From Desulfovibrio sp. (GTDB lineage Bacteria > Desulfobacterota > Desulfovibrionia > Desulfovibrionales > Desulfovibrionaceae), in contig JAITSV010000051.1 in assembly GCA_031287575.1 (NCBI GenBank), positions 33,897 to 90,728 of the forward strand: a DNA stretch of 56,832 nt, in the 5' to 3' direction. Made by a program: the position numbers and the translations under genes. Below the pieces are notes generated by a model, which was not told the origin of the DNA, made no database searches, and saw only the letters and a list, made by a program, of their open reading frames with translations. Positions 1 through 56,832 of this stretch are shown piece after piece; positions within the stretch are counted from its first letter, which is position 1, and each line of letters begins with the position of its first letter.

Positions 1-1917
1 CTCGGCATCGATGGCGGCAAGCTGTTCCTCGAACGGATCGGTCTTTTCGCCTTCGGCGGCGGCTTCGCCGCCTTCATCGGCCGCTGCGTCAGCGGCGCCA
101 GGCGCGGGCGCCTCGGCCACGGCCTCGCCAGGAGCGGCATCGGACGCGCTCTTGTCGGCATCGGCGGTTTCCGCTTCGGCGGCCTTTTCACCGCCGGCTT
201 CCGCCGCTTCCTTCTGGGCGGTGACGGCGGCGCGTTGCGCCTCGAACGCGGCGGTGCGGTCCTCCGGCAGTTGCGGGAAGGTCATGGCCGCCCACAGCAG
301 GATGGAGATCGCCAGAATGACGGTACCAGCCTTCTTGATGTACTGCCAGGTGCGCTCCCAGGTATGGATGAGGATGCCGCGCAGGGTGGGCAGGCGGTAC
401 GGGGGCAGTTCCATGACGAAGGGGGTGGATTCGCCCTTGATCACCGTGGAACGCAGCAGGCGCGAGACGATGAGCGCCATGCCCCAGCCCAGCAGGGTGA
501 GGGCGAACATGGCCTGGGCTTCCTGCTCGGCGAAGAACACCCCCACGAACAGGATGAACACCGGCAGCTTGGCGCCGCAGGTCATGAACGGCGCGGTCAG
601 GATGGTGGCCAGCCGTTCACGCGGGCTGCGCAGGGTGCGCGCGGCCATGACGCCGGGCACGGCGCAGCCGCCCGCGATGCCGCCGGACACGATGTAGGGC
701 ATCACCGAGCAGCCGTGCAGGCCGAACAGGCGGAACACCCTGTCCAGCATGTAGGCCACGCGGGCCATGTAGCCGGAGTCTTCAAGGAAGGCGATCATCA
801 TGAACATCAGCATGATCAGCGGCACGAAGCCCATGACCCCGCCCACGCCGTCGATGATGCCCGAGACCACCAGCGACTTCAGCAGCCCGTCGGGCAGCGT
901 GGCCGATGCCGTCTCGTTCATCCAGCCGAAGAAGGCTTCCACCCAGCCCATGGGGTATTCGCCGATGGCGAAGGTGATTTCGTAGATGCCGTACAGCACG
1001 GCCAGCATGATCACCGGGCCGAGCAGGCGGTGGGTGAGCACGCGATCCATGCGGTCGGAGGCGGCAAGACGCTGCGAAAGCTCGTCGTGGCGGGTCAGCA
1101 CGCCCTGGCGCAGCACGCCGGAAATGTAGCCGTAGCGGTAGTCGGCGATGACGGCTTCGGGGTAGCTGTTCAGGGTGGCTTCCAGGTGGCGGGCCACCTC
1201 GGCGGCCATGGCTTCAAGCTCTGCCGCCAGGGGACCGACGGCGCGGCCCAGGGCGCGAATGTCCTCGTCGCTTTCCAGGTACTTCAGGGCCACCCAGCGG
1301 GCCGGGTACTTTTCGGTAAGGAACCGGGCGGCCTCGATGCGCTCGACCATGCGGGCCAGCACCGGGTCGAGGTCGGGACCGTAGGAGATTTCCAGCGGCT
1401 TCCAGGGGGTGCCGCGCTTGGCGTCGCCGTGGGCGACGGCGGCGGACATCAGGTCCTTCAGGCCTTCGCCGGTGCGGGCCACGGTTTCCACCACGGGCAG
1501 CTCCAGCAGCTGCGACAGGCGCGCGGCGTCGATGCGCAGGCCCTGCTTGCGGGCCTCGTCGATCATGTTCAGGCCAAGGGCCACGGGAATGCCCAGTTCC
1601 ATCAGCTGCACGGCCAGATACAGGTTGCGCTCCAGCGCACCCGAGTTGATGACGTCGATGACCACGTCGGGGCGGTCTTCCACCAGCACGCGGCGGGCCA
1701 CCACTTCTTCCTGGGTGTAGGCGGTAAGCGAATAGGTGCCGGGCAGATCCACCACGCGCACTTCACGCCCGTCCACGCGGGCGATGCCTTCCTTCTTTTC
1801 CACCGTGATGCCGGGGTAGTTGCCCACGTGCTGGCGCGAACCGGTGTACTCGTTGAACGCGGTGGTCTTGCCGGAGTTGGGGTTGCCCGCAAGGGCGACG
1901 ATGACGTTGGCGGACAT
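1..1917 (-). CDS. feoB: Ferrous iron transporter FeoB (partial, C-terminus beyond window)
   Basis: Inner-membrane Fe(II) permease with an N-terminal G-protein domain. The reverse strand is open for 639 codons from the ATG at 1917 to the window edge. G motifs are GNPNSGKT (residues 11-18), a G2 Thr in YPGIT (38), DLPG (57-60) and NMID (117-120), followed by the hydrophobic gate regions. The start lies 2 bp after the feoA stop, so the two are probably co-translated. Just after a hydrophobic segment ending LLWAAMTFPQLP, the last readable ~75 residues are extremely rich in Ala, Glu, Asp and Gly, an insert unlike the usual compact loop. Identity is certain; the length and the end of the insert cannot be judged because the gene runs off the window. 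Confidence 0.95.
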   Translation of the reverse strand, partial: MSANVIVALAGNPNSGKTTAFNEYTGSRQHVGNYPGITVEKKEGIARVDGREVRVVDLPGTYSLTAYTQEEVVARRVLVEDRPDVVIDVINSGALERNLYLAVQLMELGIPVALGLNMIDEARKQGLRIDAARLSQLLELPVVETVARTGEGLKDLMSAAVAHGDAKRGTPWKPLEISYGPDLDPVLARMVERIEAARFLTEKYPARWVALKYLESDEDIRALGRAVGPLAAELEAMAAEVARHLEATLNSYPEAVIADYRYGYISGVLRQGVLTRHDELSQRLAASDRMDRVLTHRLLGPVIMLAVLYGIYEITFAIGEYPMGWVEAFFGWMNETASATLPDGLLKSLVVSGIIDGVGGVMGFVPLIMLMFMMIAFLEDSGYMARVAYMLDRVFRLFGLHGCSVMPYIVSGGIAGGCAVPGVMAARTLRSPRERLATILTAPFMTCGAKLPVFILFVGVFFAEQEAQAMFALTLLGWGMALIVSRLLRSTVIKGESTPFVMELPPYRLPTLRGILIHTWERTWQYIKKAGTVILAISILLWAAMTFPQLPEDRTAAFEAQRAAVTAQKEAAEAGGEKAAEAETADADKSASDAAPGEAVAEAPAPGAADAAADEGGEAAAEGEKTDPFEEQLAAIDAE

Positions 1918-1919
1918 GG

Positions 1920-2177
1920 TTACTCCTGCGGACGGGGCTTGGCGTCGATCTCGACGGCGATGAAGTCGGCCTCGTTGTTGCGCAACGAGAGGGTGAACCC
2001 CTTCAGGCGCAGGGCCACCGGATCCATCAGGGGCGCGCGGCCCATGACCTCCACTTCCGCACCGGGGATCAGCCCCATGTCGCGGATGCGCCGCCCGAGC
2101 TCGCCATGCGCGTCAACCTTGGCGATGCGCGCCCGCTGGCCCACGGCCAGTTGCCGCAGGGGAATGGTTTTGCCCAT
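1920..2177 (-). CDS. feoA: FeoA-family SH3-like protein (feoB-proximal)
   Basis: An 85-residue cytosolic beta-barrel protein thought to modulate FeoB. The family core is visible as LGRRIRDMGLIPGAEVEVM followed by DPVALRLKG. It sits directly upstream of feoB with a 2-bp gap. A Fur-box-like sequence (2226-2240) lies about 50 bp upstream, so the feoA-feoB pair may have its own iron-regulated start as well as reading from the upstream operon. Length is normal for FeoA. Confidence 0.93.
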   Translation of the reverse strand: MGKTIPLRQLAVGQRARIAKVDAHGELGRRIRDMGLIPGAEVEVMGRAPLMDPVALRLKGFTLSLRNNEADFIAVEIDAKPRPQE

Positions 2178-2225
2178 CTTCGTGTCTCCTCCTCGCTGTG
2201 CGCGGGCTGGCTGCCCCCGCGAAAT

Positions 2226-2240
2226 TGAAAATCTTTCTCA
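2226..2240 (-). promoter_or_regulatory. Possible second Fur box upstream of feoA
   Basis: On the minus strand the sequence reads TGAGAAA-G-ATTTTCA, a 7-1-7 arrangement in which 5 of 7 positions are symmetric. It lies in the only AT-rich stretch between the Cys-rich peptide gene and feoA. It is weaker than the site at 3006-3020. Confidence 0.4.
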
Positions 2241-2300
2241 TTGAACGGCGTTAAAAAAAGGCACGGCCCTCGGGCCGGCCATCACCAGCTTGTCGCAGTG

Positions 2301-2501
2301 CTACTTGCCGCAACCGCAGGATGCACCCGGCTTGGAGGCGATGTTGCCCCCTCCGCCGCAGCAGCCCGAACCGCCGGTACCGCCAGAACTGCCAGAGCAG
2401 CCGCAGCCGCACCCGCCCGACTTGCGGAACAGGTACCGCCGCGCGACATAACCTGCCGCCGCCAGCACGATGGCGACGACCACAAGGGTGTCCCAACTCA
2501 T
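2301..2501 (-). CDS. FeoB-associated Cys-rich membrane peptide
   Basis: A 66-residue protein with one N-terminal transmembrane helix (about residues 5-20), a basic stop (RRYLFRK) and a Gly/Cys-rich tail carrying CGCGC, CC and CGC groups. This is the layout of the small FeoB-associated Cys-rich family; its biochemical role is not established. A good ribosome site (AGGAGA) precedes the ATG at 2501. Longer readings upstream in this frame lack a ribosome site and are not supported. It lies between the two feoA genes on the same strand, so it belongs to the feo operon. Confidence 0.85.
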   Translation of the reverse strand: MSWDTLVVVAIVLAAAGYVARRYLFRKSGGCGCGCSGSSGGTGGSGCCGGGGNIASKPGASCGCGK

Positions 2502-2637
2502 ACCTTTCTCCTTGTCGATGACCGTGACTGGATACTGTCGGCGACACCGCGCGACATGCGCGGGGTCCGCCGGGCGCACCCATCCGGCCAGCTTCCGAAG
2601 CAACCGGCCAGAACCGCCCGAAACCGGCTGACGCCCG

Positions 2638-2886
2638 TCAGTCGCGGATCTGCCGACCGGAATGCACCGGTTCGCAGTAGACGTCGCAGGCCAAGGTGTC
2701 GCCCAGCACCAGCGAGGCATCGCGCACCCGGACGCAACATGCGCCCCCTTGCGAGCAGACCTCCAGCTCCGTGCCGGGCGTTATGCCCAGCGCGCACAGC
2801 CTTCCCCGCTCACCCTGCTTGTCGCAGAGACGACGTACCCTGACCCGGCATCCGGCGGGAACATCACTCAACTTGCAACAAGGCAT
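2638..2886 (-). CDS. feoA: Second FeoA-family protein, Cys-rich
   Basis: An 82-residue FeoA paralogue with the core GERGRLCALGITPGTELEV, followed by CVRVRDASLVLG. It differs from the other copy by having seven cysteines (CC near the N-terminus, then C21, C31, C44 and the CC at 50-51 region), which could bind metal or report redox state; that is inference. It is the first gene of the minus-strand feo operon and lies 120 bp downstream of a good Fur-box-like palindrome. Two FeoA paralogues plus a Cys-rich peptide and FeoB is a set known from Desulfovibrio. Confidence 0.88.
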   Translation of the reverse strand: MPCCKLSDVPAGCRVRVRRLCDKQGERGRLCALGITPGTELEVCSQGGACCVRVRDASLVLGDTLACDVYCEPVHSGRQIRD

Positions 2887-3261
2887 ACGCGTCTCCTTGG
2901 TCCGGCCAACACCGACCGTCTGCGCGCACCGCCGATGCCGCGCGGGGCACGGGCAACGGGTGCGGCACCGGGCATGCACGCCCGACACCCCGGTTCTGCA
3001 CCTCCTGAAAATGATTGTCAAGTTCCTTCTCGACAAAAACCGGCACTCCCGCCCCGACAAGCAGCCGCTCACGGTCGGCGCAGCCAGCCACTCCTGCCAG
3101 CACGGCTGCCCGCCCCTGCCAGGCCTGGCCGGGAACTGGACGCGCCCCGCCCGCTGCGGTAGCCTTTCGGTCCGTCGGCGCACCCCGTCCGTATGGCCCG
3201 CGCGGGCAACGGGCACGGCGCCGGACGCGTCAACCACAGCCTCCGCAGGAGCTTTGCCGCA
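2887..3261. other. Divergent intergenic region feo / M20 peptidase
   Basis: 375 bp without a convincing gene. It holds the Fur-box-like palindrome at 3006-3020 and the ribosome site (AGGAGC, 3247-3252) of the M20 peptidase. The rest is GC-rich; no clear -35/-10 pair was seen. Confidence 0.7.
3006..3020 (-). promoter_or_regulatory. Fur box upstream of the feo operon
   Basis: TGAAAAT-G-ATTGTCA is a 7-1-7 palindrome with 6 of 7 symmetric positions and closely resembles the Fur consensus TGATAAT-N-ATTATCA. It is placed 120 bp upstream of the first feo gene in the region divergent from the M20 peptidase gene, so Fe(II)-Fur repression of feo is expected. Confidence 0.75.
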
Positions 3262-4581
3262 ATGCCTCAATCCACAGCCCCCGATGCCGTCGCGCCAAAT
3301 GCGCCAGCCACGCCAGCCACGCCAGTCGCGCCAGACGTACCTTCGGGCACCGGGTCCGCGGACACCTTCGCCCGTTTCGCGGAGCAGGCCCGCGCCTGCC
3401 TGCCATCCGGCCTGGACGGCCCCACCGCTTCGGACATCGCCGACATGGTAGCGCTGACCGCCCGGCTCATGGCCATCCGATCCACGGCCTCGCGCCCGGC
3501 GGAACTGGCCCGCTGCGCGGACGTCATCGCCGCATGGCTGGCCGACAACGGCATCCCCTGCACCCGCATGGAGCACGAGGGGGTGCCCTCGCTGCTGGCG
3601 GGCAATCCGGCTCACGCCGCGCCACTGGCCCTGCTGGTGCATTTCGACGTGGTGGACGGCGCTGACACCATGTTCACCCCGCGCCTTGACGCCGCGACGG
3701 GCGTGCTGCACGGGCGCGGCAGCATCGACGACAAGTATGCCGTGGCCGTGGCCCTGGTGCTGTGCCGCCGCTGCCTGCGCGAGCTTGCCGCGCGCGGCCA
3801 GGGGCCGCAGGCCCTGCCCCTGGTGCTGGTGATCACCGGCGACGAGGAAACCGGCGGACGCAATGGCGCCTTCCGCGTGCTGCCGCACGTCCGGGCCGGC
3901 TTCTGCGTGGCCCTGGACGGCGGCTCGCCGGGCTCGGTCATCATCAAGGAAAAGGGCGCCATCGACCTGGTGCTTACGGCGCGGGGCAAAAGCGCCCACG
4001 GCGCCCGGCCCTGGCTGGGCGAAAACGCCGTGGATGCGCTGGTGCGCGACTACGAGGCGCTGAAGCCCCTCTTTCCCGGCCTGTATCCGCAACCGGCGGG
4101 GCTGGCGGAATCGGGCACGCCTCCATCCCCCGCCGCGCCCCCGCAGGCGGAAGCCCACTGGCACCGCACCCTGAACCTGGGCCTGCTGCACGCGGGCACG
4201 GCGGTGAACCAGGTGCCCGGCGAAGCCGTGGCCCATCTGGACGTGCGTTACACGGAACACGACGATCCCCACCAACTGGTGGCCGACATGCGTGCCGCCG
4301 TACGGGGGGAACTGGCCGTCACCCGCATGGAGCCGCTGTTCGTCACCGGCGAGACCCCGTGGCTGGACAGGCTGTTGCGCCACGCCCCCGGCACGGCCAC
4401 CGGCTGCGCCCACGGGGCCAGCGATGCCCGGTTCCTGACCGACCTTTCCATGGCCGGGGTGGTCTGGGGCGCGGAAGGCGAAACCAGCCAGCATACCGAC
4501 CGCGAGCACCTGCTGGTTCCCAGCCTGGTGCCCGTATACCGGGCCCTGCTGGCCCTGGCGCGCGAAGCGGCCAACGGATAG
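3262..4581 (+). CDS. M20-family metallopeptidase / deacylase
   Basis: A 439-residue cytosolic zinc hydrolase of the ArgE/DapE/PepV superfamily. The HxD metal/catalytic pair is H127-F-D129. The second metal Asp lies in GRGSIDDK (156-157), the catalytic and metal Glu pair is in GDEETGG (195-196), and the late His is in QHTDRE (about 411). The ATG at 3262 is chosen because CAGGAGC precedes it; an upstream in-frame ATG at 3193 has no ribosome site. The first 30 residues are an Ala/Pro/Thr linker with ATP tandem repeats. The substrate is unknown. The OppD-like ATPase 70 bp downstream on the same strand suggests peptide or acylated amino acid use. Confidence 0.88.
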
Positions 4582-4651
4582 CCCGGCGCCAACCCTTCGC
4601 CCCCCTTTCACCGCACTGGCGGCATCACCCGGAAACAGCTACAGGCCAGAC

Positions 4652-5749
4652 ATGACCGACGACAACGGAACATCCCGAATGGCAGCCGGAACGGAACATC
4701 TGCTGGACGTGCGCGACCTGACCGTGGAATTTCCGGGGCGGCCCGACACGGACGGCACGCCGGGCGCACCCCTGCGCGCCGTGGCGGGGGTATCCTTTTC
4801 CATAGCGCCTGGGGGCACCCTGTGCCTGGTGGGCGAATCGGGCTGCGGCAAGAGCATGACCGCGCTGGCCCTGCTGCGCCTGGTGCCCGAACCGGGGTGC
4901 ATCGCCTCCGGGTCGGTGCGGCTGGAAGGGCGGGAACTGCTGGCCCTGCCGGAACAGGACATGCGCAGGGTGCGCGGGCGCAGCATCTCGATGATCTTCC
5001 AGGAACCCATGACCTCGCTGAACCCGGTGTTCCGGGTGGGCGAGCAGATCGCCGAGGGACTGCGGCTGCATCTGGGCCTTTCCCGGTCCGATGCCGCCGC
5101 GCGCGCCGTGGACCTGCTGCGCCAGGTGGGCATTCCCTCGCCGGAACTGCGCGCCCGCGACTTTCCGCACCAGATGAGCGGCGGCATGCGCCAGCGGGTG
5201 ATGATCGCCATGGCCCTGGCCTGCGACCCCCGCCTGCTCATCGCCGACGAGCCCACCACCGCGCTGGACGTGACCATCCAGCGCCAGATATTGCGCCTGA
5301 TGCGCGACCTTGCGGCCCGCGGGGGGGCATCGGTGCTGCTGATCACCCACGACCTGGGAGTGGTGGCGGAAACCGCCGACCATGTGGCCGTGATGTACGC
5401 CGGTCGGATCATGGAGCATGCGCCGGTGGGCGACTTTTTCGCACGTCCGCTGCACCCCTACGCACAGGGGTTGATGCGCTCGGTGCCGCAGGCCGTTTCC
5501 GGACCGCGCGCCGAACGGCTGTCGGCCATTCCGGGCACGGTGCCGCCGCTGTGGGCGCTGCCGTCCGGCTGTACCTTCCGCGACCGCTGCCCGCATGCCT
5601 TCGCGCGGTGCGCCGAACAGGAACCGCCCCTGCTGGCCATGCCTCCGCGGGCAGCCGACGCCGACGCTCTCCCCGCTCTCCCCGCTCTCACTGACGACGC
5701 GGCGCATGCGCACGGCGTACGCTGCTGGCTGCATGCCCCCAAGGAATGA
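4652..5749 (+). CDS. OppD/DppD-type ABC transporter ATP-binding protein
   Basis: A 365-residue ATPase of oligopeptide/dipeptide/nickel importers. Walker A is GESGCGKS (61-68), the signature is MSGGMRQR (from 175), and Walker B is [12 protein letters not shown] (about 193-204). The C-terminal oligopeptide-transporter extension carries the Cys-containing [12 protein letters not shown], which in relatives binds an Fe-S cluster. The C-terminus has an in-frame LPALPAL tandem repeat. Neither permeases nor a DppF partner lie in the window, so it must work with subunits encoded elsewhere or be an orphan. It probably shares a transcript with the M20 peptidase. Confidence 0.92.
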
Positions 5750-6077
5750 CGGTCACGTCCCGAACCGCCGGGCTTAGCCCCGCCATGTCTGCAGGAAGCG
5801 TCCCGCAGTACGCCGCCCGTGCCTCCGCATCGCCTCCAAACGCACCATGCAGACGGTCCGCGCCGCATGCGCCTGCACAACAGCGCACAAGCACGCCACG
5901 TTACCGCCATGCTCGTTGCGGTGACACTGTCGTGCACGCGCCCTCGCTCACTCCACCCTACGTTATAATGGGGAATAACCCTACTGAGACGAAAGCAGGT
6001 TTACAATTCCACCGGGGGCACATATAACGTACCGTGTTATTTTCAGACCAGCCACATCATAGTCAAAGGCTGCCGAC
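5750..6077. other. Intergenic region before the response regulator
   Basis: 328 bp with no convincing gene. Composition changes from GC-rich to AT-richer after 5940. A TATAAT hexamer at 5964-5969 is a plausible -10 element for the response regulator, but no good -35 is placed 16-18 bp upstream. A long 5' leader of about 100 bp would follow. Confidence 0.45.
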
Positions 6078-6728
6078 ATGTCGAAAACAGTTGTGCTCGT
6101 CGAAGACCTCGATATCGTCCGTGAGGGGCTGAAGGCCCTGCTCGGGGCGTATCCCGCGTTCACCATCGTGGGAGAAGCCCCGGACGGCATCCAGGCCCTG
6201 AAAATCGTTGAAAAGCACATGCCGGATATAGTGCTCATGGACCTGACGCTGCCGCTCATGGACGGCACGGAAGCCATCCGCGAAATCAAGCGGCGTTGCG
6301 AGCGCACCAAGGTACTGGCGCTGACCGCCCACAAGAAGGACAGCCTGATCTACCGCACCCTCAGCGCGGGTGCCGACGGCTACGTACTGAAAAACGTTTC
6401 CAGCGACATCCTGGTGCAGGCCATGGAAACGGTACTTTCCGGGCGCCGGTACATCAGCCCGGAAATTTCCGAACTGCTTATCGAAGACTTTCTGCGCCAT
6501 GGCCGCCGCGAAAGCGGATCGCTGCTGGACCTCTTGAGCGACCGCGAAAAGCAGGTGCTGAAGCTGGTGGCCGAAGGACACGGCAACAAGATGATCGCCG
6601 ACAAGCTGTGCATCAGCCACAAGACCGTGGAAAAGCACAAGGCCAACCTGAAGCGCAAGCTGGGTGCCGACAGCACGGCGGAACTGGTCAGCTTCGCCAT
6701 CGAGCACGGGCTGACCGTCACGCCGTAG
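6078..6728 (+). CDS. NarL/LuxR-type response regulator
   Basis: A 216-residue two-domain regulator. The receiver has the acidic pair E9-D10, the phospho-acceptor D55 in VLMDLTLP and the conserved Thr/Lys region LALTAHKK. The C-terminal LuxR helix-turn-helix spans about 150-212 (LSDREKQVLKLVAEG, then MIADKLCISHKTVEKH). No histidine kinase is adjacent. The neighbour on the opposite strand carries an Hpt domain and could be a phosphorelay partner, although the two genes are convergent. DNA targets are unknown. Confidence 0.93.
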   Translation: MSKTVVLVEDLDIVREGLKALLGAYPAFTIVGEAPDGIQALKIVEKHMPDIVLMDLTLPLMDGTEAIREIKRRCERTKVLALTAHKKDSLIYRTLSAGADGYVLKNVSSDILVQAMETVLSGRRYISPEISELLIEDFLRHGRRESGSLLDLLSDREKQVLKLVAEGHGNKMIADKLCISHKTVEKHKANLKRKLGADSTAELVSFAIEHGLTVTP

Positions 6729-6771
6729 CCGAAAGGCACTCTGCCCTGCCAACTCCGAACAATTGCGGAAC

Positions 6772-6805
6772 GACGGGCCGGACTCCACCGCGAGTCCGGC
6801 CCGTC
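6772..6805. terminator. Bidirectional hairpin between convergent genes
   Basis: A perfect 14-bp stem (GACGGGCCGGACTC pairing with GAGTCCGGCCCGTC) with a 6-nt loop, 44 bp after the response regulator stop and 37 bp after the end of the Hpt gene on the other strand. There is no long T-run. Confidence 0.75.
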
Positions 6806-6841
6806 GATGCATTTCACGGCGGAAAGAATATGGCGGGACGG

Positions 6842-7771
6842 CTATTCCCGACGCGGCGATTCCTGCGTGCCCGTCAGGGGGGACTGCTCGGGCGGGCCGA
6901 TCTGCGTGCCCCCAGTGGATTGCCCCGACTGGCCCGACTGGCCAGATTGCCCCAGCATGACGGACAAGGCAGACAAGGCGGCCCGCAGCCAGGCCAGGGC
7001 ATCGGAGGCCGCGGCGATGTCGGCGGACCGGGCAGCACATTCCAGTGCCGCCGCGCAGGCGGCCCATTCCGGCATGGCGTAGTTGGCCGCCATGCCGCAC
7101 ACGGTGTGCGCCACGCGGGCCAGCAACGCCATGTCGCCCGCATGCAGCGCATCGCCCGCCTGACCGGTGAGCGCTTCTGCCGTGTGCAACACACCGGGCA
7201 GCAACGGACGCAGCATCTCCGGCATGGCCACGATCAGGGCCGCACCGCAAAGCCGCTGGCCGGACGGCACGCCGGGTTCGGCCACACGGCGCAGTTGGCC
7301 GCACCGGGCCAGCGCCAGCGCCACGTCGGCAAGGTCCACATATCCGGATGCGTGGGCGAGGCCGGAAGCTTCGGTGCCGTGGGGCTGGCCAGGCGCCGGA
7401 ACGTTCTCGCCGTCCACGCCGTGGGGGCATACCTCGGCCACCGGAACAGCCTCCCAGCCGCGAGGCAGGGCGGCGCCCGCCCCGGCAAGCCGCGCCACCA
7501 GGCGCGCAGACGGTACGGGCATGCCGGATGCGCCAGATATGGCAGGCACGCATGGCGCATCCTTCAGGCTTCCGGCATGCACATGCGTCCCCGGCAGCAG
7601 CAGAACCAACTGCGCCGCCAGGGCCTTGCGCACGGATGGACGCGCGTCACACACCAGCACGAGGAGTTGCCCCGTGTCCGTTCCCGGCGCGGCCGCATCG
7701 GCATACGCCTGATCCGGGTCTTCTCGTCGATTCGGGGATGGCGTGGCGCCACCTTCCCTGGCCTTGGGCAT
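6842..7771 (-). CDS. Protein with degenerate receiver-like region and Hpt phosphotransfer domain
   Basis: 309 residues. The N-terminal part (about 35-170) starts LLVLVCDARPSVRKAL and ends VDLADVALAL, resembling a receiver fold without a clear phospho-acceptor Asp in its usual context. The C-terminal part has the Hpt signature HTVCGMAANYAM with the phospho-accepting His at 222 in a helical bundle (about 195-270). The tail is low complexity, with (GQS) repeats from a 9-bp tandem array. Hpt proteins relay phosphate between hybrid kinases and response regulators; here the candidate output is the convergent NarL-type regulator. The domain assignment of the N-terminus is tentative and the Hpt call is good. 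A start at 7771 is assumed. Confidence 0.65.
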   Translation of the reverse strand: MPKAREGGATPSPNRREDPDQAYADAAAPGTDTGQLLVLVCDARPSVRKALAAQLVLLLPGTHVHAGSLKDAPCVPAISGASGMPVPSARLVARLAGAGAALPRGWEAVPVAEVCPHGVDGENVPAPGQPHGTEASGLAHASGYVDLADVALALARCGQLRRVAEPGVPSGQRLCGAALIVAMPEMLRPLLPGVLHTAEALTGQAGDALHAGDMALLARVAHTVCGMAANYAMPEWAACAAALECAARSADIAAASDALAWLRAALSALSVMLGQSGQSGQSGQSTGGTQIGPPEQSPLTGTQESPRRE

Positions 7772-7962
7772 CGTGTCTCCTCTCCCCCGGTGGACGGAAC
7801 GCCGCCGCGTCCCCGCCCGATGTCTGCTTCGGTGCTATCGGCAGGCATGAGCCTTTGCCTTAGCCCGACCCGACATGCAAGTATTTTTCCGCGCCCGCCA
7901 ACGGCATTCGGGACAAGGAAGGGCGAGACGACCAGGATTCGCAAGGTTTTTGAAAAAAACGC

Positions 7963-7991
7963 TTGCCAACCCAACGACGTTTGGCTAGAAG
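7963..7991 (+). promoter_or_regulatory. Sigma-70 type promoter of tRNA-Leu
   Basis: TTGCCA (7963-7968) and TAGAAG (7986-7991) are separated by 17 bp. The -10 element ends 10 bp before the first tRNA base, the expected geometry for a stable RNA promoter. Confidence 0.6.
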
Positions 7992-8001
7992 ACCCTCCTG
8001 C

Positions 8002-8088
8002 GCCGAAGTGGTGGAATTGGTAGACACGCTAGGTTCAGGGTCTAGTGGGGGTTCCCCCGTGGGAGTTCGACTCTCCCCTTCGGCACCA
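8002..8088 (+). tRNA. tRNA-Leu(CAG)
   Basis: An 87-nt class II tRNA with encoded CCA. The acceptor arm GCCGAAG pairs with CTTCGGC, followed by discriminator A and CCA. The anticodon loop TTCAGGG gives anticodon CAG, reading CUG, the main leucine codon of this GC-rich genome. The long variable arm and TTCGA T-loop are present. No duplicate of its 3' end was noticed elsewhere in the window, so there is no sign of an integrated element. Confidence 0.95.
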
Positions 8089-8096
8089 TCGACGGT

Positions 8097-8124
8097 AAAG
8101 GTCCCGGCATTCGCCGGGACCTTT
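8097..8124 (+). terminator. Rho-independent terminator of tRNA-Leu
   Basis: A perfect 12-bp stem (AAAGGTCCCGGC / GCCGGGACCTTT) with an ATTC loop, 8 bp after the tRNA CCA, followed by a T-containing run. Confidence 0.9.
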
Positions 8125-8846
8125 CTGCGTTTTGAGCCCCTCTCCGCCCATCGGCCCTCGTTTTCCCGCTCCACTCCCCAGCCCCGCCCGCCCAACCGTC
8201 TGACCGATGCCGCGCACTCGCGCGACAACTTGTTGCAGGACAGGACGTTGCGGGCCGTGTCGTCCATCGTACGGCAACATTTCCGCAAACGCGCATGGCG
8301 CGTTTCGCCATGGGGGGCGCCCGCCCATGCCGCTCCCCATAAAATCATCCGAAACATCACCAGCAATTTCGTTACAAGGTGATCGCCCCCCTTCACCATG
8401 TATCGTAGTGATACCCTTACCTTTCAGCATGCAACGCAACCAAGAATGCCGTGCGGCAGGCCGACCGGGTTTTGCAGTGGGCTGCGAGATGGTGAGTAGT
8501 CTTTTTTCTAGAAAAGTTATAACACGCTTGCGCGGCAGCCAAATGCCGCTGCAAGGCCAGAGCCGCTTAGAGGGGGGGGATTCGCCGGGCCGCAGGGGGG
8601 GCCTTTCGCCCCGGCGCATTCCACACATCCATACGAGCAGAACCGGACGGACACCTCGCCGTCATAACCCACCACTACCATTACCGGTACTGACGGGTCA
8701 TGGCGAGCGGTCGGCTTCGTCGCGCGGAACGCCTCACCGCCACGGCGGTGGGCATCCACGCGGCATGCCCGGGCCTTGCGATACGGCACGACAACAACGG
8801 GTGGGCCCCGCGCCCCCCGTGAAACCGTAATCGGGATGGTGGTTCC
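8125..8846. other. Gene-free region between tRNA-Leu and the pilus locus
   Basis: 722 bp where no reading frame looks like a protein. Seen in it are a GTATC-N5-GATAC palindrome (8400-8414), a locally AT-rich stretch with TATAAC at 8518-8523 that could be a -10 element, and a GC hairpin CGCCGGG/CCCGGCG (8583-8616). The region probably carries the promoter of the pilus locus and a long leader; nothing more definite can be said. Confidence 0.5.
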
Positions 8847-10742
8847 ATGGGTCTGCACGCCAATGCATCCTCCACCGGGCGACTGCTCGAACTCATCCGC
8901 AAGGGCGATGCAGCGCGTCCCGCACCCCGGCGCGAGCCCATCCACTCGACGCCATCGGGCCCCGGCAAGTGGAACATCCCGCTGCTGCGCCCGCTGAAGG
9001 AACGCCGCGTGCTCGGCGTGGAATGGCGTGGCCGCTGCCTGTACCTGGCGGAAAGCCGCCATGGCCGCACCGGTCTGCCGGTATTGCAGGGGGTGCAGGC
9101 CCTCCGCATTCCCGCCGGCATCCGGCCCGGCGACGATGCCTTTTCCTCCTTCCTGCGCCAGCGGATCCTGGATTTCTGCGGCCCCGCCCCCGACCTAGAG
9201 GTATGGGCCGCCCTGCCCGACGAACACGCCGAACACTGGCACTTCCGCATTCCCAAGGTTTCGGCCAAGGAACGCGACGACGTGGCCTTCTGGACCGCCC
9301 GCAAGGAGCGCGAGTTCGACGAGCGGCAATCGGTGTTCGACTGCACCATCGGCGGCGAGATCATCGAAAAAGGCGTGCCCAAGCTCCCCGTCACCGCCAC
9401 GCTGGCCATGCGCGCCTCCCTTGGCGAGGTGCGCAACATCGTGCAGCGCGCGGGGTTTGCCCTTGCAGGGGCGGCCACGCGGGTCATCGCCTCGCACAAC
9501 CTGTTCACCACCGGCTGGCTGGACCCGGCAGCGGAACAGTTCGCGGTGCTGCACATCGACGAGGAATCGACCCGCATCGACATCTATTCCTCGTCGCAGG
9601 TGGTGCTGAGCCGCATGGTCAAGACCGGCTTCGCCAGCCTGGCCCGCGCCCTGGTGGAGTCCACCGCCGGTACCGCCGCCACCCTTTCCGATGCCGAAGC
9701 CCGCGCCCTGCTGCTGCGCGACAGCACCTGCATTCTTCCCGCCCACACCGGGCATGGCGCCACGGGCCAGCCCGCGCCGGCGGCCCCCGTGACCCAGCCG
9801 GTGACCGACATCGGCGCCAGCATCGCCCCCGCCGTGGAACGCCTGGTGCGCCAGTTCGAACGCACCATGGACCACTTCGCCAACACCCTCGGCTACCCCG
9901 CCGTGTCGCGGATGTTCCTTTCCACCCCCGGCGGCTGCCTGCAACCGCTGGTGGACGAGTTCGGGCGACAGGTGGGCATTCCGTGCACGGCGCTGAACGG
10001 CCAGCGCGGCCCGGCCACGCCCGGGGCCGAACTGGACCTGGCCAAGCTGCAGCCGGACTGCGCCGAAGCCCAGTGGGCCATCGGCCTTTCGCTGTCCGAC
10101 GACGAACGCACCCAGAACTGCGTCAACACCTTTCGCGAGCGCAAGCAGGCCCGCCAGCGCGAACGCCTGCGCCTGGCCGTGGCCGTGGGCAGCATGCTGG
10201 TGGTGCTGTGCACCGCCGTCTTCGCCAGCATCCAGGGCGCGGCCCTGCTTTCGGCCCGCAACGAACGCGACGCGCTGCGCCAGCAGTTGGCCGCCTACGG
10301 CGAAACCACCGACAAGGCCACGCTGCTGGCCGCCTCGGCCAGGGGCAAGGCCCTGCGCATGGCCGTCCAGTCCATGAGCCGCCGCCAGGTGGCCGTGGCC
10401 CTGCTGTCGGAACTGGCCGCCGTCACGCCTTCGGGCGTGCGGCTTTCCGGCCTGCGCCTGACCCAGCTGGACCACGGTCAGACTCCCGGCGCAAAGGACG
10501 CCAGGGCCAGGTCGGCGCAGCCGCAGGCCAAGGCCGACGCCGCCGCCGAGGCCAAGTCCATGGTCGTGGTCACCGGGGTGGTTTCCGGCGACATGCTCCA
10601 GCGAGAGGCCATGCTGGCCGACTTCCTGTACCGGCTGGAACGCTCGCCCATGGTGCTTTCGGTGACGGTGGAGAAAAAGACCCCCGAAACGGGCACCGCC
10701 ACCGAATCCCTGCAGTTCGTGGCCACCCTCAAACTGGTCTGA
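8847..10742 (+). CDS. PilM-PilN-like (GspL-type) fusion, pilus assembly platform
   Basis: 631 residues. The first ~430 resemble the actin-like cytoplasmic PilM/GspL domain (VLGVEWRGRCLYLAESR, then VLHIDEESTRIDIYS). A basic stretch leads to one transmembrane helix (about 442-468) and a periplasmic PilN-like ferredoxin fold with the usual ELAAVTPSGVRLSGL start. PilM and PilN are separate in most type IV pilus systems; here one reading frame covers both, as GspL does in type II secretion. It is the first gene of a run of four closely spaced genes (PilO-, PilP-like and secretin follow). GGGATGG precedes the ATG. Confidence 0.75.
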   Translation: MGLHANASSTGRLLELIRKGDAARPAPRREPIHSTPSGPGKWNIPLLRPLKERRVLGVEWRGRCLYLAESRHGRTGLPVLQGVQALRIPAGIRPGDDAFSSFLRQRILDFCGPAPDLEVWAALPDEHAEHWHFRIPKVSAKERDDVAFWTARKEREFDERQSVFDCTIGGEIIEKGVPKLPVTATLAMRASLGEVRNIVQRAGFALAGAATRVIASHNLFTTGWLDPAAEQFAVLHIDEESTRIDIYSSSQVVLSRMVKTGFASLARALVESTAGTAATLSDAEARALLLRDSTCILPAHTGHGATGQPAPAAPVTQPVTDIGASIAPAVERLVRQFERTMDHFANTLGYPAVSRMFLSTPGGCLQPLVDEFGRQVGIPCTALNGQRGPATPGAELDLAKLQPDCAEAQWAIGLSLSDDERTQNCVNTFRERKQARQRERLRLAVAVGSMLVVLCTAVFASIQGAALLSARNERDALRQQLAAYGETTDKATLLAASARGKALRMAVQSMSRRQVAVALLSELAAVTPSGVRLSGLRLTQLDHGQTPGAKDARARSAQPQAKADAAAEAKSMVVVTGVVSGDMLQREAMLADFLYRLERSPMVLSVTVEKKTPETGTATESLQFVATLKLV

Positions 10743-10753
10743 CGGGCACAGCC

Positions 10754-11302
10754 ATGCAAGCATCCAAAAGCACCTCGCCCTACCTCGTCCCCGGGCTGTC
10801 CCTTGTGGTCATCGCGGGCATGGCGCTGCTGCTCATCGTGCCCGCCATGCGCGAGACGGGCCGCGTGCGCGAAGAAACGGCGCAGATCCGCGCCCTGCTG
10901 CACATGCAGCAGGCCTTCGCCCCGGTCATCGCCGAAATGAAGGCCGACGCCGCCCGCCTCGACACCGCCCTGGCCCGGCGCAACGCGCTGGCCGCGCCCA
11001 ACCCGCCCGCCCTGACGGAGGCCATCGGCACCTTGCAGGACATGGGCAACCGCGCCTCGCTCAAGGGGGTGCGCTTTGTTCCGCTGGCGGAATCGGTGCT
11101 GGGTGGCAGCGACACGGTGCGGCTGGACGGGGTCATGGACGGCCCGCTGGAATCGTTCCGCGCCTTTCTGATGCAGGTCACGGCACAGCCCTGGCTGGAC
11201 CGCGTGGAATCCATGGAAGTGACGGCAGGCACCCAGTGGCCGGGCTACAAGGTGTCCATCTGGGTGAAGGTGAACGGCAACACGACGCGCATCGGTGGGT
11301 GA
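10754..11302 (+). CDS. PilO/GspM-like inner-membrane assembly protein
   Basis: 182 residues with a short cytoplasmic N-terminus, one transmembrane helix (about 10-30, VPGLSLVVIAGMALLLIVPA), a predicted coiled coil (RVREETAQIRALLHMQQAF) and a periplasmic ferredoxin-like domain. It starts 11 bp after the PilMN fusion and ends 3 bp before the PilP-like gene. PilO heterodimerises with PilN to connect the inner-membrane platform to the secretin. The call rests on topology and gene order more than on sequence motifs. Confidence 0.7.
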   Translation: MQASKSTSPYLVPGLSLVVIAGMALLLIVPAMRETGRVREETAQIRALLHMQQAFAPVIAEMKADAARLDTALARRNALAAPNPPALTEAIGTLQDMGNRASLKGVRFVPLAESVLGGSDTVRLDGVMDGPLESFRAFLMQVTAQPWLDRVESMEVTAGTQWPGYKVSIWVKVNGNTTRIGG

Positions 11303-11305
11303 CGC

Positions 11306-11950
11306 ATGACCCGCAGGGAACAGATTCTGATCGGCATGGCGGGCGTGGCGGCCATCGTGGCGGCGGTCATCCTGCTGCTGCCGTCGGGCGCTTCGCGGCC
11401 CGTACCGGCGGCCAGCGCCCCCGGCGCCCTTGCGTCCAGCCTGTCGGCTCCGGCGGACGGCGGTGCCGCATCCTCCACACCGGCCGCATCCTCCACACCC
11501 GCCGCACCGGCCGCACCGGCCATCCCCTCGGCGCTGGCGGGGCTGCTGCCTCCCGGCGCCGAGGCGGCTGGCCCGCCGCAGGCCATCGTCGAACAGGCCC
11601 GCAAGACCCTGGCCGAAGCGGTCATCACCCCCAGCCAGATCTACGTGCTGGACGCGGCGGTGCGCCAGGCCGCGCCCAACCCCTTCCACCCGGTGCCGGG
11701 CAAGGGCGAAGGCCCAGGCGGACCGGACGGAAAGGACGGCAAGTCCGCCGCGCACGACATCGCCTACTCGGGCTACGTGGCCATCGGCAACAGCGTGCTG
11801 GCCATCCTGGACGGACTTGAATACCGCGTGGGCGAAACCGTGGCGGAAACCGGATATGTGGTGAAGTCGATAACGCCGGGCAAGGTCGTCCTGGCATCGC
11901 CGGGTGATGTGACCGACAGGGAAATCCCCTACTCGGGCGACGACCTGTAA
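11306..11950 (+). CDS. PilP/GspC-like periplasmic connector
   Basis: 214 residues with an N-terminal transmembrane helix (about 7-26), a Pro/Ala/Ser linker (residues 30-75) containing SSTPAA tandem repeats, and a C-terminal beta domain (YSGYVAIGNSVLAILDGLEY, then VVKSITPGKVVLASPGD) typical of the homology region of PilP and GspC. This domain docks on the secretin N0 domain. It lies directly between the PilO-like and secretin genes. Many PilP proteins are lipoproteins; this one has a transmembrane anchor like GspC and no lipobox. Confidence 0.7.
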   Translation: MTRREQILIGMAGVAAIVAAVILLLPSGASRPVPAASAPGALASSLSAPADGGAASSTPAASSTPAAPAAPAIPSALAGLLPPGAEAAGPPQAIVEQARKTLAEAVITPSQIYVLDAAVRQAAPNPFHPVPGKGEGPGGPDGKDGKSAAHDIAYSGYVAIGNSVLAILDGLEYRVGETVAETGYVVKSITPGKVVLASPGDVTDREIPYSGDDL

Positions 11951-11976
11951 CCTGCGAGCAGTACGGGAGATTTTTG

Positions 11977-13635
11977 ATGCGCTTCTTGAGAAGACACGTT
12001 CCCCTGACCCTCGTCGTCCTGCTTGTGGCGGCATTCGTCCTCGGCACCCTGGGCTGCGCCAAGCGCAAGGAAGAAACCGACCCGTTCTTCGACAAGTGGA
12101 AATCCATGGCCACCAATTCCACGGGCTACTCGCCCTCGCGCGAAGCGCGCGAGATAAAGCCCCGCGCCGTGCTGCAACAGGACAAGGTGGCGGAGGAACA
12201 GGACCAGCAGGCCAAGCCCCTGCCCAACGTGCCGGTTACGCTCAAGCTGCACAACGTGGACGTGGGCGTGGCCCTGCGCAGCCTGGCCGCCGCCGCGGAC
12301 AAGAACATCATCCTCAGCCCCGGCGTGAAGGGCGCGGTCAACGTCAACGTCAACCGGGTGCCGTGGGCCGACGTGTTCAAGGGCATGCTGGACAGCAACG
12401 GGCTGGACTACGCGTGGCAGGGCGAACTGATCAAGGTCATGACCCTTGCCGACAAGAAGACCGACCTTGAACGCGCCACGCTGGAAAACCAGCGCATGGC
12501 CCAGAAGCTGAAGGGCCGCAAGGTAGGCCCGCTGATCACCACCGTGCTCGACGTGCGCTACGCGGAGGCGGCGGAACTGAAAAAGAACCTGGAAGGCTTC
12601 CTGTCCAAGGACGACGCGGGCAAGGCCGTGGGTTCCGTGGTCGTGGACACCTTCACCAACTCGCTGATCATCCAGGCCGTGGAAGACGACCAGAAGAAAC
12701 TGATGACCCTGGTCTCCAACCTCGACAAGCCCCGCGCGCAAATCCATCTCAAGGCGCACATCGTGGAAGCCACCAAGGAAACCGCGCGCGAACTGGGCAT
12801 CCAGTGGGGCGGCGTGAACCGGGTGGGCAACATGGCGGGCGGCAACGACCTCTGGATCACCCCCGGCGGCACCGGCGGCACGGCGGGCACCAGCCCGTAC
12901 TCCGGCAGCTACACGCCCACATACGGATCGTCCGGCATCAGCGGCCAGGGCAACGGCATCAACTTCCCCATCGACACCACGGGCAAGTCGGGCGCGGGCT
13001 CGCTGGGGCTGATGTTCGGCACCATCGGCGGCAACATGCTGGAAATGCAGCTTTCCGCCCTGCAGGAAAACAGCAGGATCAACATCCTGTCGTCACCGTC
13101 CATCTCCACCCTGGATAACCAGATGGCCTACACCGAAAACGGCGAAAAGGTGCCCTACGTCTCCACCAACGCCCAGGGCGACAACGAGGTGAAGTTCGAG
13201 GACGCGGTGCTGCGCCTTGAAATCACCCCCCACGTCATCGACGACAGGAACCTGAAGCTGAAGGTGCTGGTAAAGAAGGACGAGGTGGACCTTACCCGCA
13301 CGGTGGAAGGCAACCCCTTCATCATCAAGAAGCAGACGGAAACCACCCTCATCGTGCAGGACGGCGAGACCATCGTCATTTCCGGCCTGACCAAGGACCG
13401 CAAGAGCACGGGCCGCAGCGGCGTGCCCGGCCTGCACGACGTGGAAGGGCTGGGCTGGCTGTTCGGCAGCGATTCCAAGGCCAGCAAGCTTGAAGAAGTG
13501 CTGATCTTCATCACGCCGGCGGTTCTGCCCTACCGCGAAATGGCGGAACAGGGCGCCACGCAGCAGATCACGGTGCAGCCCGGCCAGATGGGCCAGGCCC
13601 CGACCATCGACCAACAGGTGCTGCCCCGCCAGTAG
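11977..13635 (+). CDS. Secretin (PilQ/MshL/GspD family)
   Basis: A 552-residue outer-membrane pore subunit. It has a signal sequence with a possible, poorly conserved lipobox (GTLGC), an STN/N0 domain (about 75-150, VTLKLHNVDVGVALRSLAAA), an N1-type domain (about 190-250, VLDVRYAEAAELKKNL) and the secretin domain to the C-terminus, with the family signature near VPGLHDVEGLGWLFGS. A Gly/Ser-rich insert (about 285-335) lies in the secretin gate region. The ATG at 11977 follows CGGGAG; a TTG one codon upstream is also possible. It resembles MshL in length and domain content. Confidence 0.9.
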   Translation: MRFLRRHVPLTLVVLLVAAFVLGTLGCAKRKEETDPFFDKWKSMATNSTGYSPSREAREIKPRAVLQQDKVAEEQDQQAKPLPNVPVTLKLHNVDVGVALRSLAAAADKNIILSPGVKGAVNVNVNRVPWADVFKGMLDSNGLDYAWQGELIKVMTLADKKTDLERATLENQRMAQKLKGRKVGPLITTVLDVRYAEAAELKKNLEGFLSKDDAGKAVGSVVVDTFTNSLIIQAVEDDQKKLMTLVSNLDKPRAQIHLKAHIVEATKETARELGIQWGGVNRVGNMAGGNDLWITPGGTGGTAGTSPYSGSYTPTYGSSGISGQGNGINFPIDTTGKSGAGSLGLMFGTIGGNMLEMQLSALQENSRINILSSPSISTLDNQMAYTENGEKVPYVSTNAQGDNEVKFEDAVLRLEITPHVIDDRNLKLKVLVKKDEVDLTRTVEGNPFIIKKQTETTLIVQDGETIVISGLTKDRKSTGRSGVPGLHDVEGLGWLFGSDSKASKLEEVLIFITPAVLPYREMAEQGATQQITVQPGQMGQAPTIDQQVLPRQ

Positions 13636-13693
13636 CCACGCGGGCCGCGAACCATGACGCCACACCATCACCCCGTAGCAAGGTAGGAACGCC

Positions 13694-15400
13694 GTGCGTC
13701 AGCGTGTACGATTGGGCGAACTGCTGGTGCAGGCCGGGCTGCTCACCGAAGAACAGCTGAAGGCCGCCCTGCGCGAACACAAGAAAAGCGGGCTGCGTCT
13801 TGGCCAGTACCTGACCAAGACCAACCTGTGCCGTGAATCGGACGTGGTGGAACTGATAAGCCGCCAGCTGAAGATAGAACGGTACAGCCCGCAGCAGCAC
13901 CCGCTCAGCCTGAACATGGCGGAGCGCCTGCCGCTGGACGCCGCGCAGAAGTGCAGCGCGGTGCCCCTGCAGCACCACGGCCACGTGCTGGTGGTGGCCA
14001 TGGTGGACCCGCTGGACATCGACGCGCTGGATACGCTGGAGTTCATCACCAACAGCGAAGTGGAACCGCTGATCTGCACGGAACAGGAATACAACCAGCT
14101 GTTCAGTGCCATCTACGGCATGTTCACCAACCTCGACGGCGTCATCGAAAGCCTGGGCGACCTGCACACCGCCGCCGCCAGCCAGGCCGACGCCGCCGAG
14201 CGCGACGTGGCCGTGGACGAACTGGCCAACCAGGCCGACCTTGCCCCCGTCATCCGACTGGTCAATTCCATTCTGGCCCAGGCCGTGCGCGAAGGCGCCA
14301 GCGACGTGCACATCAGCCCGGAAAAGGACAGCGTGCAGGTGCGCTTTCGCATAGACGGCAAGCTGCGCGAGGCCCCGGCCCCGCCGCGCAGCGTGGCGCC
14401 CGCCGTTGTCTCGCGCATCAAGATATTGGGCAACATGGACATTGCCGTCACCCGCGTGCCCCAGGACGGCCGCTTCACCATGCACCTGGACAACCGCGAG
14501 ATAAACGTGCGCGTGTCCAGCATACCCACCATCTACGGCGAGAACATGGTGCTGCGCCTGCTGGACATGAGCGGGCGCGACTACACGCTGGACATGCTGG
14601 GCATGCAGCAGAACGACCACGTGACCATCGAGGGGGCCATCCACAAACCCTACGGCATGATCCTGTCCACCGGCCCCACGGGCAGCGGCAAGTCCACCAG
14701 CCTGTACGCCATCCTCAAAAGCATCAACCGGCCGGACATCAACATCATCACCCTGGAAGACCCGGTGGAATACCGCATTCGGGGCATCCGGCAGGTGCAG
14801 CTGAACCGCAAGGCGGGCATGACATTCGCCAGCGGTCTGCGCTCCATCCTGCGGCAGGACCCGGACGTGGTGATGGTGGGCGAAATACGCGACGCGGAAA
14901 CCGCCGCCATCGCCGTGCAGGCCGCCCTTACCGGGCACCTGGTGCTGTCCACCCTGCATACCAACGATGCGGCGGGCGCGGTGACCCGGCTCATCGACAT
15001 GGGCATAGAGCCGTTTCTGGTCTCTTCGGTGCTGCTGGCCTCGTTCGCGCAGCGGCTGGTGCGCCGGGTGTGCACCAACTGCGCGGAACCCTACGAGCCG
15101 CTGCCCGCCGCGCTGGCCGCCTTCGGCCTTGCGCCGGATACGCCGGGCGCCACGTACCTGAAGGGGCGTGGCTGCCATCACTGCGCGCACACCGGGTATC
15201 GGGGGCGTACCGGGGTGTTCGAGATACTGCCCATGACCCAGATGATCCAGGAACTGGTGATCAAGCGCAGTTCCACGCAGGTCATCGCGGATTCGGCCAT
15301 CGACGCGGGCCTGATGCGCACCCTGAAGCAGGACGCGGCGCTGAAGATATTGCGCGGGACGACGACGGTTGAAGAGGCGGCCACGTCCGTCATGCTGTAG
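13694..15400 (+). CDS. gspE: GspE/PilB-type assembly ATPase
   Basis: A 568-residue hexameric ATPase that powers pilin assembly. It has an N-terminal GspE_N domain (LGELLVQAGLLTEEQL...), Walker A GPTGSGKST (from 327), the Asp box ITLEDPVEYR, Walker B DPDVVMVGEIRDAET and the His box, and a tetracysteine zinc motif CTNC...CHHC near 455-495. The start is GTG, supported by AAGGTAGG upstream; no ATG is well placed. A dispersed repeat separates it from gspF. The tetracysteine shows an assembly rather than a retraction ATPase. Confidence 0.95.
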   Translation: MRQRVRLGELLVQAGLLTEEQLKAALREHKKSGLRLGQYLTKTNLCRESDVVELISRQLKIERYSPQQHPLSLNMAERLPLDAAQKCSAVPLQHHGHVLVVAMVDPLDIDALDTLEFITNSEVEPLICTEQEYNQLFSAIYGMFTNLDGVIESLGDLHTAAASQADAAERDVAVDELANQADLAPVIRLVNSILAQAVREGASDVHISPEKDSVQVRFRIDGKLREAPAPPRSVAPAVVSRIKILGNMDIAVTRVPQDGRFTMHLDNREINVRVSSIPTIYGENMVLRLLDMSGRDYTLDMLGMQQNDHVTIEGAIHKPYGMILSTGPTGSGKSTSLYAILKSINRPDINIITLEDPVEYRIRGIRQVQLNRKAGMTFASGLRSILRQDPDVVMVGEIRDAETAAIAVQAALTGHLVLSTLHTNDAAGAVTRLIDMGIEPFLVSSVLLASFAQRLVRRVCTNCAEPYEPLPAALAAFGLAPDTPGATYLKGRGCHHCAHTGYRGRTGVFEILPMTQMIQELVIKRSSTQVIADSAIDAGLMRTLKQDAALKILRGTTTVEEAATSVML

Positions 15401-15407
15401 CACTCCA

Positions 15408-15585
15408 AAGCGTCCTTTTGCCCGTTGGCTTCGTCAACCTTCGTCCGCCGCTTCGGTCGAATACCACAAAAGTATGCGTTGCGGTCCTCATCCGTAATAC
15501 TCGAAGACTCGCATAACGGCTGTGGCACTCCCTCACGGTGGACTCGGTTTCCTCGCCAACGAACAAAAATCCTGCTTTGGAGAAA
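15408..15585. repeat. Dispersed intergenic repeat, copy 1
   Basis: Fills most of the 267-bp gap between gspE and gspF. From 15454 to about 15582 it aligns without gaps to 25370-25498, with about 18 differences in 129 positions (around 86 percent). The first part (15408-15440, CGTCCTTTTGCCCGTTGG...) also resembles the start of copy 2 at 25199. No transposase, no target duplication and no tRNA structure is seen. Minus-strand frames give similar Arg/Ser-rich peptides in both copies, but many changes are non-synonymous, so coding is unlikely. Confidence 0.8.
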
Positions 15586-15667
15586 GGCACCCGAAGAAGC
15601 TAGAAGAGAATTTGCGGCCACTGGCCATATTCACAGCTAACCGACAACGCACTTAACAGGCACGTAC

Positions 15668-16888
15668 ATGCCCACCTACGTCTACACCGCGCTGAACGAC
15701 AACGGCGTGAACATGCAAGGCACCATCGACGCGGACTCGGCGGACACCGCCCGCGCCCTGCTGCTGTCGCGCGGCTACGTACCCATGAAGGTCAAGGCGC
15801 AGGGGGCCAGCATCGAGTTCGGCGCACTGGGCGACATCCTGAACCCGGTGAAGCCCAAGGAACTCATCCTGTTCACCAAGCAGTTCCGCACCCTGTTCCA
15901 GGCGGGCATACCCATCACCCAGTTGTTGCAGGTGTTGCAGAACCAGACCGAGAGCACGCGGCTGAAGCGCGTGGCGGCGGACATGGCCCAATCCATCGTG
16001 GGCGGCTCCACCCTGTACGACGCCTTCAAGGCGCACCCCCGCGTGTTCAGCGAACTGTACTGCTCCATGATGCGCGCGGGTGAAGCCAGCGGCGCTCTGG
16101 GCGACGTGATGGAACGCCTTGTGTACCTGCTGGAGCACGAGCACAAGATACGTTCCGACATCAAGTCCGCCATGCGTTACCCCAAGATGGTCATGGGTGC
16201 GCTGCTCATCGCCTTCTTCGTGCTGCTGAACGTGGTCATTCCCAAATTCGTCCTGATCTTCTCGCAGGCCCGCATCCAGTTGCCATGGCCCACCAAGGTC
16301 GCCATCGCCATGCACCACGCCATAACCGACTACTGGCCGCTACTGCTCGCCGTGCTGGTGGCGCTGATCGCGGGCTACAAATGGTGGGTACGCACCCCCA
16401 CCGGCAAGTACTGGCGGGACAACCTGCTGCTGCGCGTGCCCATCATCGGCCCCGTATTGCAAAAATCCGTCATGGCCCGGTTCGCCTCCATCTTCTCCAT
16501 CATGCAGTCCAGCGGTGTCACCGTGCTGGATGCCCTGGACGTGCTGACCAACACCATCGGCAACGAAGCCATCGCGCGGGAATTCCGCAAGATACAGGAC
16601 AAGCTGCGCGAAGGCCGGGGCATCGCGGACCCGTTGAAATCCGCGAAATTCTTCACCCCGCTGGTCATCAACATGGTGGCCATCGGCGAGGAATCGGGCA
16701 GCCTCGATTCCATGCTGAAGGACGTGGCCGCCCACTACGACGAGGAAGTGGAATACGCCGTGGCGGGCATGGCCGAGGCCATCGGCCCCATTCTCATCGT
16801 GGTGCTGGCGGCGGTGGTGGGCTTCTTCGCCCTGGCCATCTTCATGCCCATGTGGGACCTGACCCAGATGGCGGGCAAGCACAAATAG
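15668..16888 (+). CDS. gspF: GspF/PilC-type inner-membrane platform protein
   Basis: A 406-residue polytopic platform protein with two T2SSF domains (about 70-193 and 270-395) and three hydrophobic segments (near 175-195, 220-240 and 375-400). The conserved starts are LILFTKQFRTLFQAGIPI and MARFASIFSIMQSSGVTV, each followed by AGEASGAL or IGEESGSL. Length is normal. It follows gspE after the dispersed repeat and precedes the major pseudopilin. Confidence 0.95.
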   Translation: MPTYVYTALNDNGVNMQGTIDADSADTARALLLSRGYVPMKVKAQGASIEFGALGDILNPVKPKELILFTKQFRTLFQAGIPITQLLQVLQNQTESTRLKRVAADMAQSIVGGSTLYDAFKAHPRVFSELYCSMMRAGEASGALGDVMERLVYLLEHEHKIRSDIKSAMRYPKMVMGALLIAFFVLLNVVIPKFVLIFSQARIQLPWPTKVAIAMHHAITDYWPLLLAVLVALIAGYKWWVRTPTGKYWRDNLLLRVPIIGPVLQKSVMARFASIFSIMQSSGVTVLDALDVLTNTIGNEAIAREFRKIQDKLREGRGIADPLKSAKFFTPLVINMVAIGEESGSLDSMLKDVAAHYDEEVEYAVAGMAEAIGPILIVVLAAVVGFFALAIFMPMWDLTQMAGKHK

Positions 16889-16920
16889 CCTTTGATTACG
16901 CCCATGCATGCCGGGGCACG

Positions 16921-16948
16921 GTGCGCGAACTCCACGGGGGGGGCGCAC
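16921..16948 (+). other. Stem-loop and G-run ahead of the major pseudopilin
   Basis: GTGCGC pairs with GCGCAC around a 16-nt loop containing a run of eight G. It is followed by CATATAGGGAGGGGG, where TATAGG could be a -10 element. The 159-bp gap between gspF and the pseudopilin gene may therefore hold an attenuator or internal promoter that raises pilin expression. This is inferred from position. Confidence 0.4.
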
Positions 16949-17047
16949 GCTCCGGCACCATATAGGGAGGGGGCCGGAAGGTCCGGAACCCGAGTGAATT
17001 TGAAGACAGCGGAAAATCGTAACACCATGCACCAGGAGAAACATCCC

Positions 17048-17494
17048 ATGACCCGGAACAAGACGGACCGCAAAAAGGAACAGGGCTTCACGCTCATCGA
17101 AATCATTGCCGTGCTGGTCATCCTTGGCGTTCTGGCCGCCGTTGCCGTGCCCAAGTACTTCGACCTTCAGGAAAACGCCCGCCAGTCTGCCGTTGATGCC
17201 GCGGCTGCGGAACTTCAGGCCCGTCTGAACCAGAGATTTGCGCAGGCCCTGCTCGCCGGTTCGGACTGCGCCGCGGCCCAAACCGCCGCGCAGAACGAGG
17301 TGAGCGACACCTCCGTCATCGGCGGCGGCTGGACCGTTACCGGCATTTCCTGGTCGGATACCACCACCACGCCCGCGACCCGCGTCTTCCAATCTTCCGT
17401 GTCGCTTTCGCATCCCACCGTCACGGGCGGTACCGCCATCGCCGCTTCCGAAGCCGGTGGTGCGAAGGCGCTGCAAACCCCCGCCTGCAACTAA
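17048..17494 (+). CDS. Type IV prepilin / major pseudopilin
   Basis: 148 residues. The leader MTRNKTDRKKEQG ends in the Gly before FTLIE, with Glu at +5, followed by a perfect hydrophobic helix (IIAVLVILGVLAAVAVPKYF). The globular part has two Cys (C77 region and near the C-terminus, PACN), suggesting a pilin-like disulfide loop. The ATG at 17048 is chosen because AGGAGA lies 8 bp upstream; the ATG at 17027 has no ribosome site. Its position just after gspF and its Cys pattern suggest the major subunit. Confidence 0.92.
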   Translation: MTRNKTDRKKEQGFTLIEIIAVLVILGVLAAVAVPKYFDLQENARQSAVDAAAAELQARLNQRFAQALLAGSDCAAAQTAAQNEVSDTSVIGGGWTVTGISWSDTTTTPATRVFQSSVSLSHPTVTGGTAIAASEAGGAKALQTPACN

Positions 17495-17560
17495 TGTTTC
17501 CGGCGGCGGCGCCCCGGTGCCGCCGCCCTTTCCCTCCAGCTTTACGCACAGGTATCCGCC

Positions 17561-18862
17561 ATGAACGAGGCATTCAGCCGCATCATCTCCCAGGCCGTGG
17601 CCCACGGCTGGTCCGACGTGCACCTTACCGGCGGCCATCCGGTGGCGTACCGCAAGGACGGGGACATCGGCATGCTGCGCGACACCGTGCTGGCCCCCGC
17701 AGAGGTGGACGGGCTGGCGCGCGATCTGCTGACCCCGCACCGGGCGGACATCCTGCGCCGCCGCTGGTCCGTGGATTTCGCGCTTACCGTGGCGGGCATC
17801 CGGGTGCGGGTGAACATCTTCAACACCACGCGGGGCCTCAGCCTGGCCGTGCGGCTGCTGGCCGGGCGCATCCCCACCCTGGCCCACCTCAACCTGCACC
17901 CTTCGCTGGAAGAATTCACCCGCCTGCGGGCCGGGCTGATACTGGTGTGCGGGGCCACGGGCAGCGGCAAGACCACCACCATGGCCGCCATGCTGGACGA
18001 GATAAACCGCAACCGGCCGGCCCATATCATTACCCTGGAAGACCCCGTCGAATACCGCTTTGCCTCCAAGAAGGCCTTCGTGGAGCAGCGGGAACTGGGG
18101 GCACATTTTCCCAGCTTCGAACGCGGCCTGCTGGACGTGCTGCGCGAAGACCCGGACGTGATCCTGGTGGGCGAACTGCGCGAGGCGGAAACCATCCGCC
18201 TTGCCCTCAGCGCCGCCGAATCGGGCCACCTGGTCATCGCCTCGCTGCACTCGGCCACGCCGGAAGAAGCCCTGTACCGGCTGTGCAACGCCTTTCCGCT
18301 GGAAGCGCAAGACCTGGTGCGGCACCAGTTGTCGTCCACCCTGCACGCCATCGTGGTGCAGCAGTTGCGCATCCACCCCGTGGCGCGGTTCCGCGTGCCG
18401 GTGCTGTCCCTGCTCATCGGCACCCACCCGGTGCGCATGCTGGTGCGCGAGGGCAAGTTCGCCCAGTTGCACAGCATCATGGAAATGGGGCGCGCCGACG
18501 GCATGTTCACCATGGCTGCCTACCATGACGACTACCTGAACAGGCCACAGCGCTTTTCCGCCCCGGCCAACGTGTTTCGCCCGGCGCCGGAAGAGGAACA
18601 GTTTCCGGACCACGAATCACCCCTGGTGGACCGTGGGCTTGGCACCACCCACTACGCCCCGGAAGCGGCCCGGCATCTGGCCCGGCCGGGCGCCAATCTG
18701 CCGGATGCCCCCCTTGGGGATGCCACCCCGCACGGCCTTGCCCCCTCCGGCGCATCCGCCTCATCGGGGGTGACACGGACGGACGAACACGGCGAGACGG
18801 TATACACCCTGACCGACGAGGGCAGGCTGGAAGATGTACTGCGGGAGTTTACCGGACGCTAG
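17561..18862 (+). CDS. PilT/PilU-type ATPase
   Basis: 433 residues. The N-terminal PAS-like domain (about 1-110) is followed by Walker A GATGSGKT (131-138), the Asp box ITLEDPVEYRF, Walker B DPDVILVGELREAET and the His box. A degenerate version of the retraction motif is seen as THPVRMLVREGKF. There is no tetracysteine, so it fits retraction-type ATPases. The last ~95 residues are Pro/Ala-rich and low complexity, longer than in PilT. A second, more canonical PilT lies at 26531. Confidence 0.85.
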   Translation: MNEAFSRIISQAVAHGWSDVHLTGGHPVAYRKDGDIGMLRDTVLAPAEVDGLARDLLTPHRADILRRRWSVDFALTVAGIRVRVNIFNTTRGLSLAVRLLAGRIPTLAHLNLHPSLEEFTRLRAGLILVCGATGSGKTTTMAAMLDEINRNRPAHIITLEDPVEYRFASKKAFVEQRELGAHFPSFERGLLDVLREDPDVILVGELREAETIRLALSAAESGHLVIASLHSATPEEALYRLCNAFPLEAQDLVRHQLSSTLHAIVVQQLRIHPVARFRVPVLSLLIGTHPVRMLVREGKFAQLHSIMEMGRADGMFTMAAYHDDYLNRPQRFSAPANVFRPAPEEEQFPDHESPLVDRGLGTTHYAPEAARHLARPGANLPDAPLGDATPHGLAPSGASASSGVTRTDEHGETVYTLTDEGRLEDVLREFTGR

Positions 18863-18988
18863 CAGGCAGCATGTTCGGGCGGCACGGGGGCAGGCCGCCA
18901 CGGGCGCGGATGACGAAAGATTTCCCACGCCTTACGGGCGGGCCCACGCCCGCCGCAACAACCGGGCGCACGCCCGGCAGGCACGCAC

Positions 18989-19600
18989 ATGACGACGCAC
19001 ACCACGCATCCCGCACCCCGCCCCGCCATGTACGGGGAATCCGGGCGCGGCGCTTTCCACGCCGCCGACGGCCAACACGCGGCAGGTGGAGCCGCCCTTT
19101 CTTCCCCTGCCCCACGCCCGGCACGCTGGACGGCCGGGCAACGCGGCTTCACCATCATCGAAGTACTGGCCGTGCTGGTGATCATGGCCGTGATCCTCGC
19201 CGTGGCCATCGAGCGCGTCTTCGACCAGACCCCGGCGGAACTGGGCGGCATGGAAGCCAGCGTGCGCAGCCACCTGCGCTATGCCCGCACCCGGTCCATG
19301 AACAGCGACGAAATCTTCGGGGTGCAGATCATCTCCGCCACCACCTACGCCATATTCCGCAACGGCAATACCGCCACCCGCGTGATCCTGCCCGGCCAGC
19401 CCGATACCGGCATCATCACCCTGGAAGACGGGGCCACCTTCACCACCGGGGCCACCATCATCGGCTTCGACCAGTGGGGCAGGCCCTGCACCAACGCGGC
19501 GGGCACGACGCCGAGCACCGCCAACACCACGATAACCCTTGGCTACCTTGGGCAGACGGCAAGCATCGTGGTGGTGCGCAACACGGGGTACCTGCAATGA
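18989..19600 (+). CDS. GspH-like pseudopilin with unusually long leader
   Basis: 203 residues. The prepilin motif QRG/FTIIEVLAVLVIMAVILAV appears only at residue 54, so the leader would be 53 residues, far longer than the usual 5-25. The later in-frame ATG at 19028 gives 40. No strong ribosome site distinguishes the starts. The mature part fits a minor pseudopilin of the GspH type (EASVRSHLRYARTRSMNSDE). Its stop overlaps the next start (ATGA), so the two are translationally coupled. Confidence 0.8.
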   Translation: MTTHTTHPAPRPAMYGESGRGAFHAADGQHAAGGAALSSPAPRPARWTAGQRGFTIIEVLAVLVIMAVILAVAIERVFDQTPAELGGMEASVRSHLRYARTRSMNSDEIFGVQIISATTYAIFRNGNTATRVILPGQPDTGIITLEDGATFTTGATIIGFDQWGRPCTNAAGTTPSTANTTITLGYLGQTASIVVVRNTGYLQ

Positions 19601-20058
19601 ACCGGCACACCCACCGCGCGGATGCAACGCACCCCGTATGCGCCGACCGGCGCGCAGGGTTCACGCTCATCGAGATCATCGTCACGGTCGTGCTGGTCGC
19701 CCTGGTAGGCGTGATGATGCTTTCCGTGACGGGTACGGCCCTGCGCGGCAGCGCCGAAAGTTATGGCCGTGCCCTTGCTCAGGCCCAACTGACCGCCATC
19801 ATCGAATCCATGACAGCCGATTACCGCGCCCGGTACATGGAACAGGAAAACCCGATCACCACCATGATCACCAGCATCGGGGCCGCAGGGTCCACCCAGA
19901 ACAATGCCTATGGCGCCTACACCGTGGTGGTGAACCGGCGCATTCGCTTCGACGGCACCGCGCCCAATTTCGCCGAAGTTGCCGATGCCAATGGCGACAT
20001 GCTGCGCGTGACCATAGAGGTGAACGGTTCCACCGCCACCACCCTGTTCTCGCGCTAG
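19597..20058 (+). CDS. Minor pseudopilin (GspI/PilV-like)
   Basis: 153 residues. A 21-residue leader ends in RRAG before FTLIEIIVTVVLVALVGVMM with Glu at +5. The remaining ~110 residues form a small globular domain ending TLFSR. The gene starts at the ATG overlapping the previous stop by 4 bp and ends 9 bp before the giant prepilin-like gene, so it is one of a coupled series of minor pseudopilins. Confidence 0.85.
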   Translation: MNRHTHRADATHPVCADRRAGFTLIEIIVTVVLVALVGVMMLSVTGTALRGSAESYGRALAQAQLTAIIESMTADYRARYMEQENPITTMITSIGAAGSTQNNAYGAYTVVVNRRIRFDGTAPNFAEVADANGDMLRVTIEVNGSTATTLFSR

Positions 20059-20067
20059 GGGGATGCC

Positions 20068-23000
20068 ATGAACGACAAGGGCTTCACCCTCATCGAGACC
20101 ATCGTGGTGCTGGTTCTGACGGGCATGCTGGCCGCCGTGGCCGGCGTGGGCATCGCCACCGGGGCGCGCGGCTTCGTGGCGGCGCGCGAGGCCAGCGAAA
20201 TGGCCCAGGAAGCGCAACTGGCCATGGACCGCCTGAGCCGTGACATAATGGAACTGGTGGACATACCGGCCAACAGTTCCTCCACCTTGCTGGTGCTGCG
20301 CAACGTGGGCGCCCGGGGGACGGCGCAATTCGACCGGTCCATCCAGTACGTCGCCGACGCACGCGCCATCCGCATAGCCGACGGCACCGGCGGCGCGGCC
20401 AACGGCGATACCCTCATCGACAACGTGACCAATTTCAGCTTTGCCTACCTGCGGCAGCAGGAAGACGGCACACAGCTGATCTCGTCCAGCACGTGGGCGT
20501 CCGATGCGGATTCGCGCCTGCTGGCGGCCGTGGACGTCACCTTCACGCTTACCGCGCCGGGTGGCACCTCCCATGTGTTCACCAACCGCATCGTGCCGCG
20601 CAACAACGAAAACCGGGGCGGCAACGTCGAAAGCGTTCGCCCCCCTTCGCTGGCACGCTACGACGTGTGCTTCGTGGCCACGGCGGCGGCCGGGTACGGA
20701 GACCACCCCGTGGTGGTGCAACTGCGCGAATTCCGCGACAGGCTGCTGCTGCCGTGGTCCGGCGGGCGGGCACTGGTACGCGCCTATTACGCCGTGGGGC
20801 CGGACATGGCCCGCGTGGTGGCCGCGCACGAGCCGTTGCGGGCGGCAACCCTGGCCGTGCTGACGCCGGTGGCCGCGCTGGCGGGGCTGGCCGTGCATGC
20901 GCCCGGCTGGCTTGCGGCCATGGTGGTACTGGCCGTGCTGCTGGCGGGCGCAGCCCTGCGCGCCCTGCGCCCGCGGGGGCAGGACGATGAGGCATCTCCC
21001 GCCACGCATTCCGACGGCCAGCGCGGGGCGGTGCTGCTGAGCGCCATTGTCACCATCGTGGCCTTTTCGGTGCTGGCCGCCACCATGGTGCCCATGATGA
21101 CCGGATCCATGATGGGGGAAATCGCCGCCGTGCAGGGCGACCAGGCCTACTACCTTGCGGAATCGGGCTTTGGCGCGGCGGGCAGCATGTTTCTTGCCGC
21201 CGGAACGGAACAGGCCCGCAAGGACCTGCTGGAAACCATGGATGGCTCCACCTACACCTTCGCGGGCAACGCGGGCTCGTTCACCCTGGCCATCGAACCT
21301 TACTGGTTCGAAGTGACGGCCAAGAACAGCAACACGCTGACAACCAAGGTCTACGGGCACCCGCCAACCCTGCCCACCTCCCGCCCGGGCCGGCTGCGCA
21401 TCGGCACCGGGTCCATCGTGTATCCCTACAGTACCATCGGGGTATCCGGGGATGCCGTCACCTTCACCCTCACGGGCACCACAGCGACGGTACCGGCGGG
21501 CACGGACGTCTATCTGACCGGCAACCCCAGCGCGAGCGGCACCGTGACCGAGCGGGGCAACCTGACCCTCACGACCGACCACGCGGCGGCCTTTCCCGAC
21601 GTGAACGGCATGTTCACCATCCGCGACGCATCGACCGGCCAGACGGGGCGCATTTCGTACGTATACCGACGCAAGAACGGCAGCACGCTGGAAGACGTGC
21701 GCCTGGTGGAAGGCCAGGGGGTTTCGTGGAGCAACATATCCCTTACCACCGCCTCCGAAGTAACGCTGGAAGCATACCTGCGCCTGCATTCCACCGGCCG
21801 CGCCCCCGGCGGCCTTACGCGCGAGGTCGTCTACAACGTGCCCATCGGCTGGATTCTGGGCGGCGGCAACTTCAGCAAGGAACAGTACCAGGATACCTTC
21901 GACACACTGAACGCATGGTTCACCGGCGGTTCGTCCCAAGGGCAGCTGGGTTCGCACGCCATATCCAGCGGTTCGTTGCGTATCACCGGAATGCAGACGG
22001 CGGCCACGTCCGCCCTTGGCAACCTGTTTTCCTGGTTCGGCGGCAGCAACCAGTGGAGCACGCTGTTCTTCAACTACGGGGTCACCAACATAAGCTTTGG
22101 CGCAGGTTGGCTGGATACGCTGGGCAATTCCAGCTATGACATGCAGTTCAAGACCCAGGTGGCCAACCAGGGCAATGAAGGGCAATATTTCGGCGGCGTG
22201 CTGTTCAGGGGGCGCAACTACGGCAACAGCGACCTTGACGGATACGGGCTCTCGTTCGTGCGGTTCCGGCTGGAGCAGGACATGCTCCTGTTCATCACGG
22301 GGCCGTGGTATCTGCCCGGTGACGTTCCGGCATCGCTCATTCCGGGGTACCAGAGCGTGGACAACCCCGGCCCGCTATTTCCCTCCACGTACCAGACCAT
22401 CACCATCGGCAACATTCTCCTCGGTTCGCGCAGCAGGCTTTCACAGCCTGCCATACTGCTGTGGGAACGGCGCAACGGGAATTTCAACTGGCTGGCCTAC
22501 AAGCTGCTGGGGCAGTCATCCGGCATCATCACCTACAACGGCAGCGGGCCGACCTACAGCCTGAAGGACTGGTCTTCATTGCTCCTGCGGCTCGTGGAAG
22601 GCCAGGAAGTATCTTTCCGCAATGGCGGCGGTACCGACGGCGCGGGGGGAACCCTGCGCATAAACTACGGCGATGCCATAAGCACCACCAGCGGCGCCAC
22701 CGCCCGCGTCATCGGACAACCCATCGTCACCGACGGCGATTGGGCGTCCGGCTCCGCGCAGGGCACACTTGTGCTCACCAACGTGGACACGTCGCAGGGA
22801 ACCTTCGGCAACGGGCAGGCACTCAAGGTGAACAACGTGCAGCATGCCGTGCTGAGCGCCGCGGGGGTGGGCGGCAAAACCAACTTCATCCGGGTGTACT
22901 ACGGGGACAACAACACCAGCAGTTCCACCACGGGCGACGCCACCCCCTACAACCCGACCTCGCCGGGCGCCAACACCTCGTACACCACCAGCCAGCGCAT

Positions 23001-23364
23001 CCGGAACCCGCGCATCACCACGAGCGCCAGCGACAAGCTGAACTGGATACCCGACGACTACGAGCAGTGGACCTCCGCCACGGACTTTTTCTCCCTGGTG
23101 CAGTGGGACGGCGTGAATACCTCGGTATCCGGCGTAACCTCGCTGGGTGAACGGCTGAACAACACCAATCTGAGCAACACCATAGTGCGCAGTACCAACC
23201 TGCTCTCCCCCACGTATGATGCAAGCAACCCCGACTACACGCCGCAGGAAGGCATAGCCATCGTCACCAGCGGCCCCACGGGCGATAATTTCTACTTCGA
23301 CGATTTCGGCTTGCAGCTTGACGTACGCGGCGGCAAGGGCTTTCTGCCGCCCATCCAGCAGTAG
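20068..23364 (+). CDS. Giant composite: prepilin-like + CFI-box + PilX-like + beta-rich passenger
   Basis: 1098 residues in one uninterrupted frame with AGGGGG before the ATG. Residues 1-190 form a GspJ-like pseudopilin with a five-residue leader (MNDKG/FTLIE). Residues 201-275 match the CFI-box module (CFVATAAAGYG, LREFRDRLLLP, AYYAVGP), which I know mainly as a C-terminal sorting-type domain. A hydrophobic helix follows (281-299). Residues 319-375 restart like PilX/GspK N-termini (QRGAVLLSAIVTIVAFSV, then DQAYYLAESGF). Residues ~380-1098 are Thr/Ser/Gly/Asn-rich, probably beta-sandwich repeats, and could be an adhesin tip comparable in position to MshQ. It may be a fusion of two genes; no frameshift is seen. 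Confidence 0.75.
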   Translation: MNDKGFTLIETIVVLVLTGMLAAVAGVGIATGARGFVAAREASEMAQEAQLAMDRLSRDIMELVDIPANSSSTLLVLRNVGARGTAQFDRSIQYVADARAIRIADGTGGAANGDTLIDNVTNFSFAYLRQQEDGTQLISSSTWASDADSRLLAAVDVTFTLTAPGGTSHVFTNRIVPRNNENRGGNVESVRPPSLARYDVCFVATAAAGYGDHPVVVQLREFRDRLLLPWSGGRALVRAYYAVGPDMARVVAAHEPLRAATLAVLTPVAALAGLAVHAPGWLAAMVVLAVLLAGAALRALRPRGQDDEASPATHSDGQRGAVLLSAIVTIVAFSVLAATMVPMMTGSMMGEIAAVQGDQAYYLAESGFGAAGSMFLAAGTEQARKDLLETMDGSTYTFAGNAGSFTLAIEPYWFEVTAKNSNTLTTKVYGHPPTLPTSRPGRLRIGTGSIVYPYSTIGVSGDAVTFTLTGTTATVPAGTDVYLTGNPSASGTVTERGNLTLTTDHAAAFPDVNGMFTIRDASTGQTGRISYVYRRKNGSTLEDVRLVEGQGVSWSNISLTTASEVTLEAYLRLHSTGRAPGGLTREVVYNVPIGWILGGGNFSKEQYQDTFDTLNAWFTGGSSQGQLGSHAISSGSLRITGMQTAATSALGNLFSWFGGSNQWSTLFFNYGVTNISFGAGWLDTLGNSSYDMQFKTQVANQGNEGQYFGGVLFRGRNYGNSDLDGYGLSFVRFRLEQDMLLFITGPWYLPGDVPASLIPGYQSVDNPGPLFPSTYQTITIGNILLGSRSRLSQPAILLWERRNGNFNWLAYKLLGQSSGIITYNGSGPTYSLKDWSSLLLRLVEGQEVSFRNGGGTDGAGGTLRINYGDAISTTSGATARVIGQPIVTDGDWASGSAQGTLVLTNVDTSQGTFGNGQALKVNNVQHAVLSAAGVGGKTNFIRVYYGDNNTSSSTTGDATPYNPTSPGANTSYTTSQRIRNPRITTSASDKLNWIPDDYEQWTSATDFFSLVQWDGVNTSVSGVTSLGERLNNTNLSNTIVRSTNLLSPTYDASNPDYTPQEGIAIVTSGPTGDNFYFDDFGLQLDVRGGKGFLPPIQQ

Positions 23365-23621
23365 GGGCGGCCGGACCGCGCCGGATCCGCGCGAAAGGGC
23401 AGGATGGCGGACCTGAGAACAAGGATGCACCTGGTGCAGGAAGGCGGACCGAACGCAAGACAAGCGCGCCTCCTGCGGTGCAGGGGCGTGTGTGTGGCCA
23501 TGTGGGCATGGCGTCACGAGCATGGCGTCGTGATGGCGGGCAGCCGGAAGGCGGCGGAATCCGGACTCGGGAAGAAGGCGGAAAAAAGGCGGAACCGGAA
23601 ATGCGGAGGGCCGCGCCCCGG

Positions 23622-24338
23622 CTACGGGGCGCCTTCGCCGCCTGCGGCATCACCAGGGCCGCCGGAGGATGCATCGCCCCCGTCCAGCAGGCGCAGACGG
23701 TTTTCCACTTCGTTGATACGGCCTTCCACCTCGTTCTGCTGGTAGCGCGAGCGCTGCTTGGCGTAGCCGTCGCCCTTGGCGCGGGCGCGCCGGTTGTCGA
23801 GGTCGTAGGCGTCCTTTTCCTTCCGGAGTTCCTCCAGGCGGCGTTGCAGGGCCTCTCGCTCTTCCGCCTTGGGGTCCGGCGCGGACTGGATGGCTGGCGG
23901 CAACTGGCCGTCTAGGCCGATGCCCGGCTGGCCCGATTGGCCCGATTGGCCGGATTGGCCCGTTTGGTCGGATTGGCCGGATTGCAGAGGCTGGCCATCG
24001 GGGCCGACATGCACGGGCTGGCCATCAGGCCCGATGACGGGGTTGCCGTCCGGTTTCAGCAACACGCCGTCCACCACGCGTGCGCCTTCCATGCCGGGGA
24101 TGGTGGCACCGGGCGAGTCTGGAGAGACGGAAGCGGCGGGCCGCCCCTCGTTGGGCGTGGCGGAAAGACTTTTCATGTTGGCGGGGGCCTGCGCCGGGGG
24201 CTTGTCGGAAATATGCTTCACGCCCCTTTCGTCGGTCCAGATGTAGACCTTGCCGCCAAGGGCCACGCCCGGCGCAACCAGCAACCCGGCCATCAGCAAT
24301 GCCGCCAGCGGCGCACCCGGCCCACGCAATGAAAACAT
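23622..24338 (-). CDS. DUF4124-domain periplasmic protein with GQ-rich linker and coiled coil
   Basis: 238 residues. A signal peptide (about 1-25, LAALLMAGLLVAPGVALG) is followed by a DUF4124 module (VYIWTDERGVKHISDKPP), a linker with PDGQP and GQS repeats (9-bp tandem array), and a C-terminal coiled coil (REALQRRLEELRKEKDAYD). GGGAGG lies 5 bp before the ATG at 24338. It is divergent from the transglycosylase gene, which also begins with DUF4124. DUF4124 is often found in periplasmic proteins near pili or peptidoglycan enzymes; its function is unknown. Confidence 0.8.
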   Translation of the reverse strand: MFSLRGPGAPLAALLMAGLLVAPGVALGGKVYIWTDERGVKHISDKPPAQAPANMKSLSATPNEGRPAASVSPDSPGATIPGMEGARVVDGVLLKPDGNPVIGPDGQPVHVGPDGQPLQSGQSDQTGQSGQSGQSGQPGIGLDGQLPPAIQSAPDPKAEEREALQRRLEELRKEKDAYDLDNRRARAKGDGYAKQRSRYQQNEVEGRINEVENRLRLLDGGDASSGGPGDAAGGEGAP

Positions 24339-24472
24339 CGGTACCTCCCATGCATCACAGGACATTCAGGCCCGGTTCGATGCCCGTTCCGGCACCCGGC
24401 CCCCAGGGCGCACCATACACCACGAAGCCTGCATCGGCCACGCCCTTTGGATGGGGAGCCTGGGCCGATTGG

Positions 24473-25186
24473 ATGGGCAGGGGCGAGCGGAAGGCATGGC
24501 GCGTGGGGGCCGGATCGGGGGGATGTGGCGGCGAAGCGGGGCAAGCCGGATGGAGGAGGCTGCCGCGTGCGGCCGCGCTGCTGCTGGCCATTGCCACATC
24601 GGGGCTATCGCCCCTGCCCCGCGCCGTGCCGACATTCATCCTGCCCCGCCCCGCCGCCGCTGCCCCCGCTGGAGAGGTCGTCACCATCTACCGATACGTG
24701 GACGAGGACGGCGTGGTGCATCTTACCGACAAGCCGAAAGGCGACACGCGCTACCGGGTGTTCGGGCGGTTTCGGGTGCAGGAACTGGTGAAGGCCGTGG
24801 GGCCGACGGGCATCAAGGGGCTGGCCGCCAGGCACGGCGCGCGCCACGGGGTGGACCCGCGCCTGGTGGAGGCGGTGATTGCCGTGGAATCGAACTACGA
24901 CCCCACGGCGGTTTCTCCCGCCGGGGCGCAGGGGCTGATGCAGATCATGCCCGGCACCCAGCGCGACCTGGGGGTTTCCGCGCCGTTCGACGCCGACGCC
25001 AACGTGGAGGGCGGCGTGCGCTACCTGAAGTCGCTCATGGACCGCTTCGGCGAGTTGCCACTGGCGCTGGCCGCGTACAACGCCGGGCCGGAACGGGTGG
25101 CGAAGCACGGCGGCATTCCGCCGATACCGGAAACGCAGCAGTACGTGGCCAAGGTGATGGATACCTATGCGCACCTTTCGCGGTAG
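24473..25186 (+). CDS. DUF4124 - lytic transglycosylase (SLT) protein
   Basis: 237 residues from the ATG at 24473. Earlier in-frame starts (24350) are possible and the true start is uncertain because none has a strong ribosome site. A hydrophobic export segment (about 35-50) precedes DUF4124 (IYRYVDEDGVVHLTDKPKG) and an SLT domain (about 115-235) with the catalytic Glu in AVESNYDP, the GAQGLMQIMPGT motif and the AYNAGPERV motif. It probably opens peptidoglycan for the pilus/secretion apparatus, as its place within that locus suggests. Confidence 0.88.
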   Translation: MGRGERKAWRVGAGSGGCGGEAGQAGWRRLPRAAALLLAIATSGLSPLPRAVPTFILPRPAAAAPAGEVVTIYRYVDEDGVVHLTDKPKGDTRYRVFGRFRVQELVKAVGPTGIKGLAARHGARHGVDPRLVEAVIAVESNYDPTAVSPAGAQGLMQIMPGTQRDLGVSAPFDADANVEGGVRYLKSLMDRFGELPLALAAYNAGPERVAKHGGIPPIPETQQYVAKVMDTYAHLSR

Positions 25187-25198
25187 GGGCTGGGCCAA

Positions 25199-25500
25199 CT
25201 TGTCTTTTCGCTCGTTGGTTAACCGACCCGAAGGGCGCGTAGCGTGCCCGTTAAGCGAGCTTGCGAGCTTTACGGGCATCGTGCGCAACGCGGCCAAACT
25301 TCGCCTGCCATAGCTTTGCTGTCCTTATCCGTAAGACTCGCGCCATGCGCTCGCCTAACGGCTAAGGCTCGGTCGAATACGATAAGAGTACGCGTTGCGG
25401 TCGCCATCCGTAATGCTCGAAGACTCGCATAACGGCTGCCGCACTCCCTCATGGCGGGCTTGTTTTCCTTGCCAACGAACGAAAATCCTGCGTTGGAAAA
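25199..25500. repeat. Dispersed intergenic repeat, copy 2 (expanded)
   Basis: Occupies almost the whole gap between the transglycosylase and prepilin peptidase genes. 25370-25498 matches copy 1 (about 86 percent). An extra internal part (25315-25366, TCCTTATCCGTAAGACTCG...) looks like a partial duplication of the same core. An 11-bp stem with one T-T mismatch (25246-25256 with 25267-25277, GCCCGTTAAGC / GCTTTACGGGC) may end transcription of the upstream gene. No gene is present. Confidence 0.8.
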
Positions 25501-25535
25501 TGCCCCTGAAACGACGGATACTCGTTGCCTGCTGG

Positions 25536-26339
25536 CTACACGGGCTTGCCGGTGACAAAGCCGAACCACCAGCGTACCAGCGCCGGGCCGTACAGCATGT
25601 AGACAACCGCGCCAAGGCTCAGGAACGGGCCAAAGGGAATGGCCACCTCGCGCGCGGACTGGCCATCTTCGCGGCGGCGCAAAAACCACGCGGCGGCCAG
25701 CAGGGCCGAAAGGCCCGCCAGCAACGTGACCACGGGCAGGGCCTGCCAGCCGCACAACCCGCCGATGAGCGCCATCAGCTTCACGTCGCCAAGGCCCATG
25801 CCGTCGATGCCGCGCACCCGCTTGAAGCCAGCCAGCACCAGCCAGAACACGCCGCCGCCCGCCACCGCGCCGATCAGGCTGTCGGCCAGGGACATGTCCA
25901 GCAGCAGCACGGCGGCCACCGGGGCGGCCACCACGCCGGGCAAGGTGATGACGTCGGGCAGGATGAACGTTTCAAAGTCGATGAACGAGGCCACCAGCAG
26001 CGCCCCGCCGAACACCAGGTACACGGCGAAGGGCCACGCGGGGCCGAAGCGCAGCGCCAGCAGCAGGGCCAGCAGGCCGGACGCGGCCTCGACGATGGGA
26101 TAGCGCGGGCTGATACGCTGGCCGCAGGCATGGCAACGCCCGCGCAGCGCAAGATAACTGAGGATGGGCACCAGATGCCACGGGCGCAGGGGCGTGGCGC
26201 AGTGCGGGCAGTGCGACGGCGGCCACAGCAGCGACTGCCCCTCGATGGCGCGGTGGATGCACACGTTGTAGAAGCTGCCCAGCACAAGGCCAAGCACCAG
26301 CGCAAGCCACGGAAAGACGGCAGGGTCGGTGTACGGCAT
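25536..26339 (-). CDS. pilD: Type IV prepilin peptidase/N-methylase
   Basis: A 267-residue inner-membrane aspartic protease. It has the N-terminal methylase region, two CxxC pairs (CPHC and CHAC) that bind zinc, and the catalytic Asp motifs FIDFETFILPD and GLGDVKLM, with about eight hydrophobic segments. AAGGAG lies 8 bp upstream of the ATG at 26339; an upstream ATG at 26369 is less likely. It would cleave and methylate all four prepilin-like proteins in this locus. It is divergent from pilT. Confidence 0.95.
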   Translation of the reverse strand: MPYTDPAVFPWLALVLGLVLGSFYNVCIHRAIEGQSLLWPPSHCPHCATPLRPWHLVPILSYLALRGRCHACGQRISPRYPIVEAASGLLALLLALRFGPAWPFAVYLVFGGALLVASFIDFETFILPDVITLPGVVAAPVAAVLLLDMSLADSLIGAVAGGGVFWLVLAGFKRVRGIDGMGLGDVKLMALIGGLCGWQALPVVTLLAGLSALLAAAWFLRRREDGQSAREVAIPFGPFLSLGAVVYMLYGPALVRWWFGFVTGKPV

Positions 26340-26404
26340 GGTGCGGGCTCCTTCTTCTGCGTTGCGCAAGCGACTTCTAGCAGAAGGGGCCGCGACGCGC
26401 CATT

Positions 26405-26444
26405 AGTATACGATACTTGATTATTCCGCCCATCCGCATAGGAT
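26405..26444 (+). promoter_or_regulatory. Divergent promoter region pilD/pilT with small palindrome
   Basis: An AGTAT-ACG-ATACT palindrome (26405-26417) is overlapped by a possible pilT promoter, TTGATT (26417-26422) and TAGGAT (26439-26444) with 16-bp spacing. On the other strand TATACT could be a -10 for pilD. The palindrome could be an operator serving both genes; this is inference. Confidence 0.4.
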
Positions 26445-26530
26445 CGGGCCAGTCTGAAAGGCGGCATCCGGCCCGCCCCAACCGGCGCACACATCCCCCG
26501 CCGCCGCCCGCGCGGCGCAAGGAACCACGC

Positions 26531-27649
26531 ATGGCACGCATCGACCAGTTCTTCCACATCCTGCACGGGCTTGGCGGCTCGGACCTGCACCTTTCCAGCG
26601 GCTGCACGCCCATGGTGCGCGTGCACGGCACGCTGCAACGGCTGGACCACCCCGCGCTGGACGACGCCACCCTTGCCGCCATGCTGGACGAGATCATCCC
26701 CCCGGCCCGGCGCGACGAATTCGCCGCCAGCGGCGACCTGGACTTCGGCTACGCCGTGCCCGGCATGGCCCGCTACCGCGCCAACTTCTATCGTCACGAA
26801 CGCGGCGTGGGCGCGGCCTTTCGCGAAATTCCCGGCACCATTCCCTCGGTGGAGTCGCTGGGCCTACCGCCGCTGCTGCGCGACCTGGCCATGCTGCCCA
26901 AGGGCCTGGTGCTGCTGACCGGCCCCACCGGCAGCGGCAAGTCCACCACGCTGGCGGCCATGATCGACCACGCCAACACCCACCGCCGCGACCACATCAT
27001 CACCATCGAAGACCCGGTGGAATTCGTGCACGAGCCGCGCGGGTGCCTGATCAACCAGCGCGAGGTGGGCCGTCACACCAGAAGCTTTGCCGCCGCCCTG
27101 CGCGGCGCCCTGCGCGAAGACCCGGACATCATCCTGGTGGGCGAAATGCGCGACCTGGAAACCATCAGCCTGGCACTGGAGGCGGCGGAAACCGGGCACC
27201 TGGTGCTGTCCACGGTGCACACCATCTCCGCGCCCAAGACCATCGACCGCATCGTCGAGGTATTTCCGCCGGAGATGCAGTCCCAGATCCGCACCAGCCT
27301 TTCGGAAACCCTGCAGGCCGTCATCTCGCAGGTGCTCTTTCCGCGCGCCGACAGGCCGGGCCGGGTGGCCGCGCTGGAAATCATGCTGGGCGTGCCCGCC
27401 GTGCGCAACCTGATCCGCGAAAGCAAGACCTACCAACTGACCAGCGTGCTGCAAACCGGCAAGAACGCGGGCATGCAGACCCTGGACGACGACATCCTGC
27501 GGCTGCTGGGCGCGGGGCTGATACACCCGCGCGACGCCGCCGTGCACGTGGCCGACAAGCCGCGCTTCAAGCCGTACCTGAGCGGGGTGAACGCCACGGG
27601 CATGAGCCGCGCGGGGAGCACGGCAGACCTTGCGGATGACGATTTCTGA
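26531..27649 (+). CDS. pilT: PilT retraction ATPase
   Basis: A 372-residue canonical PilT: PAS-like N-domain (SDLHLSSGCTPMVRVHG), Walker A GPTGSGKST (131-139), Asp box ITIEDPVEFVH, Walker B EDPDIILVGEMRDLET, His box and the diagnostic retraction motif AVRNLIRE. AAGGA precedes the ATG; the longer frame upstream lacks a ribosome site. The presence of this protein and the divergent PilT-like ATPase at 17561 argues for a retractile pilus rather than a purely secretory pseudopilus. Confidence 0.95.
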   Translation: MARIDQFFHILHGLGGSDLHLSSGCTPMVRVHGTLQRLDHPALDDATLAAMLDEIIPPARRDEFAASGDLDFGYAVPGMARYRANFYRHERGVGAAFREIPGTIPSVESLGLPPLLRDLAMLPKGLVLLTGPTGSGKSTTLAAMIDHANTHRRDHIITIEDPVEFVHEPRGCLINQREVGRHTRSFAAALRGALREDPDIILVGEMRDLETISLALEAAETGHLVLSTVHTISAPKTIDRIVEVFPPEMQSQIRTSLSETLQAVISQVLFPRADRPGRVAALEIMLGVPAVRNLIRESKTYQLTSVLQTGKNAGMQTLDDDILRLLGAGLIHPRDAAVHVADKPRFKPYLSGVNATGMSRAGSTADLADDDF

Positions 27650-27700
27650 GCGGCGGCCCTCACGGGTGCCAAGGCTCCCATGGTTCTCTGAGGACATGAC

Positions 27701-29683
27701 ATGAATTATCTTGAATTGCTGGGGCTTTCGCGCGAGCCATTTTCCACATCGCCAGACCCGCTCTCGTACTACCGCGCCCCCGGCCACGAACTGTGCCTGC
27801 ACCGGCTGGAAATCGCCGTACGGCTGCGGCGCGGGCTGAACGTGGTGTTGGGCGAAGTGGGCACCGGCAAGAGCACCCTGTGCCGCTGCCTGCTGCGCGC
27901 CTTTGCCGAACAGCCGGAAGTGACCGCCCACCTGATACTGGACCCCGGCTTTGCCAGTGCCGAGGCCTTTGCCCTGCACCTGTCCGACCTGCTGGCCGGG
28001 CCGGATGGGGGGCCGGATGCGGGAGAGAACGCCGGGGATACAGCCGGGGCGGGTGCCGTCCCTGACGCCGCCGAGCCCGGCCTCCTGGCCGCCAACATCA
28101 CGGCCGGCAGCGCACCCGGGCAAGGCTCGGCGTACGCACTGGGCGACACCCCGCGCACGGCCCCCGGCAGCGAGCTGCGGCGCCAGGCAGTGGAGCGCAT
28201 CCAGACCGCCCTGCTGCGCCTGACGCAGGAGCAGCCCGCTCTTCCCGACCAGCAGGCTCAGCCGGGCCAGCGGGAAGGGGGCCGCATCGTGGTGCTGTGC
28301 ATCGACGAAGGCCAGAAGCTGCTGCCCGAATGCCTGGAAGTGCTGCGCGAGTTGCTGAATTTCGAGACCAACACCGAAAAGCTGCTCCAGATCATCCTGT
28401 TCGGCCAGCGCGAGATGGAAGACACCATCGCCGCCCTGCCTAACCTTCGCGACCGCATCAACGAGTACCTGCCCCTGCGCCCCCTTTCGCGGCGCGAGAC
28501 CATCCGCATGGTGCGCCATCGGCTGCGCCTTGCGGGCGGCCCCGCCGGGGAACGGCTGTTCACCCTGCCCGCGCTGCTGGCCGTGCACCACGCCACCGGC
28601 GGCTACCCGCGCAAGATCATGCGCCTGTGCCACCAACTGGTCATGAACCTGCTGATCAACAACCGCCGCCGGGTGACCTGGCGCGAAGTGCTGGCCTTTG
28701 CCCGACGCGACGCGGGGCTGGGCGGCAGGCTGGATACCGGGCCTGCCGGTTTTGCGGGACGGGCGTCCGGGGCGGGATTGCTGCGCGTGGCAGGGTATGC
28801 CGCGCTGGGGGCGGTGCTGCTGGCCGGGGTACTGCTCGCTGGCGGGTTGCTGACCGGGCGCATGCCGTCAGGCGGCGATCCGCGCCTGCCGTGGACATCC
28901 GGAGGCGGACGGGCGTCCGCGCCCGTCGAAGGCCGTACGGACATTGCGACAAAGGATGACACGGGGGGGATGCTCCGCCCGTTGCTGGCCCTGCTGGGGC
29001 TGTCCGGCCAGGGGGCAGCATCGGATACCGGCGTGGCGATGGCGCAGGCCGATGTACCCGGCTCACCCAATCCGGCCAGTACGGCCAGACCGGCCACGTC
29101 GACCAATCATGAAAGCCGTGCGGGCAGCGCGGCAACGCCCGTGGCGCCGTCTCCGGCGGATTCCCCGGCGGCCACCGCCCAGACCACCGACCAGTTCACC
29201 ACCATGACCGCGCCACCCACCCGGCTGGGGCTGGTGGTACTGCCGCGCGGCGAAACCCTGCTCGAGCTGCTGGACACCGTCTATGGCCGCGCCGCCTCCG
29301 TGCTGGATGCCGTGATGCAGGCCAACCCCGCCATCACCACCCCCAACCGCCTGCCCACGGGCACCATTCTGGCCCTGCCCGCCCTGGTCATGGAGCCGGG
29401 CATGGAACGGCGCGGCCAATGCGCCCTGCTGCTGGAAAGCCACGCCACGCTGGAGGAAGCCTACCGCTCCCTGCGCGGCAAGGGGGGCAACAAGCGTGAA
29501 ATGGTGCTGGCCCCGGTGTGGAAGCCTGACCGGGGGCTGCGCTTCTACCTGATGCCGCCGCGCTTCTTCGCCCAACCCGCCGAGGCCCGCGCGGCGGCGG
29601 AACGGCTGTTCGCGCGCTTTCCCGCCGCCACCGTGGAGACCGCCTTTGGCGACGGCGCGGTGTTCTACCACAATTTCGACTGA
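27701..29683 (+). CDS. ExeA/MshM-like AAA ATPase with LysM-like and SPOR-like C-terminus
   Basis: 660 residues. The cytoplasmic AAA_22 ATPase starts MNYLELLGLSREPFSTSPDP, with Walker A GEVGTGKST (51-59), Walker B VVLCIDEGQKL and an arginine-rich C-lid. An Asp/Gly/Ala-rich insert (about 105-165) interrupts the ATPase. A transmembrane helix (about 360-388) leads to a Pro/Ala/Thr-rich periplasmic linker, a LysM-like segment (VVLPRGETLLELLDTVYG to LPTGTILALPAL) and a SPOR-like end. ExeA-type proteins bind peptidoglycan and help place the secretin, so the periplasmic modules fit. It is likely co-transcribed with pilT (51-bp gap). Confidence 0.85.
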   Translation: MNYLELLGLSREPFSTSPDPLSYYRAPGHELCLHRLEIAVRLRRGLNVVLGEVGTGKSTLCRCLLRAFAEQPEVTAHLILDPGFASAEAFALHLSDLLAGPDGGPDAGENAGDTAGAGAVPDAAEPGLLAANITAGSAPGQGSAYALGDTPRTAPGSELRRQAVERIQTALLRLTQEQPALPDQQAQPGQREGGRIVVLCIDEGQKLLPECLEVLRELLNFETNTEKLLQIILFGQREMEDTIAALPNLRDRINEYLPLRPLSRRETIRMVRHRLRLAGGPAGERLFTLPALLAVHHATGGYPRKIMRLCHQLVMNLLINNRRRVTWREVLAFARRDAGLGGRLDTGPAGFAGRASGAGLLRVAGYAALGAVLLAGVLLAGGLLTGRMPSGGDPRLPWTSGGGRASAPVEGRTDIATKDDTGGMLRPLLALLGLSGQGAASDTGVAMAQADVPGSPNPASTARPATSTNHESRAGSAATPVAPSPADSPAATAQTTDQFTTMTAPPTRLGLVVLPRGETLLELLDTVYGRAASVLDAVMQANPAITTPNRLPTGTILALPALVMEPGMERRGQCALLLESHATLEEAYRSLRGKGGNKREMVLAPVWKPDRGLRFYLMPPRFFAQPAEARAAAERLFARFPAATVETAFGDGAVFYHNFD

Positions 29684-30106
29684 TGCCGACGGGAAAGGGC
29701 CGCCCCCTGCCCGTCTGATCGCCCTCCTCTCCGCTCATCCGCTCACCTGATCGTCTGATCGCCTGATCGCCAGCCCCCCGAATTCGTGACGCGACCAGTG
29801 GCCCGGCCCCAGCGCCGGGCCGCTGTGTTTCCGCCATGTTCACTCCCCACGCTCCCGGCTCAACGCCATCGCCGCCAGTCCGCCGCGCCCCGTTCATTTC
29901 CGCCGCCCGCCCCCTGCCTCCCGCGCCTCCGCCACGGGGCCGCAACGCCCGTCACGCCGCCGTCACCGTATCCTCACGCAACCCACTCCGGGTGACACTT
30001 CCGTATTTCCGCAAAGCGCGCTAAAGAATTTCTAGAGTTCTCAGACAACGGAGCGCACGTCGCCCCGCCCAATCCGCCGCGAGGCCCCCGCAACAGAGGA
30101 GCACCC
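29684..30106. other. Intergenic region before the PIN-PhoH gene
   Basis: 423 bp without a convincing gene. It begins with a short array of CTGATCG units (29715-29770), then the hairpin at 29800-29821, then GC-rich sequence. An AT-richer stretch at 30020-30045 may hold the promoter of the PhoH gene, but no clean hexamer pair was recognised. A strong ribosome site (AGAGGAG) ends the region. Confidence 0.5.
29800..29821 (+). terminator. Hairpin downstream of the ExeA-like gene
   Basis: An 8-bp GC stem (GGCCCGGC / GCCGGGCC) with a 6-nt loop, followed by GCTGTGTTT. It lies 117 bp after the stop and is the best terminator candidate for the end of the pilus locus. Confidence 0.5.
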
Positions 30107-31675
30107 ATGGCGAAGAAGAAGGTGGACGCAGGCAACGGCAAGCGCCGCAAGGAACGGGCAGCCCCCGTCACCGGCGCCACATCCGTCCCCGCGCCTTCTG
30201 CGATGCAGGAAGAGGCCCCGCCCCTGCCGGAACGCAACGGCAAGATCAAGCTCACGTCACTGGAGGATTTCGAGGAACACCGGCAGTCGCATCACGCCGA
30301 CCTCAAGAACGCCGCACGCACGGCGCCCCGCCCCCCCGGCAAGGCAAACGGCAAGACCACCCGCACGCCTGCCGCCCCCGCGGTGTCCGCCCCGCCGGGC
30401 CGCCGCAAGCCCGCCACGCGCACCCCCAGCGGCGAAATCCGCAAGCATTACGTCATCGACACCAACGTCCTGCTGGAAGACCCCGGCTGCATCGAGCAGC
30501 TGCGCAGCGACAACGAGAACGCCTGCTACCTGCCCCAGACCGTGCTGCAAGAGCTGGACAAGCTGAAGCGCCAGCCCGCCAAGGCCCACCTGGTGTCCCG
30601 CGCCGTGTCCGCCGTGGAGGCCGCCGTCACCCTCGGGCACCTGCGGGTGGTCACCGGCGATTATCAGGCCCTGGCCCTGCCCTCGTCCGCGCCGGAGGTC
30701 AAATCCTCTCCCGACCAGTACATCATCGCCGACGCCCGCTCGCTGCTGGCCACCGTGCCGCGCGAGGAGCCGGTGGTGCTCGTTTCCAACGACCGGCTGC
30801 TGCGCATCATGGCCGACACCAGTTCCGGCCTGCGCAGCGAGGAATACCGCTGCTCCATCCCCTTCCGCTCGGAATCGGAACGCTACACCGGCTTCGTGCC
30901 CCCCGCCGACGTGGTGCCCAACAGCTTCACCTGGGAAGGGGCGTACCCCGTATTCCACGACCGCGCCCTGGAAACGCAGGAGGTCAAGTTCGCCCCCACC
31001 CCGTGGAACATCATACCGCGCGACGTGTACCAGGCGCTGGCCATGCGTTTGATGCTGGACCCGGACATCCCGCTGGTCAGCCTGCAATCCACGGCGGGCA
31101 AGGGCAAGACCTTCCTGGCCCTGGGCTGCGCGCTGGAAATGGTGCTGAAGGAAAAGCGCCACAAGCGCATCTTCATCTCCAAGCCGCTGGTGGAAATCGG
31201 CCCCAAGCTGGGCTACCTGCCCGGCGACCTGACCGAAAAGACCGACCCGTACATGGAATACATCGTGGACCTGATGCTGAAGCTGCACAACGAGCACCGC
31301 CGCGCCCCCAACGCGCTGGCGGCCACGCCCAACGGCACCAGCCTCAGCCGCCTGAACCCCAAGGTGATCCAGGTGCTGCCCATCAACTACACGCGGGGCC
31401 GCAACCTGGAAGACTGCGTGGTGATCCTGGACGAAACCCAGAACCTCTCGCGCGAGGACCTGCGCACCCTGCTCACCCGCATGGGCCGCAACGTGAAGGT
31501 GATCTGCATGGGCGACACCCAGCAGGTGGACGCCCCCTTCAACAGCCCGGAAAACAACGGCCTGAACTGGCTGGTGCGCCTGCTGCGCGGCAACCCCGGC
31601 TACGCGCATCTGGTGCTGCGGGGGCGCAAGAGCCGCGGTCCCATCACCGACATGGTGGTGGCGGCAGGGCTGTAA
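30107..31675 (+). CDS. PIN-domain - PhoH-family ATPase
   Basis: 522 residues. A basic, Pro/Ala-rich N-terminus (1-110) is followed by a PIN nuclease domain (about 113-240) with Asp in YVIDTNVLLEDP, a conserved Glu in LQELDKLKR and a late Asp in LVSNDRLL. A PhoH RecA-like ATPase follows, with Walker A STAGKGKT (328-335) and Walker B VVILDETQN (about 437). Such PIN-PhoH proteins act as RNA unwinding/ribonuclease enzymes in other bacteria; a role in RNA turnover here is inferred. It is monocistronic, with a strong terminator downstream. Confidence 0.92.
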   Translation: MAKKKVDAGNGKRRKERAAPVTGATSVPAPSAMQEEAPPLPERNGKIKLTSLEDFEEHRQSHHADLKNAARTAPRPPGKANGKTTRTPAAPAVSAPPGRRKPATRTPSGEIRKHYVIDTNVLLEDPGCIEQLRSDNENACYLPQTVLQELDKLKRQPAKAHLVSRAVSAVEAAVTLGHLRVVTGDYQALALPSSAPEVKSSPDQYIIADARSLLATVPREEPVVLVSNDRLLRIMADTSSGLRSEEYRCSIPFRSESERYTGFVPPADVVPNSFTWEGAYPVFHDRALETQEVKFAPTPWNIIPRDVYQALAMRLMLDPDIPLVSLQSTAGKGKTFLALGCALEMVLKEKRHKRIFISKPLVEIGPKLGYLPGDLTEKTDPYMEYIVDLMLKLHNEHRRAPNALAATPNGTSLSRLNPKVIQVLPINYTRGRNLEDCVVILDETQNLSREDLRTLLTRMGRNVKVICMGDTQQVDAPFNSPENNGLNWLVRLLRGNPGYAHLVLRGRKSRGPITDMVVAAGL

Positions 31676-31764
31676 GGCTGAAGGGGGCGGAACGAAGCGA
31701 AGCAGGGCACGGGAGACGCCCCCCGGCACTGTAATGCAACAAACCGGATACGGCACTCAACACG

Positions 31765-31794
31765 AAGGGCGGATGCCGCAAGGCGTCCGCCCTT
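31765..31794 (+). terminator. Rho-independent terminator after PIN-PhoH gene
   Basis: A 13-bp stem (AAGGGCGGATGCC / GGCGTCCGCCCTT, one G-T pair) with a GCAA tetraloop, 90 bp after the stop, followed by TTTGCC. Confidence 0.8.
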
Positions 31795-31883
31795 TGCCAC
31801 GGTGGTGCCCAGCCCGGCGGCGAAGGGCAAAATGGCGTCACGGGTACCTTGCGCGCCCGGTGCGGCACGGATAGCATCCCCAC

Positions 31884-33176
31884 ATGTCCAGTCACCACAC
31901 TCCCCACCGGCACCATGCCCCTGCCACGTCCGCAGCCGATCTGCCGGATATTCAGTTGCCCGCGCCGCAACCCGAAGGCGGCCTGACCGGTCGCGCGCTG
32001 CACGGCGTGGGCTGGCTGGTGGGCCGCGTGCTGCGCGGACTGGCGTTGGGCCTGACGCTGGGGGTAACGGCAACTGGCCGGGGGGTGTTCGGTGCGTTGC
32101 GCTGGCTGGCCGTGTCGGTATGGCGCATGGCGCGCGGCTTGTGGGCGGTCATCGCCCATGTGGTGGGTGCCATGCTGGGGCGCAAGGGCAGCAAGGCAGC
32201 GAGTACGCCGGGTGCGACTGGCCCCTCTGATACATCCGGCTCGGCAGGCTCAACTGGTCCGGCTGATCTCGTGGACATGTCGGGCACAGCTGGCCCTTCG
32301 GGCAGATTATCAGGCTCCAGCGGAGGGCCGGAAACCAATCCGCATGAGAAACCCGGCGCATCTCCGCAGGACGCGGACCGACGCGGCTCCCCGTACCTCA
32401 GCATGCCGTCGTCCTCCACGCCATCCACCCCATCACGAAAAACGCCGCAAGGTCCCACACGCCCGCGCGCGCCCCGTTCCGGCTGGCCGCTGGCCGTGCG
32501 TCTGGTACTGCTGGTGGTAGTGCTGATGGGTGGCGACATTGCCCGCTACGCGGTGTGGCCGTCCGTGACCACGCTGGCGAAGCAGAATCCTGCCGTCACC
32601 TCGTTCATGGAATACCGCCAGGGCCAGTGGGCGCGGCAGGGGCGCGGCCCCAGCTACCGCCAAACCTGGGTGGGGCTTGGGAATATCTCGCGGTATCTGG
32701 TGCTGGCCGTGACCATCGCAGAGGACGACAAGTTCTGGCAGCACGAGGGGTTCGACCTCGACGGCATGGAAGAGGCCTTCCTGCGCAACATCGAAGAGGG
32801 GCGCATTGCCGCCGGGGGCAGCACCATCACCCAGCAGCTTGCCAAGAACCTGTGGTTCACCCCGGAAAAGAGCCTGTCGCGCAAGGCCAAGGAGGCTATC
32901 ATGGCCTGGCGGCTGGAGCGCGAACTGTCCAAGAAGCGCATCCTGGAACTGTACCTGAACGTGGTGGAATGGGGCGACGGCGTGTTCGGGGCAGAAGCCG
33001 CCGCGCGCCATCACTACGGCAAGTCCGCCGCCGCGCTCACCTCGTGGGAGGCGGCCCGCCTTGCGGCGGTGCTGCCCAATCCCCTGCGCTGGTCGCCCAC
33101 GGGCACCTCGCGCGGGGTGCAGGTGCGGGCGTCGATCATCCATTCGCGCATGGAGCGGCGGATGGGGGACGGGTAG
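31884..33176 (+). CDS. mtgA: Monofunctional biosynthetic peptidoglycan transglycosylase with long N-terminal extension
   Basis: 430 residues, about 200 longer than usual MtgA. The GT51 domain (about 230-420) carries the catalytic Glu 280 in AEDDKFWQHEGFD, the GGSTITQQLAKNL motif and the second Glu 362 in LNVVEWGDGVFG. A transmembrane anchor (about 200-220) precedes it. The N-terminal 200 residues contain another hydrophobic/amphipathic region (GVGWLVGRVLRGLALGLTLG) and a Ser/Gly/Thr/Pro linker. No ribosome site supports the ATG at 31884; a later start near 32403 is possible. It polymerises lipid II glycan chains at the inner membrane. Confidence 0.9.
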   Translation: MSSHHTPHRHHAPATSAADLPDIQLPAPQPEGGLTGRALHGVGWLVGRVLRGLALGLTLGVTATGRGVFGALRWLAVSVWRMARGLWAVIAHVVGAMLGRKGSKAASTPGATGPSDTSGSAGSTGPADLVDMSGTAGPSGRLSGSSGGPETNPHEKPGASPQDADRRGSPYLSMPSSSTPSTPSRKTPQGPTRPRAPRSGWPLAVRLVLLVVVLMGGDIARYAVWPSVTTLAKQNPAVTSFMEYRQGQWARQGRGPSYRQTWVGLGNISRYLVLAVTIAEDDKFWQHEGFDLDGMEEAFLRNIEEGRIAAGGSTITQQLAKNLWFTPEKSLSRKAKEAIMAWRLERELSKKRILELYLNVVEWGDGVFGAEAAARHHYGKSAAALTSWEAARLAAVLPNPLRWSPTGTSRGVQVRASIIHSRMERRMGDG

Positions 33177-33199
33177 CGGTTCTTCCCACGGACGATAAA

Positions 33200-33227
33200 A
33201 AGCGCGACGGATACCCGCCGCGCTTTC
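33200..33227. terminator. Bidirectional terminator between mtgA and proX
   Basis: AAAGCGCG pairs with CGCGCTTT, with an inner CGG/CCG and an ATAC loop. A-rich sequence lies on one side and pyrimidine-rich sequence on the other, fitting both convergent genes. Confidence 0.8.
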
Positions 33228-33251
33228 CATTTCTTTCCTCTTCCCTTTCCC

Positions 33252-34100
33252 CTACTTCCCCAGCCACTCCTTGACCAGTTCGGGGTGCTCCTTCATGAAC
33301 CGCCGGGCGTTGGCCATCAGGTCGGCACCCTTTTCCTGATTCCAGGCCATCAGTGTTTCCAGCTGGTTGGCGTCGGCATAGCGGAAGCGGTCGAGAAAGG
33401 CGTAGACGTCGGGCATGTCCTTGTCCAGGCCGTTGCGCACCACGGTGTGGATGCGTTCCTCTTCACCCAGCACTTTCCTGGGGTCATCCAGGTAGTGCAG
33501 CTTCCAGCGGCCGAACATCCAGTGCGGCGACCAGGCGGTGACCACGATCCATTCCTTGCGGCGGATGGCGTCGTCCAGCGCGGCGGTCATGGTGGCCCCG
33601 CTGCCCTCCACCAGGGTCAGCCTGTTCAGGCCGTATTCCTTCATGGCCTTTTCGGACAGCTTCATCAGGCCGGAACCGGGGTCGATGCCGATGACCTTGC
33701 CCTTGAACTTGTCCGCGTTGGCGTTCAGTTCCTCTATGGATTGCAGCGGCACATAGTCCGGCACCGCCCAGCCAAGTCGCGCCCCGCCCACCAGCGGGCC
33801 AAGGTCCTGCACCTTGCCTTCCACCTTCTTCAGGTAGTCGCCGTGGGTCACGGGCAGCCACGCGGTGACCATGCCGTCCACGTCGCCCGTGGCCACGGCC
33901 ATCCACATGGCGGCGGCGCTGACGGGCAGCACTTCCACCTTGTGGCCCAGATTGTCCTCGATCACCGCCTTGGCCAGATGGGTGCTGGCCGTGGCGCAAT
34001 CCCATTCCACGTAGGCAAGGCGAACGGGCTTGCCGTCAGCCGCAACGGCCTGCGTTGCCAGCAGCAGGACCGCCAGGGTCATCAGCAGTATCTTCTTCAT
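33252..34100 (-). CDS. proX: Glycine betaine/proline-type substrate-binding protein
   Basis: 282 residues with a clear signal peptide (MKKILLMTLAVLLLATQAVA). The mature protein is an OpuAC/ProX fold (RLAYVEWDCATASTHLAKAVIE, GDVDGMVTAWLP, GIDPGSGLMKLSEKAM, VVTAWSPHWMFGRWKLHYLDDP). Several aromatic residues are in positions that form the quaternary-ammonium box in this family. It is the third gene of the minus-strand proV-proW-proX order, 68 bp after proW. The ligand is expected to be glycine betaine or a related osmolyte. Confidence 0.92.
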   Translation of the reverse strand: MKKILLMTLAVLLLATQAVAADGKPVRLAYVEWDCATASTHLAKAVIEDNLGHKVEVLPVSAAAMWMAVATGDVDGMVTAWLPVTHGDYLKKVEGKVQDLGPLVGGARLGWAVPDYVPLQSIEELNANADKFKGKVIGIDPGSGLMKLSEKAMKEYGLNRLTLVEGSGATMTAALDDAIRRKEWIVVTAWSPHWMFGRWKLHYLDDPRKVLGEEERIHTVVRNGLDKDMPDVYAFLDRFRYADANQLETLMAWNQEKGADLMANARRFMKEHPELVKEWLGK

Positions 34101-34168
34101 GTCGTGCTCCTCTGTTGGAGGTTATGCCGCGCACTGCGGCGATGTGATGCGGGGCGTACGGGCGGGGT

Positions 34169-35080
34169 TTAGCTCCCCACCCGCTTCCCCACATGCTGCA
34201 ATATACGATCAAGGCAGATGGCCACGATGACGATGCCTATGCCCGCCTCGAAGCCGTTGCCCATTTCCAGCCGCTGGATGGCCTTCCACACCTCGCCCCC
34301 CAGGCCGCGCGCGCCGATCATGGCGGCAATGACCACCATGGACAGGGCCAGCATTACCGTCTGGTTCACGCCGGCCAGCATGGTGGGCGCGGCCAGGGGC
34401 AGTTCCAGCTTCACCAGCCGCTGGAAGCGCCCGGTGCCGAAGGCCTCGGCGCATTCCACCAGTTCGGCGGGCACCTGCCGGATACCCAGGCAGGTGAAGC
34501 GGATGGCGGGCGGCATGGCGAAGATCACCGTGGCGAACACGGCGGCCACCTTGCCAAGGCCAAAGAAGGGGATGGCGGGAATCAGGTAGACGAAGGCGGG
34601 CATGGTCTGCATCACGTCCAGCACGGGCATGACCACGGCGCGGGCCCGGTCGCTCATGGCGGCGGCGATGCCCAGCGGAATGCCCACCAGCACGGCCAGC
34701 AGGGTGGCCACCAGCACCAGGGCCAGGGTGCTCATGGTGGCCTGCCACAGGCCCATGTTCCAGACCAGGGCCAGCCCGCCTACGGCGAATGCGCCAAGTC
34801 CCACCTTGCGGGTGACCCGCCAGGCCGCCAGCCCCACCAGGGCGATGACCAGCAACGGAGGCAGCGCGTCCAGCCCGGCCTCCAGCAGGTTCAGGCCGCT
34901 TTCGGTCACGGCGGAAAAGGCCCGCGTGGCCGGAGCCAGATGGGTGACCAGAAAGTCGATGGCCGCTTCCAGCCACTGTCCAAGGGGGATGCGGGGGAAG
35001 TTGCCCGTCATGTCCGCAAGGCCCGGCAGGCCCATCATGTTCGGCACGCCCGTCATGTTCATCATGTTCGTCACCTCCAT
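34169..35080 (-). CDS. proW: Glycine betaine/proline ABC transporter permease
   Basis: 303 residues with a BPD_transp_1 domain (about 120-290) and the EAA-type loop AEAFGTGRFQRLVKLELPLAAPTM, plus two extra N-terminal hydrophobic segments. The ATG at 35080 shares its A with the proV stop (TGATG) and has GGAGGG 8 bp upstream, so the genes are translationally coupled. Several in-frame Met codons follow in the first 25 residues (MMNM, NMM), which makes the exact start slightly uncertain. Confidence 0.93.
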   Translation of the reverse strand: MEVTNMMNMTGVPNMMGLPGLADMTGNFPRIPLGQWLEAAIDFLVTHLAPATRAFSAVTESGLNLLEAGLDALPPLLVIALVGLAAWRVTRKVGLGAFAVGGLALVWNMGLWQATMSTLALVLVATLLAVLVGIPLGIAAAMSDRARAVVMPVLDVMQTMPAFVYLIPAIPFFGLGKVAAVFATVIFAMPPAIRFTCLGIRQVPAELVECAEAFGTGRFQRLVKLELPLAAPTMLAGVNQTVMLALSMVVIAAMIGARGLGGEVWKAIQRLEMGNGFEAGIGIVIVAICLDRILQHVGKRVGS

Positions 35081-36282
35081 CAGGCGTTCCCTCCGCGTTC
35101 GGCCAGCGCGCCCAGCAGCAGCCCGCGCACGATGACCCCGGCCAGCCGCCCGCGCTCGTCGGTGACGGCCAGCGGGTGCGGCAGCCCGGCCATGAGGGGA
35201 ATGAGTTCGGAGGCTGGGGTATCCGTGGATACCGTGGTGATGTCGGTGCGCATGATGACCGCAAGGTCGCGCTCGCCGCCCGCCATGTGCTCGGCGATGT
35301 CGTCGGCGGTGACCAGCCCCACCAGCTTGTGGTTGCGATCGAGCACGAACAGTGTGGCGATGGCGTGGTTGCGCATCTTGCGCAGGGCCGTGCGCGGGCC
35401 GTCCACGCCCAGCACCGCCACCGCCTCGGACCGTTTCATCACCGTACCCGCCGTGAGTACGCGGGCAATGTCCACGTCGGCCACGAAGCGGGCCACGTAG
35501 TCGTCCGCCGGGCTGGTCAGGATGTCTTCCGGCGTGCCCACCTGCACCACGGCCCCGTCGCGCATGAGCACGATGCGGTCGCCGATCTTCAGCGCCTCGT
35601 CCAGGTCGTGACTGATGAACACGATGGTCTTGCGCACGTCATCCTGAAGGCGCAGCAACTCGTCCTGCATGTCGCGCCGGATCAGCGGGTCCAGCGCGCT
35701 GAAGGCCTCGTCCATCAGCAGGATGTCCGGGTCCAGCGCCAGGGCGCGGGCCAGGCCCACGCGCTGCTGCATGCCGCCGGAAAGCTGGCCGGGCCGGGCC
35801 GCTTCCCACCCGCCCAGACCCACGCGGGCCAGCGCCTGCGCCGCCTTGTCCCGACGGGTCGATTTGTCCAGGCGTGGGGGACCCATCACCTCCAGCCCGT
35901 ATGCGGCGTTTTCCAGCACGGTACGATGCGGAAACAGCGCGAAGTTCTGAAACACCATGCCGAAGGTGCGCTGGCGCAGGGCGCGCAGGTCCTTCACCGA
36001 AAGGGTGGTCACGTCGGTGCCGTCGATGCGCACCGTGCCGTCGGTGGGTTCGATGAGCCGGTTCAGGCAGCGCACCAGGGTGGACTTGCCGCTGCCGGAA
36101 AGCCCCATGACCACCACGATCTCGCCCTCGTCCACGTCGAAGGTGGCGCGGTTGACGCCCACGGCGTGTCGGGTGCGCTTGTATATCTCGTCCTTGGGCC
36201 TGCCATCGCGGACCATGGCCAGCGCCTTTTCCGGCGCCGGGCCGAATATCTTGGTCAGGTCGCGGATCTCTATCTTCGCCAT
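35080..36282 (-). CDS. proV: Glycine betaine/proline ABC transporter ATPase with CBS domains
   Basis: 400 residues. Walker A is GLSGSGKST (60-68), the signature LSGGMQQR, Walker B ILLMDEAFSALDP, and the switch His is in FISHDLDEA. Two CBS domains (about 285-395) sense ionic strength in relatives. The N-terminal IFG...RTRHAVGVNRATFDV stretch is typical of ProV. The ATG at 36282 is chosen for its GGGAGG; the frame extends 81 codons further upstream without support. First gene of the operon. Confidence 0.95.
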   Translation of the reverse strand: MAKIEIRDLTKIFGPAPEKALAMVRDGRPKDEIYKRTRHAVGVNRATFDVDEGEIVVVMGLSGSGKSTLVRCLNRLIEPTDGTVRIDGTDVTTLSVKDLRALRQRTFGMVFQNFALFPHRTVLENAAYGLEVMGPPRLDKSTRRDKAAQALARVGLGGWEAARPGQLSGGMQQRVGLARALALDPDILLMDEAFSALDPLIRRDMQDELLRLQDDVRKTIVFISHDLDEALKIGDRIVLMRDGAVVQVGTPEDILTSPADDYVARFVADVDIARVLTAGTVMKRSEAVAVLGVDGPRTALRKMRNHAIATLFVLDRNHKLVGLVTADDIAEHMAGGERDLAVIMRTDITTVSTDTPASELIPLMAGLPHPLAVTDERGRLAGVIVRGLLLGALAERGGNA

Positions 36283-37105
36283 GTTGCCTCCCGTGCTGCG
36301 CGCGCCGTGGACAACCGGCCCACGGGACCGGGCAGCGCCGCCAGCAGGGACCGCCCGGCGGCGCTGCCGTGCACCCCCTGAAAAGGGACGGGACACGAAA
36401 GACCGGCGCGCGGCACATACCATCGGCACACACCCGGCGAGGGCGCGCGTCATGTTGTCATCGTCATGCTGTCTGGGGATGCACGGGAGGGAGACACGGA
36501 ACGGGATGCAGACTGGCTGGCGCACGATTGCGCCGCATGGTCATGACCACTCGCGGGGCAGGCCGGAGACGGCCCGCGAGGACTTCTCCGCCATGCACGC
36601 CGCAAGCCTGCCCGGCCCGTAAACGACGGGCGTCCGAACCTGCGGCACTGGCTGCGGCACTGGCTGCTCGCGGCCATCATCCTGCCGGGCCGCAAGGGCA
36701 CACCAGAGGAGAGACAAACCGCGCACAGCAACTGCATCCGTAACATTGCGCACCGGAAAATCATGTTATTCCGGCGACAAATATCAGACCGAACTCATAT
36801 GCGCACGGGCAGGCATTCCTTGGCCCTTGCCCGCACGCTCAATATCCTCCCGGACATCGAAGCATGCTGTTCACATCCGGCACAGACTCGTATTTCATTC
36901 ACGCAATGAATCCGCCTGCCCATGCCATTTTGACAATATAAAGCAAAAAAATTCTTGTGTCCACCGGCAATGCATTTTCGTGACAATCCCCGGCATCCCG
37001 GAACGTACGGTGCCTTGGCCGCAACCTGCCGCATGCACACGCGGGACCGTTGCACCCGGACGCAAAACATGCCATCCATGAGAGCAGTACGCTGCGGAGG
37101 TATGC
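36283..37105. other. Divergent intergenic region proV / QueG-like gene
   Basis: 823 bp without a convincing gene. It holds the stem-loop at 36331-36368, a GC-rich half, and from about 36740 an AT-richer half. The AT-richer half includes a 22-bp imperfect palindrome at 36753-36774 (CCGGAA-N10-TTCCGG, with further symmetric inner bases). The latter looks like an operator. The last bases give the ribosome site GGAGG of the next gene. Confidence 0.55.
36331..36368 (-). other. Strong stem-loop in the proVWX leader
   Basis: A perfect 12-bp inverted repeat (GGCAGCGCCGCC / GGCGGCGCTGCC) with a 14-nt loop, 49-86 bp upstream of the proV start. It could be an attenuator or a 5' stabiliser of an osmoregulated message. 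Confidence 0.45.
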
Positions 37106-37897
37106 ATGGCCATGGACAGTTTTTCCTTGCGGCAAGCGGCGTTACGATGGGGGGCGAGCCTGTTCGGCGTGGCCGACCTGGACCGTCTGCGCACCCTGCC
37201 CACCCAGCCGGAAAACCTGCTGGATGGCTGGACGCGGGCCATCAGCCTGGGGGTGCGCCTGGCGGACCCGGTGCTGGACGACATCGTGGACGGCCCCACC
37301 CCGCTCTACGCCCACCATTACCGGGCCGTGAACATCCGCCTGGACGACACCGCCCTGCGCCTGGCCCTGCTGATCCAGGAAGCGGGTGGGCGCGCCCTGC
37401 CGCTGCCCGCCTCGCAGGCGGTGGACCCCGTGGCCTGCACCAGCATGATCTCGCACAAGGCCGTGGCCGTGGCCGCCGGACTTGGCTGGCAGGGCAAGAG
37501 CCTGCTGACCGTTTCGCCGCTGTACGGCCCGCGCATCCGCCTGTGCACGGTGCTTACCGATCTGCCCCTGCAACCGGGCCGCCCGCTGATGAACCGCTGC
37601 GGCAACTGTACTCGCTGCGCCGATGCCTGCCCTGCCGGGGCCATCAAGGGGACGGCGCTGCCCAACGAACCGGGCGCGCACTACCAAAGCCGCGACGAAG
37701 CCCTGCACTTCGAGCGCTGCCGCACCCTGCTGCAAGAGGACTTCGCCAGGCGCCCGCTTATCGGGCATTCGGTGTGCGGGGTATGCATCAAGGTGTGCCC
37801 GTGGGGCGGGCGGGGCAAGGGCGTGCTGCACGGGCGCGATGACGTGCCCATGACCATGATGGACGACCAGTTCACCCTGTTTCCGCAGTCGTCCTGA
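37106..37897 (+). CDS. Short QueG-like double 4Fe-4S protein
   Basis: 263 residues, about 100 shorter than epoxyqueuosine reductase QueG. It shares the middle region (ISHKAVAVAAGLGWQGKSLLTVSPLYGPRIRLCTVLTDL) and a two-cluster ferredoxin domain: C165, C168, C171, C175 and C205, C224, C227, C231. The C-terminal HEAT-like tRNA-binding part of QueG is absent. It may be a reductase for another substrate or an electron-transfer relative; a genuine queuosine role is doubtful. GGAGG lies 5 bp before the ATG. Confidence 0.75.
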   Translation: MAMDSFSLRQAALRWGASLFGVADLDRLRTLPTQPENLLDGWTRAISLGVRLADPVLDDIVDGPTPLYAHHYRAVNIRLDDTALRLALLIQEAGGRALPLPASQAVDPVACTSMISHKAVAVAAGLGWQGKSLLTVSPLYGPRIRLCTVLTDLPLQPGRPLMNRCGNCTRCADACPAGAIKGTALPNEPGAHYQSRDEALHFERCRTLLQEDFARRPLIGHSVCGVCIKVCPWGGRGKGVLHGRDDVPMTMMDDQFTLFPQSS

Positions 37898-37919
37898 ACG
37901 CATTGCTCCACTGACGCTC

Positions 37920-37938
37920 CGGCCCGGCAAGCGGGCCG
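37920..37938 (+). terminator. Short GC hairpin after the QueG-like gene
   Basis: CGGCCCG / CGGGCCG, 7-bp stem with a 5-nt loop, followed by TTTGCC, 22 bp after the stop. Modest strength. Confidence 0.5.
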
Positions 37939-37969
37939 TTTGCCCCGCACCGCAGCCAAGGGAGGCCCC

Positions 37970-38536
37970 ATGGTCCGCTCCATCACCCCCCGTGAACTCG
38001 ACGACGCCCTGTGCGGCGAAGCGCGCATGCTGCTGCTCGACGTGCGCAGCCGGAGCGAACACGAGTTGCATCCCGAGGCCATTCCCGGTTCGCGGTGGCG
38101 CGACCCGGCCATGGCGGACACGTGGTTGCCCTCCATCCCGGAGGGCACCAGCGCCGTGGTGTATTGCGCGGGCGGAGGAGAGGCCAGCCGGGGCATCCAG
38201 TCGCGCCTGACGGCGCGTGGGGTGGCCGCGCGCTATCTGGAAGGCGGTCTGGCCGCATGGCAGCGGCAACACGGCGGCGAACACGGCGAACAGGGTGGCC
38301 CCGCCGTGCGCGCGGGCGAAGGCTGTGCCCATGCCCCGTTGCGCGGCGAACCCGGCGGGCATATCCCCGCCGGGGGCGAAAGCGGGCTGCACCGCCCGGC
38401 GGGCAACGGCACTGGCGGCCAACCAAGACAGGGCGACAGCGAGGCCGGAGGGCACGAACACGCGCGTGGCGGCCGGTTCGAAGGGACAGGCGGCGCGGGA
38501 GGCCGCAGTGGCGGCGAGGGTGGCGGAACCCGCTGA
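37970..38536 (+). CDS. Rhodanese-domain protein with Gly-rich tail
   Basis: 188 residues. The rhodanese domain (about 1-95) has the active-site loop C66-AGGGEAS and the lead LLLDVRSRSEHELHPEAIPGS. The remaining ~90 residues are Gly/Glu/Arg/His-rich low complexity (GGEHGEQGG, GRSGGEGGG), more like translated non-coding GC-rich DNA than a folded domain. A frameshift or a lost stop near the end of the domain is possible. AAGGGAGG precedes the ATG. It is likely a sulfurtransferase or a sulfur carrier. Confidence 0.8.
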   Translation: MVRSITPRELDDALCGEARMLLLDVRSRSEHELHPEAIPGSRWRDPAMADTWLPSIPEGTSAVVYCAGGGEASRGIQSRLTARGVAARYLEGGLAAWQRQHGGEHGEQGGPAVRAGEGCAHAPLRGEPGGHIPAGGESGLHRPAGNGTGGQPRQGDSEAGGHEHARGGRFEGTGGAGGRSGGEGGGTR

Positions 38537-38847
38537 AGCGTGCCCCCCCTGCGGGCGGCAGGTTCGCCAACCGCGCAACGCCCCTCCCCCTCGCAACAAC
38601 ACCCCGGTGCATCCTGATCAAAAGGCACCGCCAGCCTGACGGCCGCGCTGCCGCATCCCACCATGTTCCCCGCACGCCCCCGTGTCCCTCACGCCCCGCA
38701 CCTGCCTGTCCAGACCACACGGCTCCGCGCCCGTTTACCCCCACCCCGGCGCGTGCTATGCCCCTGCTTCGGCGCGGCCACCCGCGCGCGGCACCTTCCG
38801 GATGTCCGCGCGGCATGCCCGCCCCCAGCCGCACATCCGGAGTGATC
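38537..38847. other. Intergenic region between rhodanese and Sel1 genes
   Basis: 311 bp, very C-rich, with no convincing gene, promoter hexamers or terminator. It ends in GGAG ahead of the Sel1-protein start. Confidence 0.5.
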
Positions 38848-40596
38848 ATGAACACAGCCCGCCGCATCGCCGCGCGTTTTCGTCCGTCCCTCGTTCCCGC
38901 AGCCTCCAACCGGCAGCCCGCCCCACGCCGTGCGGCACGCCTGGCGCTTGTGGCCCTGCTGGCGGCGGGCCTGCTGCTGGGCGGCTGCAAGCCCCCCAAA
39001 AAGGGCACGGCAGCCCTGCCGGAGCGCCCCACCTACATCCGCGAAGCCACGGACCAGGAAACTTCCGCCACCGATACGGGCACGAGCACTACGGGTACGA
39101 CCGGCACGACCGGCACAGACACGGCAGGCACCGCCACGCCCGATACCGGCGCCAGCGCCGCGAAGCCCGCCGCCCCCGATCTCGTGGTCGCGCCGGACAG
39201 CATGGCCGACAACCGGCAGCCCGAACCCGCGCCGCAACCGCAAGACCGCGCATCCGCCCCCGTGGGCGAACTGGTGGAACTTTCCGACGGTACCAGCATC
39301 GAGGCCCCCACCCGCCCGCAGGACCAGTTTGCCTTTGCCATGGCCCTGTTGCAGGGTGCCGACGGCCAGCCCGATCCGGCCCGGGCCGCGACCTGGCTGG
39401 AAAAAGCCGCCGCGCAGGACTTCGGCCCCGCGCAGGACGTGCTGGCGCGCCTGTACCTGGACGGCACCGGCGTGCGCAAGGACGAGGCCAAGGCCTTCGC
39501 GCTGGCCATGTCCGCCGCGGAACAGGACATCGTCAACGCGCAGGCATTGGTGGGCGTGCTGTACACCTACGGACGCGGCACCCGGCGCGACTTCATGCAG
39601 GGCGAGAAATGGCTCTCGCTGGCGGCGGAACGGGGCCACCCCCAAGCCTGCGACCTGCTGGCCGAATACCACCGCAAGGGCCTGGCGGGACCGGAGAACC
39701 AGAAGGAAGCCTTCCTCTGGACGGAGCGCGCCGCCGCCCTGGGCGTCGTGCGCGCGCGCTTCTGGCTGGGCGTGCACTACCGGTACGGCATGGGCACCCC
39801 GCGCGACGACGACAAGGCCCTGCAACTGCTGCGCGAAGCCGCCGACGCGGGCAACCCCGACGCCATGGGGCTGGTGGGCGAAATGCTCTACCGGGGCCAG
39901 GGAAGCGAGCCGGACATGGCTGGCTCCGTGCGCTATTTCCAGATGGGCGCCAAGGCGGGCGACCTGCATTCGCGGCTCAACCTGGGCATCCTGCACCACG
40001 AGGGCACCGGCGTGCCCAAGGACTATCCGCGCAGCCTGCAACTGTTCGGACAATGCGCCGAGGGCGGCCACCCGCGCTGCATGACCCTGCTGGGCAGCAT
40101 GCTGGCGGAGGGGGAAGGAACCGAGGCGGACATGGTCGCCGCCCATTCCTGGCTGACCCGCGCCGTGCTGTTCGGCGACGGCGACGCGGCGCCGGTGGCG
40201 GCAGAAGTGCAGCAGCGCATGACGCCCGACCAGTTGGTGCATTCCAAGAACATGGCCGCGCAATGGATGCAGGCGCACCCGCAGTTCCAGCCCGGCGTGC
40301 CCGCGCAACTGGACCCGGAAGCATCCCCAACGGTGCCGCAGGCAGCGCCCCAAACTGCTCCCCAAACTGTGCCGCAAGCAGCCCCCCAGTCCGCACCGGA
40401 GTCAGCCACCGGTGGCGGCACGCCCGCCACGGCCACGGAGTCAAACACACCCGAAGCCGCCACGCCGCAGGTGTCCTCCAACGCCACGGCCCCAGCTACC
40501 CAGACCGGCAAGACGGGCAAGGCGGGGACCACCACTGCGGCACCCGCGAAGAAGAAAACCACCAAGGCCGCCAAGAGCACCCGCACCACCAACTGA
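38848..40596 (+). CDS. Sel1-repeat (TPR-like) lipoprotein
   Basis: 582 residues. A long n-region is followed by a hydrophobic stretch and a lipobox LLGGC (Cys about 49), so export as a lipoprotein is predicted. A Thr/Gly linker with TTG repeats (75-95) precedes about seven Sel1 repeats (about 155-430) recognisable as A...LG..Y..G.G...D...A with AA..G. units. The C-terminal tail has QTAPQTVPQ-type and Lys/Thr-rich repeats. Sel1 proteins are scaffolds for envelope or signalling complexes; the partner here is unknown. ATG at 38848 follows CCGGAG. Confidence 0.88.
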   Translation: MNTARRIAARFRPSLVPAASNRQPAPRRAARLALVALLAAGLLLGGCKPPKKGTAALPERPTYIREATDQETSATDTGTSTTGTTGTTGTDTAGTATPDTGASAAKPAAPDLVVAPDSMADNRQPEPAPQPQDRASAPVGELVELSDGTSIEAPTRPQDQFAFAMALLQGADGQPDPARAATWLEKAAAQDFGPAQDVLARLYLDGTGVRKDEAKAFALAMSAAEQDIVNAQALVGVLYTYGRGTRRDFMQGEKWLSLAAERGHPQACDLLAEYHRKGLAGPENQKEAFLWTERAAALGVVRARFWLGVHYRYGMGTPRDDDKALQLLREAADAGNPDAMGLVGEMLYRGQGSEPDMAGSVRYFQMGAKAGDLHSRLNLGILHHEGTGVPKDYPRSLQLFGQCAEGGHPRCMTLLGSMLAEGEGTEADMVAAHSWLTRAVLFGDGDAAPVAAEVQQRMTPDQLVHSKNMAAQWMQAHPQFQPGVPAQLDPEASPTVPQAAPQTAPQTVPQAAPQSAPESATGGGTPATATESNTPEAATPQVSSNATAPATQTGKTGKAGTTTAAPAKKKTTKAAKSTRTTN

Positions 40597-40630
40597 TACG
40601 CGCCGGGCACGACGACGCAACGGACGCAGC

Positions 40631-41896
40631 ATGCCGCCCTTTCCCGATCACAACGCCCCGCACGCCCCCGGCCCGCTGCGGGTGTTCCGCCACCGCAACT
40701 ACCGGCTGTTCTTCGCCGGGCAGACCATTTCACTGCCCGGCACGTGGATGCAGTCCATGGCCCAGTCGTGGCTGGTCTACCGGCTGAGCGAATCCAGCTT
40801 CGTGCTGGGGGCACTGGGCTTTGCCGCGCAGTTGCCCCTGTTCGTGCTGTCCGTGTTCGGCGGTGCGCTGGCCGACACGCGCGACAGGCGCGCCATCCTC
40901 GTGGGCACGCAGGTGGCCTCCATGCTGCTGGCGCTGACGGCCGCCGCGCTGACCATGACCGACGTGGTGCAGGTGTGGCACGTGTTCGCGCTGGCCACGG
41001 CGCTCGGCATCGTCAACGCCTTCGACGTGCCCACGCGGCAGTCCTTTATCATGGACATGGTGGGGCGGGACGACCTGCCCACGGCCATCGGCCTGAATTC
41101 GTCCATGTTCAACGCGGCGCGGGTCGTCGGGCCTACCCTGGCGGGCCTGGTGGTGGCCGCCGCGGGCGAAGGATGGTGCTTTCTGCTCAACGGCATCAGC
41201 TTCGCGCCGGTCATCGCCGGGCTGCTGCTGATGCGCCTGCCCGCCCACGTGCCCCCTCCGCCCGGCCCTTCGACAGTGCAGCGCATCCGCGAGGGACTGG
41301 GATTTGCCGCGCGCCACGAGGGTATCCGCACCACTCTGCTGCTGGTGGGGGCCACCAGCCTCATCGGGGTGAACTATTCGGTGCTGATGCCCGTGGTGGC
41401 CGACAAGGTGCTGGGCGGCAACGCCAGGACACTGGGCCTGCTGCTGGGGGCTGCCGGTGCGGGAGCGCTGCTGGGCGCGCTGTGCCTTGCCCTGCGGCGC
41501 AGCAGCAACGGATTGTCCCGCTGGGCGCTGTATGCAGCCGTGGGGCTGGGGGCCAGCCTGACGGCATTCGCGCTGTGCCGGTCGGTGTGGACGGCGCTGC
41601 TGGCGCTGGTGCCCGTGGGCCTGTGCATGGTGGTGCTGATGGCGTCGGCCAACACGCTGCTGCAAATCATGTCGCCCGACGCCTACCGGGGCCGGGTCAT
41701 GGCCCTGTATTCCATGATGTTCCTGGGCATGGGGCCGTTCGGCTCGCTGCTGGGAGGCACGGTCGCCCATGCGCTGGGACCGTCGCTCACGCTGCTGCTG
41801 TCCGGCATCGTCTGCCTGGGCAACGCGCTGTGGTTCGGGGTATGGCTGCGGCGGCACGGCCCGTCGCTGGATGGCGTGGTACACGAGGGCGACTGA
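40631..41896 (+). CDS. MFS transporter (EntS-like, MFS_3 type)
   Basis: 421 residues with about 11-12 hydrophobic segments. The N-terminus LRVFRHRNYRLFFAGQTISLPGTWMQSMAQSWLVY and the loop GGALADTRDRRAILV are typical of the MFS_3/EntS group, which export siderophores, drugs or other metabolites. It starts 34 bp after the Sel1 gene and ends before a terminator shared with the convergent phosphatase gene. Substrate unknown. Confidence 0.88.
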   Translation: MPPFPDHNAPHAPGPLRVFRHRNYRLFFAGQTISLPGTWMQSMAQSWLVYRLSESSFVLGALGFAAQLPLFVLSVFGGALADTRDRRAILVGTQVASMLLALTAAALTMTDVVQVWHVFALATALGIVNAFDVPTRQSFIMDMVGRDDLPTAIGLNSSMFNAARVVGPTLAGLVVAAAGEGWCFLLNGISFAPVIAGLLLMRLPAHVPPPPGPSTVQRIREGLGFAARHEGIRTTLLLVGATSLIGVNYSVLMPVVADKVLGGNARTLGLLLGAAGAGALLGALCLALRRSSNGLSRWALYAAVGLGASLTAFALCRSVWTALLALVPVGLCMVVLMASANTLLQIMSPDAYRGRVMALYSMMFLGMGPFGSLLGGTVAHALGPSLTLLLSGIVCLGNALWFGVWLRRHGPSLDGVVHEGD

Positions 41897-41976
41897 AGTC
41901 CGCTCACGTCATGCCGGGTGGCGTTCCGGGAGCGATGCCCAGCCCGACACTCGCGACTACAAAGGTGCAATGAACA

Positions 41977-42010
41977 GGGGGAGAAGGCAGCCAAGGCAGC
42001 CCTCTCCCCC
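41977..42010. terminator. Bidirectional terminator MFS / phosphatase
   Basis: GGGGGAG pairs with CTCCCCC and an inner AGG/CCT extends the stem. A GTTGTTT tail lies on the plus side. It sits between convergent genes. Confidence 0.7.
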
Positions 42011-42037
42011 GTTGTTTCGGCACACCAAAAGGCGCAG

Positions 42038-42874
42038 TCAGCGGGTCCTCAACCGCTCCAGCAGCGCGGGCAGCAATGCGTCGTTGGCGGCGGCAAGGCG
42101 GTTGGCGTGCAACGGGTCCGGATGGCCGTCGATATCGGCCACGGCGCCCCCCGCCTCCTGCACCAGCAACGCCCCGGCGGACAAATCCCAGCGCTTCAGG
42201 CTGACCACGAAGAAACCGTCCAGTCGGCCGGCGGCCACATAGGCCAGGTCCAGCGCGGCGGCACCGCCCCGGCGCATGCCTGCCGCGCCGCGCGCCACGG
42301 TGCAGAACTGCGCCAGATACCCTTCCATGCCCGGCCATTTGGGCGGCGGCACCACCGTGCCGATGACCGCCTCGTCCAGGCGGGTTCGCCGTGCCGCATG
42401 CAACGGGCGCCCGTTGCAGAATGCCCCTTGCCCGCGCACGGCGGTGAAGAACTCGCGTCGGCTCGGGTCCGCCACCACGCCCAGCACCGCTGCGCCATCC
42501 ACTTCCAGGGCCACGGACACCGCATAATACGGAATCCCGTGCACGTAGTTCACCGTGCCGTCCAGGGGATCGACGATCCAGCGATAAGGTGAGGCGCCGG
42601 AATCGCCCGCGCTGTCTCCCGACTCTTCGCCCAGACGGGCATGGCCCGGGTAGGCCTGCCGGATGCGCGCGAAGATGGCAGCCTCCGAGCGGGCGTCCAG
42701 TTCGGTGGTGATGTCGCCGGGGCTCTTGGTGGTGGTGTGCAAGCGGGCAAGACGCGAACGGCCCCTCGCCAGTATGGCGCACCCTGCCTTGGCGGCATCC
42801 AGCGCCACGGCCAGCGCGGCGTCGAGGTCAATATCCGCGAATCGCTGGATGCCAGTGGACGGTGCGGCAGACAT
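42038..42874 (-). CDS. Inositol monophosphatase family protein
   Basis: 278 residues with the metal-dependent phosphatase motifs: LGEESGD (E83-E84), VDPLDGTVNY (D102, D105) and KRWDLSAGALLVQEAGG. Likely substrates are inositol phosphate, PAP (CysQ-type) or related sugars; in a sulfur-metabolising organism PAP is plausible but not shown. GGGAGG precedes the ATG at 42874. Confidence 0.9.
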   Translation of the reverse strand: MSAAPSTGIQRFADIDLDAALAVALDAAKAGCAILARGRSRLARLHTTTKSPGDITTELDARSEAAIFARIRQAYPGHARLGEESGDSAGDSGASPYRWIVDPLDGTVNYVHGIPYYAVSVALEVDGAAVLGVVADPSRREFFTAVRGQGAFCNGRPLHAARRTRLDEAVIGTVVPPPKWPGMEGYLAQFCTVARGAAGMRRGGAAALDLAYVAAGRLDGFFVVSLKRWDLSAGALLVQEAGGAVADIDGHPDPLHANRLAAANDALLPALLERLRTR

Positions 42875-43436
42875 GCAATCCTCCCGAAGCTGAAGTGATG
42901 GGAACGGGGCAAGCCCTCCAGGGATGCCGCCCGTGGCGTGTGCAGCATGCCGGGACACGCCGGTCCCGGCGGCGCTCCCCCTTCCCTAGCACTGCAACGC
43001 ACAAGGCAAAAGCTCCGCAGCCCGCGCCTCCCTGGCGCGCATGTGCCCGTTCCCGCCGCTCCCGCCAGTTCCGCCGCCCCCTTCCTCCCCTCCCACACGC
43101 CCCTCCAGACACTGGCCTTGCCGGCCTGCCGTCACCGTGCGCGCCGGTGCGAACATGCCACGGGCACGCGCGGTTGCCGGTGCCCCGCATCCAGCACAGC
43201 GTCCGCGCCTCCGACGCACCGCAGGACGGCAGCCTGCCGATGCATCCGGAGCCCTTCCAGATGGAAGGCGCACGGTTGCATGCAACGCCCGAACACATCG
43301 GAAGCATTCATGTCCACTATTGGACTCTTTTGACCGATAGCAACCAACAATGCCCTATTTGCGCCCGGATTTTTTCAATCTTCCGATCAAACAACATTTT
43401 TATGAATTAATTCACAATCATATGCCAGGAGAAAAT
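42875..43436. other. Intergenic region upstream of the sulfite exporter
   Basis: 562 bp. The first 400 bp are GC-rich with no convincing gene. From 43310 composition turns AT-rich and contains a 24-bp palindrome (43317-43340). Two near-matches to sigma-54 promoters (around 43160 and 43267) have wrong spacing between GG and GC (11 and 9 instead of 10). No confident promoter was found. Confidence 0.55.
43317..43340 (+). promoter_or_regulatory. 24-bp palindrome upstream of tauE, related to the frd upstream sites
   Basis: CTATTGGAC-N6-GACCGATAG is symmetric at 7 of 9 positions per arm. Its core TGGAC-N6-GACCR is the same as in the cluster upstream of the sigma-54 promoter at 46220-46235. A shared binding protein, for example the sigma-54 activator encoded at 54460, is inferred. 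Confidence 0.55.
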
Positions 43437-43550
43437 ATGGCACAGCCATTGCTTTTGGAAATGCAGGACATGCACCACGGCAAGCCCCCCATTGCATTGC
43501 GCGGTTGTCACCACGTCTTCCGGAAAGACGCAACAGGATACCGACTATGA
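43437..43550 (+). CDS. Small ORF coupled to the exporter gene
   Basis: A 37-residue frame starting at an ATG with a good ribosome site (CAGGAGAAAAT) and ending in a TGA that overlaps the exporter ATG (ATGA). It has no hydrophobic segment; it is His- and Met-containing (MQDMHHGKPP). It may be a leader peptide that couples translation to the exporter. Its protein function is unknown and it could be non-functional. Confidence 0.45.
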   Translation: MAQPLLLEMQDMHHGKPPIALRGCHHVFRKDATGYRL

Positions 43551-44305
43551 ATCTCATGGAACTTTCCACAATAGCGGCGGCGGGATTTCTCTCCGCCCTC
43601 ATCAAGAACGGCGTGGGTGTCGGCTCGGGCATCTTTCTGCTTCCCGTGCTCACGCTGGTGTTTCCCGCAAAAACGGCATTGGGCATAGGCGCGCCCATCA
43701 TGCTGGGGTCCGACATCATAGGCTTGCGCAATTACTGGAGGGAATGGGCCAGCACGCGGGAGTTGCTGTGGTTGCTGGTGCCGGCCGTGCCCGGCCTGCT
43801 GCTGGGGACGTGGCTCATTCCCGTCATCCCCGGGCATGTCTTCCGGATAGGCGTGGGCGTGTTCGGCATGACCTATGCGCTGGGCATGCTTTTTCCCCGG
43901 TCCCGCATCGTGACGGCATGCACACGCCTGCTGCCGCGCCCCCGGCCCGGCGCCAGAAGATGCAGCGCCGTCTTTTACGGCATGCTGGGGGGAATCGCCA
44001 CGGTCATGTGCCATGCCGGAGGGCTGGTGTGGTCCCTGTACCTCTTGTCGACGCAGAAGGATCGGCGCGTATTCGTGGGGACCATCGTTTTGTCGTTCGC
44101 CATAACCAATCTGTACAAGACATTCGCCTACCTGCACATCGGGATACTCGACACACAGACGCTGCTGATAATCGCGTTTTCGTTGCCAGCAATATACCTT
44201 GGATCATTTGTGGGAAACATCCTGAACAAGCGTTCGCACCATCGCATGTTCAGAATCTCTGTCCTTGTCGTCATATTCATCGTGTCGCTTCTTCTTATGA
44301 AATAA
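43547..44305 (+). CDS. TauE/SafE-family (sulfite/organosulfonate) exporter
   Basis: A 252-residue integral membrane protein with about eight hydrophobic segments and the family repeat seen twice (FLSALIKNGVGVGSGIFLLPVL; VFYGMLGGIATVMCHAGG). Members export sulfite, sulfoacetate or related anions. Placed before the symporter and the frd-fum-suy operon, it would remove sulfite released by SuyAB. The start overlaps the preceding small ORF. Confidence 0.88.
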   Translation: MNLMELSTIAAAGFLSALIKNGVGVGSGIFLLPVLTLVFPAKTALGIGAPIMLGSDIIGLRNYWREWASTRELLWLLVPAVPGLLLGTWLIPVIPGHVFRIGVGVFGMTYALGMLFPRSRIVTACTRLLPRPRPGARRCSAVFYGMLGGIATVMCHAGGLVWSLYLLSTQKDRRVFVGTIVLSFAITNLYKTFAYLHIGILDTQTLLIIAFSLPAIYLGSFVGNILNKRSHHRMFRISVLVVIFIVSLLLMK

Positions 44306-44434
44306 ATATCCCTTGTCATGGAAAATCAAGATTTCAAAATACATGCAAAAAAATCACGTGCGCAGCACGAAGTGCATACTGACACGAGAGATGCGTTGAC
44401 CTGCCTTCATGAACATCCACCAGAAAGGAGACTG

Positions 44435-44449
44435 ATGCAACACCTGTGA
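44435..44449 (+). other. Four-codon ORF with strong ribosome site ahead of the symporter
   Basis: AAGGAG (44425-44430) lies 4 bp before ATG CAA CAC CTG TGA. It sits 55 bp upstream of the symporter start in an AT-rich leader. It may be a regulatory minicistron or chance. Confidence 0.3.
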
Positions 44450-44503
44450 GGATATTCCACAACAATCATTGAAGCCAACAACATTTCACATGAGGAGCAT
44501 TTC

Positions 44504-45736
44504 ATGTCCAAAGGCAATTTCTATTCAAGGATACCATTGCCCATCCTCGTTGTGGGCTATCTGATCGTAGGTCTGGGTCTTGGATACGCATTTCCGAAAA
44601 ACGAAATCATCGGCGCCCTGCACATCAGCGGAACATACTTTCCCAAGACCATCGTCACCTTCGCGGCATTGCTGATTTTCAACCTGCTGGCCGCGGCCAT
44701 GGCCAAGCTGATGCTGTACCACAAGGAACAGGCCGGCAAGCTGTTCGGCCTGATTTTCGGGGCGTACCTGTTCATGGGATGCGTCTCCCTGCTGTACGTC
44801 ACGGGCTGGATATCCGTGCTCTCCGACATACCCATGTTCCTTCCCGGCCTGGATGTGCCCGGCCCCATGGCGTGGGTTGCCCAGATCGGGCACACCTTCG
44901 CCAACGTCCTTACCCAACAACCCCTGTTGCAGGCGCTGGTGGGAGCCATGCTGCTGGGGTGGCTCGCCGCGAAGTTCGAGCAACTGCATCCCATTGCCCA
45001 CGGCTTCATTGCCGTCGGCGACGCGATTCTGTGGTTTTTCAAGAAGTTGTTGTGGTACTACCCCATCATGATCGGCTGCCTCGCCATCGGCATTCCCATG
45101 AAGTTCGGGGCCAAGGGGATGGCGCTGTATGGCCAGGGGGTGCTGTGGGTCATGATCGTCACCTGTACGTGGGTGGCCCTGATGATCCTGCTCTGTAAAT
45201 TCTCCACCAAGCGCACCTGGAAGCAGATACTCTCCTATTACGGCGCGGTGTGGCCCACGGGATTCGGCACCGGGGGATCTTACGACACCCTGGCCGTGAA
45301 CATCATTTCCGCCGAACGCGACCTCGGCCTGCACGAAGACATAGCGGAGGTCTCCATCGTCTTCGGCACGGTGCTGAACAAGAATTGCAGCACCATGTCC
45401 GTGCTCATCGTGACCATCATCGTCTCCCAACTGCTGGGCATTCCCATTTCCCTGTCCGAAATACTGATGCTCATTCCGCCGGTCATGATCCTGGGGCTGG
45501 AATCGCCCGGCATTCCGGGCGGGGCGGGATACTTCATGTCGCCCATCATTGCCGTGCTGCTGGGGGCTCCCGACCCCGCGACCTACGTCACGACGTTCGT
45601 CGCCGTGTTCAGCGGGCTGATCCCCATGTTCTCCACCGCAGGCAACACCACCGATGACGGCGTGGTGGGCGCGTTCCTGCAGGATCACTTCGGGCACTGG
45701 ATTTCAAGCCACTCGCTGCAGAGGGAGAGCGCATGA
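44504..45736 (+). CDS. Dicarboxylate/cation symporter-like transporter
   Basis: 410 residues with about 9-10 hydrophobic segments and features of the sodium/proton:dicarboxylate (SDF/DAACS) family, including a Ser/Gly/Thr-rich region (GTGGSYDTLAVN), NKNCSTMSVLIVTIIVSQL and a late NTTDDGVVGAFL motif. Typical substrates are C4-dicarboxylates or acidic amino acids. Here it is a candidate importer for the (sulfo)dicarboxylate or malate/fumarate used by the following operon. GAGGAG precedes the ATG. The next small gene overlaps its stop. Confidence 0.8.
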   Translation: MSKGNFYSRIPLPILVVGYLIVGLGLGYAFPKNEIIGALHISGTYFPKTIVTFAALLIFNLLAAAMAKLMLYHKEQAGKLFGLIFGAYLFMGCVSLLYVTGWISVLSDIPMFLPGLDVPGPMAWVAQIGHTFANVLTQQPLLQALVGAMLLGWLAAKFEQLHPIAHGFIAVGDAILWFFKKLLWYYPIMIGCLAIGIPMKFGAKGMALYGQGVLWVMIVTCTWVALMILLCKFSTKRTWKQILSYYGAVWPTGFGTGGSYDTLAVNIISAERDLGLHEDIAEVSIVFGTVLNKNCSTMSVLIVTIIVSQLLGIPISLSEILMLIPPVMILGLESPGIPGGAGYFMSPIIAVLLGAPDPATYVTTFVAVFSGLIPMFSTAGNTTDDGVVGAFLQDHFGHWISSHSLQRESA

Positions 45737-45939
45737 TGAAAAAGACACTCGGATATGCACTGCTTGCGGCCGGATCATGGATGCTGCTGTCCCCCCAGTC
45801 GCTGACGGGCATCAAGTACCTGAAATGGATGTACGACTACGCCTTTCCGGGCGAGGTTCTGCTGGGCATGGTGGTGCTTGGTGCCGCCTACTACTGCCTT
45901 GGCTTCCCGCCCAAGAAACAGGAAAGGCCCAGCCACTAA
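45733..45939 (+). CDS. Small two-helix membrane protein
   Basis: 68 residues with two hydrophobic segments (about 5-23 and 40-58) separated by KYLKWMYDYAFPGE. Its start overlaps the symporter stop, so the two are made together. It may be an accessory subunit of the symporter. I do not recognise a family. Confidence 0.7.
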   Translation: MMKKTLGYALLAAGSWMLLSPQSLTGIKYLKWMYDYAFPGEVLLGMVVLGAAYYCLGFPPKKQERPSH

Positions 45940-45949
45940 TCCCCCCTAC

Positions 45950-46010
45950 GCCGCATGACGGCAGGCTGTGCTGCCCGTGCATCCACAGCCCGGCCTGGCC
46001 GTCATGCGGC
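45950..46010 (+). terminator. Large nested hairpin ending the exporter/symporter unit
   Basis: A perfect 13-bp outer stem (GCCGCATGACGGC / GCCGTCATGCGGC) encloses a second stem (GGCTGTG / CACAGCC). It begins 11 bp after the small membrane protein gene and is followed by CTTTACC. It separates this unit from the sigma-54-driven operon. Confidence 0.8.
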
Positions 46011-46191
46011 CTTTACCCCGCCCCGCCCCACGCCCCACGCCTCACGCCCTGAACCGCGGCATAACGCTGTCCCCTCTCCGGCATTTGCGGCAGACCTGCG
46101 ACCCCGTGGGCCAAAGCGCCTCTCCGGCGCGTCTCCCAAAGGCGGTCCTCGCGGCATCTCTTCAAGCTCCCCCCCCCAACGCCTTCCAGAT

Positions 46192-46244
46192 GACCAATGA
46201 CCGTCAGCAACGCCACGCCTGGACAAAAAAGACCAATACTGGAC
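46192..46244 (+). promoter_or_regulatory. Candidate upstream activating sequence cluster
   Basis: Five half-sites lie in 53 bp: GACCA (46192), GACCG (46199), TGGAC (46220), GACCA (46231), TGGAC (46240). The central pair is TGGAC-AAAAAA-GACCA. The cluster lies about 75-125 bp upstream of the -24 element, the usual place for enhancer-type activator binding. Confidence 0.6.
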
Positions 46245-46317
46245 ACCACCAACTGCGCCACCCCGCCAAGCATGAAGCAACACCCCGAATTTCAAAACGA
46301 TATAACTTGCACATCAT

Positions 46318-46333
46318 TGGCACCATCCTTGCT
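46318..46333 (+). promoter_or_regulatory. Sigma-54 promoter of the frd-fum-suy operon
   Basis: TGGCACCATCCTTGCT matches the -24/-12 consensus TGGCAC-N5-TTGCW with GG and GC exactly 10 bp apart. Transcription would start near 46344, 48 bp before the first gene. A sigma-54 activator gene closes the same gene group. Confidence 0.88.
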
Positions 46334-46391
46334 GATATCTGCGTGGAGACTGCGAAGGAACTGTATAACCTTCTAACAAGCGCGGTTGGAC

Positions 46392-48113
46392 ATGATGCAA
46401 ACGCACAAAGTCGATCTTCTCATACTTGGAATGGGAGCCGCGGCAGAGCTTGCCGCAATATACGCGCACGATGCATTGCCGTCACTGAATATCCTGATCG
46501 CCTCGAAGGCGCTGAAAGGGAAGGGCGGATGCAGCCGAATGGTGCAAGGCGGGTTCAATGTCGTCCTGAACCCCGAAGACTCCCATGAAAAGCACCTCAT
46601 GGATACGCTCAAGGGCGGTCAGTACATCAACAATCAGGATCTCGCGAAGCAGCTCGTCGAGGAGGCCACCCCGACGGTCAAGGAGCTGGAGACCATTTGC
46701 GGGTGTTTTTTCGACCGTTTTCCCGATGGGCGCGTCCATCAGAAGCCCTTCGCGGGACAATCCTTCGACCGCACCGTGCACAGGGGCGACCTGACGGGCA
46801 TCGAAATCATCAGCCGGACCACGGAGCAGGTCTTCAAACGGCGCATTCCCGTGCTGGAGGAAACCCGCGCCGTGGAACTGCTGCTGGACGCCACGGGCAA
46901 GACGGTCACCGGCGCCCTGCTGTACGACATGCGGCGGGGTGAATTCCTGGTCGTGGAAGCCGCGGCCACCTTGGTGGCCACGGGCGGCGGCCCCACCCAG
47001 TACCGCTTCCATGCCCCCGGCCCGGAAAAATCCGCGGACGGCATCGCCATGCTGTACAGGGCCGGCGTCCGCATGCGGGACATGGAAATGATCCAGTTCC
47101 ACCCCACCGGGCTCATCGTGCCGGGCAGCGTGGTGGCCGGCGCACTGCTGGAAGAAGGGCTGCGCGGCGCGGGAGCGCACCTCTACAACGGCGAGGGCGA
47201 GCGCTACATGCAGCGCTACGCCCCGGACGTGGCGGAACGCGCCACCCGCGACGTGGTGAGCCGCTCGGCCTACATGGAAATGATGGCCGGCCGCGCGTGT
47301 CCCGAGGGCGGCGTGCAGATCGACGCCGCCCACATGGGCGCGGACTTCGTGCTCAAGTCCTTCCCAGGCATGGCCGAGCGCTGCGCGCAGTTCGGCTACG
47401 ACCTGGTCCGGGGGCGGGTTCCCGTCTCCCCCACGGCCCACTTCTTCATGGGCGGCGCAGAGATCAACACCGACTGCCAGGCCAGCCTGCACAAGCTCTT
47501 TGTCGCGGGCGAAGACGCCGGGGGCGTGCATGGCGCCAACCGCCTCGGGGGCAACGGCATCGCGGAATCCTGCGTCTATGGACGCCTGGCGGGCAAATCG
47601 CTGGCCCGGTTCCTGTCGAAAGACCGCGGCATCGCGAAGACCGCCCCCGGCCTCGTGAAATCGATGGTCGCCCGCCTGCGGGAACCACTGTCGCGCATCG
47701 GCGGGCGGAGCCCGCTGCAAATCCGGCATGACATCCAGGAAACCAACTGGCTCAAGGTAGGCATCATCCGCAACCAGAAGGACCTGGACGAAGCCCTGCC
47801 CATCTTCCGCAGCCTGGGCGACGACGTGGAACGCGCGTCCGTTGCTCAAAGCAACGCCTGCAACATGGTCTACAACGTATGGCTCGATACGCGCAGCATG
47901 ATCGACGTCTCGATCATGGCCGCGACCTCGGCGCTGCTGCGCGACGAAACGCGCGGCGCGCATACCCGGCTGGACTTCCCCGAACAGCGCGACGACTACG
48001 GCCTGTTCAACACGTTTCTCTGGCGCGGCGAGGACGGCATGCCCGTTACGGAAAAGAAGCCCGTCGAGTTTACGCACAAGCCTGTTGAAGCCTGCCAGAA
48101 ATGGAAAAAATGA
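46392..48113 (+). CDS. Fumarate reductase/succinate dehydrogenase-type flavoprotein without covalent-FAD His
   Basis: 573 residues. The FAD domain begins DLLILGMGAAAELAA. Active-site residues of the FrdA/SdhA family are present: H237 in QFHPTG, Glu in LLEEGLRG, the proton-shuttle Arg region ATRDVVSR, H350 in HFFMGG and R384 in GANRLGGNG. At the position of the His that binds FAD covalently (SHT in FrdA/SdhA) this protein has C47 (GGCSRMVQGG), so FAD should be non-covalent; in relatives this lowers the potential and favours fumarate reduction. There is no signal peptide. The start (ATG 46392, 46395 or TTG 46386) is uncertain because no clear ribosome site is seen. Confidence 0.9.
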   Translation: MMQTHKVDLLILGMGAAAELAAIYAHDALPSLNILIASKALKGKGGCSRMVQGGFNVVLNPEDSHEKHLMDTLKGGQYINNQDLAKQLVEEATPTVKELETICGCFFDRFPDGRVHQKPFAGQSFDRTVHRGDLTGIEIISRTTEQVFKRRIPVLEETRAVELLLDATGKTVTGALLYDMRRGEFLVVEAAATLVATGGGPTQYRFHAPGPEKSADGIAMLYRAGVRMRDMEMIQFHPTGLIVPGSVVAGALLEEGLRGAGAHLYNGEGERYMQRYAPDVAERATRDVVSRSAYMEMMAGRACPEGGVQIDAAHMGADFVLKSFPGMAERCAQFGYDLVRGRVPVSPTAHFFMGGAEINTDCQASLHKLFVAGEDAGGVHGANRLGGNGIAESCVYGRLAGKSLARFLSKDRGIAKTAPGLVKSMVARLREPLSRIGGRSPLQIRHDIQETNWLKVGIIRNQKDLDEALPIFRSLGDDVERASVAQSNACNMVYNVWLDTRSMIDVSIMAATSALLRDETRGAHTRLDFPEQRDDYGLFNTFLWRGEDGMPVTEKKPVEFTHKPVEACQKWKK

Positions 48114-48157
48114 TTCTTCACCGACATATCAACGCAGCACATTCCGGAGAAAACAAC

Positions 48158-48499
48158 ATGGAACAACAGCAGAAGTTCGAGTACCGCACGCCACTGCAAT
48201 GGGGAGACCTTGACCCGTACCGGAGAGGTCGCGCGCACGTCGGCATGTGGGCCTGGCTGATGCAGCGCATCAGCGCGGTATTCATTGTCGTATTCCTCAC
48301 GTTGCACCTCTTCTTCACCTACAAGCCGTTTCTTCAGTTCATGCTGCTGGTCGTGGTGGCGTTTCACGCGGCGCTGGGGCTGCGGGTCATCCTGCTGGAC
48401 TTCAATCTGGCGGACATCAAGCGGCAGCGGAACCTGGCCTACTGGTTGCCGGGCATGGGCCTTGCCGTGGTGCTGCTCGTCTGGGGCATCATCTACTAA
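48158..48499 (+). CDS. SdhC/FrdC-like single membrane anchor subunit
   Basis: 113 residues with three hydrophobic helices. It carries the complex II signature RISAVFIVVFLTLH (R37, S39, H50) and a second His in FHAALGLRVILLD (H70), enough to ligate one heme b and form a quinone site. Only one membrane subunit is present, whereas most complex II enzymes have two short ones or one long one. CCGGAG precedes the ATG at 48158. It lies between the flavoprotein and the Fe-S/Rieske fusion. Confidence 0.82.
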   Translation: MEQQQKFEYRTPLQWGDLDPYRRGRAHVGMWAWLMQRISAVFIVVFLTLHLFFTYKPFLQFMLLVVVAFHAALGLRVILLDFNLADIKRQRNLAYWLPGMGLAVVLLVWGIIY

Positions 48500-48511
48500 C
48501 CGGAGGCCGTC

Positions 48512-49855
48512 ATGACATCCCAACCGACATCCCGCACCGTCAGGGTGTTCCGCTACGACCCGGCCGAGGGCGGGGATGGGCATTTCGATGCCTACACGCT
48601 GGACATCCCCGCGCCGGAAACCACCACGATACTCGACGTGCTGCTGCGCATTCAGCGCGAGCAGGACCCGAGCCTCTCCTTCCGCTTCGCCTGCCGCGTC
48701 AACATGTGCGGTTCCTGCGGCATGGTCATCAACGGCCGCGAGGCCCTGGCCTGCAAGACCAACGTCGCGCACCTGCCCCCTGCGCAGGACATCACCATCC
48801 GTCCCTTGAACCACTTCCCCGTGATCAAGGACCTTGTGGTGGACATGGACCCGTTCTTCGCCAAGTACGAGGACGCCCTGCCGTTCTTCGAGCCTGCCGT
48901 GGAACACGACGAACCCTATGCCATCAAGCCCGACAACCAGGCACGCATCGACATCGGCATGGCCACGGACTGCATAGCCTGCGGCTGCTGCGTTTCGAGC
49001 TGCACCATGGTCAATCATCACGCGGGGTACGCTGGACCGGCCGCCCTCAACCGCGCCTTCACCCTGCTGGCCGACCAGCGTGACGGGCTGTTCGAAGCCC
49101 GCCTGACCCGGGCGCTGGACTCCTGCTACGCCTGCCGCACCGAATTCAACTGTACGGAAGTCTGCCCCAAGCAGATTAGCGGGACGCGGGCCATCAAGTA
49201 CATCCAACGTCTGGCGCTGAAGCACCTGAAATCGCTCAAGCCCCTTTCCGCCCATCCGGTGGAGGAAGCGGCGAAAGAAAGGGCGAAGGACGCGCCGCAG
49301 CCCGTCGCCACGGGCTGCTCCTGCGGGGGGCATCACCATGACGCTCCTGCGGCTTCTCCGGCTGCCGCAACGGCATGCCCCCCCGCCGGAGCGGAAGCGG
49401 CGTGCGCCTCGCGCCGCACGTTCCTGACGGCCGCCGTGGGCGCAGGGGCCGTGGCCGTGCTCGGCGGCATCCTGGGCACAGCGGCGGTGGCGCCGACCCA
49501 GGTCCGCACACCGGCGCAATGGGTGCCCGTGGCCGCGCTCAAGGACATCCCCGTGGGCGAGGTCAGCACCCTGCCGCTCGGTTACACGCGCACCCAGGCG
49601 TTCCACAGCGAACAGGTGCAGTCCACTCTGCTGGTGCGGCACGACGCCCCCGGCCAGGTGCTCTGCTTCAGCAATGCCTGCCCGCATCTGGGCTGCGCCG
49701 TCAGTTGGGATCCGCTGTCCTCGCGCTTCAAGTGCGCCTGCCACGGCGGTGCGTTCGACAGGGACGGCAACGTCATCGCCGGCCCGCCGCCCAGGGGGCT
49801 GACCCGCCTGCCCTGGAAGGTCGAAGACGGCATACTCAAGGTCGAGGTGGTGTAA
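48512..49855 (+). CDS. FrdB/SdhB iron-sulfur subunit fused to a Rieske protein
   Basis: 447 residues in one frame. Residues 1-240 are an FrdB/SdhB subunit with the [2Fe-2S] site C61, C66, C69, C81 and two further clusters from C154-C157-C160-C164 and C205/C208-C214-C218. A Cys/His-rich linker follows (TGCSCGGHHH). ASRRTFLTAAV (R301-R302) is a twin-arginine motif ahead of one membrane helix (about 305-327). Residues 335-447 are a Rieske domain: C390-x-H392-L-G-C395 and C408-x-C410-H411. The cytosolic FrdB part and the periplasmic Rieske part would sit on opposite sides of the membrane. I know of no described complex with this fusion. Its stop overlaps the next start (TAATG). Confidence 0.93.
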   Translation: MTSQPTSRTVRVFRYDPAEGGDGHFDAYTLDIPAPETTTILDVLLRIQREQDPSLSFRFACRVNMCGSCGMVINGREALACKTNVAHLPPAQDITIRPLNHFPVIKDLVVDMDPFFAKYEDALPFFEPAVEHDEPYAIKPDNQARIDIGMATDCIACGCCVSSCTMVNHHAGYAGPAALNRAFTLLADQRDGLFEARLTRALDSCYACRTEFNCTEVCPKQISGTRAIKYIQRLALKHLKSLKPLSAHPVEEAAKERAKDAPQPVATGCSCGGHHHDAPAASPAAATACPPAGAEAACASRRTFLTAAVGAGAVAVLGGILGTAAVAPTQVRTPAQWVPVAALKDIPVGEVSTLPLGYTRTQAFHSEQVQSTLLVRHDAPGQVLCFSNACPHLGCAVSWDPLSSRFKCACHGGAFDRDGNVIAGPPPRGLTRLPWKVEDGILKVEVV

Positions 49856-51327
49856 TGAACATCGGCAAACATATCGGATGGGAAACGCATCTCAAGCCCT
49901 TCCTCTACAAGAGGCTGCCGGACGGCACGGGCTGGAGCGCCGTTCTGGGCACGCTGTGCGCCCTGGTCTTCCTGCTGATGGTGGTCACGGGCATCGTGCT
50001 GGCCTTCTACTACGTGCCCTCCCCTGACAAGGCGTGGAGCTCCGTCCGCTACATCTCGAACGAGGTGCCCGCCGGGCAACTGCTGCGCGGCCTGCATCAC
50101 TGGGGGGCGGGCGCCATGGTGCTGCTGGTGTTCGTGCACCAGATGGTCACCTATTTCCACGGCGCATACGTGCATCCGCGCCAGGGCACGTGGATCACCG
50201 GGACCTGCCTGTTTCTGGTGACGCTGGGCCTCGGCTTCACCGGCTACCTGCTGCCGTGGGACATGAAGGCCTACTGGGCCACCGTGGTGGGGGCCAACAT
50301 TCCTAGCCAGTACCCGCTGGTGGGCAACGCCATCACCCGCTTCATCCTGGGTGGGGACGGCATGTCGGGATTCACGCTGACGCGCTTCCACTCCATCCAC
50401 ACCCTGTTGCTGCCCTGCCTGCTCGTATTCTTCCTGGCCATACACATCTACCTCATCCGCCTGCACAACCTCTCCGACCCGCGCGAGAGGCTGGGCGGCG
50501 AGCCTCTGCCGCCCCCGGCCGAAGGCACCCCGCCGTATCGTTTCTATCCCGAGCACATGCACCGCACGGCCATCGCCTTCGGCATCCTGTTCTGCGTCCT
50601 GCTGGGGCTGGCCGTCTGGGCTCCCGCGCCGCTGGAACAGAAGGCCGGCACCTTCATCGCCGACTACCTGCCCCGGCCGGAATGGTACTACATGTGGATA
50701 TTCCAGTTGCTGACCTACTTCACCGGCACGTGGGAGGCCGTGGGCAGCCTGGTCATTCCCGTGGGCGGCGCGCTGCTGATGCTCTGCGTGCCCTTCATGA
50801 GCGAAAGCCGCATGAAGGGGGTGGTCAACAGACCGGTATCCATGGGCATCGGCCTGACCTTCATCGTCTGCGTCGTCTACCTGACCGGACAGGCCTATTC
50901 CGAGGCCGCGCCCTACAACAAGGTCGTGCTCACGCCCCCCGGCGCCCCCGGTTCCCCCGGTTCCCCCGGTTCCCTCGGTTCCATGACGGAAGAGGTTCGC
51001 CAGGGCCTACGCATCTACGTGGAACGCGAATGCGCATACTGCCACAACATTCAGGGCCAGGGCGGCCACCGCACCGGTCCCGATATGTCCAACATGAAGG
51101 CAAAGGGGCGCACGGTCGACTACCTTTCCGCCTACATCAAGGACCCCAAGTCCAAGATGGCCTCCACCTCCATGCCTTCCTACGACCTTCGTCCCGATGA
51201 GCTGAAGGCCCTCGCCGCCTTCCTGCTGGCCCTCGACTTCAGCCGGGGCTCGGCGGTGCCCATGCGCACGGAAGACGTGCGCGACAGCATTCCCGACACC
51301 CTGACCGTTCCTCCGGCCATCCGCTGA
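49855..51327 (+). CDS. Cytochrome b6/subunit IV fused to a c-type cytochrome domain
   Basis: 490 residues. The N-terminal cytochrome b has heme ligands H81/H95 and H182/H197; the 15-residue spacing of the second pair is the b6f type. The Qo-site motif PEWYY (275-279) lies in the subunit IV part. A Pro/Gly/Ser linker (GSPGSPGS, 9-bp repeats, 362-375) leads to a cytochrome c domain with C393-AY-C396-H397 and a probable axial Met440 (STSMPSY). With the preceding Rieske domain this makes a complete bc-type quinol oxidase/reductase core, including its own c heme. Confidence 0.93.
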   Translation: MNIGKHIGWETHLKPFLYKRLPDGTGWSAVLGTLCALVFLLMVVTGIVLAFYYVPSPDKAWSSVRYISNEVPAGQLLRGLHHWGAGAMVLLVFVHQMVTYFHGAYVHPRQGTWITGTCLFLVTLGLGFTGYLLPWDMKAYWATVVGANIPSQYPLVGNAITRFILGGDGMSGFTLTRFHSIHTLLLPCLLVFFLAIHIYLIRLHNLSDPRERLGGEPLPPPAEGTPPYRFYPEHMHRTAIAFGILFCVLLGLAVWAPAPLEQKAGTFIADYLPRPEWYYMWIFQLLTYFTGTWEAVGSLVIPVGGALLMLCVPFMSESRMKGVVNRPVSMGIGLTFIVCVVYLTGQAYSEAAPYNKVVLTPPGAPGSPGSPGSLGSMTEEVRQGLRIYVERECAYCHNIQGQGGHRTGPDMSNMKAKGRTVDYLSAYIKDPKSKMASTSMPSYDLRPDELKALAAFLLALDFSRGSAVPMRTEDVRDSIPDTLTVPPAIR

Positions 51328-51356
51328 CCGCAACGTCCAACACAAGGAGTTGGCAC

Positions 51357-52238
51357 ATGTCTTCATTCGACTACCGCATCGTGGAAGAGGCGGCCAAGCA
51401 GAGCTACATCAAGGCCCTGTGCGACCTGCCGCCGGACGTGCGCGCCGCCCTGCGCAAGGCGCGCGACCGCGAGACCGTCCCCACCGCCCGCGCCATTTTC
51501 GAGGCCATGTTCAAGGCCATCGACATCGCGGACGCCAAAAAGACCCTGCTCTGCCAGGACACGGGCCTGCCCATCTACAAGGTCCGGGTGGGGTCGCGGT
51601 TTCCCTGGAACTGTGCGGCCATCAAGTCCTGCCTCTACGAGGGCGCCCGGCGGGCCACGCAGGAATTCCCCTTCCGCAGCAGTTCCACGCACACCCTCAC
51701 CCGGATCAATCCCCAGACCTCGGTGGGTCCGGGCCTGCCCGTAATCTACTGGGATTTCGTCGAGGACAGCGACGCGCTGGACATCCTGATGGTGCCCAAG
51801 GGCTCCGGCTCGGAGAACATGAGCAAAATGCAGATGTTCTACCCCCAGCACGGAATCAGGGCGGTCAAGAAGTTCATTCTGGACACGGTGGTGGAAAGCG
51901 CCGCCAACCCCTGCCCCCCCGGCGTCATCGGGGTGGGCCTCGGCGGCACCTCCGACCTGGTGATGCGGCTCGCCAAGGACGCCATCTGCCGCCCGGTGGG
52001 CCAGCGCCACCCCGATCCGCAGTTCGCCGAGATGGAGGAGGAACTGGAAGAGGCCATCAACGCCACCGGGCGCGGCCCCATGGGGCTTGGCGGCGACGTG
52101 TCCTGCCTGGCCGTGCACATCGAGCACGCCTACACCCACATCACCCAGAACCCCGTGGCCGTGAACACCCAGTGCTGGCCCGCCCGGCGGGCGCGGGCGG
52201 TGGTCCTGCCCGACGGCTCAACGACCTACGGGTACTAG
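51357..52238 (+). CDS. Class I fumarase / L-tartrate dehydratase alpha subunit
   Basis: 293 residues, the normal length for the alpha subunit of two-subunit class I hydro-lyases. Three Cys for the [4Fe-4S] cluster lie in LLCQDTGLPIYKV, NPCPPGVIGVGLGGT and VNTQCWPARRA. AAGGAG precedes the ATG. The next gene is the beta subunit. Sequence alone does not separate malate/fumarate from tartrate/oxaloacetate; the neighbouring fumarate-reductase-type flavoprotein favours fumarase. Confidence 0.9.
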   Translation: MSSFDYRIVEEAAKQSYIKALCDLPPDVRAALRKARDRETVPTARAIFEAMFKAIDIADAKKTLLCQDTGLPIYKVRVGSRFPWNCAAIKSCLYEGARRATQEFPFRSSSTHTLTRINPQTSVGPGLPVIYWDFVEDSDALDILMVPKGSGSENMSKMQMFYPQHGIRAVKKFILDTVVESAANPCPPGVIGVGLGGTSDLVMRLAKDAICRPVGQRHPDPQFAEMEEELEEAINATGRGPMGLGGDVSCLAVHIEHAYTHITQNPVAVNTQCWPARRARAVVLPDGSTTYGY

Positions 52239-52247
52239 GAGACAACC

Positions 52248-52841
52248 ATGAGCACCACGCACCATCTCACGTCCCCGTTTTCCGAAGCGGACATCCGCGC
52301 GCTGCACGCCGGCGACATCGTCTACTTCGACGGCCCGCTGTTCGGCATCCGCGACCTGACGCAGATCTACATCTTCGACCAGGGCAACAAGCCCCCGGTC
52401 AGCCTCGAAGGCATGCCCTGCATCCATACCGCCCCCAGCCTGCGCCAGGTGGACGGCAAATGGGAAAAGATCTGCGTGGGCACCACCACCAGCACGCGCA
52501 TGGACCGCTTCACGCCGGGGCTGATCGGCACCTACGGGGTGCGGGCCATCATCGGCAAGGGCGGCCTGTACCAGGGCAGCCTGGACGCCATGCACACGTA
52601 CGGGGCGGTGTACCTGGCCATCGTCGGCGGTGCCGCGTCCCTGGAGACGGAACAGATCGAAGAGGTGGAGGCCGTCTACTTCGAGCATCTGCACCCCGAA
52701 GCCCTGTATCGCTTCCGGGTGAAGAACTTCGGCCCCCTGACCGTGGCCATGGATAGCCATGGGCGGCACCTCTACGACGAGATCGCCGCGGAAGCCCAAC
52801 GGAGGCTGCCGGACATCTATGCCAGGCTCGGCGTGGCCTAG
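52248..52841 (+). CDS. Class I fumarase / L-tartrate dehydratase beta subunit
   Basis: 197 residues with the C-terminal class I fumarase fold: GDIVYFDGPLFGIRDLTQIYIFDQG, GTTTSTRMDRFTPGLIG, IIGKGGLYQG and a final VKNFGPLTVAMDSHG. It starts 9 bp after the alpha subunit with TAGGAG and forms the active enzyme with it. Confidence 0.9.
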   Translation: MSTTHHLTSPFSEADIRALHAGDIVYFDGPLFGIRDLTQIYIFDQGNKPPVSLEGMPCIHTAPSLRQVDGKWEKICVGTTTSTRMDRFTPGLIGTYGVRAIIGKGGLYQGSLDAMHTYGAVYLAIVGGAASLETEQIEEVEAVYFEHLHPEALYRFRVKNFGPLTVAMDSHGRHLYDEIAAEAQRRLPDIYARLGVA

Positions 52842-52913
52842 GGGCCGACGCGCCACGGTCCCGGTCGGAAAAACAACGGGAATGCACCTTCACAACCCCT
52901 CAAGGAGGAAGAC

Positions 52914-53198
52914 ATGTCCATCGATTTCCTGGTTCACGAAGCGGCCGACGGCGTCGGCGTCGTGGTGGTGGAAGGCCTGACGGCAGGCCACGAATGCACG
53001 GGATGGGTCATGCAGGAGGACAAGACCGTCCACATCACCCTGCGCAGCGACATTCCCATCGGCCACAAGGTGGCGCTCAAGGACTTCGCCGAGGGCGACA
53101 CCGTGTTCAAGTACAACACGGACATCGGCAAGGTGGTCGCGCCCATCAGGAAGGGCGAACACCTGCACGTCCACAACGTCAAGACCAAGAGGTGGTAG
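52914..53198 (+). CDS. suyA: SuyA-type (2R)-sulfolactate sulfo-lyase small subunit
   Basis: A 94-residue SAF-domain protein of the UxaA/altronate dehydratase superfamily. It has DGVGVVVVEGL, IPIGHKVALKDFAEGDTVFKY, IGKVVAPIRKGEHLHVHNV and the C-terminal TKRW. The separate small subunit followed by a ~390-residue large subunit is the SuyA-SuyB arrangement; sugar-acid dehydratases of this superfamily are usually single chains. AAGGAGGA precedes the ATG. Confidence 0.85.
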   Translation: MSIDFLVHEAADGVGVVVVEGLTAGHECTGWVMQEDKTVHITLRSDIPIGHKVALKDFAEGDTVFKYNTDIGKVVAPIRKGEHLHVHNVKTKRW

Positions 53199-53201
53199 GC
53201 C

Positions 53202-54362
53202 ATGGAAAGAAAATTCTTCGGATACCGGCGTGAGAACGGCCGCGTGGGCGTGCGCAACCACGTGGTCCTGCTGCCGCTCGACGACCTGTCCAACGCGGCG
53301 TGCGAAGCCGTGGCCAACAACGTCAAGGGCACCCTGGCCCTGCCCCATGCCTACGGCCGCCTTCAGTTCGGCGAGGATCTCGACCTGTATTTCCGCACCC
53401 TGATCGGCATGGGGAGCAACCCCAACGTGGCCGCCGTGGTGGTCATCGGCATAGAGCCGCAGTGGACGCAGAAGATCGTGGACGGCATAGCCAGAACCGG
53501 CAAGCCGGTGGCGGGTTTCTCCATCGAGCAGAACGGCGACCACAATACCATCTGCAACGCCTCGCGCAAGGCCAAGGAGTTCATGCACTGGGCCACCGAG
53601 CAGCGCCGCACGGAATGCGACGTGAAGGAACTCTGGGTGTCCACCAAGTGCGGCGAATCCGACACCACGTCGGGGCTGGCCACCAACCCCACGGTGGGCA
53701 ACGCCTATGACAAGCTGTGGGAAGACGGTGTCACCCTGCTGTTCGGCGAAACCACGGAACTCACCGGCGGGGAACATCTGGTGGCCGCGCGCTGCGCCAA
53801 CGACGAGGTGCGCAAGAAATTCCAGTTCTTCTTCGACCGTTACGCCAAGGTCGTGGATGACCACAAGACCGACGACCTTTCCGATTCGCAGCCCACCAAG
53901 GGCAACATCGAGGGCGGCCTGACCACCATAGAGGAAAAGGCCCTCGGCAACATCCAGAAGATCGGCCGCAAGGCGCCCGTGGTGGGCTGCCTGGACAAGG
54001 CGGAAAGCCCCACCGGCCCCGGCCTGTGGTTCATGGACTCCTCGTCCGCCGCGGCGGAAATGGTTACCCTGTGCGCCGCCGCCGGGTTCGTGGTGCACCT
54101 GTTCCCTACCGGGCAGGGCAACGTCATCGGCAACCCCATCCTTCCGGTGGTCAAACTGTGTTCCAACCCCCGCACGCTGCGCACCATGAGCGAGCACTTC
54201 GACGTGGACGTCTCCGGCATCCTGCGCCGCGAGATCAACCTCGACCAGGCCGGGGACAAGCTCATTGACATGATGATTCGCACATGCAACGGCAGAAGGA
54301 CCTCCGCCGAGGTGCTCGGGCATCGCGAATTCATCATAACGAGGCTATACGAAAGCGCATAA
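53202..54362 (+). CDS. suyB: SuyB-type (2R)-sulfolactate sulfo-lyase large subunit
   Basis: 386 residues. SuyB/UxaA-type signature stretches are [50 protein letters not shown] (with a conserved Cys), [33 protein letters not shown] and [11 protein letters not shown]. SuyAB is known to cleave 3-sulfolactate to pyruvate and sulfite. It starts 3 bp after suyA. A related C3/C4 sulfonate substrate cannot be excluded from sequence. Confidence 0.85.
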
Positions 54363-54378
54363 GCATTTCACGCTACGG

Positions 54379-54403
54379 GTGGGGCCAGCGCGGGCTGCCC
54401 CAC
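54379..54403 (+). terminator. Hairpin between suyB and the regulator gene
   Basis: GTGGGGC / GCCCCAC with an inner AGC/GCT and a one-base bulge, 16 bp after the suyB stop; no T-run. It may terminate or attenuate the operon message before the regulator. Confidence 0.5.
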
Positions 54404-54425
54404 TCGAACGCATGGCGCTGCATAC

Positions 54426-54451
54426 CACGTACCCTTCAGGTGGCATACGTG
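54426..54451 (+). promoter_or_regulatory. Inverted repeat at the regulator's ribosome site
   Basis: CACGTA-N14-TACGTG, with an inner ACC/GGT pair, ends just before the GAGGGAACG ribosome site of the sigma-54 activator gene. It could fold over the site or act as an operator for self-regulation. Confidence 0.4.
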
Positions 54452-54459
54452 AGGGAACG

Positions 54460-56079
54460 ATGAGCGACCTTCCTGACAGGTTTTACCAAGCGCTGCTGCT
54501 GATCAACAACATTCTTGTCCGCGAAGTCACCCAAGAGGGTCTTTTCCAGAGTCTTGCCGCCACGCTGCAACCCCTGGTCAACTGTGACCGATGTAGTCTC
54601 AGCATCTACAATCCAGCCAACGATTCGCTGGAATGGTTCGCGCGGGCCGAAGGGGTCACCGTCACCTGCATGGACGATACGCCCATCCCGCAGCGGGGCC
54701 CCCTGGCCCATGAGGCCATCCGGGCGAAAGCGCCGTACATCGCCCAGGACATCAAGAATTTCGCGTCGTTCGACGCAATACGCAGCATGCACGATGCCGG
54801 ATTGCGTTCGGCCATCGCCCTGCCGCTCATGAGCCGTTCCCAGCCCATCGGCGCGCTCGTCGTTTCCTTCAGGCGGCCGCTACGCAACGACGACACCGAC
54901 CTGGTGGCGTTTCTGGAAAAAATCTCCGTGCAGGTGGCCCTGGCCGTGGACAACATGCTTGCCCACGCCAAGCTCCAGAAGATGAATGCGGAACTGCAAC
55001 AGCGCGTGGGCGATCTGCTCTATCCAGAAGAGACGAGCTACTCCGAACCGCGCTTTTTCTACCGGTGCGAGAGCATGCGCATCGTCATGGAACAGGCGCA
55101 ACTTCTGGCCTGTAGCAACGTACCGGTCCTGATACGCGGCGAGACGGGAACGGGAAAGGAATTCATCGCCCACATCATCCACCGGTACAGCGCCAGAAAA
55201 AACAACAACTTCGTCAAGGTCAACTGTCCGGCCCTGTCCTCGACGCTGTTCGAAAGCGAGTTGTTCGGCCATGCCAAGGGGGCGTTCACCGGCGCCAACA
55301 GCCATCGCGTGGGGCGCTTCGAGATGGCGGACAAGGGCAGCATCTTTCTGGACGAAATCGGCGACCTGGACAAGACGCTCCAGGCAAAACTGCTGCAAGT
55401 ATTGCAGGATTCCAGCTTCGAACGGGTCGGGGAAAGCCGCTCCATCCGGGTGAACGTGCGCTTCATTTCCGCCACCAATGCCGACCTCGGCGCGCTGATC
55501 CAGCGCGGCCAGTTCCGAAACGACCTGTATTACAGGCTGGGCGCGGCGATCATCAATATCCCCCCCCTGCGGGAACGCCTCGGCGAACTGCGCGCCATGC
55601 TGCAACACCTCGTGGGCATTCTTACCGAAGACATGCAGTGCAAGCCCATCACCTTCTCCCGCTCCGCACTGCGCCTGCTGGAAGAGTATCATTGGCCGGG
55701 CAACGTGCGGGAACTTTCCAACATGGTCAAGCGGCTGCTCATTCTCAATTACGGAGGTGAAGTAGAGCCGGCCATGATTACCCCCCTGTTCCAACAGGAT
55801 GCGCATCATCCGGGCATTCGCGACGTGTCCGCCGCGCCCCTGCCTCCGCCTCCCGTAGTGGCGCCCGGCTATTCCCTGGCGGATACCGAGCGGCTGGTCA
55901 TCGAGAAGGTGCTGACGCTGACCAATGGCGTCATCAGCGGAAAAAAAGGCGCTGCCACGCTGCTCGGCCTGCCGCGCTCCACCTTGCTCTACAAGTTGAA
56001 GAAGCACGGGATCGAAATCAGCCGGTACACGCACAGCGTCGCAAACCTCGCGGCGGGCATCACCCACAAAGCGCTCTGA
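54460..56079 (+). CDS. GAF - AAA+ - Fis sigma-54-dependent activator (FhlA-like)
   Basis: 539 residues. The N-terminal GAF domain (about 20-165) probably senses a small molecule. The AAA+ domain has Walker A GETGTGKE (227-234), the sigma-54 contact loop GAFTGA (274-279), Walker B IFLDEIGDLD and the sensor/R-finger region FRNDLYYRLG. The C-terminal Fis-type HTH (about 500-525) reads GAATLLGLPRSTLLYKLKKHG. GAGGGAACG precedes the ATG at 54460. There is no receiver domain, so control is by ligand rather than phosphorylation. It is the obvious activator of the sigma-54 promoter at 46318. Confidence 0.93.
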   Translation: MSDLPDRFYQALLLINNILVREVTQEGLFQSLAATLQPLVNCDRCSLSIYNPANDSLEWFARAEGVTVTCMDDTPIPQRGPLAHEAIRAKAPYIAQDIKNFASFDAIRSMHDAGLRSAIALPLMSRSQPIGALVVSFRRPLRNDDTDLVAFLEKISVQVALAVDNMLAHAKLQKMNAELQQRVGDLLYPEETSYSEPRFFYRCESMRIVMEQAQLLACSNVPVLIRGETGTGKEFIAHIIHRYSARKNNNFVKVNCPALSSTLFESELFGHAKGAFTGANSHRVGRFEMADKGSIFLDEIGDLDKTLQAKLLQVLQDSSFERVGESRSIRVNVRFISATNADLGALIQRGQFRNDLYYRLGAAIINIPPLRERLGELRAMLQHLVGILTEDMQCKPITFSRSALRLLEEYHWPGNVRELSNMVKRLLILNYGGEVEPAMITPLFQQDAHHPGIRDVSAAPLPPPPVVAPGYSLADTERLVIEKVLTLTNGVISGKKGAATLLGLPRSTLLYKLKKHGIEISRYTHSVANLAAGITHKAL

Positions 56080-56126
56080 CAACGCCCCCACGCCCGCCCC
56101 GCTCCCCATGTCCTGCCAAACGCACG

Positions 56127-56158
56127 AAGGCCCCGGTGATTGCTCACCGGGGCCTTTT
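56127..56158 (+). terminator. Rho-independent terminator of the activator gene
   Basis: A 13-bp stem (AAGGCCCCGGTGA / TCACCGGGGCCTT) with a TTGC loop and a TTTT tail, 48 bp after the stop. Confidence 0.92.
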
Positions 56159-56169
56159 CGTGATGGGTT

Positions 56170-56189
56170 GGGATGCGGTTACGCATCCC
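56170..56189. terminator. Hairpin beyond the 5S rRNA 3' end
   Basis: An 8-bp stem (GGGATGCG / CGCATCCC) with a GTTA loop between the activator terminator and the 5S gene. It may end the rRNA transcript on the minus strand or back up the plus-strand terminator. Confidence 0.55.
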
Positions 56190-56201
56190 TTTGAGAATAA
56201 G

Positions 56202-56317
56202 TGCTGGCATCGGCCTACTTTCCCACGCAAGAGTACGCAGTATCATCGGCGATGGAGGGCTTAACTTCCGAGTTCGGAATGGGATCGGGTGTACCCCCTC
56301 CTCCATGGACACCAGCA
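56202..56317 (-). rRNA. 5S ribosomal RNA
   Basis: 116 nt on the minus strand. The terminal helix TGCTGG...CCAGCA closes the molecule. Internal landmarks are CGATCCCATTCCGAACTCGG and AAGTTAAGCCC, read on the minus strand. It lies about 100 bp after the 23S 3' end, the usual 23S-5S order. Confidence 0.95.
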
Positions 56318-56420
56318 CAAATTTCTGGTCACCGTCCGGGAAGGCTGGCTATTGTGCGCCGCCACATCGTCCGGGACCGAAAGATGTAATCAAACAGGGT
56401 GGAAAGGAAGTGTAGAGAAG

Positions 56421-56832
<412 letters not shown>

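Follow-up and report, generated by a model that had tools for sequence, protein, structure and literature searches.

A complex II–cytochrome bc gene unit in Desulfovibrio with a possible role in 3-sulfopropionate use

Four consecutive + strand open reading frames at positions 46392–51327 of the window (the whole 56,832-nucleotide stretch of Desulfovibrio sp. DNA that was analysed) specify an FrdA-like flavoprotein, an SdhC-like anchor, an FrdB–Rieske fusion and a cytochrome b/IV/c fusion. The question raised by this locus is whether modules of complex II and of a cytochrome bc complex operate here as one enzyme and, if so, on which substrate. The natural reading of the gene order and fusions is that the four products would form one complex. 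We propose that they probably make up a single membrane enzyme, in which the FrdB–Rieske polypeptide links a complex II to a complete bc complex; this enzyme would catalyse the entry step in the use of 3-sulfopropionate (3-SP) with its bc half running forward.

Composition of the unit and conservation of its fusions

The layout of four genes with FrdB–Rieske and cytochrome b6/IV–cytochrome c fusions, as described in the first-pass annotation, is borne out by the reading frames and their Pfam domains (Table 1). Fer2_3 (residues 9–116), Fer4 (151–222) and Rieske (337–431) lie in one frame, and Cytochrome_B (31–202), Cytochrom_B_C (275–348) and Cytochrom_C (383–460) in the next, the start of which overlaps the stop of the FrdB–Rieske frame. 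The cysteines of the three FrdB clusters (C61, C66, C69, C81, C154, C157, C160, C164, C208, C214 and C218) are invariant in the 16 aligned sequences, and the Rieske part has the CxHLGC and CxCHGx motifs with a membrane anchor. In an AlphaFold model of this fusion (mean pLDDT 62.5) an FrdB-like part, poor in its cluster-binding middle, is followed by a weak linker, the helix at 301–324 and a confident Rieske domain at 336–446; parts of the model match SdhB/FrdB and Rieske domains in Foldseek. Cytochrome b has two His pairs and PEWY, of which E276 is nearly invariant (the motif is PDWY in L039), and the CxxCH motif and M440 of the c-type heme are invariant in all 13 aligned sequences. Complex II anchors usually have five to six membrane helices and here there is a single three-helix subunit, with invariant H50 and H70, one His in helix I and one in helix II, as in its plasmid relatives; two copies probably pair as a homodimer that binds two b hemes. 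The anchor model has no PDB match with an E value of 0.001 or lower; membrane chain 6lum_G of Mycobacterium smegmatis succinate dehydrogenase 2 comes closest (0.015), and Wolinella FrdC is a weaker match (0.58).

Table 1. Genes and promoters of the unit and its surroundings in the window
Feature	Positions	Strand	Remarks
TauE-family sulfite/sulfonate transporter	43505..44305	+	
SDF-family dicarboxylate/cation symporter	44504..45736	+	possible importer of dianionic substrate
FrdA/SdhA-like flavoprotein, 573 aa	46392..48113	+	Pfam FAD_binding_2 and Succ_DH_flav_C
SdhC-like anchor, 113 aa	48158..48499	+	Pfam Sdh_cyt; three helices, 22–52, 57–81 and 87–112
FrdB–Rieske fusion, 447 aa	48512..49855	+	FrdB about 1–245, linker, twin-arginine motif, helix 301–324, Rieske 336–446
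Cytochrome b6/subunit IV/cytochrome c fusion, 490 aa	49855..51327	+	four b-heme His, PEWY, CxxCH, Met440
Fumarase/TtdA-like subunit alpha	51357..52238	+	proposed 3-sulfoacrylate hydratase
Fumarase/TtdB-like subunit beta	52248..52841	+	
SuyA-like small subunit, sulfolactate sulfo-lyase	52914..53198	+	SAF domain just under Pfam cut-off
SuyB-like large subunit	53202..54362	+	74% identical to gene near hpsN/hpsO of Cupriavidus pinatubonensis
Sigma-54 activator with GAF domain	54379..56079	+	likely cluster regulator
Sigma-54 type promoter TGGCAC-N5-TTGCT	46318..46333	+	first base 74 bases before FrdA start
Other sigma-54 type promoter of the window	43438..43453	+	first base 67 bases before listed TauE start

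The FrdB–Rieske fusion is not unique to this assembly, and no copy split into two genes was found among the loci compared. Removal of identical-core copies from 38 fusion-length entries (frame >380 aa, >60% identity) left 24 non-redundant copies from 24 genomes of Desulfovibrionales, other Desulfobacterota, Nitrospirota, Acidobacteria and others; in the aligned set L039 is cut at its start and L037 diverges at its end. The search of other genomes that had been suggested as a check thus showed the gene order and fusions to be kept across several phyla. Among 61 loci with an FrdB >60% identical, a count that includes duplicates, 45 have a fusion-length frame, the remaining 16 run off the locus end, and a standalone FrdB is absent. 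Since the shorter close matches all run off the locus end, the fusion is not the product of chance or a frameshift. It is a single frame in 11 of the 12 genomes of the family that have the unit's FrdA, the contig of the other (G272) ending inside it. Among the plasmid records searched, none covered 80% of the full fusion.

Relation to known enzymes

The first-pass annotation knew of no described enzyme of this composition, and our literature search agrees, as no description of an enzyme with these four parts was found; class F complex II and the alveolate supercomplexes are two near comparators. The unit resembles two-heme complex II in its FrdA and FrdB families, catalytic residues and SdhC-type helices, but it lacks the flavin histidine, has Glu for Thr at position 244 and a single three-helix anchor instead of two, and adds a Rieske domain fused to FrdB and a bc module in the operon. 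With b6-type bc complexes such as b6f, and Bacillus QcrABC is another complex of this type, it shares a Rieske protein, a cytochrome b with four His and PEWY, a subunit IV part and a c-type heme; it differs in having b, IV and c in one polypeptide, the Rieske domain joined to FrdB, and Gly and Phe at two tuning positions of that domain.

Class F complex II, according to the available text of PMC10238741, carries a membrane Rieske cluster, and in this sense M. smegmatis Sdh1 (7D6V) is, like the unit, a complex II with a Rieske-type cluster. In class F, however, the cluster sits in a six-helix membrane subunit, whereas the Rieske of the unit is the C-terminal domain of the FrdB protein, is of the bc type and is paired with a cytochrome b/c. 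Supercomplexes of alveolates (Tetrahymena; Perkinsus marinus CII2CIII2CIV2) also join complexes II and III (available text of PMC10238741; PDB titles). As far as those sources go, they are mitochondrial, with II and III as separate complexes and seemingly without gene fusion, whereas in the unit the two modules share a polypeptide. If the proposal is correct, this would be a respiratory enzyme of bacteria with a polypeptide common to complexes II and III, the other II–III assemblies found in these sources being mitochondrial ones of alveolates.

Substrate residues and gene partners

Fumarate or succinate had been suggested as the substrate at first, and this claim is not supported. FrdA keeps the catalytic residues of complex II, H232, R287, H355 and R390 (E. 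coli FrdA numbering), with three substitutions: H44, the histidine on which FAD is covalently bound in a usual but not universal mark of complex II, is Cys, the substrate threonine T244 is Glu, and S395 is Gly. All three are found in 35 of 35 members of the FrdA clade (21 fusion, 14 plasmid-borne), a clade common to the plasmid clusters of aerobes, the Cys being aligned throughout, and in none of nine other proteins. T244E argues for a substrate other than succinate or fumarate, and two other FrdA/SdhA proteins of the same genome (L074, L075) have the canonical residues. We note that T244E is not a general mark of types with non-covalent flavin, because a TfrA-like protein of the genome (L087) keeps Thr244, the methanogen TfrA lying outside the comparison. 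Thiol:fumarate reductase TfrA was rejected as an identity for FrdA itself, which scored 500.5 bits against an NCBIfam cut-off of 718 bits; its best PDB sequence match is subunit A of M. smegmatis Sdh1 (7D6V). Two features of the flavoprotein sit awkwardly with 3-SP oxidation. Covalent attachment raises the flavin potential and is said in the available text of PMC10238741 to be necessary for succinate oxidation, and the flavin histidine is missing here; the objection would fall away if FAD were bound by the aligned Cys, or if the enzyme worked as a reductase, which a non-histidine flavin site would fit (PMC10238741, same text). T244E also places a negative residue near an anionic substrate, for which we found no explanation.

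The partner genes point to a C3 sulfonate. Fumarase-like FumAB genes lie within 3 kb of all 19 units with more than 1.3 kb of sequence past the cytochrome c end (window included), on the FrdA side in L040. Of 25 units, 14 have SuyAB genes next to them, one of the 14 (L025) showing SuyA alone at the end of its contig; TauE is likewise often nearby. SuyB is present in 12/12 genomes of the family with the unit and in 56/276 without it (Fisher 1.4e-8, relatedness ignored). Outside the family SuyB at E 1e-60 is missing from four of 13 unit genomes (G082, G351, G356 and G359), G082 having SuyA at a contig end; in D. cuneatus (L076), L078 and L082 no SuyAB was found beside the unit in the available stretches, and the genomes have SuyB elsewhere. 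The SuyB of the window is 64–74% identical to 13 plasmid records and then at most 41%, and SuyA and SuyB form a pair at this level, the 64–74% group including the hpsN/hpsO-adjacent pair; by homology, SuyAB of the window would be an (R)-sulfolactate sulfo-lyase. DsrA exceeds the cut-off in 19 of 25 unit genomes and is partial in two more, a convincing one being missing in four (G351, G352, G353 and G356). DsrA is expected anyway in Desulfovibrionales, home of 13 of the 25.

Among 72,556 plasmid records, unit-type FrdA occurs in 17, SuyB in 13 and both in six. Three of the 17 (CP038201, LR723678 and NZ_CP090580) were left out and three fetched stretches (L101, L103 and L104) carry no annotation; the 11 annotated neighbourhoods include TauE (8), FumAB (9), a putative sulfate exporter/YeiH (6), sulfite oxidase or dehydrogenase (2) and a SuyAB-level pair (2). 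The fumarase in most plasmid clusters is of another type, no closer than ordinary fumarase, two haloarchaeal clusters have only a distant UxaA pair (34–36%) and no fumarase, and comparison with seven other FumA and one other FumB proteins found no substrate-residue signature for sulfoacrylate in FumAB. It is because of the SuyAB linkage and the FrdA residues that we treat succinate/fumarate as a rival reading of the substrate.

Proposed pathway and direction of electron flow

3-SP differs from succinate in carrying a sulfonate in place of one carboxylate. In the favoured scheme FrdA would oxidize it in the cytoplasm to 3-sulfoacrylate, the fumarase-like TtdAB would hydrate this to (R)-3-sulfolactate, which by the CIP rules should have the spatial arrangement of (S)-malate, and SuyAB, if it acts as its homologue does, would split (R)-sulfolactate into pyruvate and sulfite, the latter passing to dissimilatory sulfite reductase. 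Electrons would leave FAD, pass along the three FrdB clusters and reach the anchor, with two conserved His per copy, and this probable homodimer with two b hemes would reduce menaquinone within the enzyme itself. At its Qo site the tethered bc module would exchange electrons with that menaquinone through the Rieske centre and the periplasmic His/Met c heme; running forward, it would oxidize the menaquinol made locally, so that channelling could pull the uphill step while a Q cycle kept part of the energy. A similar SuyAB pathway for sulfolactate operates in aerobes and in Desulfovibrio sp. DF1, the latter likened by description rather than sequence: the available text of PMC6278857 has DF1 SuyAB cleaving sulfolactate to pyruvate and sulfite, followed by sulfite respiration. 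There the sulfolactate comes from DHPS by two NAD-linked dehydrogenases, whereas here it would come from 3-SP by a succinate-dehydrogenase-like complex and a fumarase. Bilophila wadsworthia grows with 3-SP by a pathway that a 2024 paper leaves for investigation (PMC11489063) and a review of January 2026 calls unclear (PMC12890257), as far as the available texts go. The species is not among our matches, and the search set may not include it. If correct, the proposal supplies a gene set for 3-SP use and links sulfonate cross-feeding to sulfide formation.

Heme-copper oxidase was rejected as the general partner of the bc module, being present in 15 of 25 unit genomes with none shown in the other 10, and the forward bc reaction is thereby left without a general electron sink. 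Another possibility, which we regard as open to considerable doubt, is that enzyme and substrate are the same but the bc half is reversed: an electron from 3-SP arriving via the b hemes and a periplasmic one via the c heme and Rieske centre would converge on the Qo site to reduce menaquinone (confurcation), low-potential periplasmic electrons, proton-motive force or both driving the uphill oxidation. Succinate-type couples have potentials above menaquinone, in four of the best eight unit genomes a heme-copper oxidase was not seen, all 24 unit genomes that were examined have cytochrome c3-family matches (those of G349 and G357 being weak), and the fusion imposes obligatory proximity. The Rieske centre also fits, as it lacks two residues thought to raise the potential, with Gly and Phe at the tuning positions; CHGG.F is found in 23 of 24 fusions (the exception, L037, diverges after CHGG near a contig end), and five solved Rieske proteins that were aligned keep Tyr where the unit has Phe. 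However, a Met ligand, conserved here, usually gives a c heme a rather high potential, cytochrome c3 is in any case common among bacteria of this kind, and running in reverse would cost energy of the sort that could be conserved by other menaquinone reductases. The wider suggestion that quinone-based confurcation of 3-SP and periplasmic electrons in a covalent complex II–III is the missing entry reaction of 3-SP respiration in sulfite reducers strikes us as unlikely.

We also think it rather unlikely that the fusion is a mere convenience of translation or assembly, with independent complex II and bc exchanging quinol through the pool. Linker length varies from about 26 to 74 residues (a range that excludes L028 and L033, where an earlier RR was caught and the counts are wrong), so tight docking is not forced. 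Nevertheless, a separate FrdB is missing from the 61 close matches, and in 347 genomes of the order this bc module was not found apart from the unit, a cytochrome b/c of its type (>560 bits) occurring in only 13, all with the unit. There is little likelihood that this is an ordinary succinate/fumarate enzyme, in which another complex II would be fused to bc so as to pass electrons from succinate to cytochrome c, with a fumarase of the same C4 pathway beside it: the complex II catalytic residues are kept and a fumarase and dicarboxylate symporter adjoin, but the genome has two other canonical FrdA/SdhA-type proteins, a FumA homologue adjoining one of them (L009), and this reading is at odds with the signature of the FrdA clade, the linkage to SuyAB and the sulfonate clusters on plasmids. 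Reductive use, in which sulfolactate would be dehydrated to sulfoacrylate as an acceptor and reduced to 3-SP in the manner of fumarate respiration, suits the flavin site and the downhill flow from menaquinol to a fumarate-like acceptor but is very improbable, as SuyAB and TauE in the cluster suggest desulfonation, those plasmid relatives that have a sulfite oxidase or sulfate exporters most likely operate oxidatively, and menaquinol-driven reduction needs no bc complex.

As to expression of the proposed 3-SP enzyme, 11 of 22 loci have a sigma-54 type promoter no more than 140 bases ahead of FrdA, a count that leaves out L028, which lacks upstream sequence.

Probable sulfonate genes around the unit and its predicted substrate

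The four genes of the unit stand among genes for a TauE-family transporter, a fumarase-like pair (FumAB) and a sulfolactate sulfo-lyase-like pair (SuyAB), and very probably serve in a C3 sulfonate pathway. (R)-Sulfolactate is the sulfonate analogue of (S)-malate, as the exchange of CH2COO for CH2SO3 alters the CIP order and the same arrangement is thus labelled R. Working backward from (R)-sulfolactate, a fumarase reaction would lead to 3-sulfoacrylate and a succinate dehydrogenase reaction to 3-sulfopropionate (3-SP), and we consider it fairly likely that 3-SP is the substrate of the unit. A 2024 paper (PMC11489063) describes growth of B. wadsworthia with 3-SP and formation of H2S; for an aerobe it cites a thesis on a sulfoacrylate–sulfolactate route, and for sulfite reducers it leaves the route open. 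A January 2026 review (PMC12890257) still calls the 3-SP mechanism unclear.

Features of the window around the four-gene unit
Feature	Position
TauE	starts 43505
SDF symporter	starts 44504
FrdA-like, SdhC-like, FrdB-Rieske fusion and cytochrome b/IV/c fusion, consecutive genes	46392-51327
Fumarase-like subunits	start 51357 and 52248
SuyA-like SAF-domain protein	starts 52914
SuyB-like GD_AH protein	starts 53202
Sigma-54 activator	starts 54379
Sigma-54 promoter match 1	first base 74 bases before FrdA
Sigma-54 promoter match 2	first base 67 bases before listed TauE start

The two promoter matches are the only strict sigma-54 matches in the whole window; shuffled windows had a mean of 0.12 and reached two in 2 of 100. 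Of the 22 loci with upstream sequence, 11 have such a site within the 140 bases that precede FrdA. Within the family, SuyB was found in 68 of 288 genomes, namely all 12 with the unit and 56 of the 276 without it, and outside the family in 9 of 13 unit genomes (E 1e-60). SuyAB genes adjoin 14 of 25 units and FumAB 19; in G082 (locus L025) SuyA is present at a contig end. SuyB of the window shares 64-74% identity with proteins of 13 plasmid records and at most 41% with any thereafter. One of the 13, from Cupriavidus pinatubonensis, has hpsN and hpsO close by; strain JMP134 of this species breaks down DHPS via sulfolactate and SuyAB (PMC6278857). The window (G000:C11:33897-90728) belongs to a 4.19 Mb genome, which encodes another SuyB (87% identical) elsewhere, at G000:C68:172337-173485. 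Upstream in the window, 13694-23364 holds an ATPase of the secretion/pilus type (T2SSE) and two ORFs that carry N-methylation motifs; one of these ORFs is 1098 aa long.

The FrdA clade and its plasmid relatives

The 21 fusion FrdAs formed one clade (support 100/100) and grouped with 14 plasmid-borne FrdAs at 95/94 in a tree that carries a long-branch warning. All 35 have Cys at His44, Glu at Thr244 and Gly at Ser395 (E. coli FrdA numbering), a signature lacking in nine other homologues: E. coli FrdA and SdhA, two Chloroflexota proteins and, from the window's own genome, two canonical proteins, a TfrA-like protein and two further flavoproteins, one without most catalytic residues. The Cys that replaces the flavin histidine in 35/35 members examined might bind FAD as a thioether. 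On plasmids the clade comprises 17 records at 42-51%, after which values fall to 34%.

Gene context was taken from 11 annotated plasmid stretches. Near FrdA, the Methylobacterium oryzae and M. radiotolerans plasmids carry a SuyAB-level pair, TauE, a symporter and fumarase; that of M. nodulans has fumarase, a symporter, sulfite dehydrogenase and a sulfate exporter; those of Paracoccus versutus, Pseudorhizobium and Pseudomonas MPC6 have fumarase, TauE and a sulfate exporter or YeiH, with a sulfite oxidase also in MPC6. Fumarase and TauE accompany FrdA in Sulfitobacter THAF37, and fumarase and a tripartite transporter in both Sulfitobacter S190, where the stretch has no sulfur gene, and P. seriniphilus, where a YeiH-family gene lies about 8.5 kb off. 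Two haloarchaeal plasmids (L055 and L102) combine a clade member with FrdB, TauE, a lyase annotated as argH and a distant UxaA pair, with no fumarase in either stretch; these clusters may stand for a related pathway in archaea. The fumarases alongside the FrdA clade are of two types, with L053, L100 and L103 contrasting with the other plasmid clusters. The type like that of the window has FumA at 48-50%; the other, at 32-36%, is no closer than ordinary fumarase.

Electron path and assembly

The genes, the fusion, its conservation and linkage and the residue changes can be read from sequence directly, whereas the substrate, the direction, the assembly, the number of hemes and the role of the bc half are inferred. 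There is a strong likelihood that the four products make one complex, as the first-pass annotation proposed. FrdB carries cysteines for three clusters. Two His are invariant in the anchor: H50 (helix I) and H70 (helix II). His was seen by eye in both helices of both subunits of the nine plasmid anchor pairs inspected (18/18); the one near the end of helix I is missing from both SdhC and SdhD of E. coli. In di-heme anchors, helices I and IV serve the distal heme and II and V the proximal heme; a homodimer of the unit anchor could therefore hold two hemes. Of the two tuning positions, the first is S, A or G and the second Tyr in the five solved Rieske proteins that were aligned. The unit has Gly and Phe, a pair expected to lower its Rieske potential. 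Four His and the PEWY motif are conserved in cytochrome b, as are CxxCH and Met440 in the c domain. We give even chances to the bc half (Rieske plus cytochrome b/IV/c) running forward. A PGAPGSPGSPGS-type repeat joins subunit IV to the c domain at 50935-50985; it is shorter in L002, of the same genus, and absent from L003 and L083.

Of the 25 unit genomes, 19 had DsrA above the cut-off; in two more (G048 and G314) it was partial and in four unconvincing. None of 14 control genomes exceeded the cut-off. Heme-copper oxidase was found in 15/25 unit genomes (4/8 among the best assemblies) and 8/14 controls. Cytochrome c3-family matches occurred in all 24 unit genomes examined (G005 left out), weakly in G349 and G357.

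Distribution of the unit

A search of titles and abstract openings, covering few subscription journals, found no description of a complex II–bc fusion. The FrdB-Rieske fusion was found in three of the eight genomes of the window's genus, for which the nearest record with a name is L022 (98%), a Desulfovibrio sp. MAG. Among the 297 genomes sampled from the order, 10 matched the fusion query at E 1e-40: eight as a one-frame fusion, G272 with the parts split over two contigs and G045 with FrdB only. A scan of GTDB contigs returned 31 loci, of which 17 cover most of the query length, L037 matches to residue 417, L038 is cut by a contig end and 12 (L041-L052) have FrdB only. Among fetched loci with FrdB more than 60% identical (n=61), 45 reach the length of the fusion and the other 16 are cut by the end of the locus. 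Alignment of 24 non-redundant fusions from 24 genomes found twin arginines and CHGG in all, and the Phe after CHGG in 23.

Unit-type FrdA was detected in 12/288 family genomes (E 1e-120). Cytochrome b/c matches above 560 bits occurred in 13 of 347 order genomes, all with the unit. Among the scored candidates, each of the 13 had a single match at E 1e-20; the next-best score, in genomes other than these, was 280 bits. Further cytochrome b proteins of up to 280 bits, often as two nearby copies and unrelated to the unit, occur in G212, G285, G273, G231, G218 and other family genomes. In L022 and L067/L068 (G005; probably one MAG), FrdA lies in two frames and the FrdB-Rieske gene is intact.
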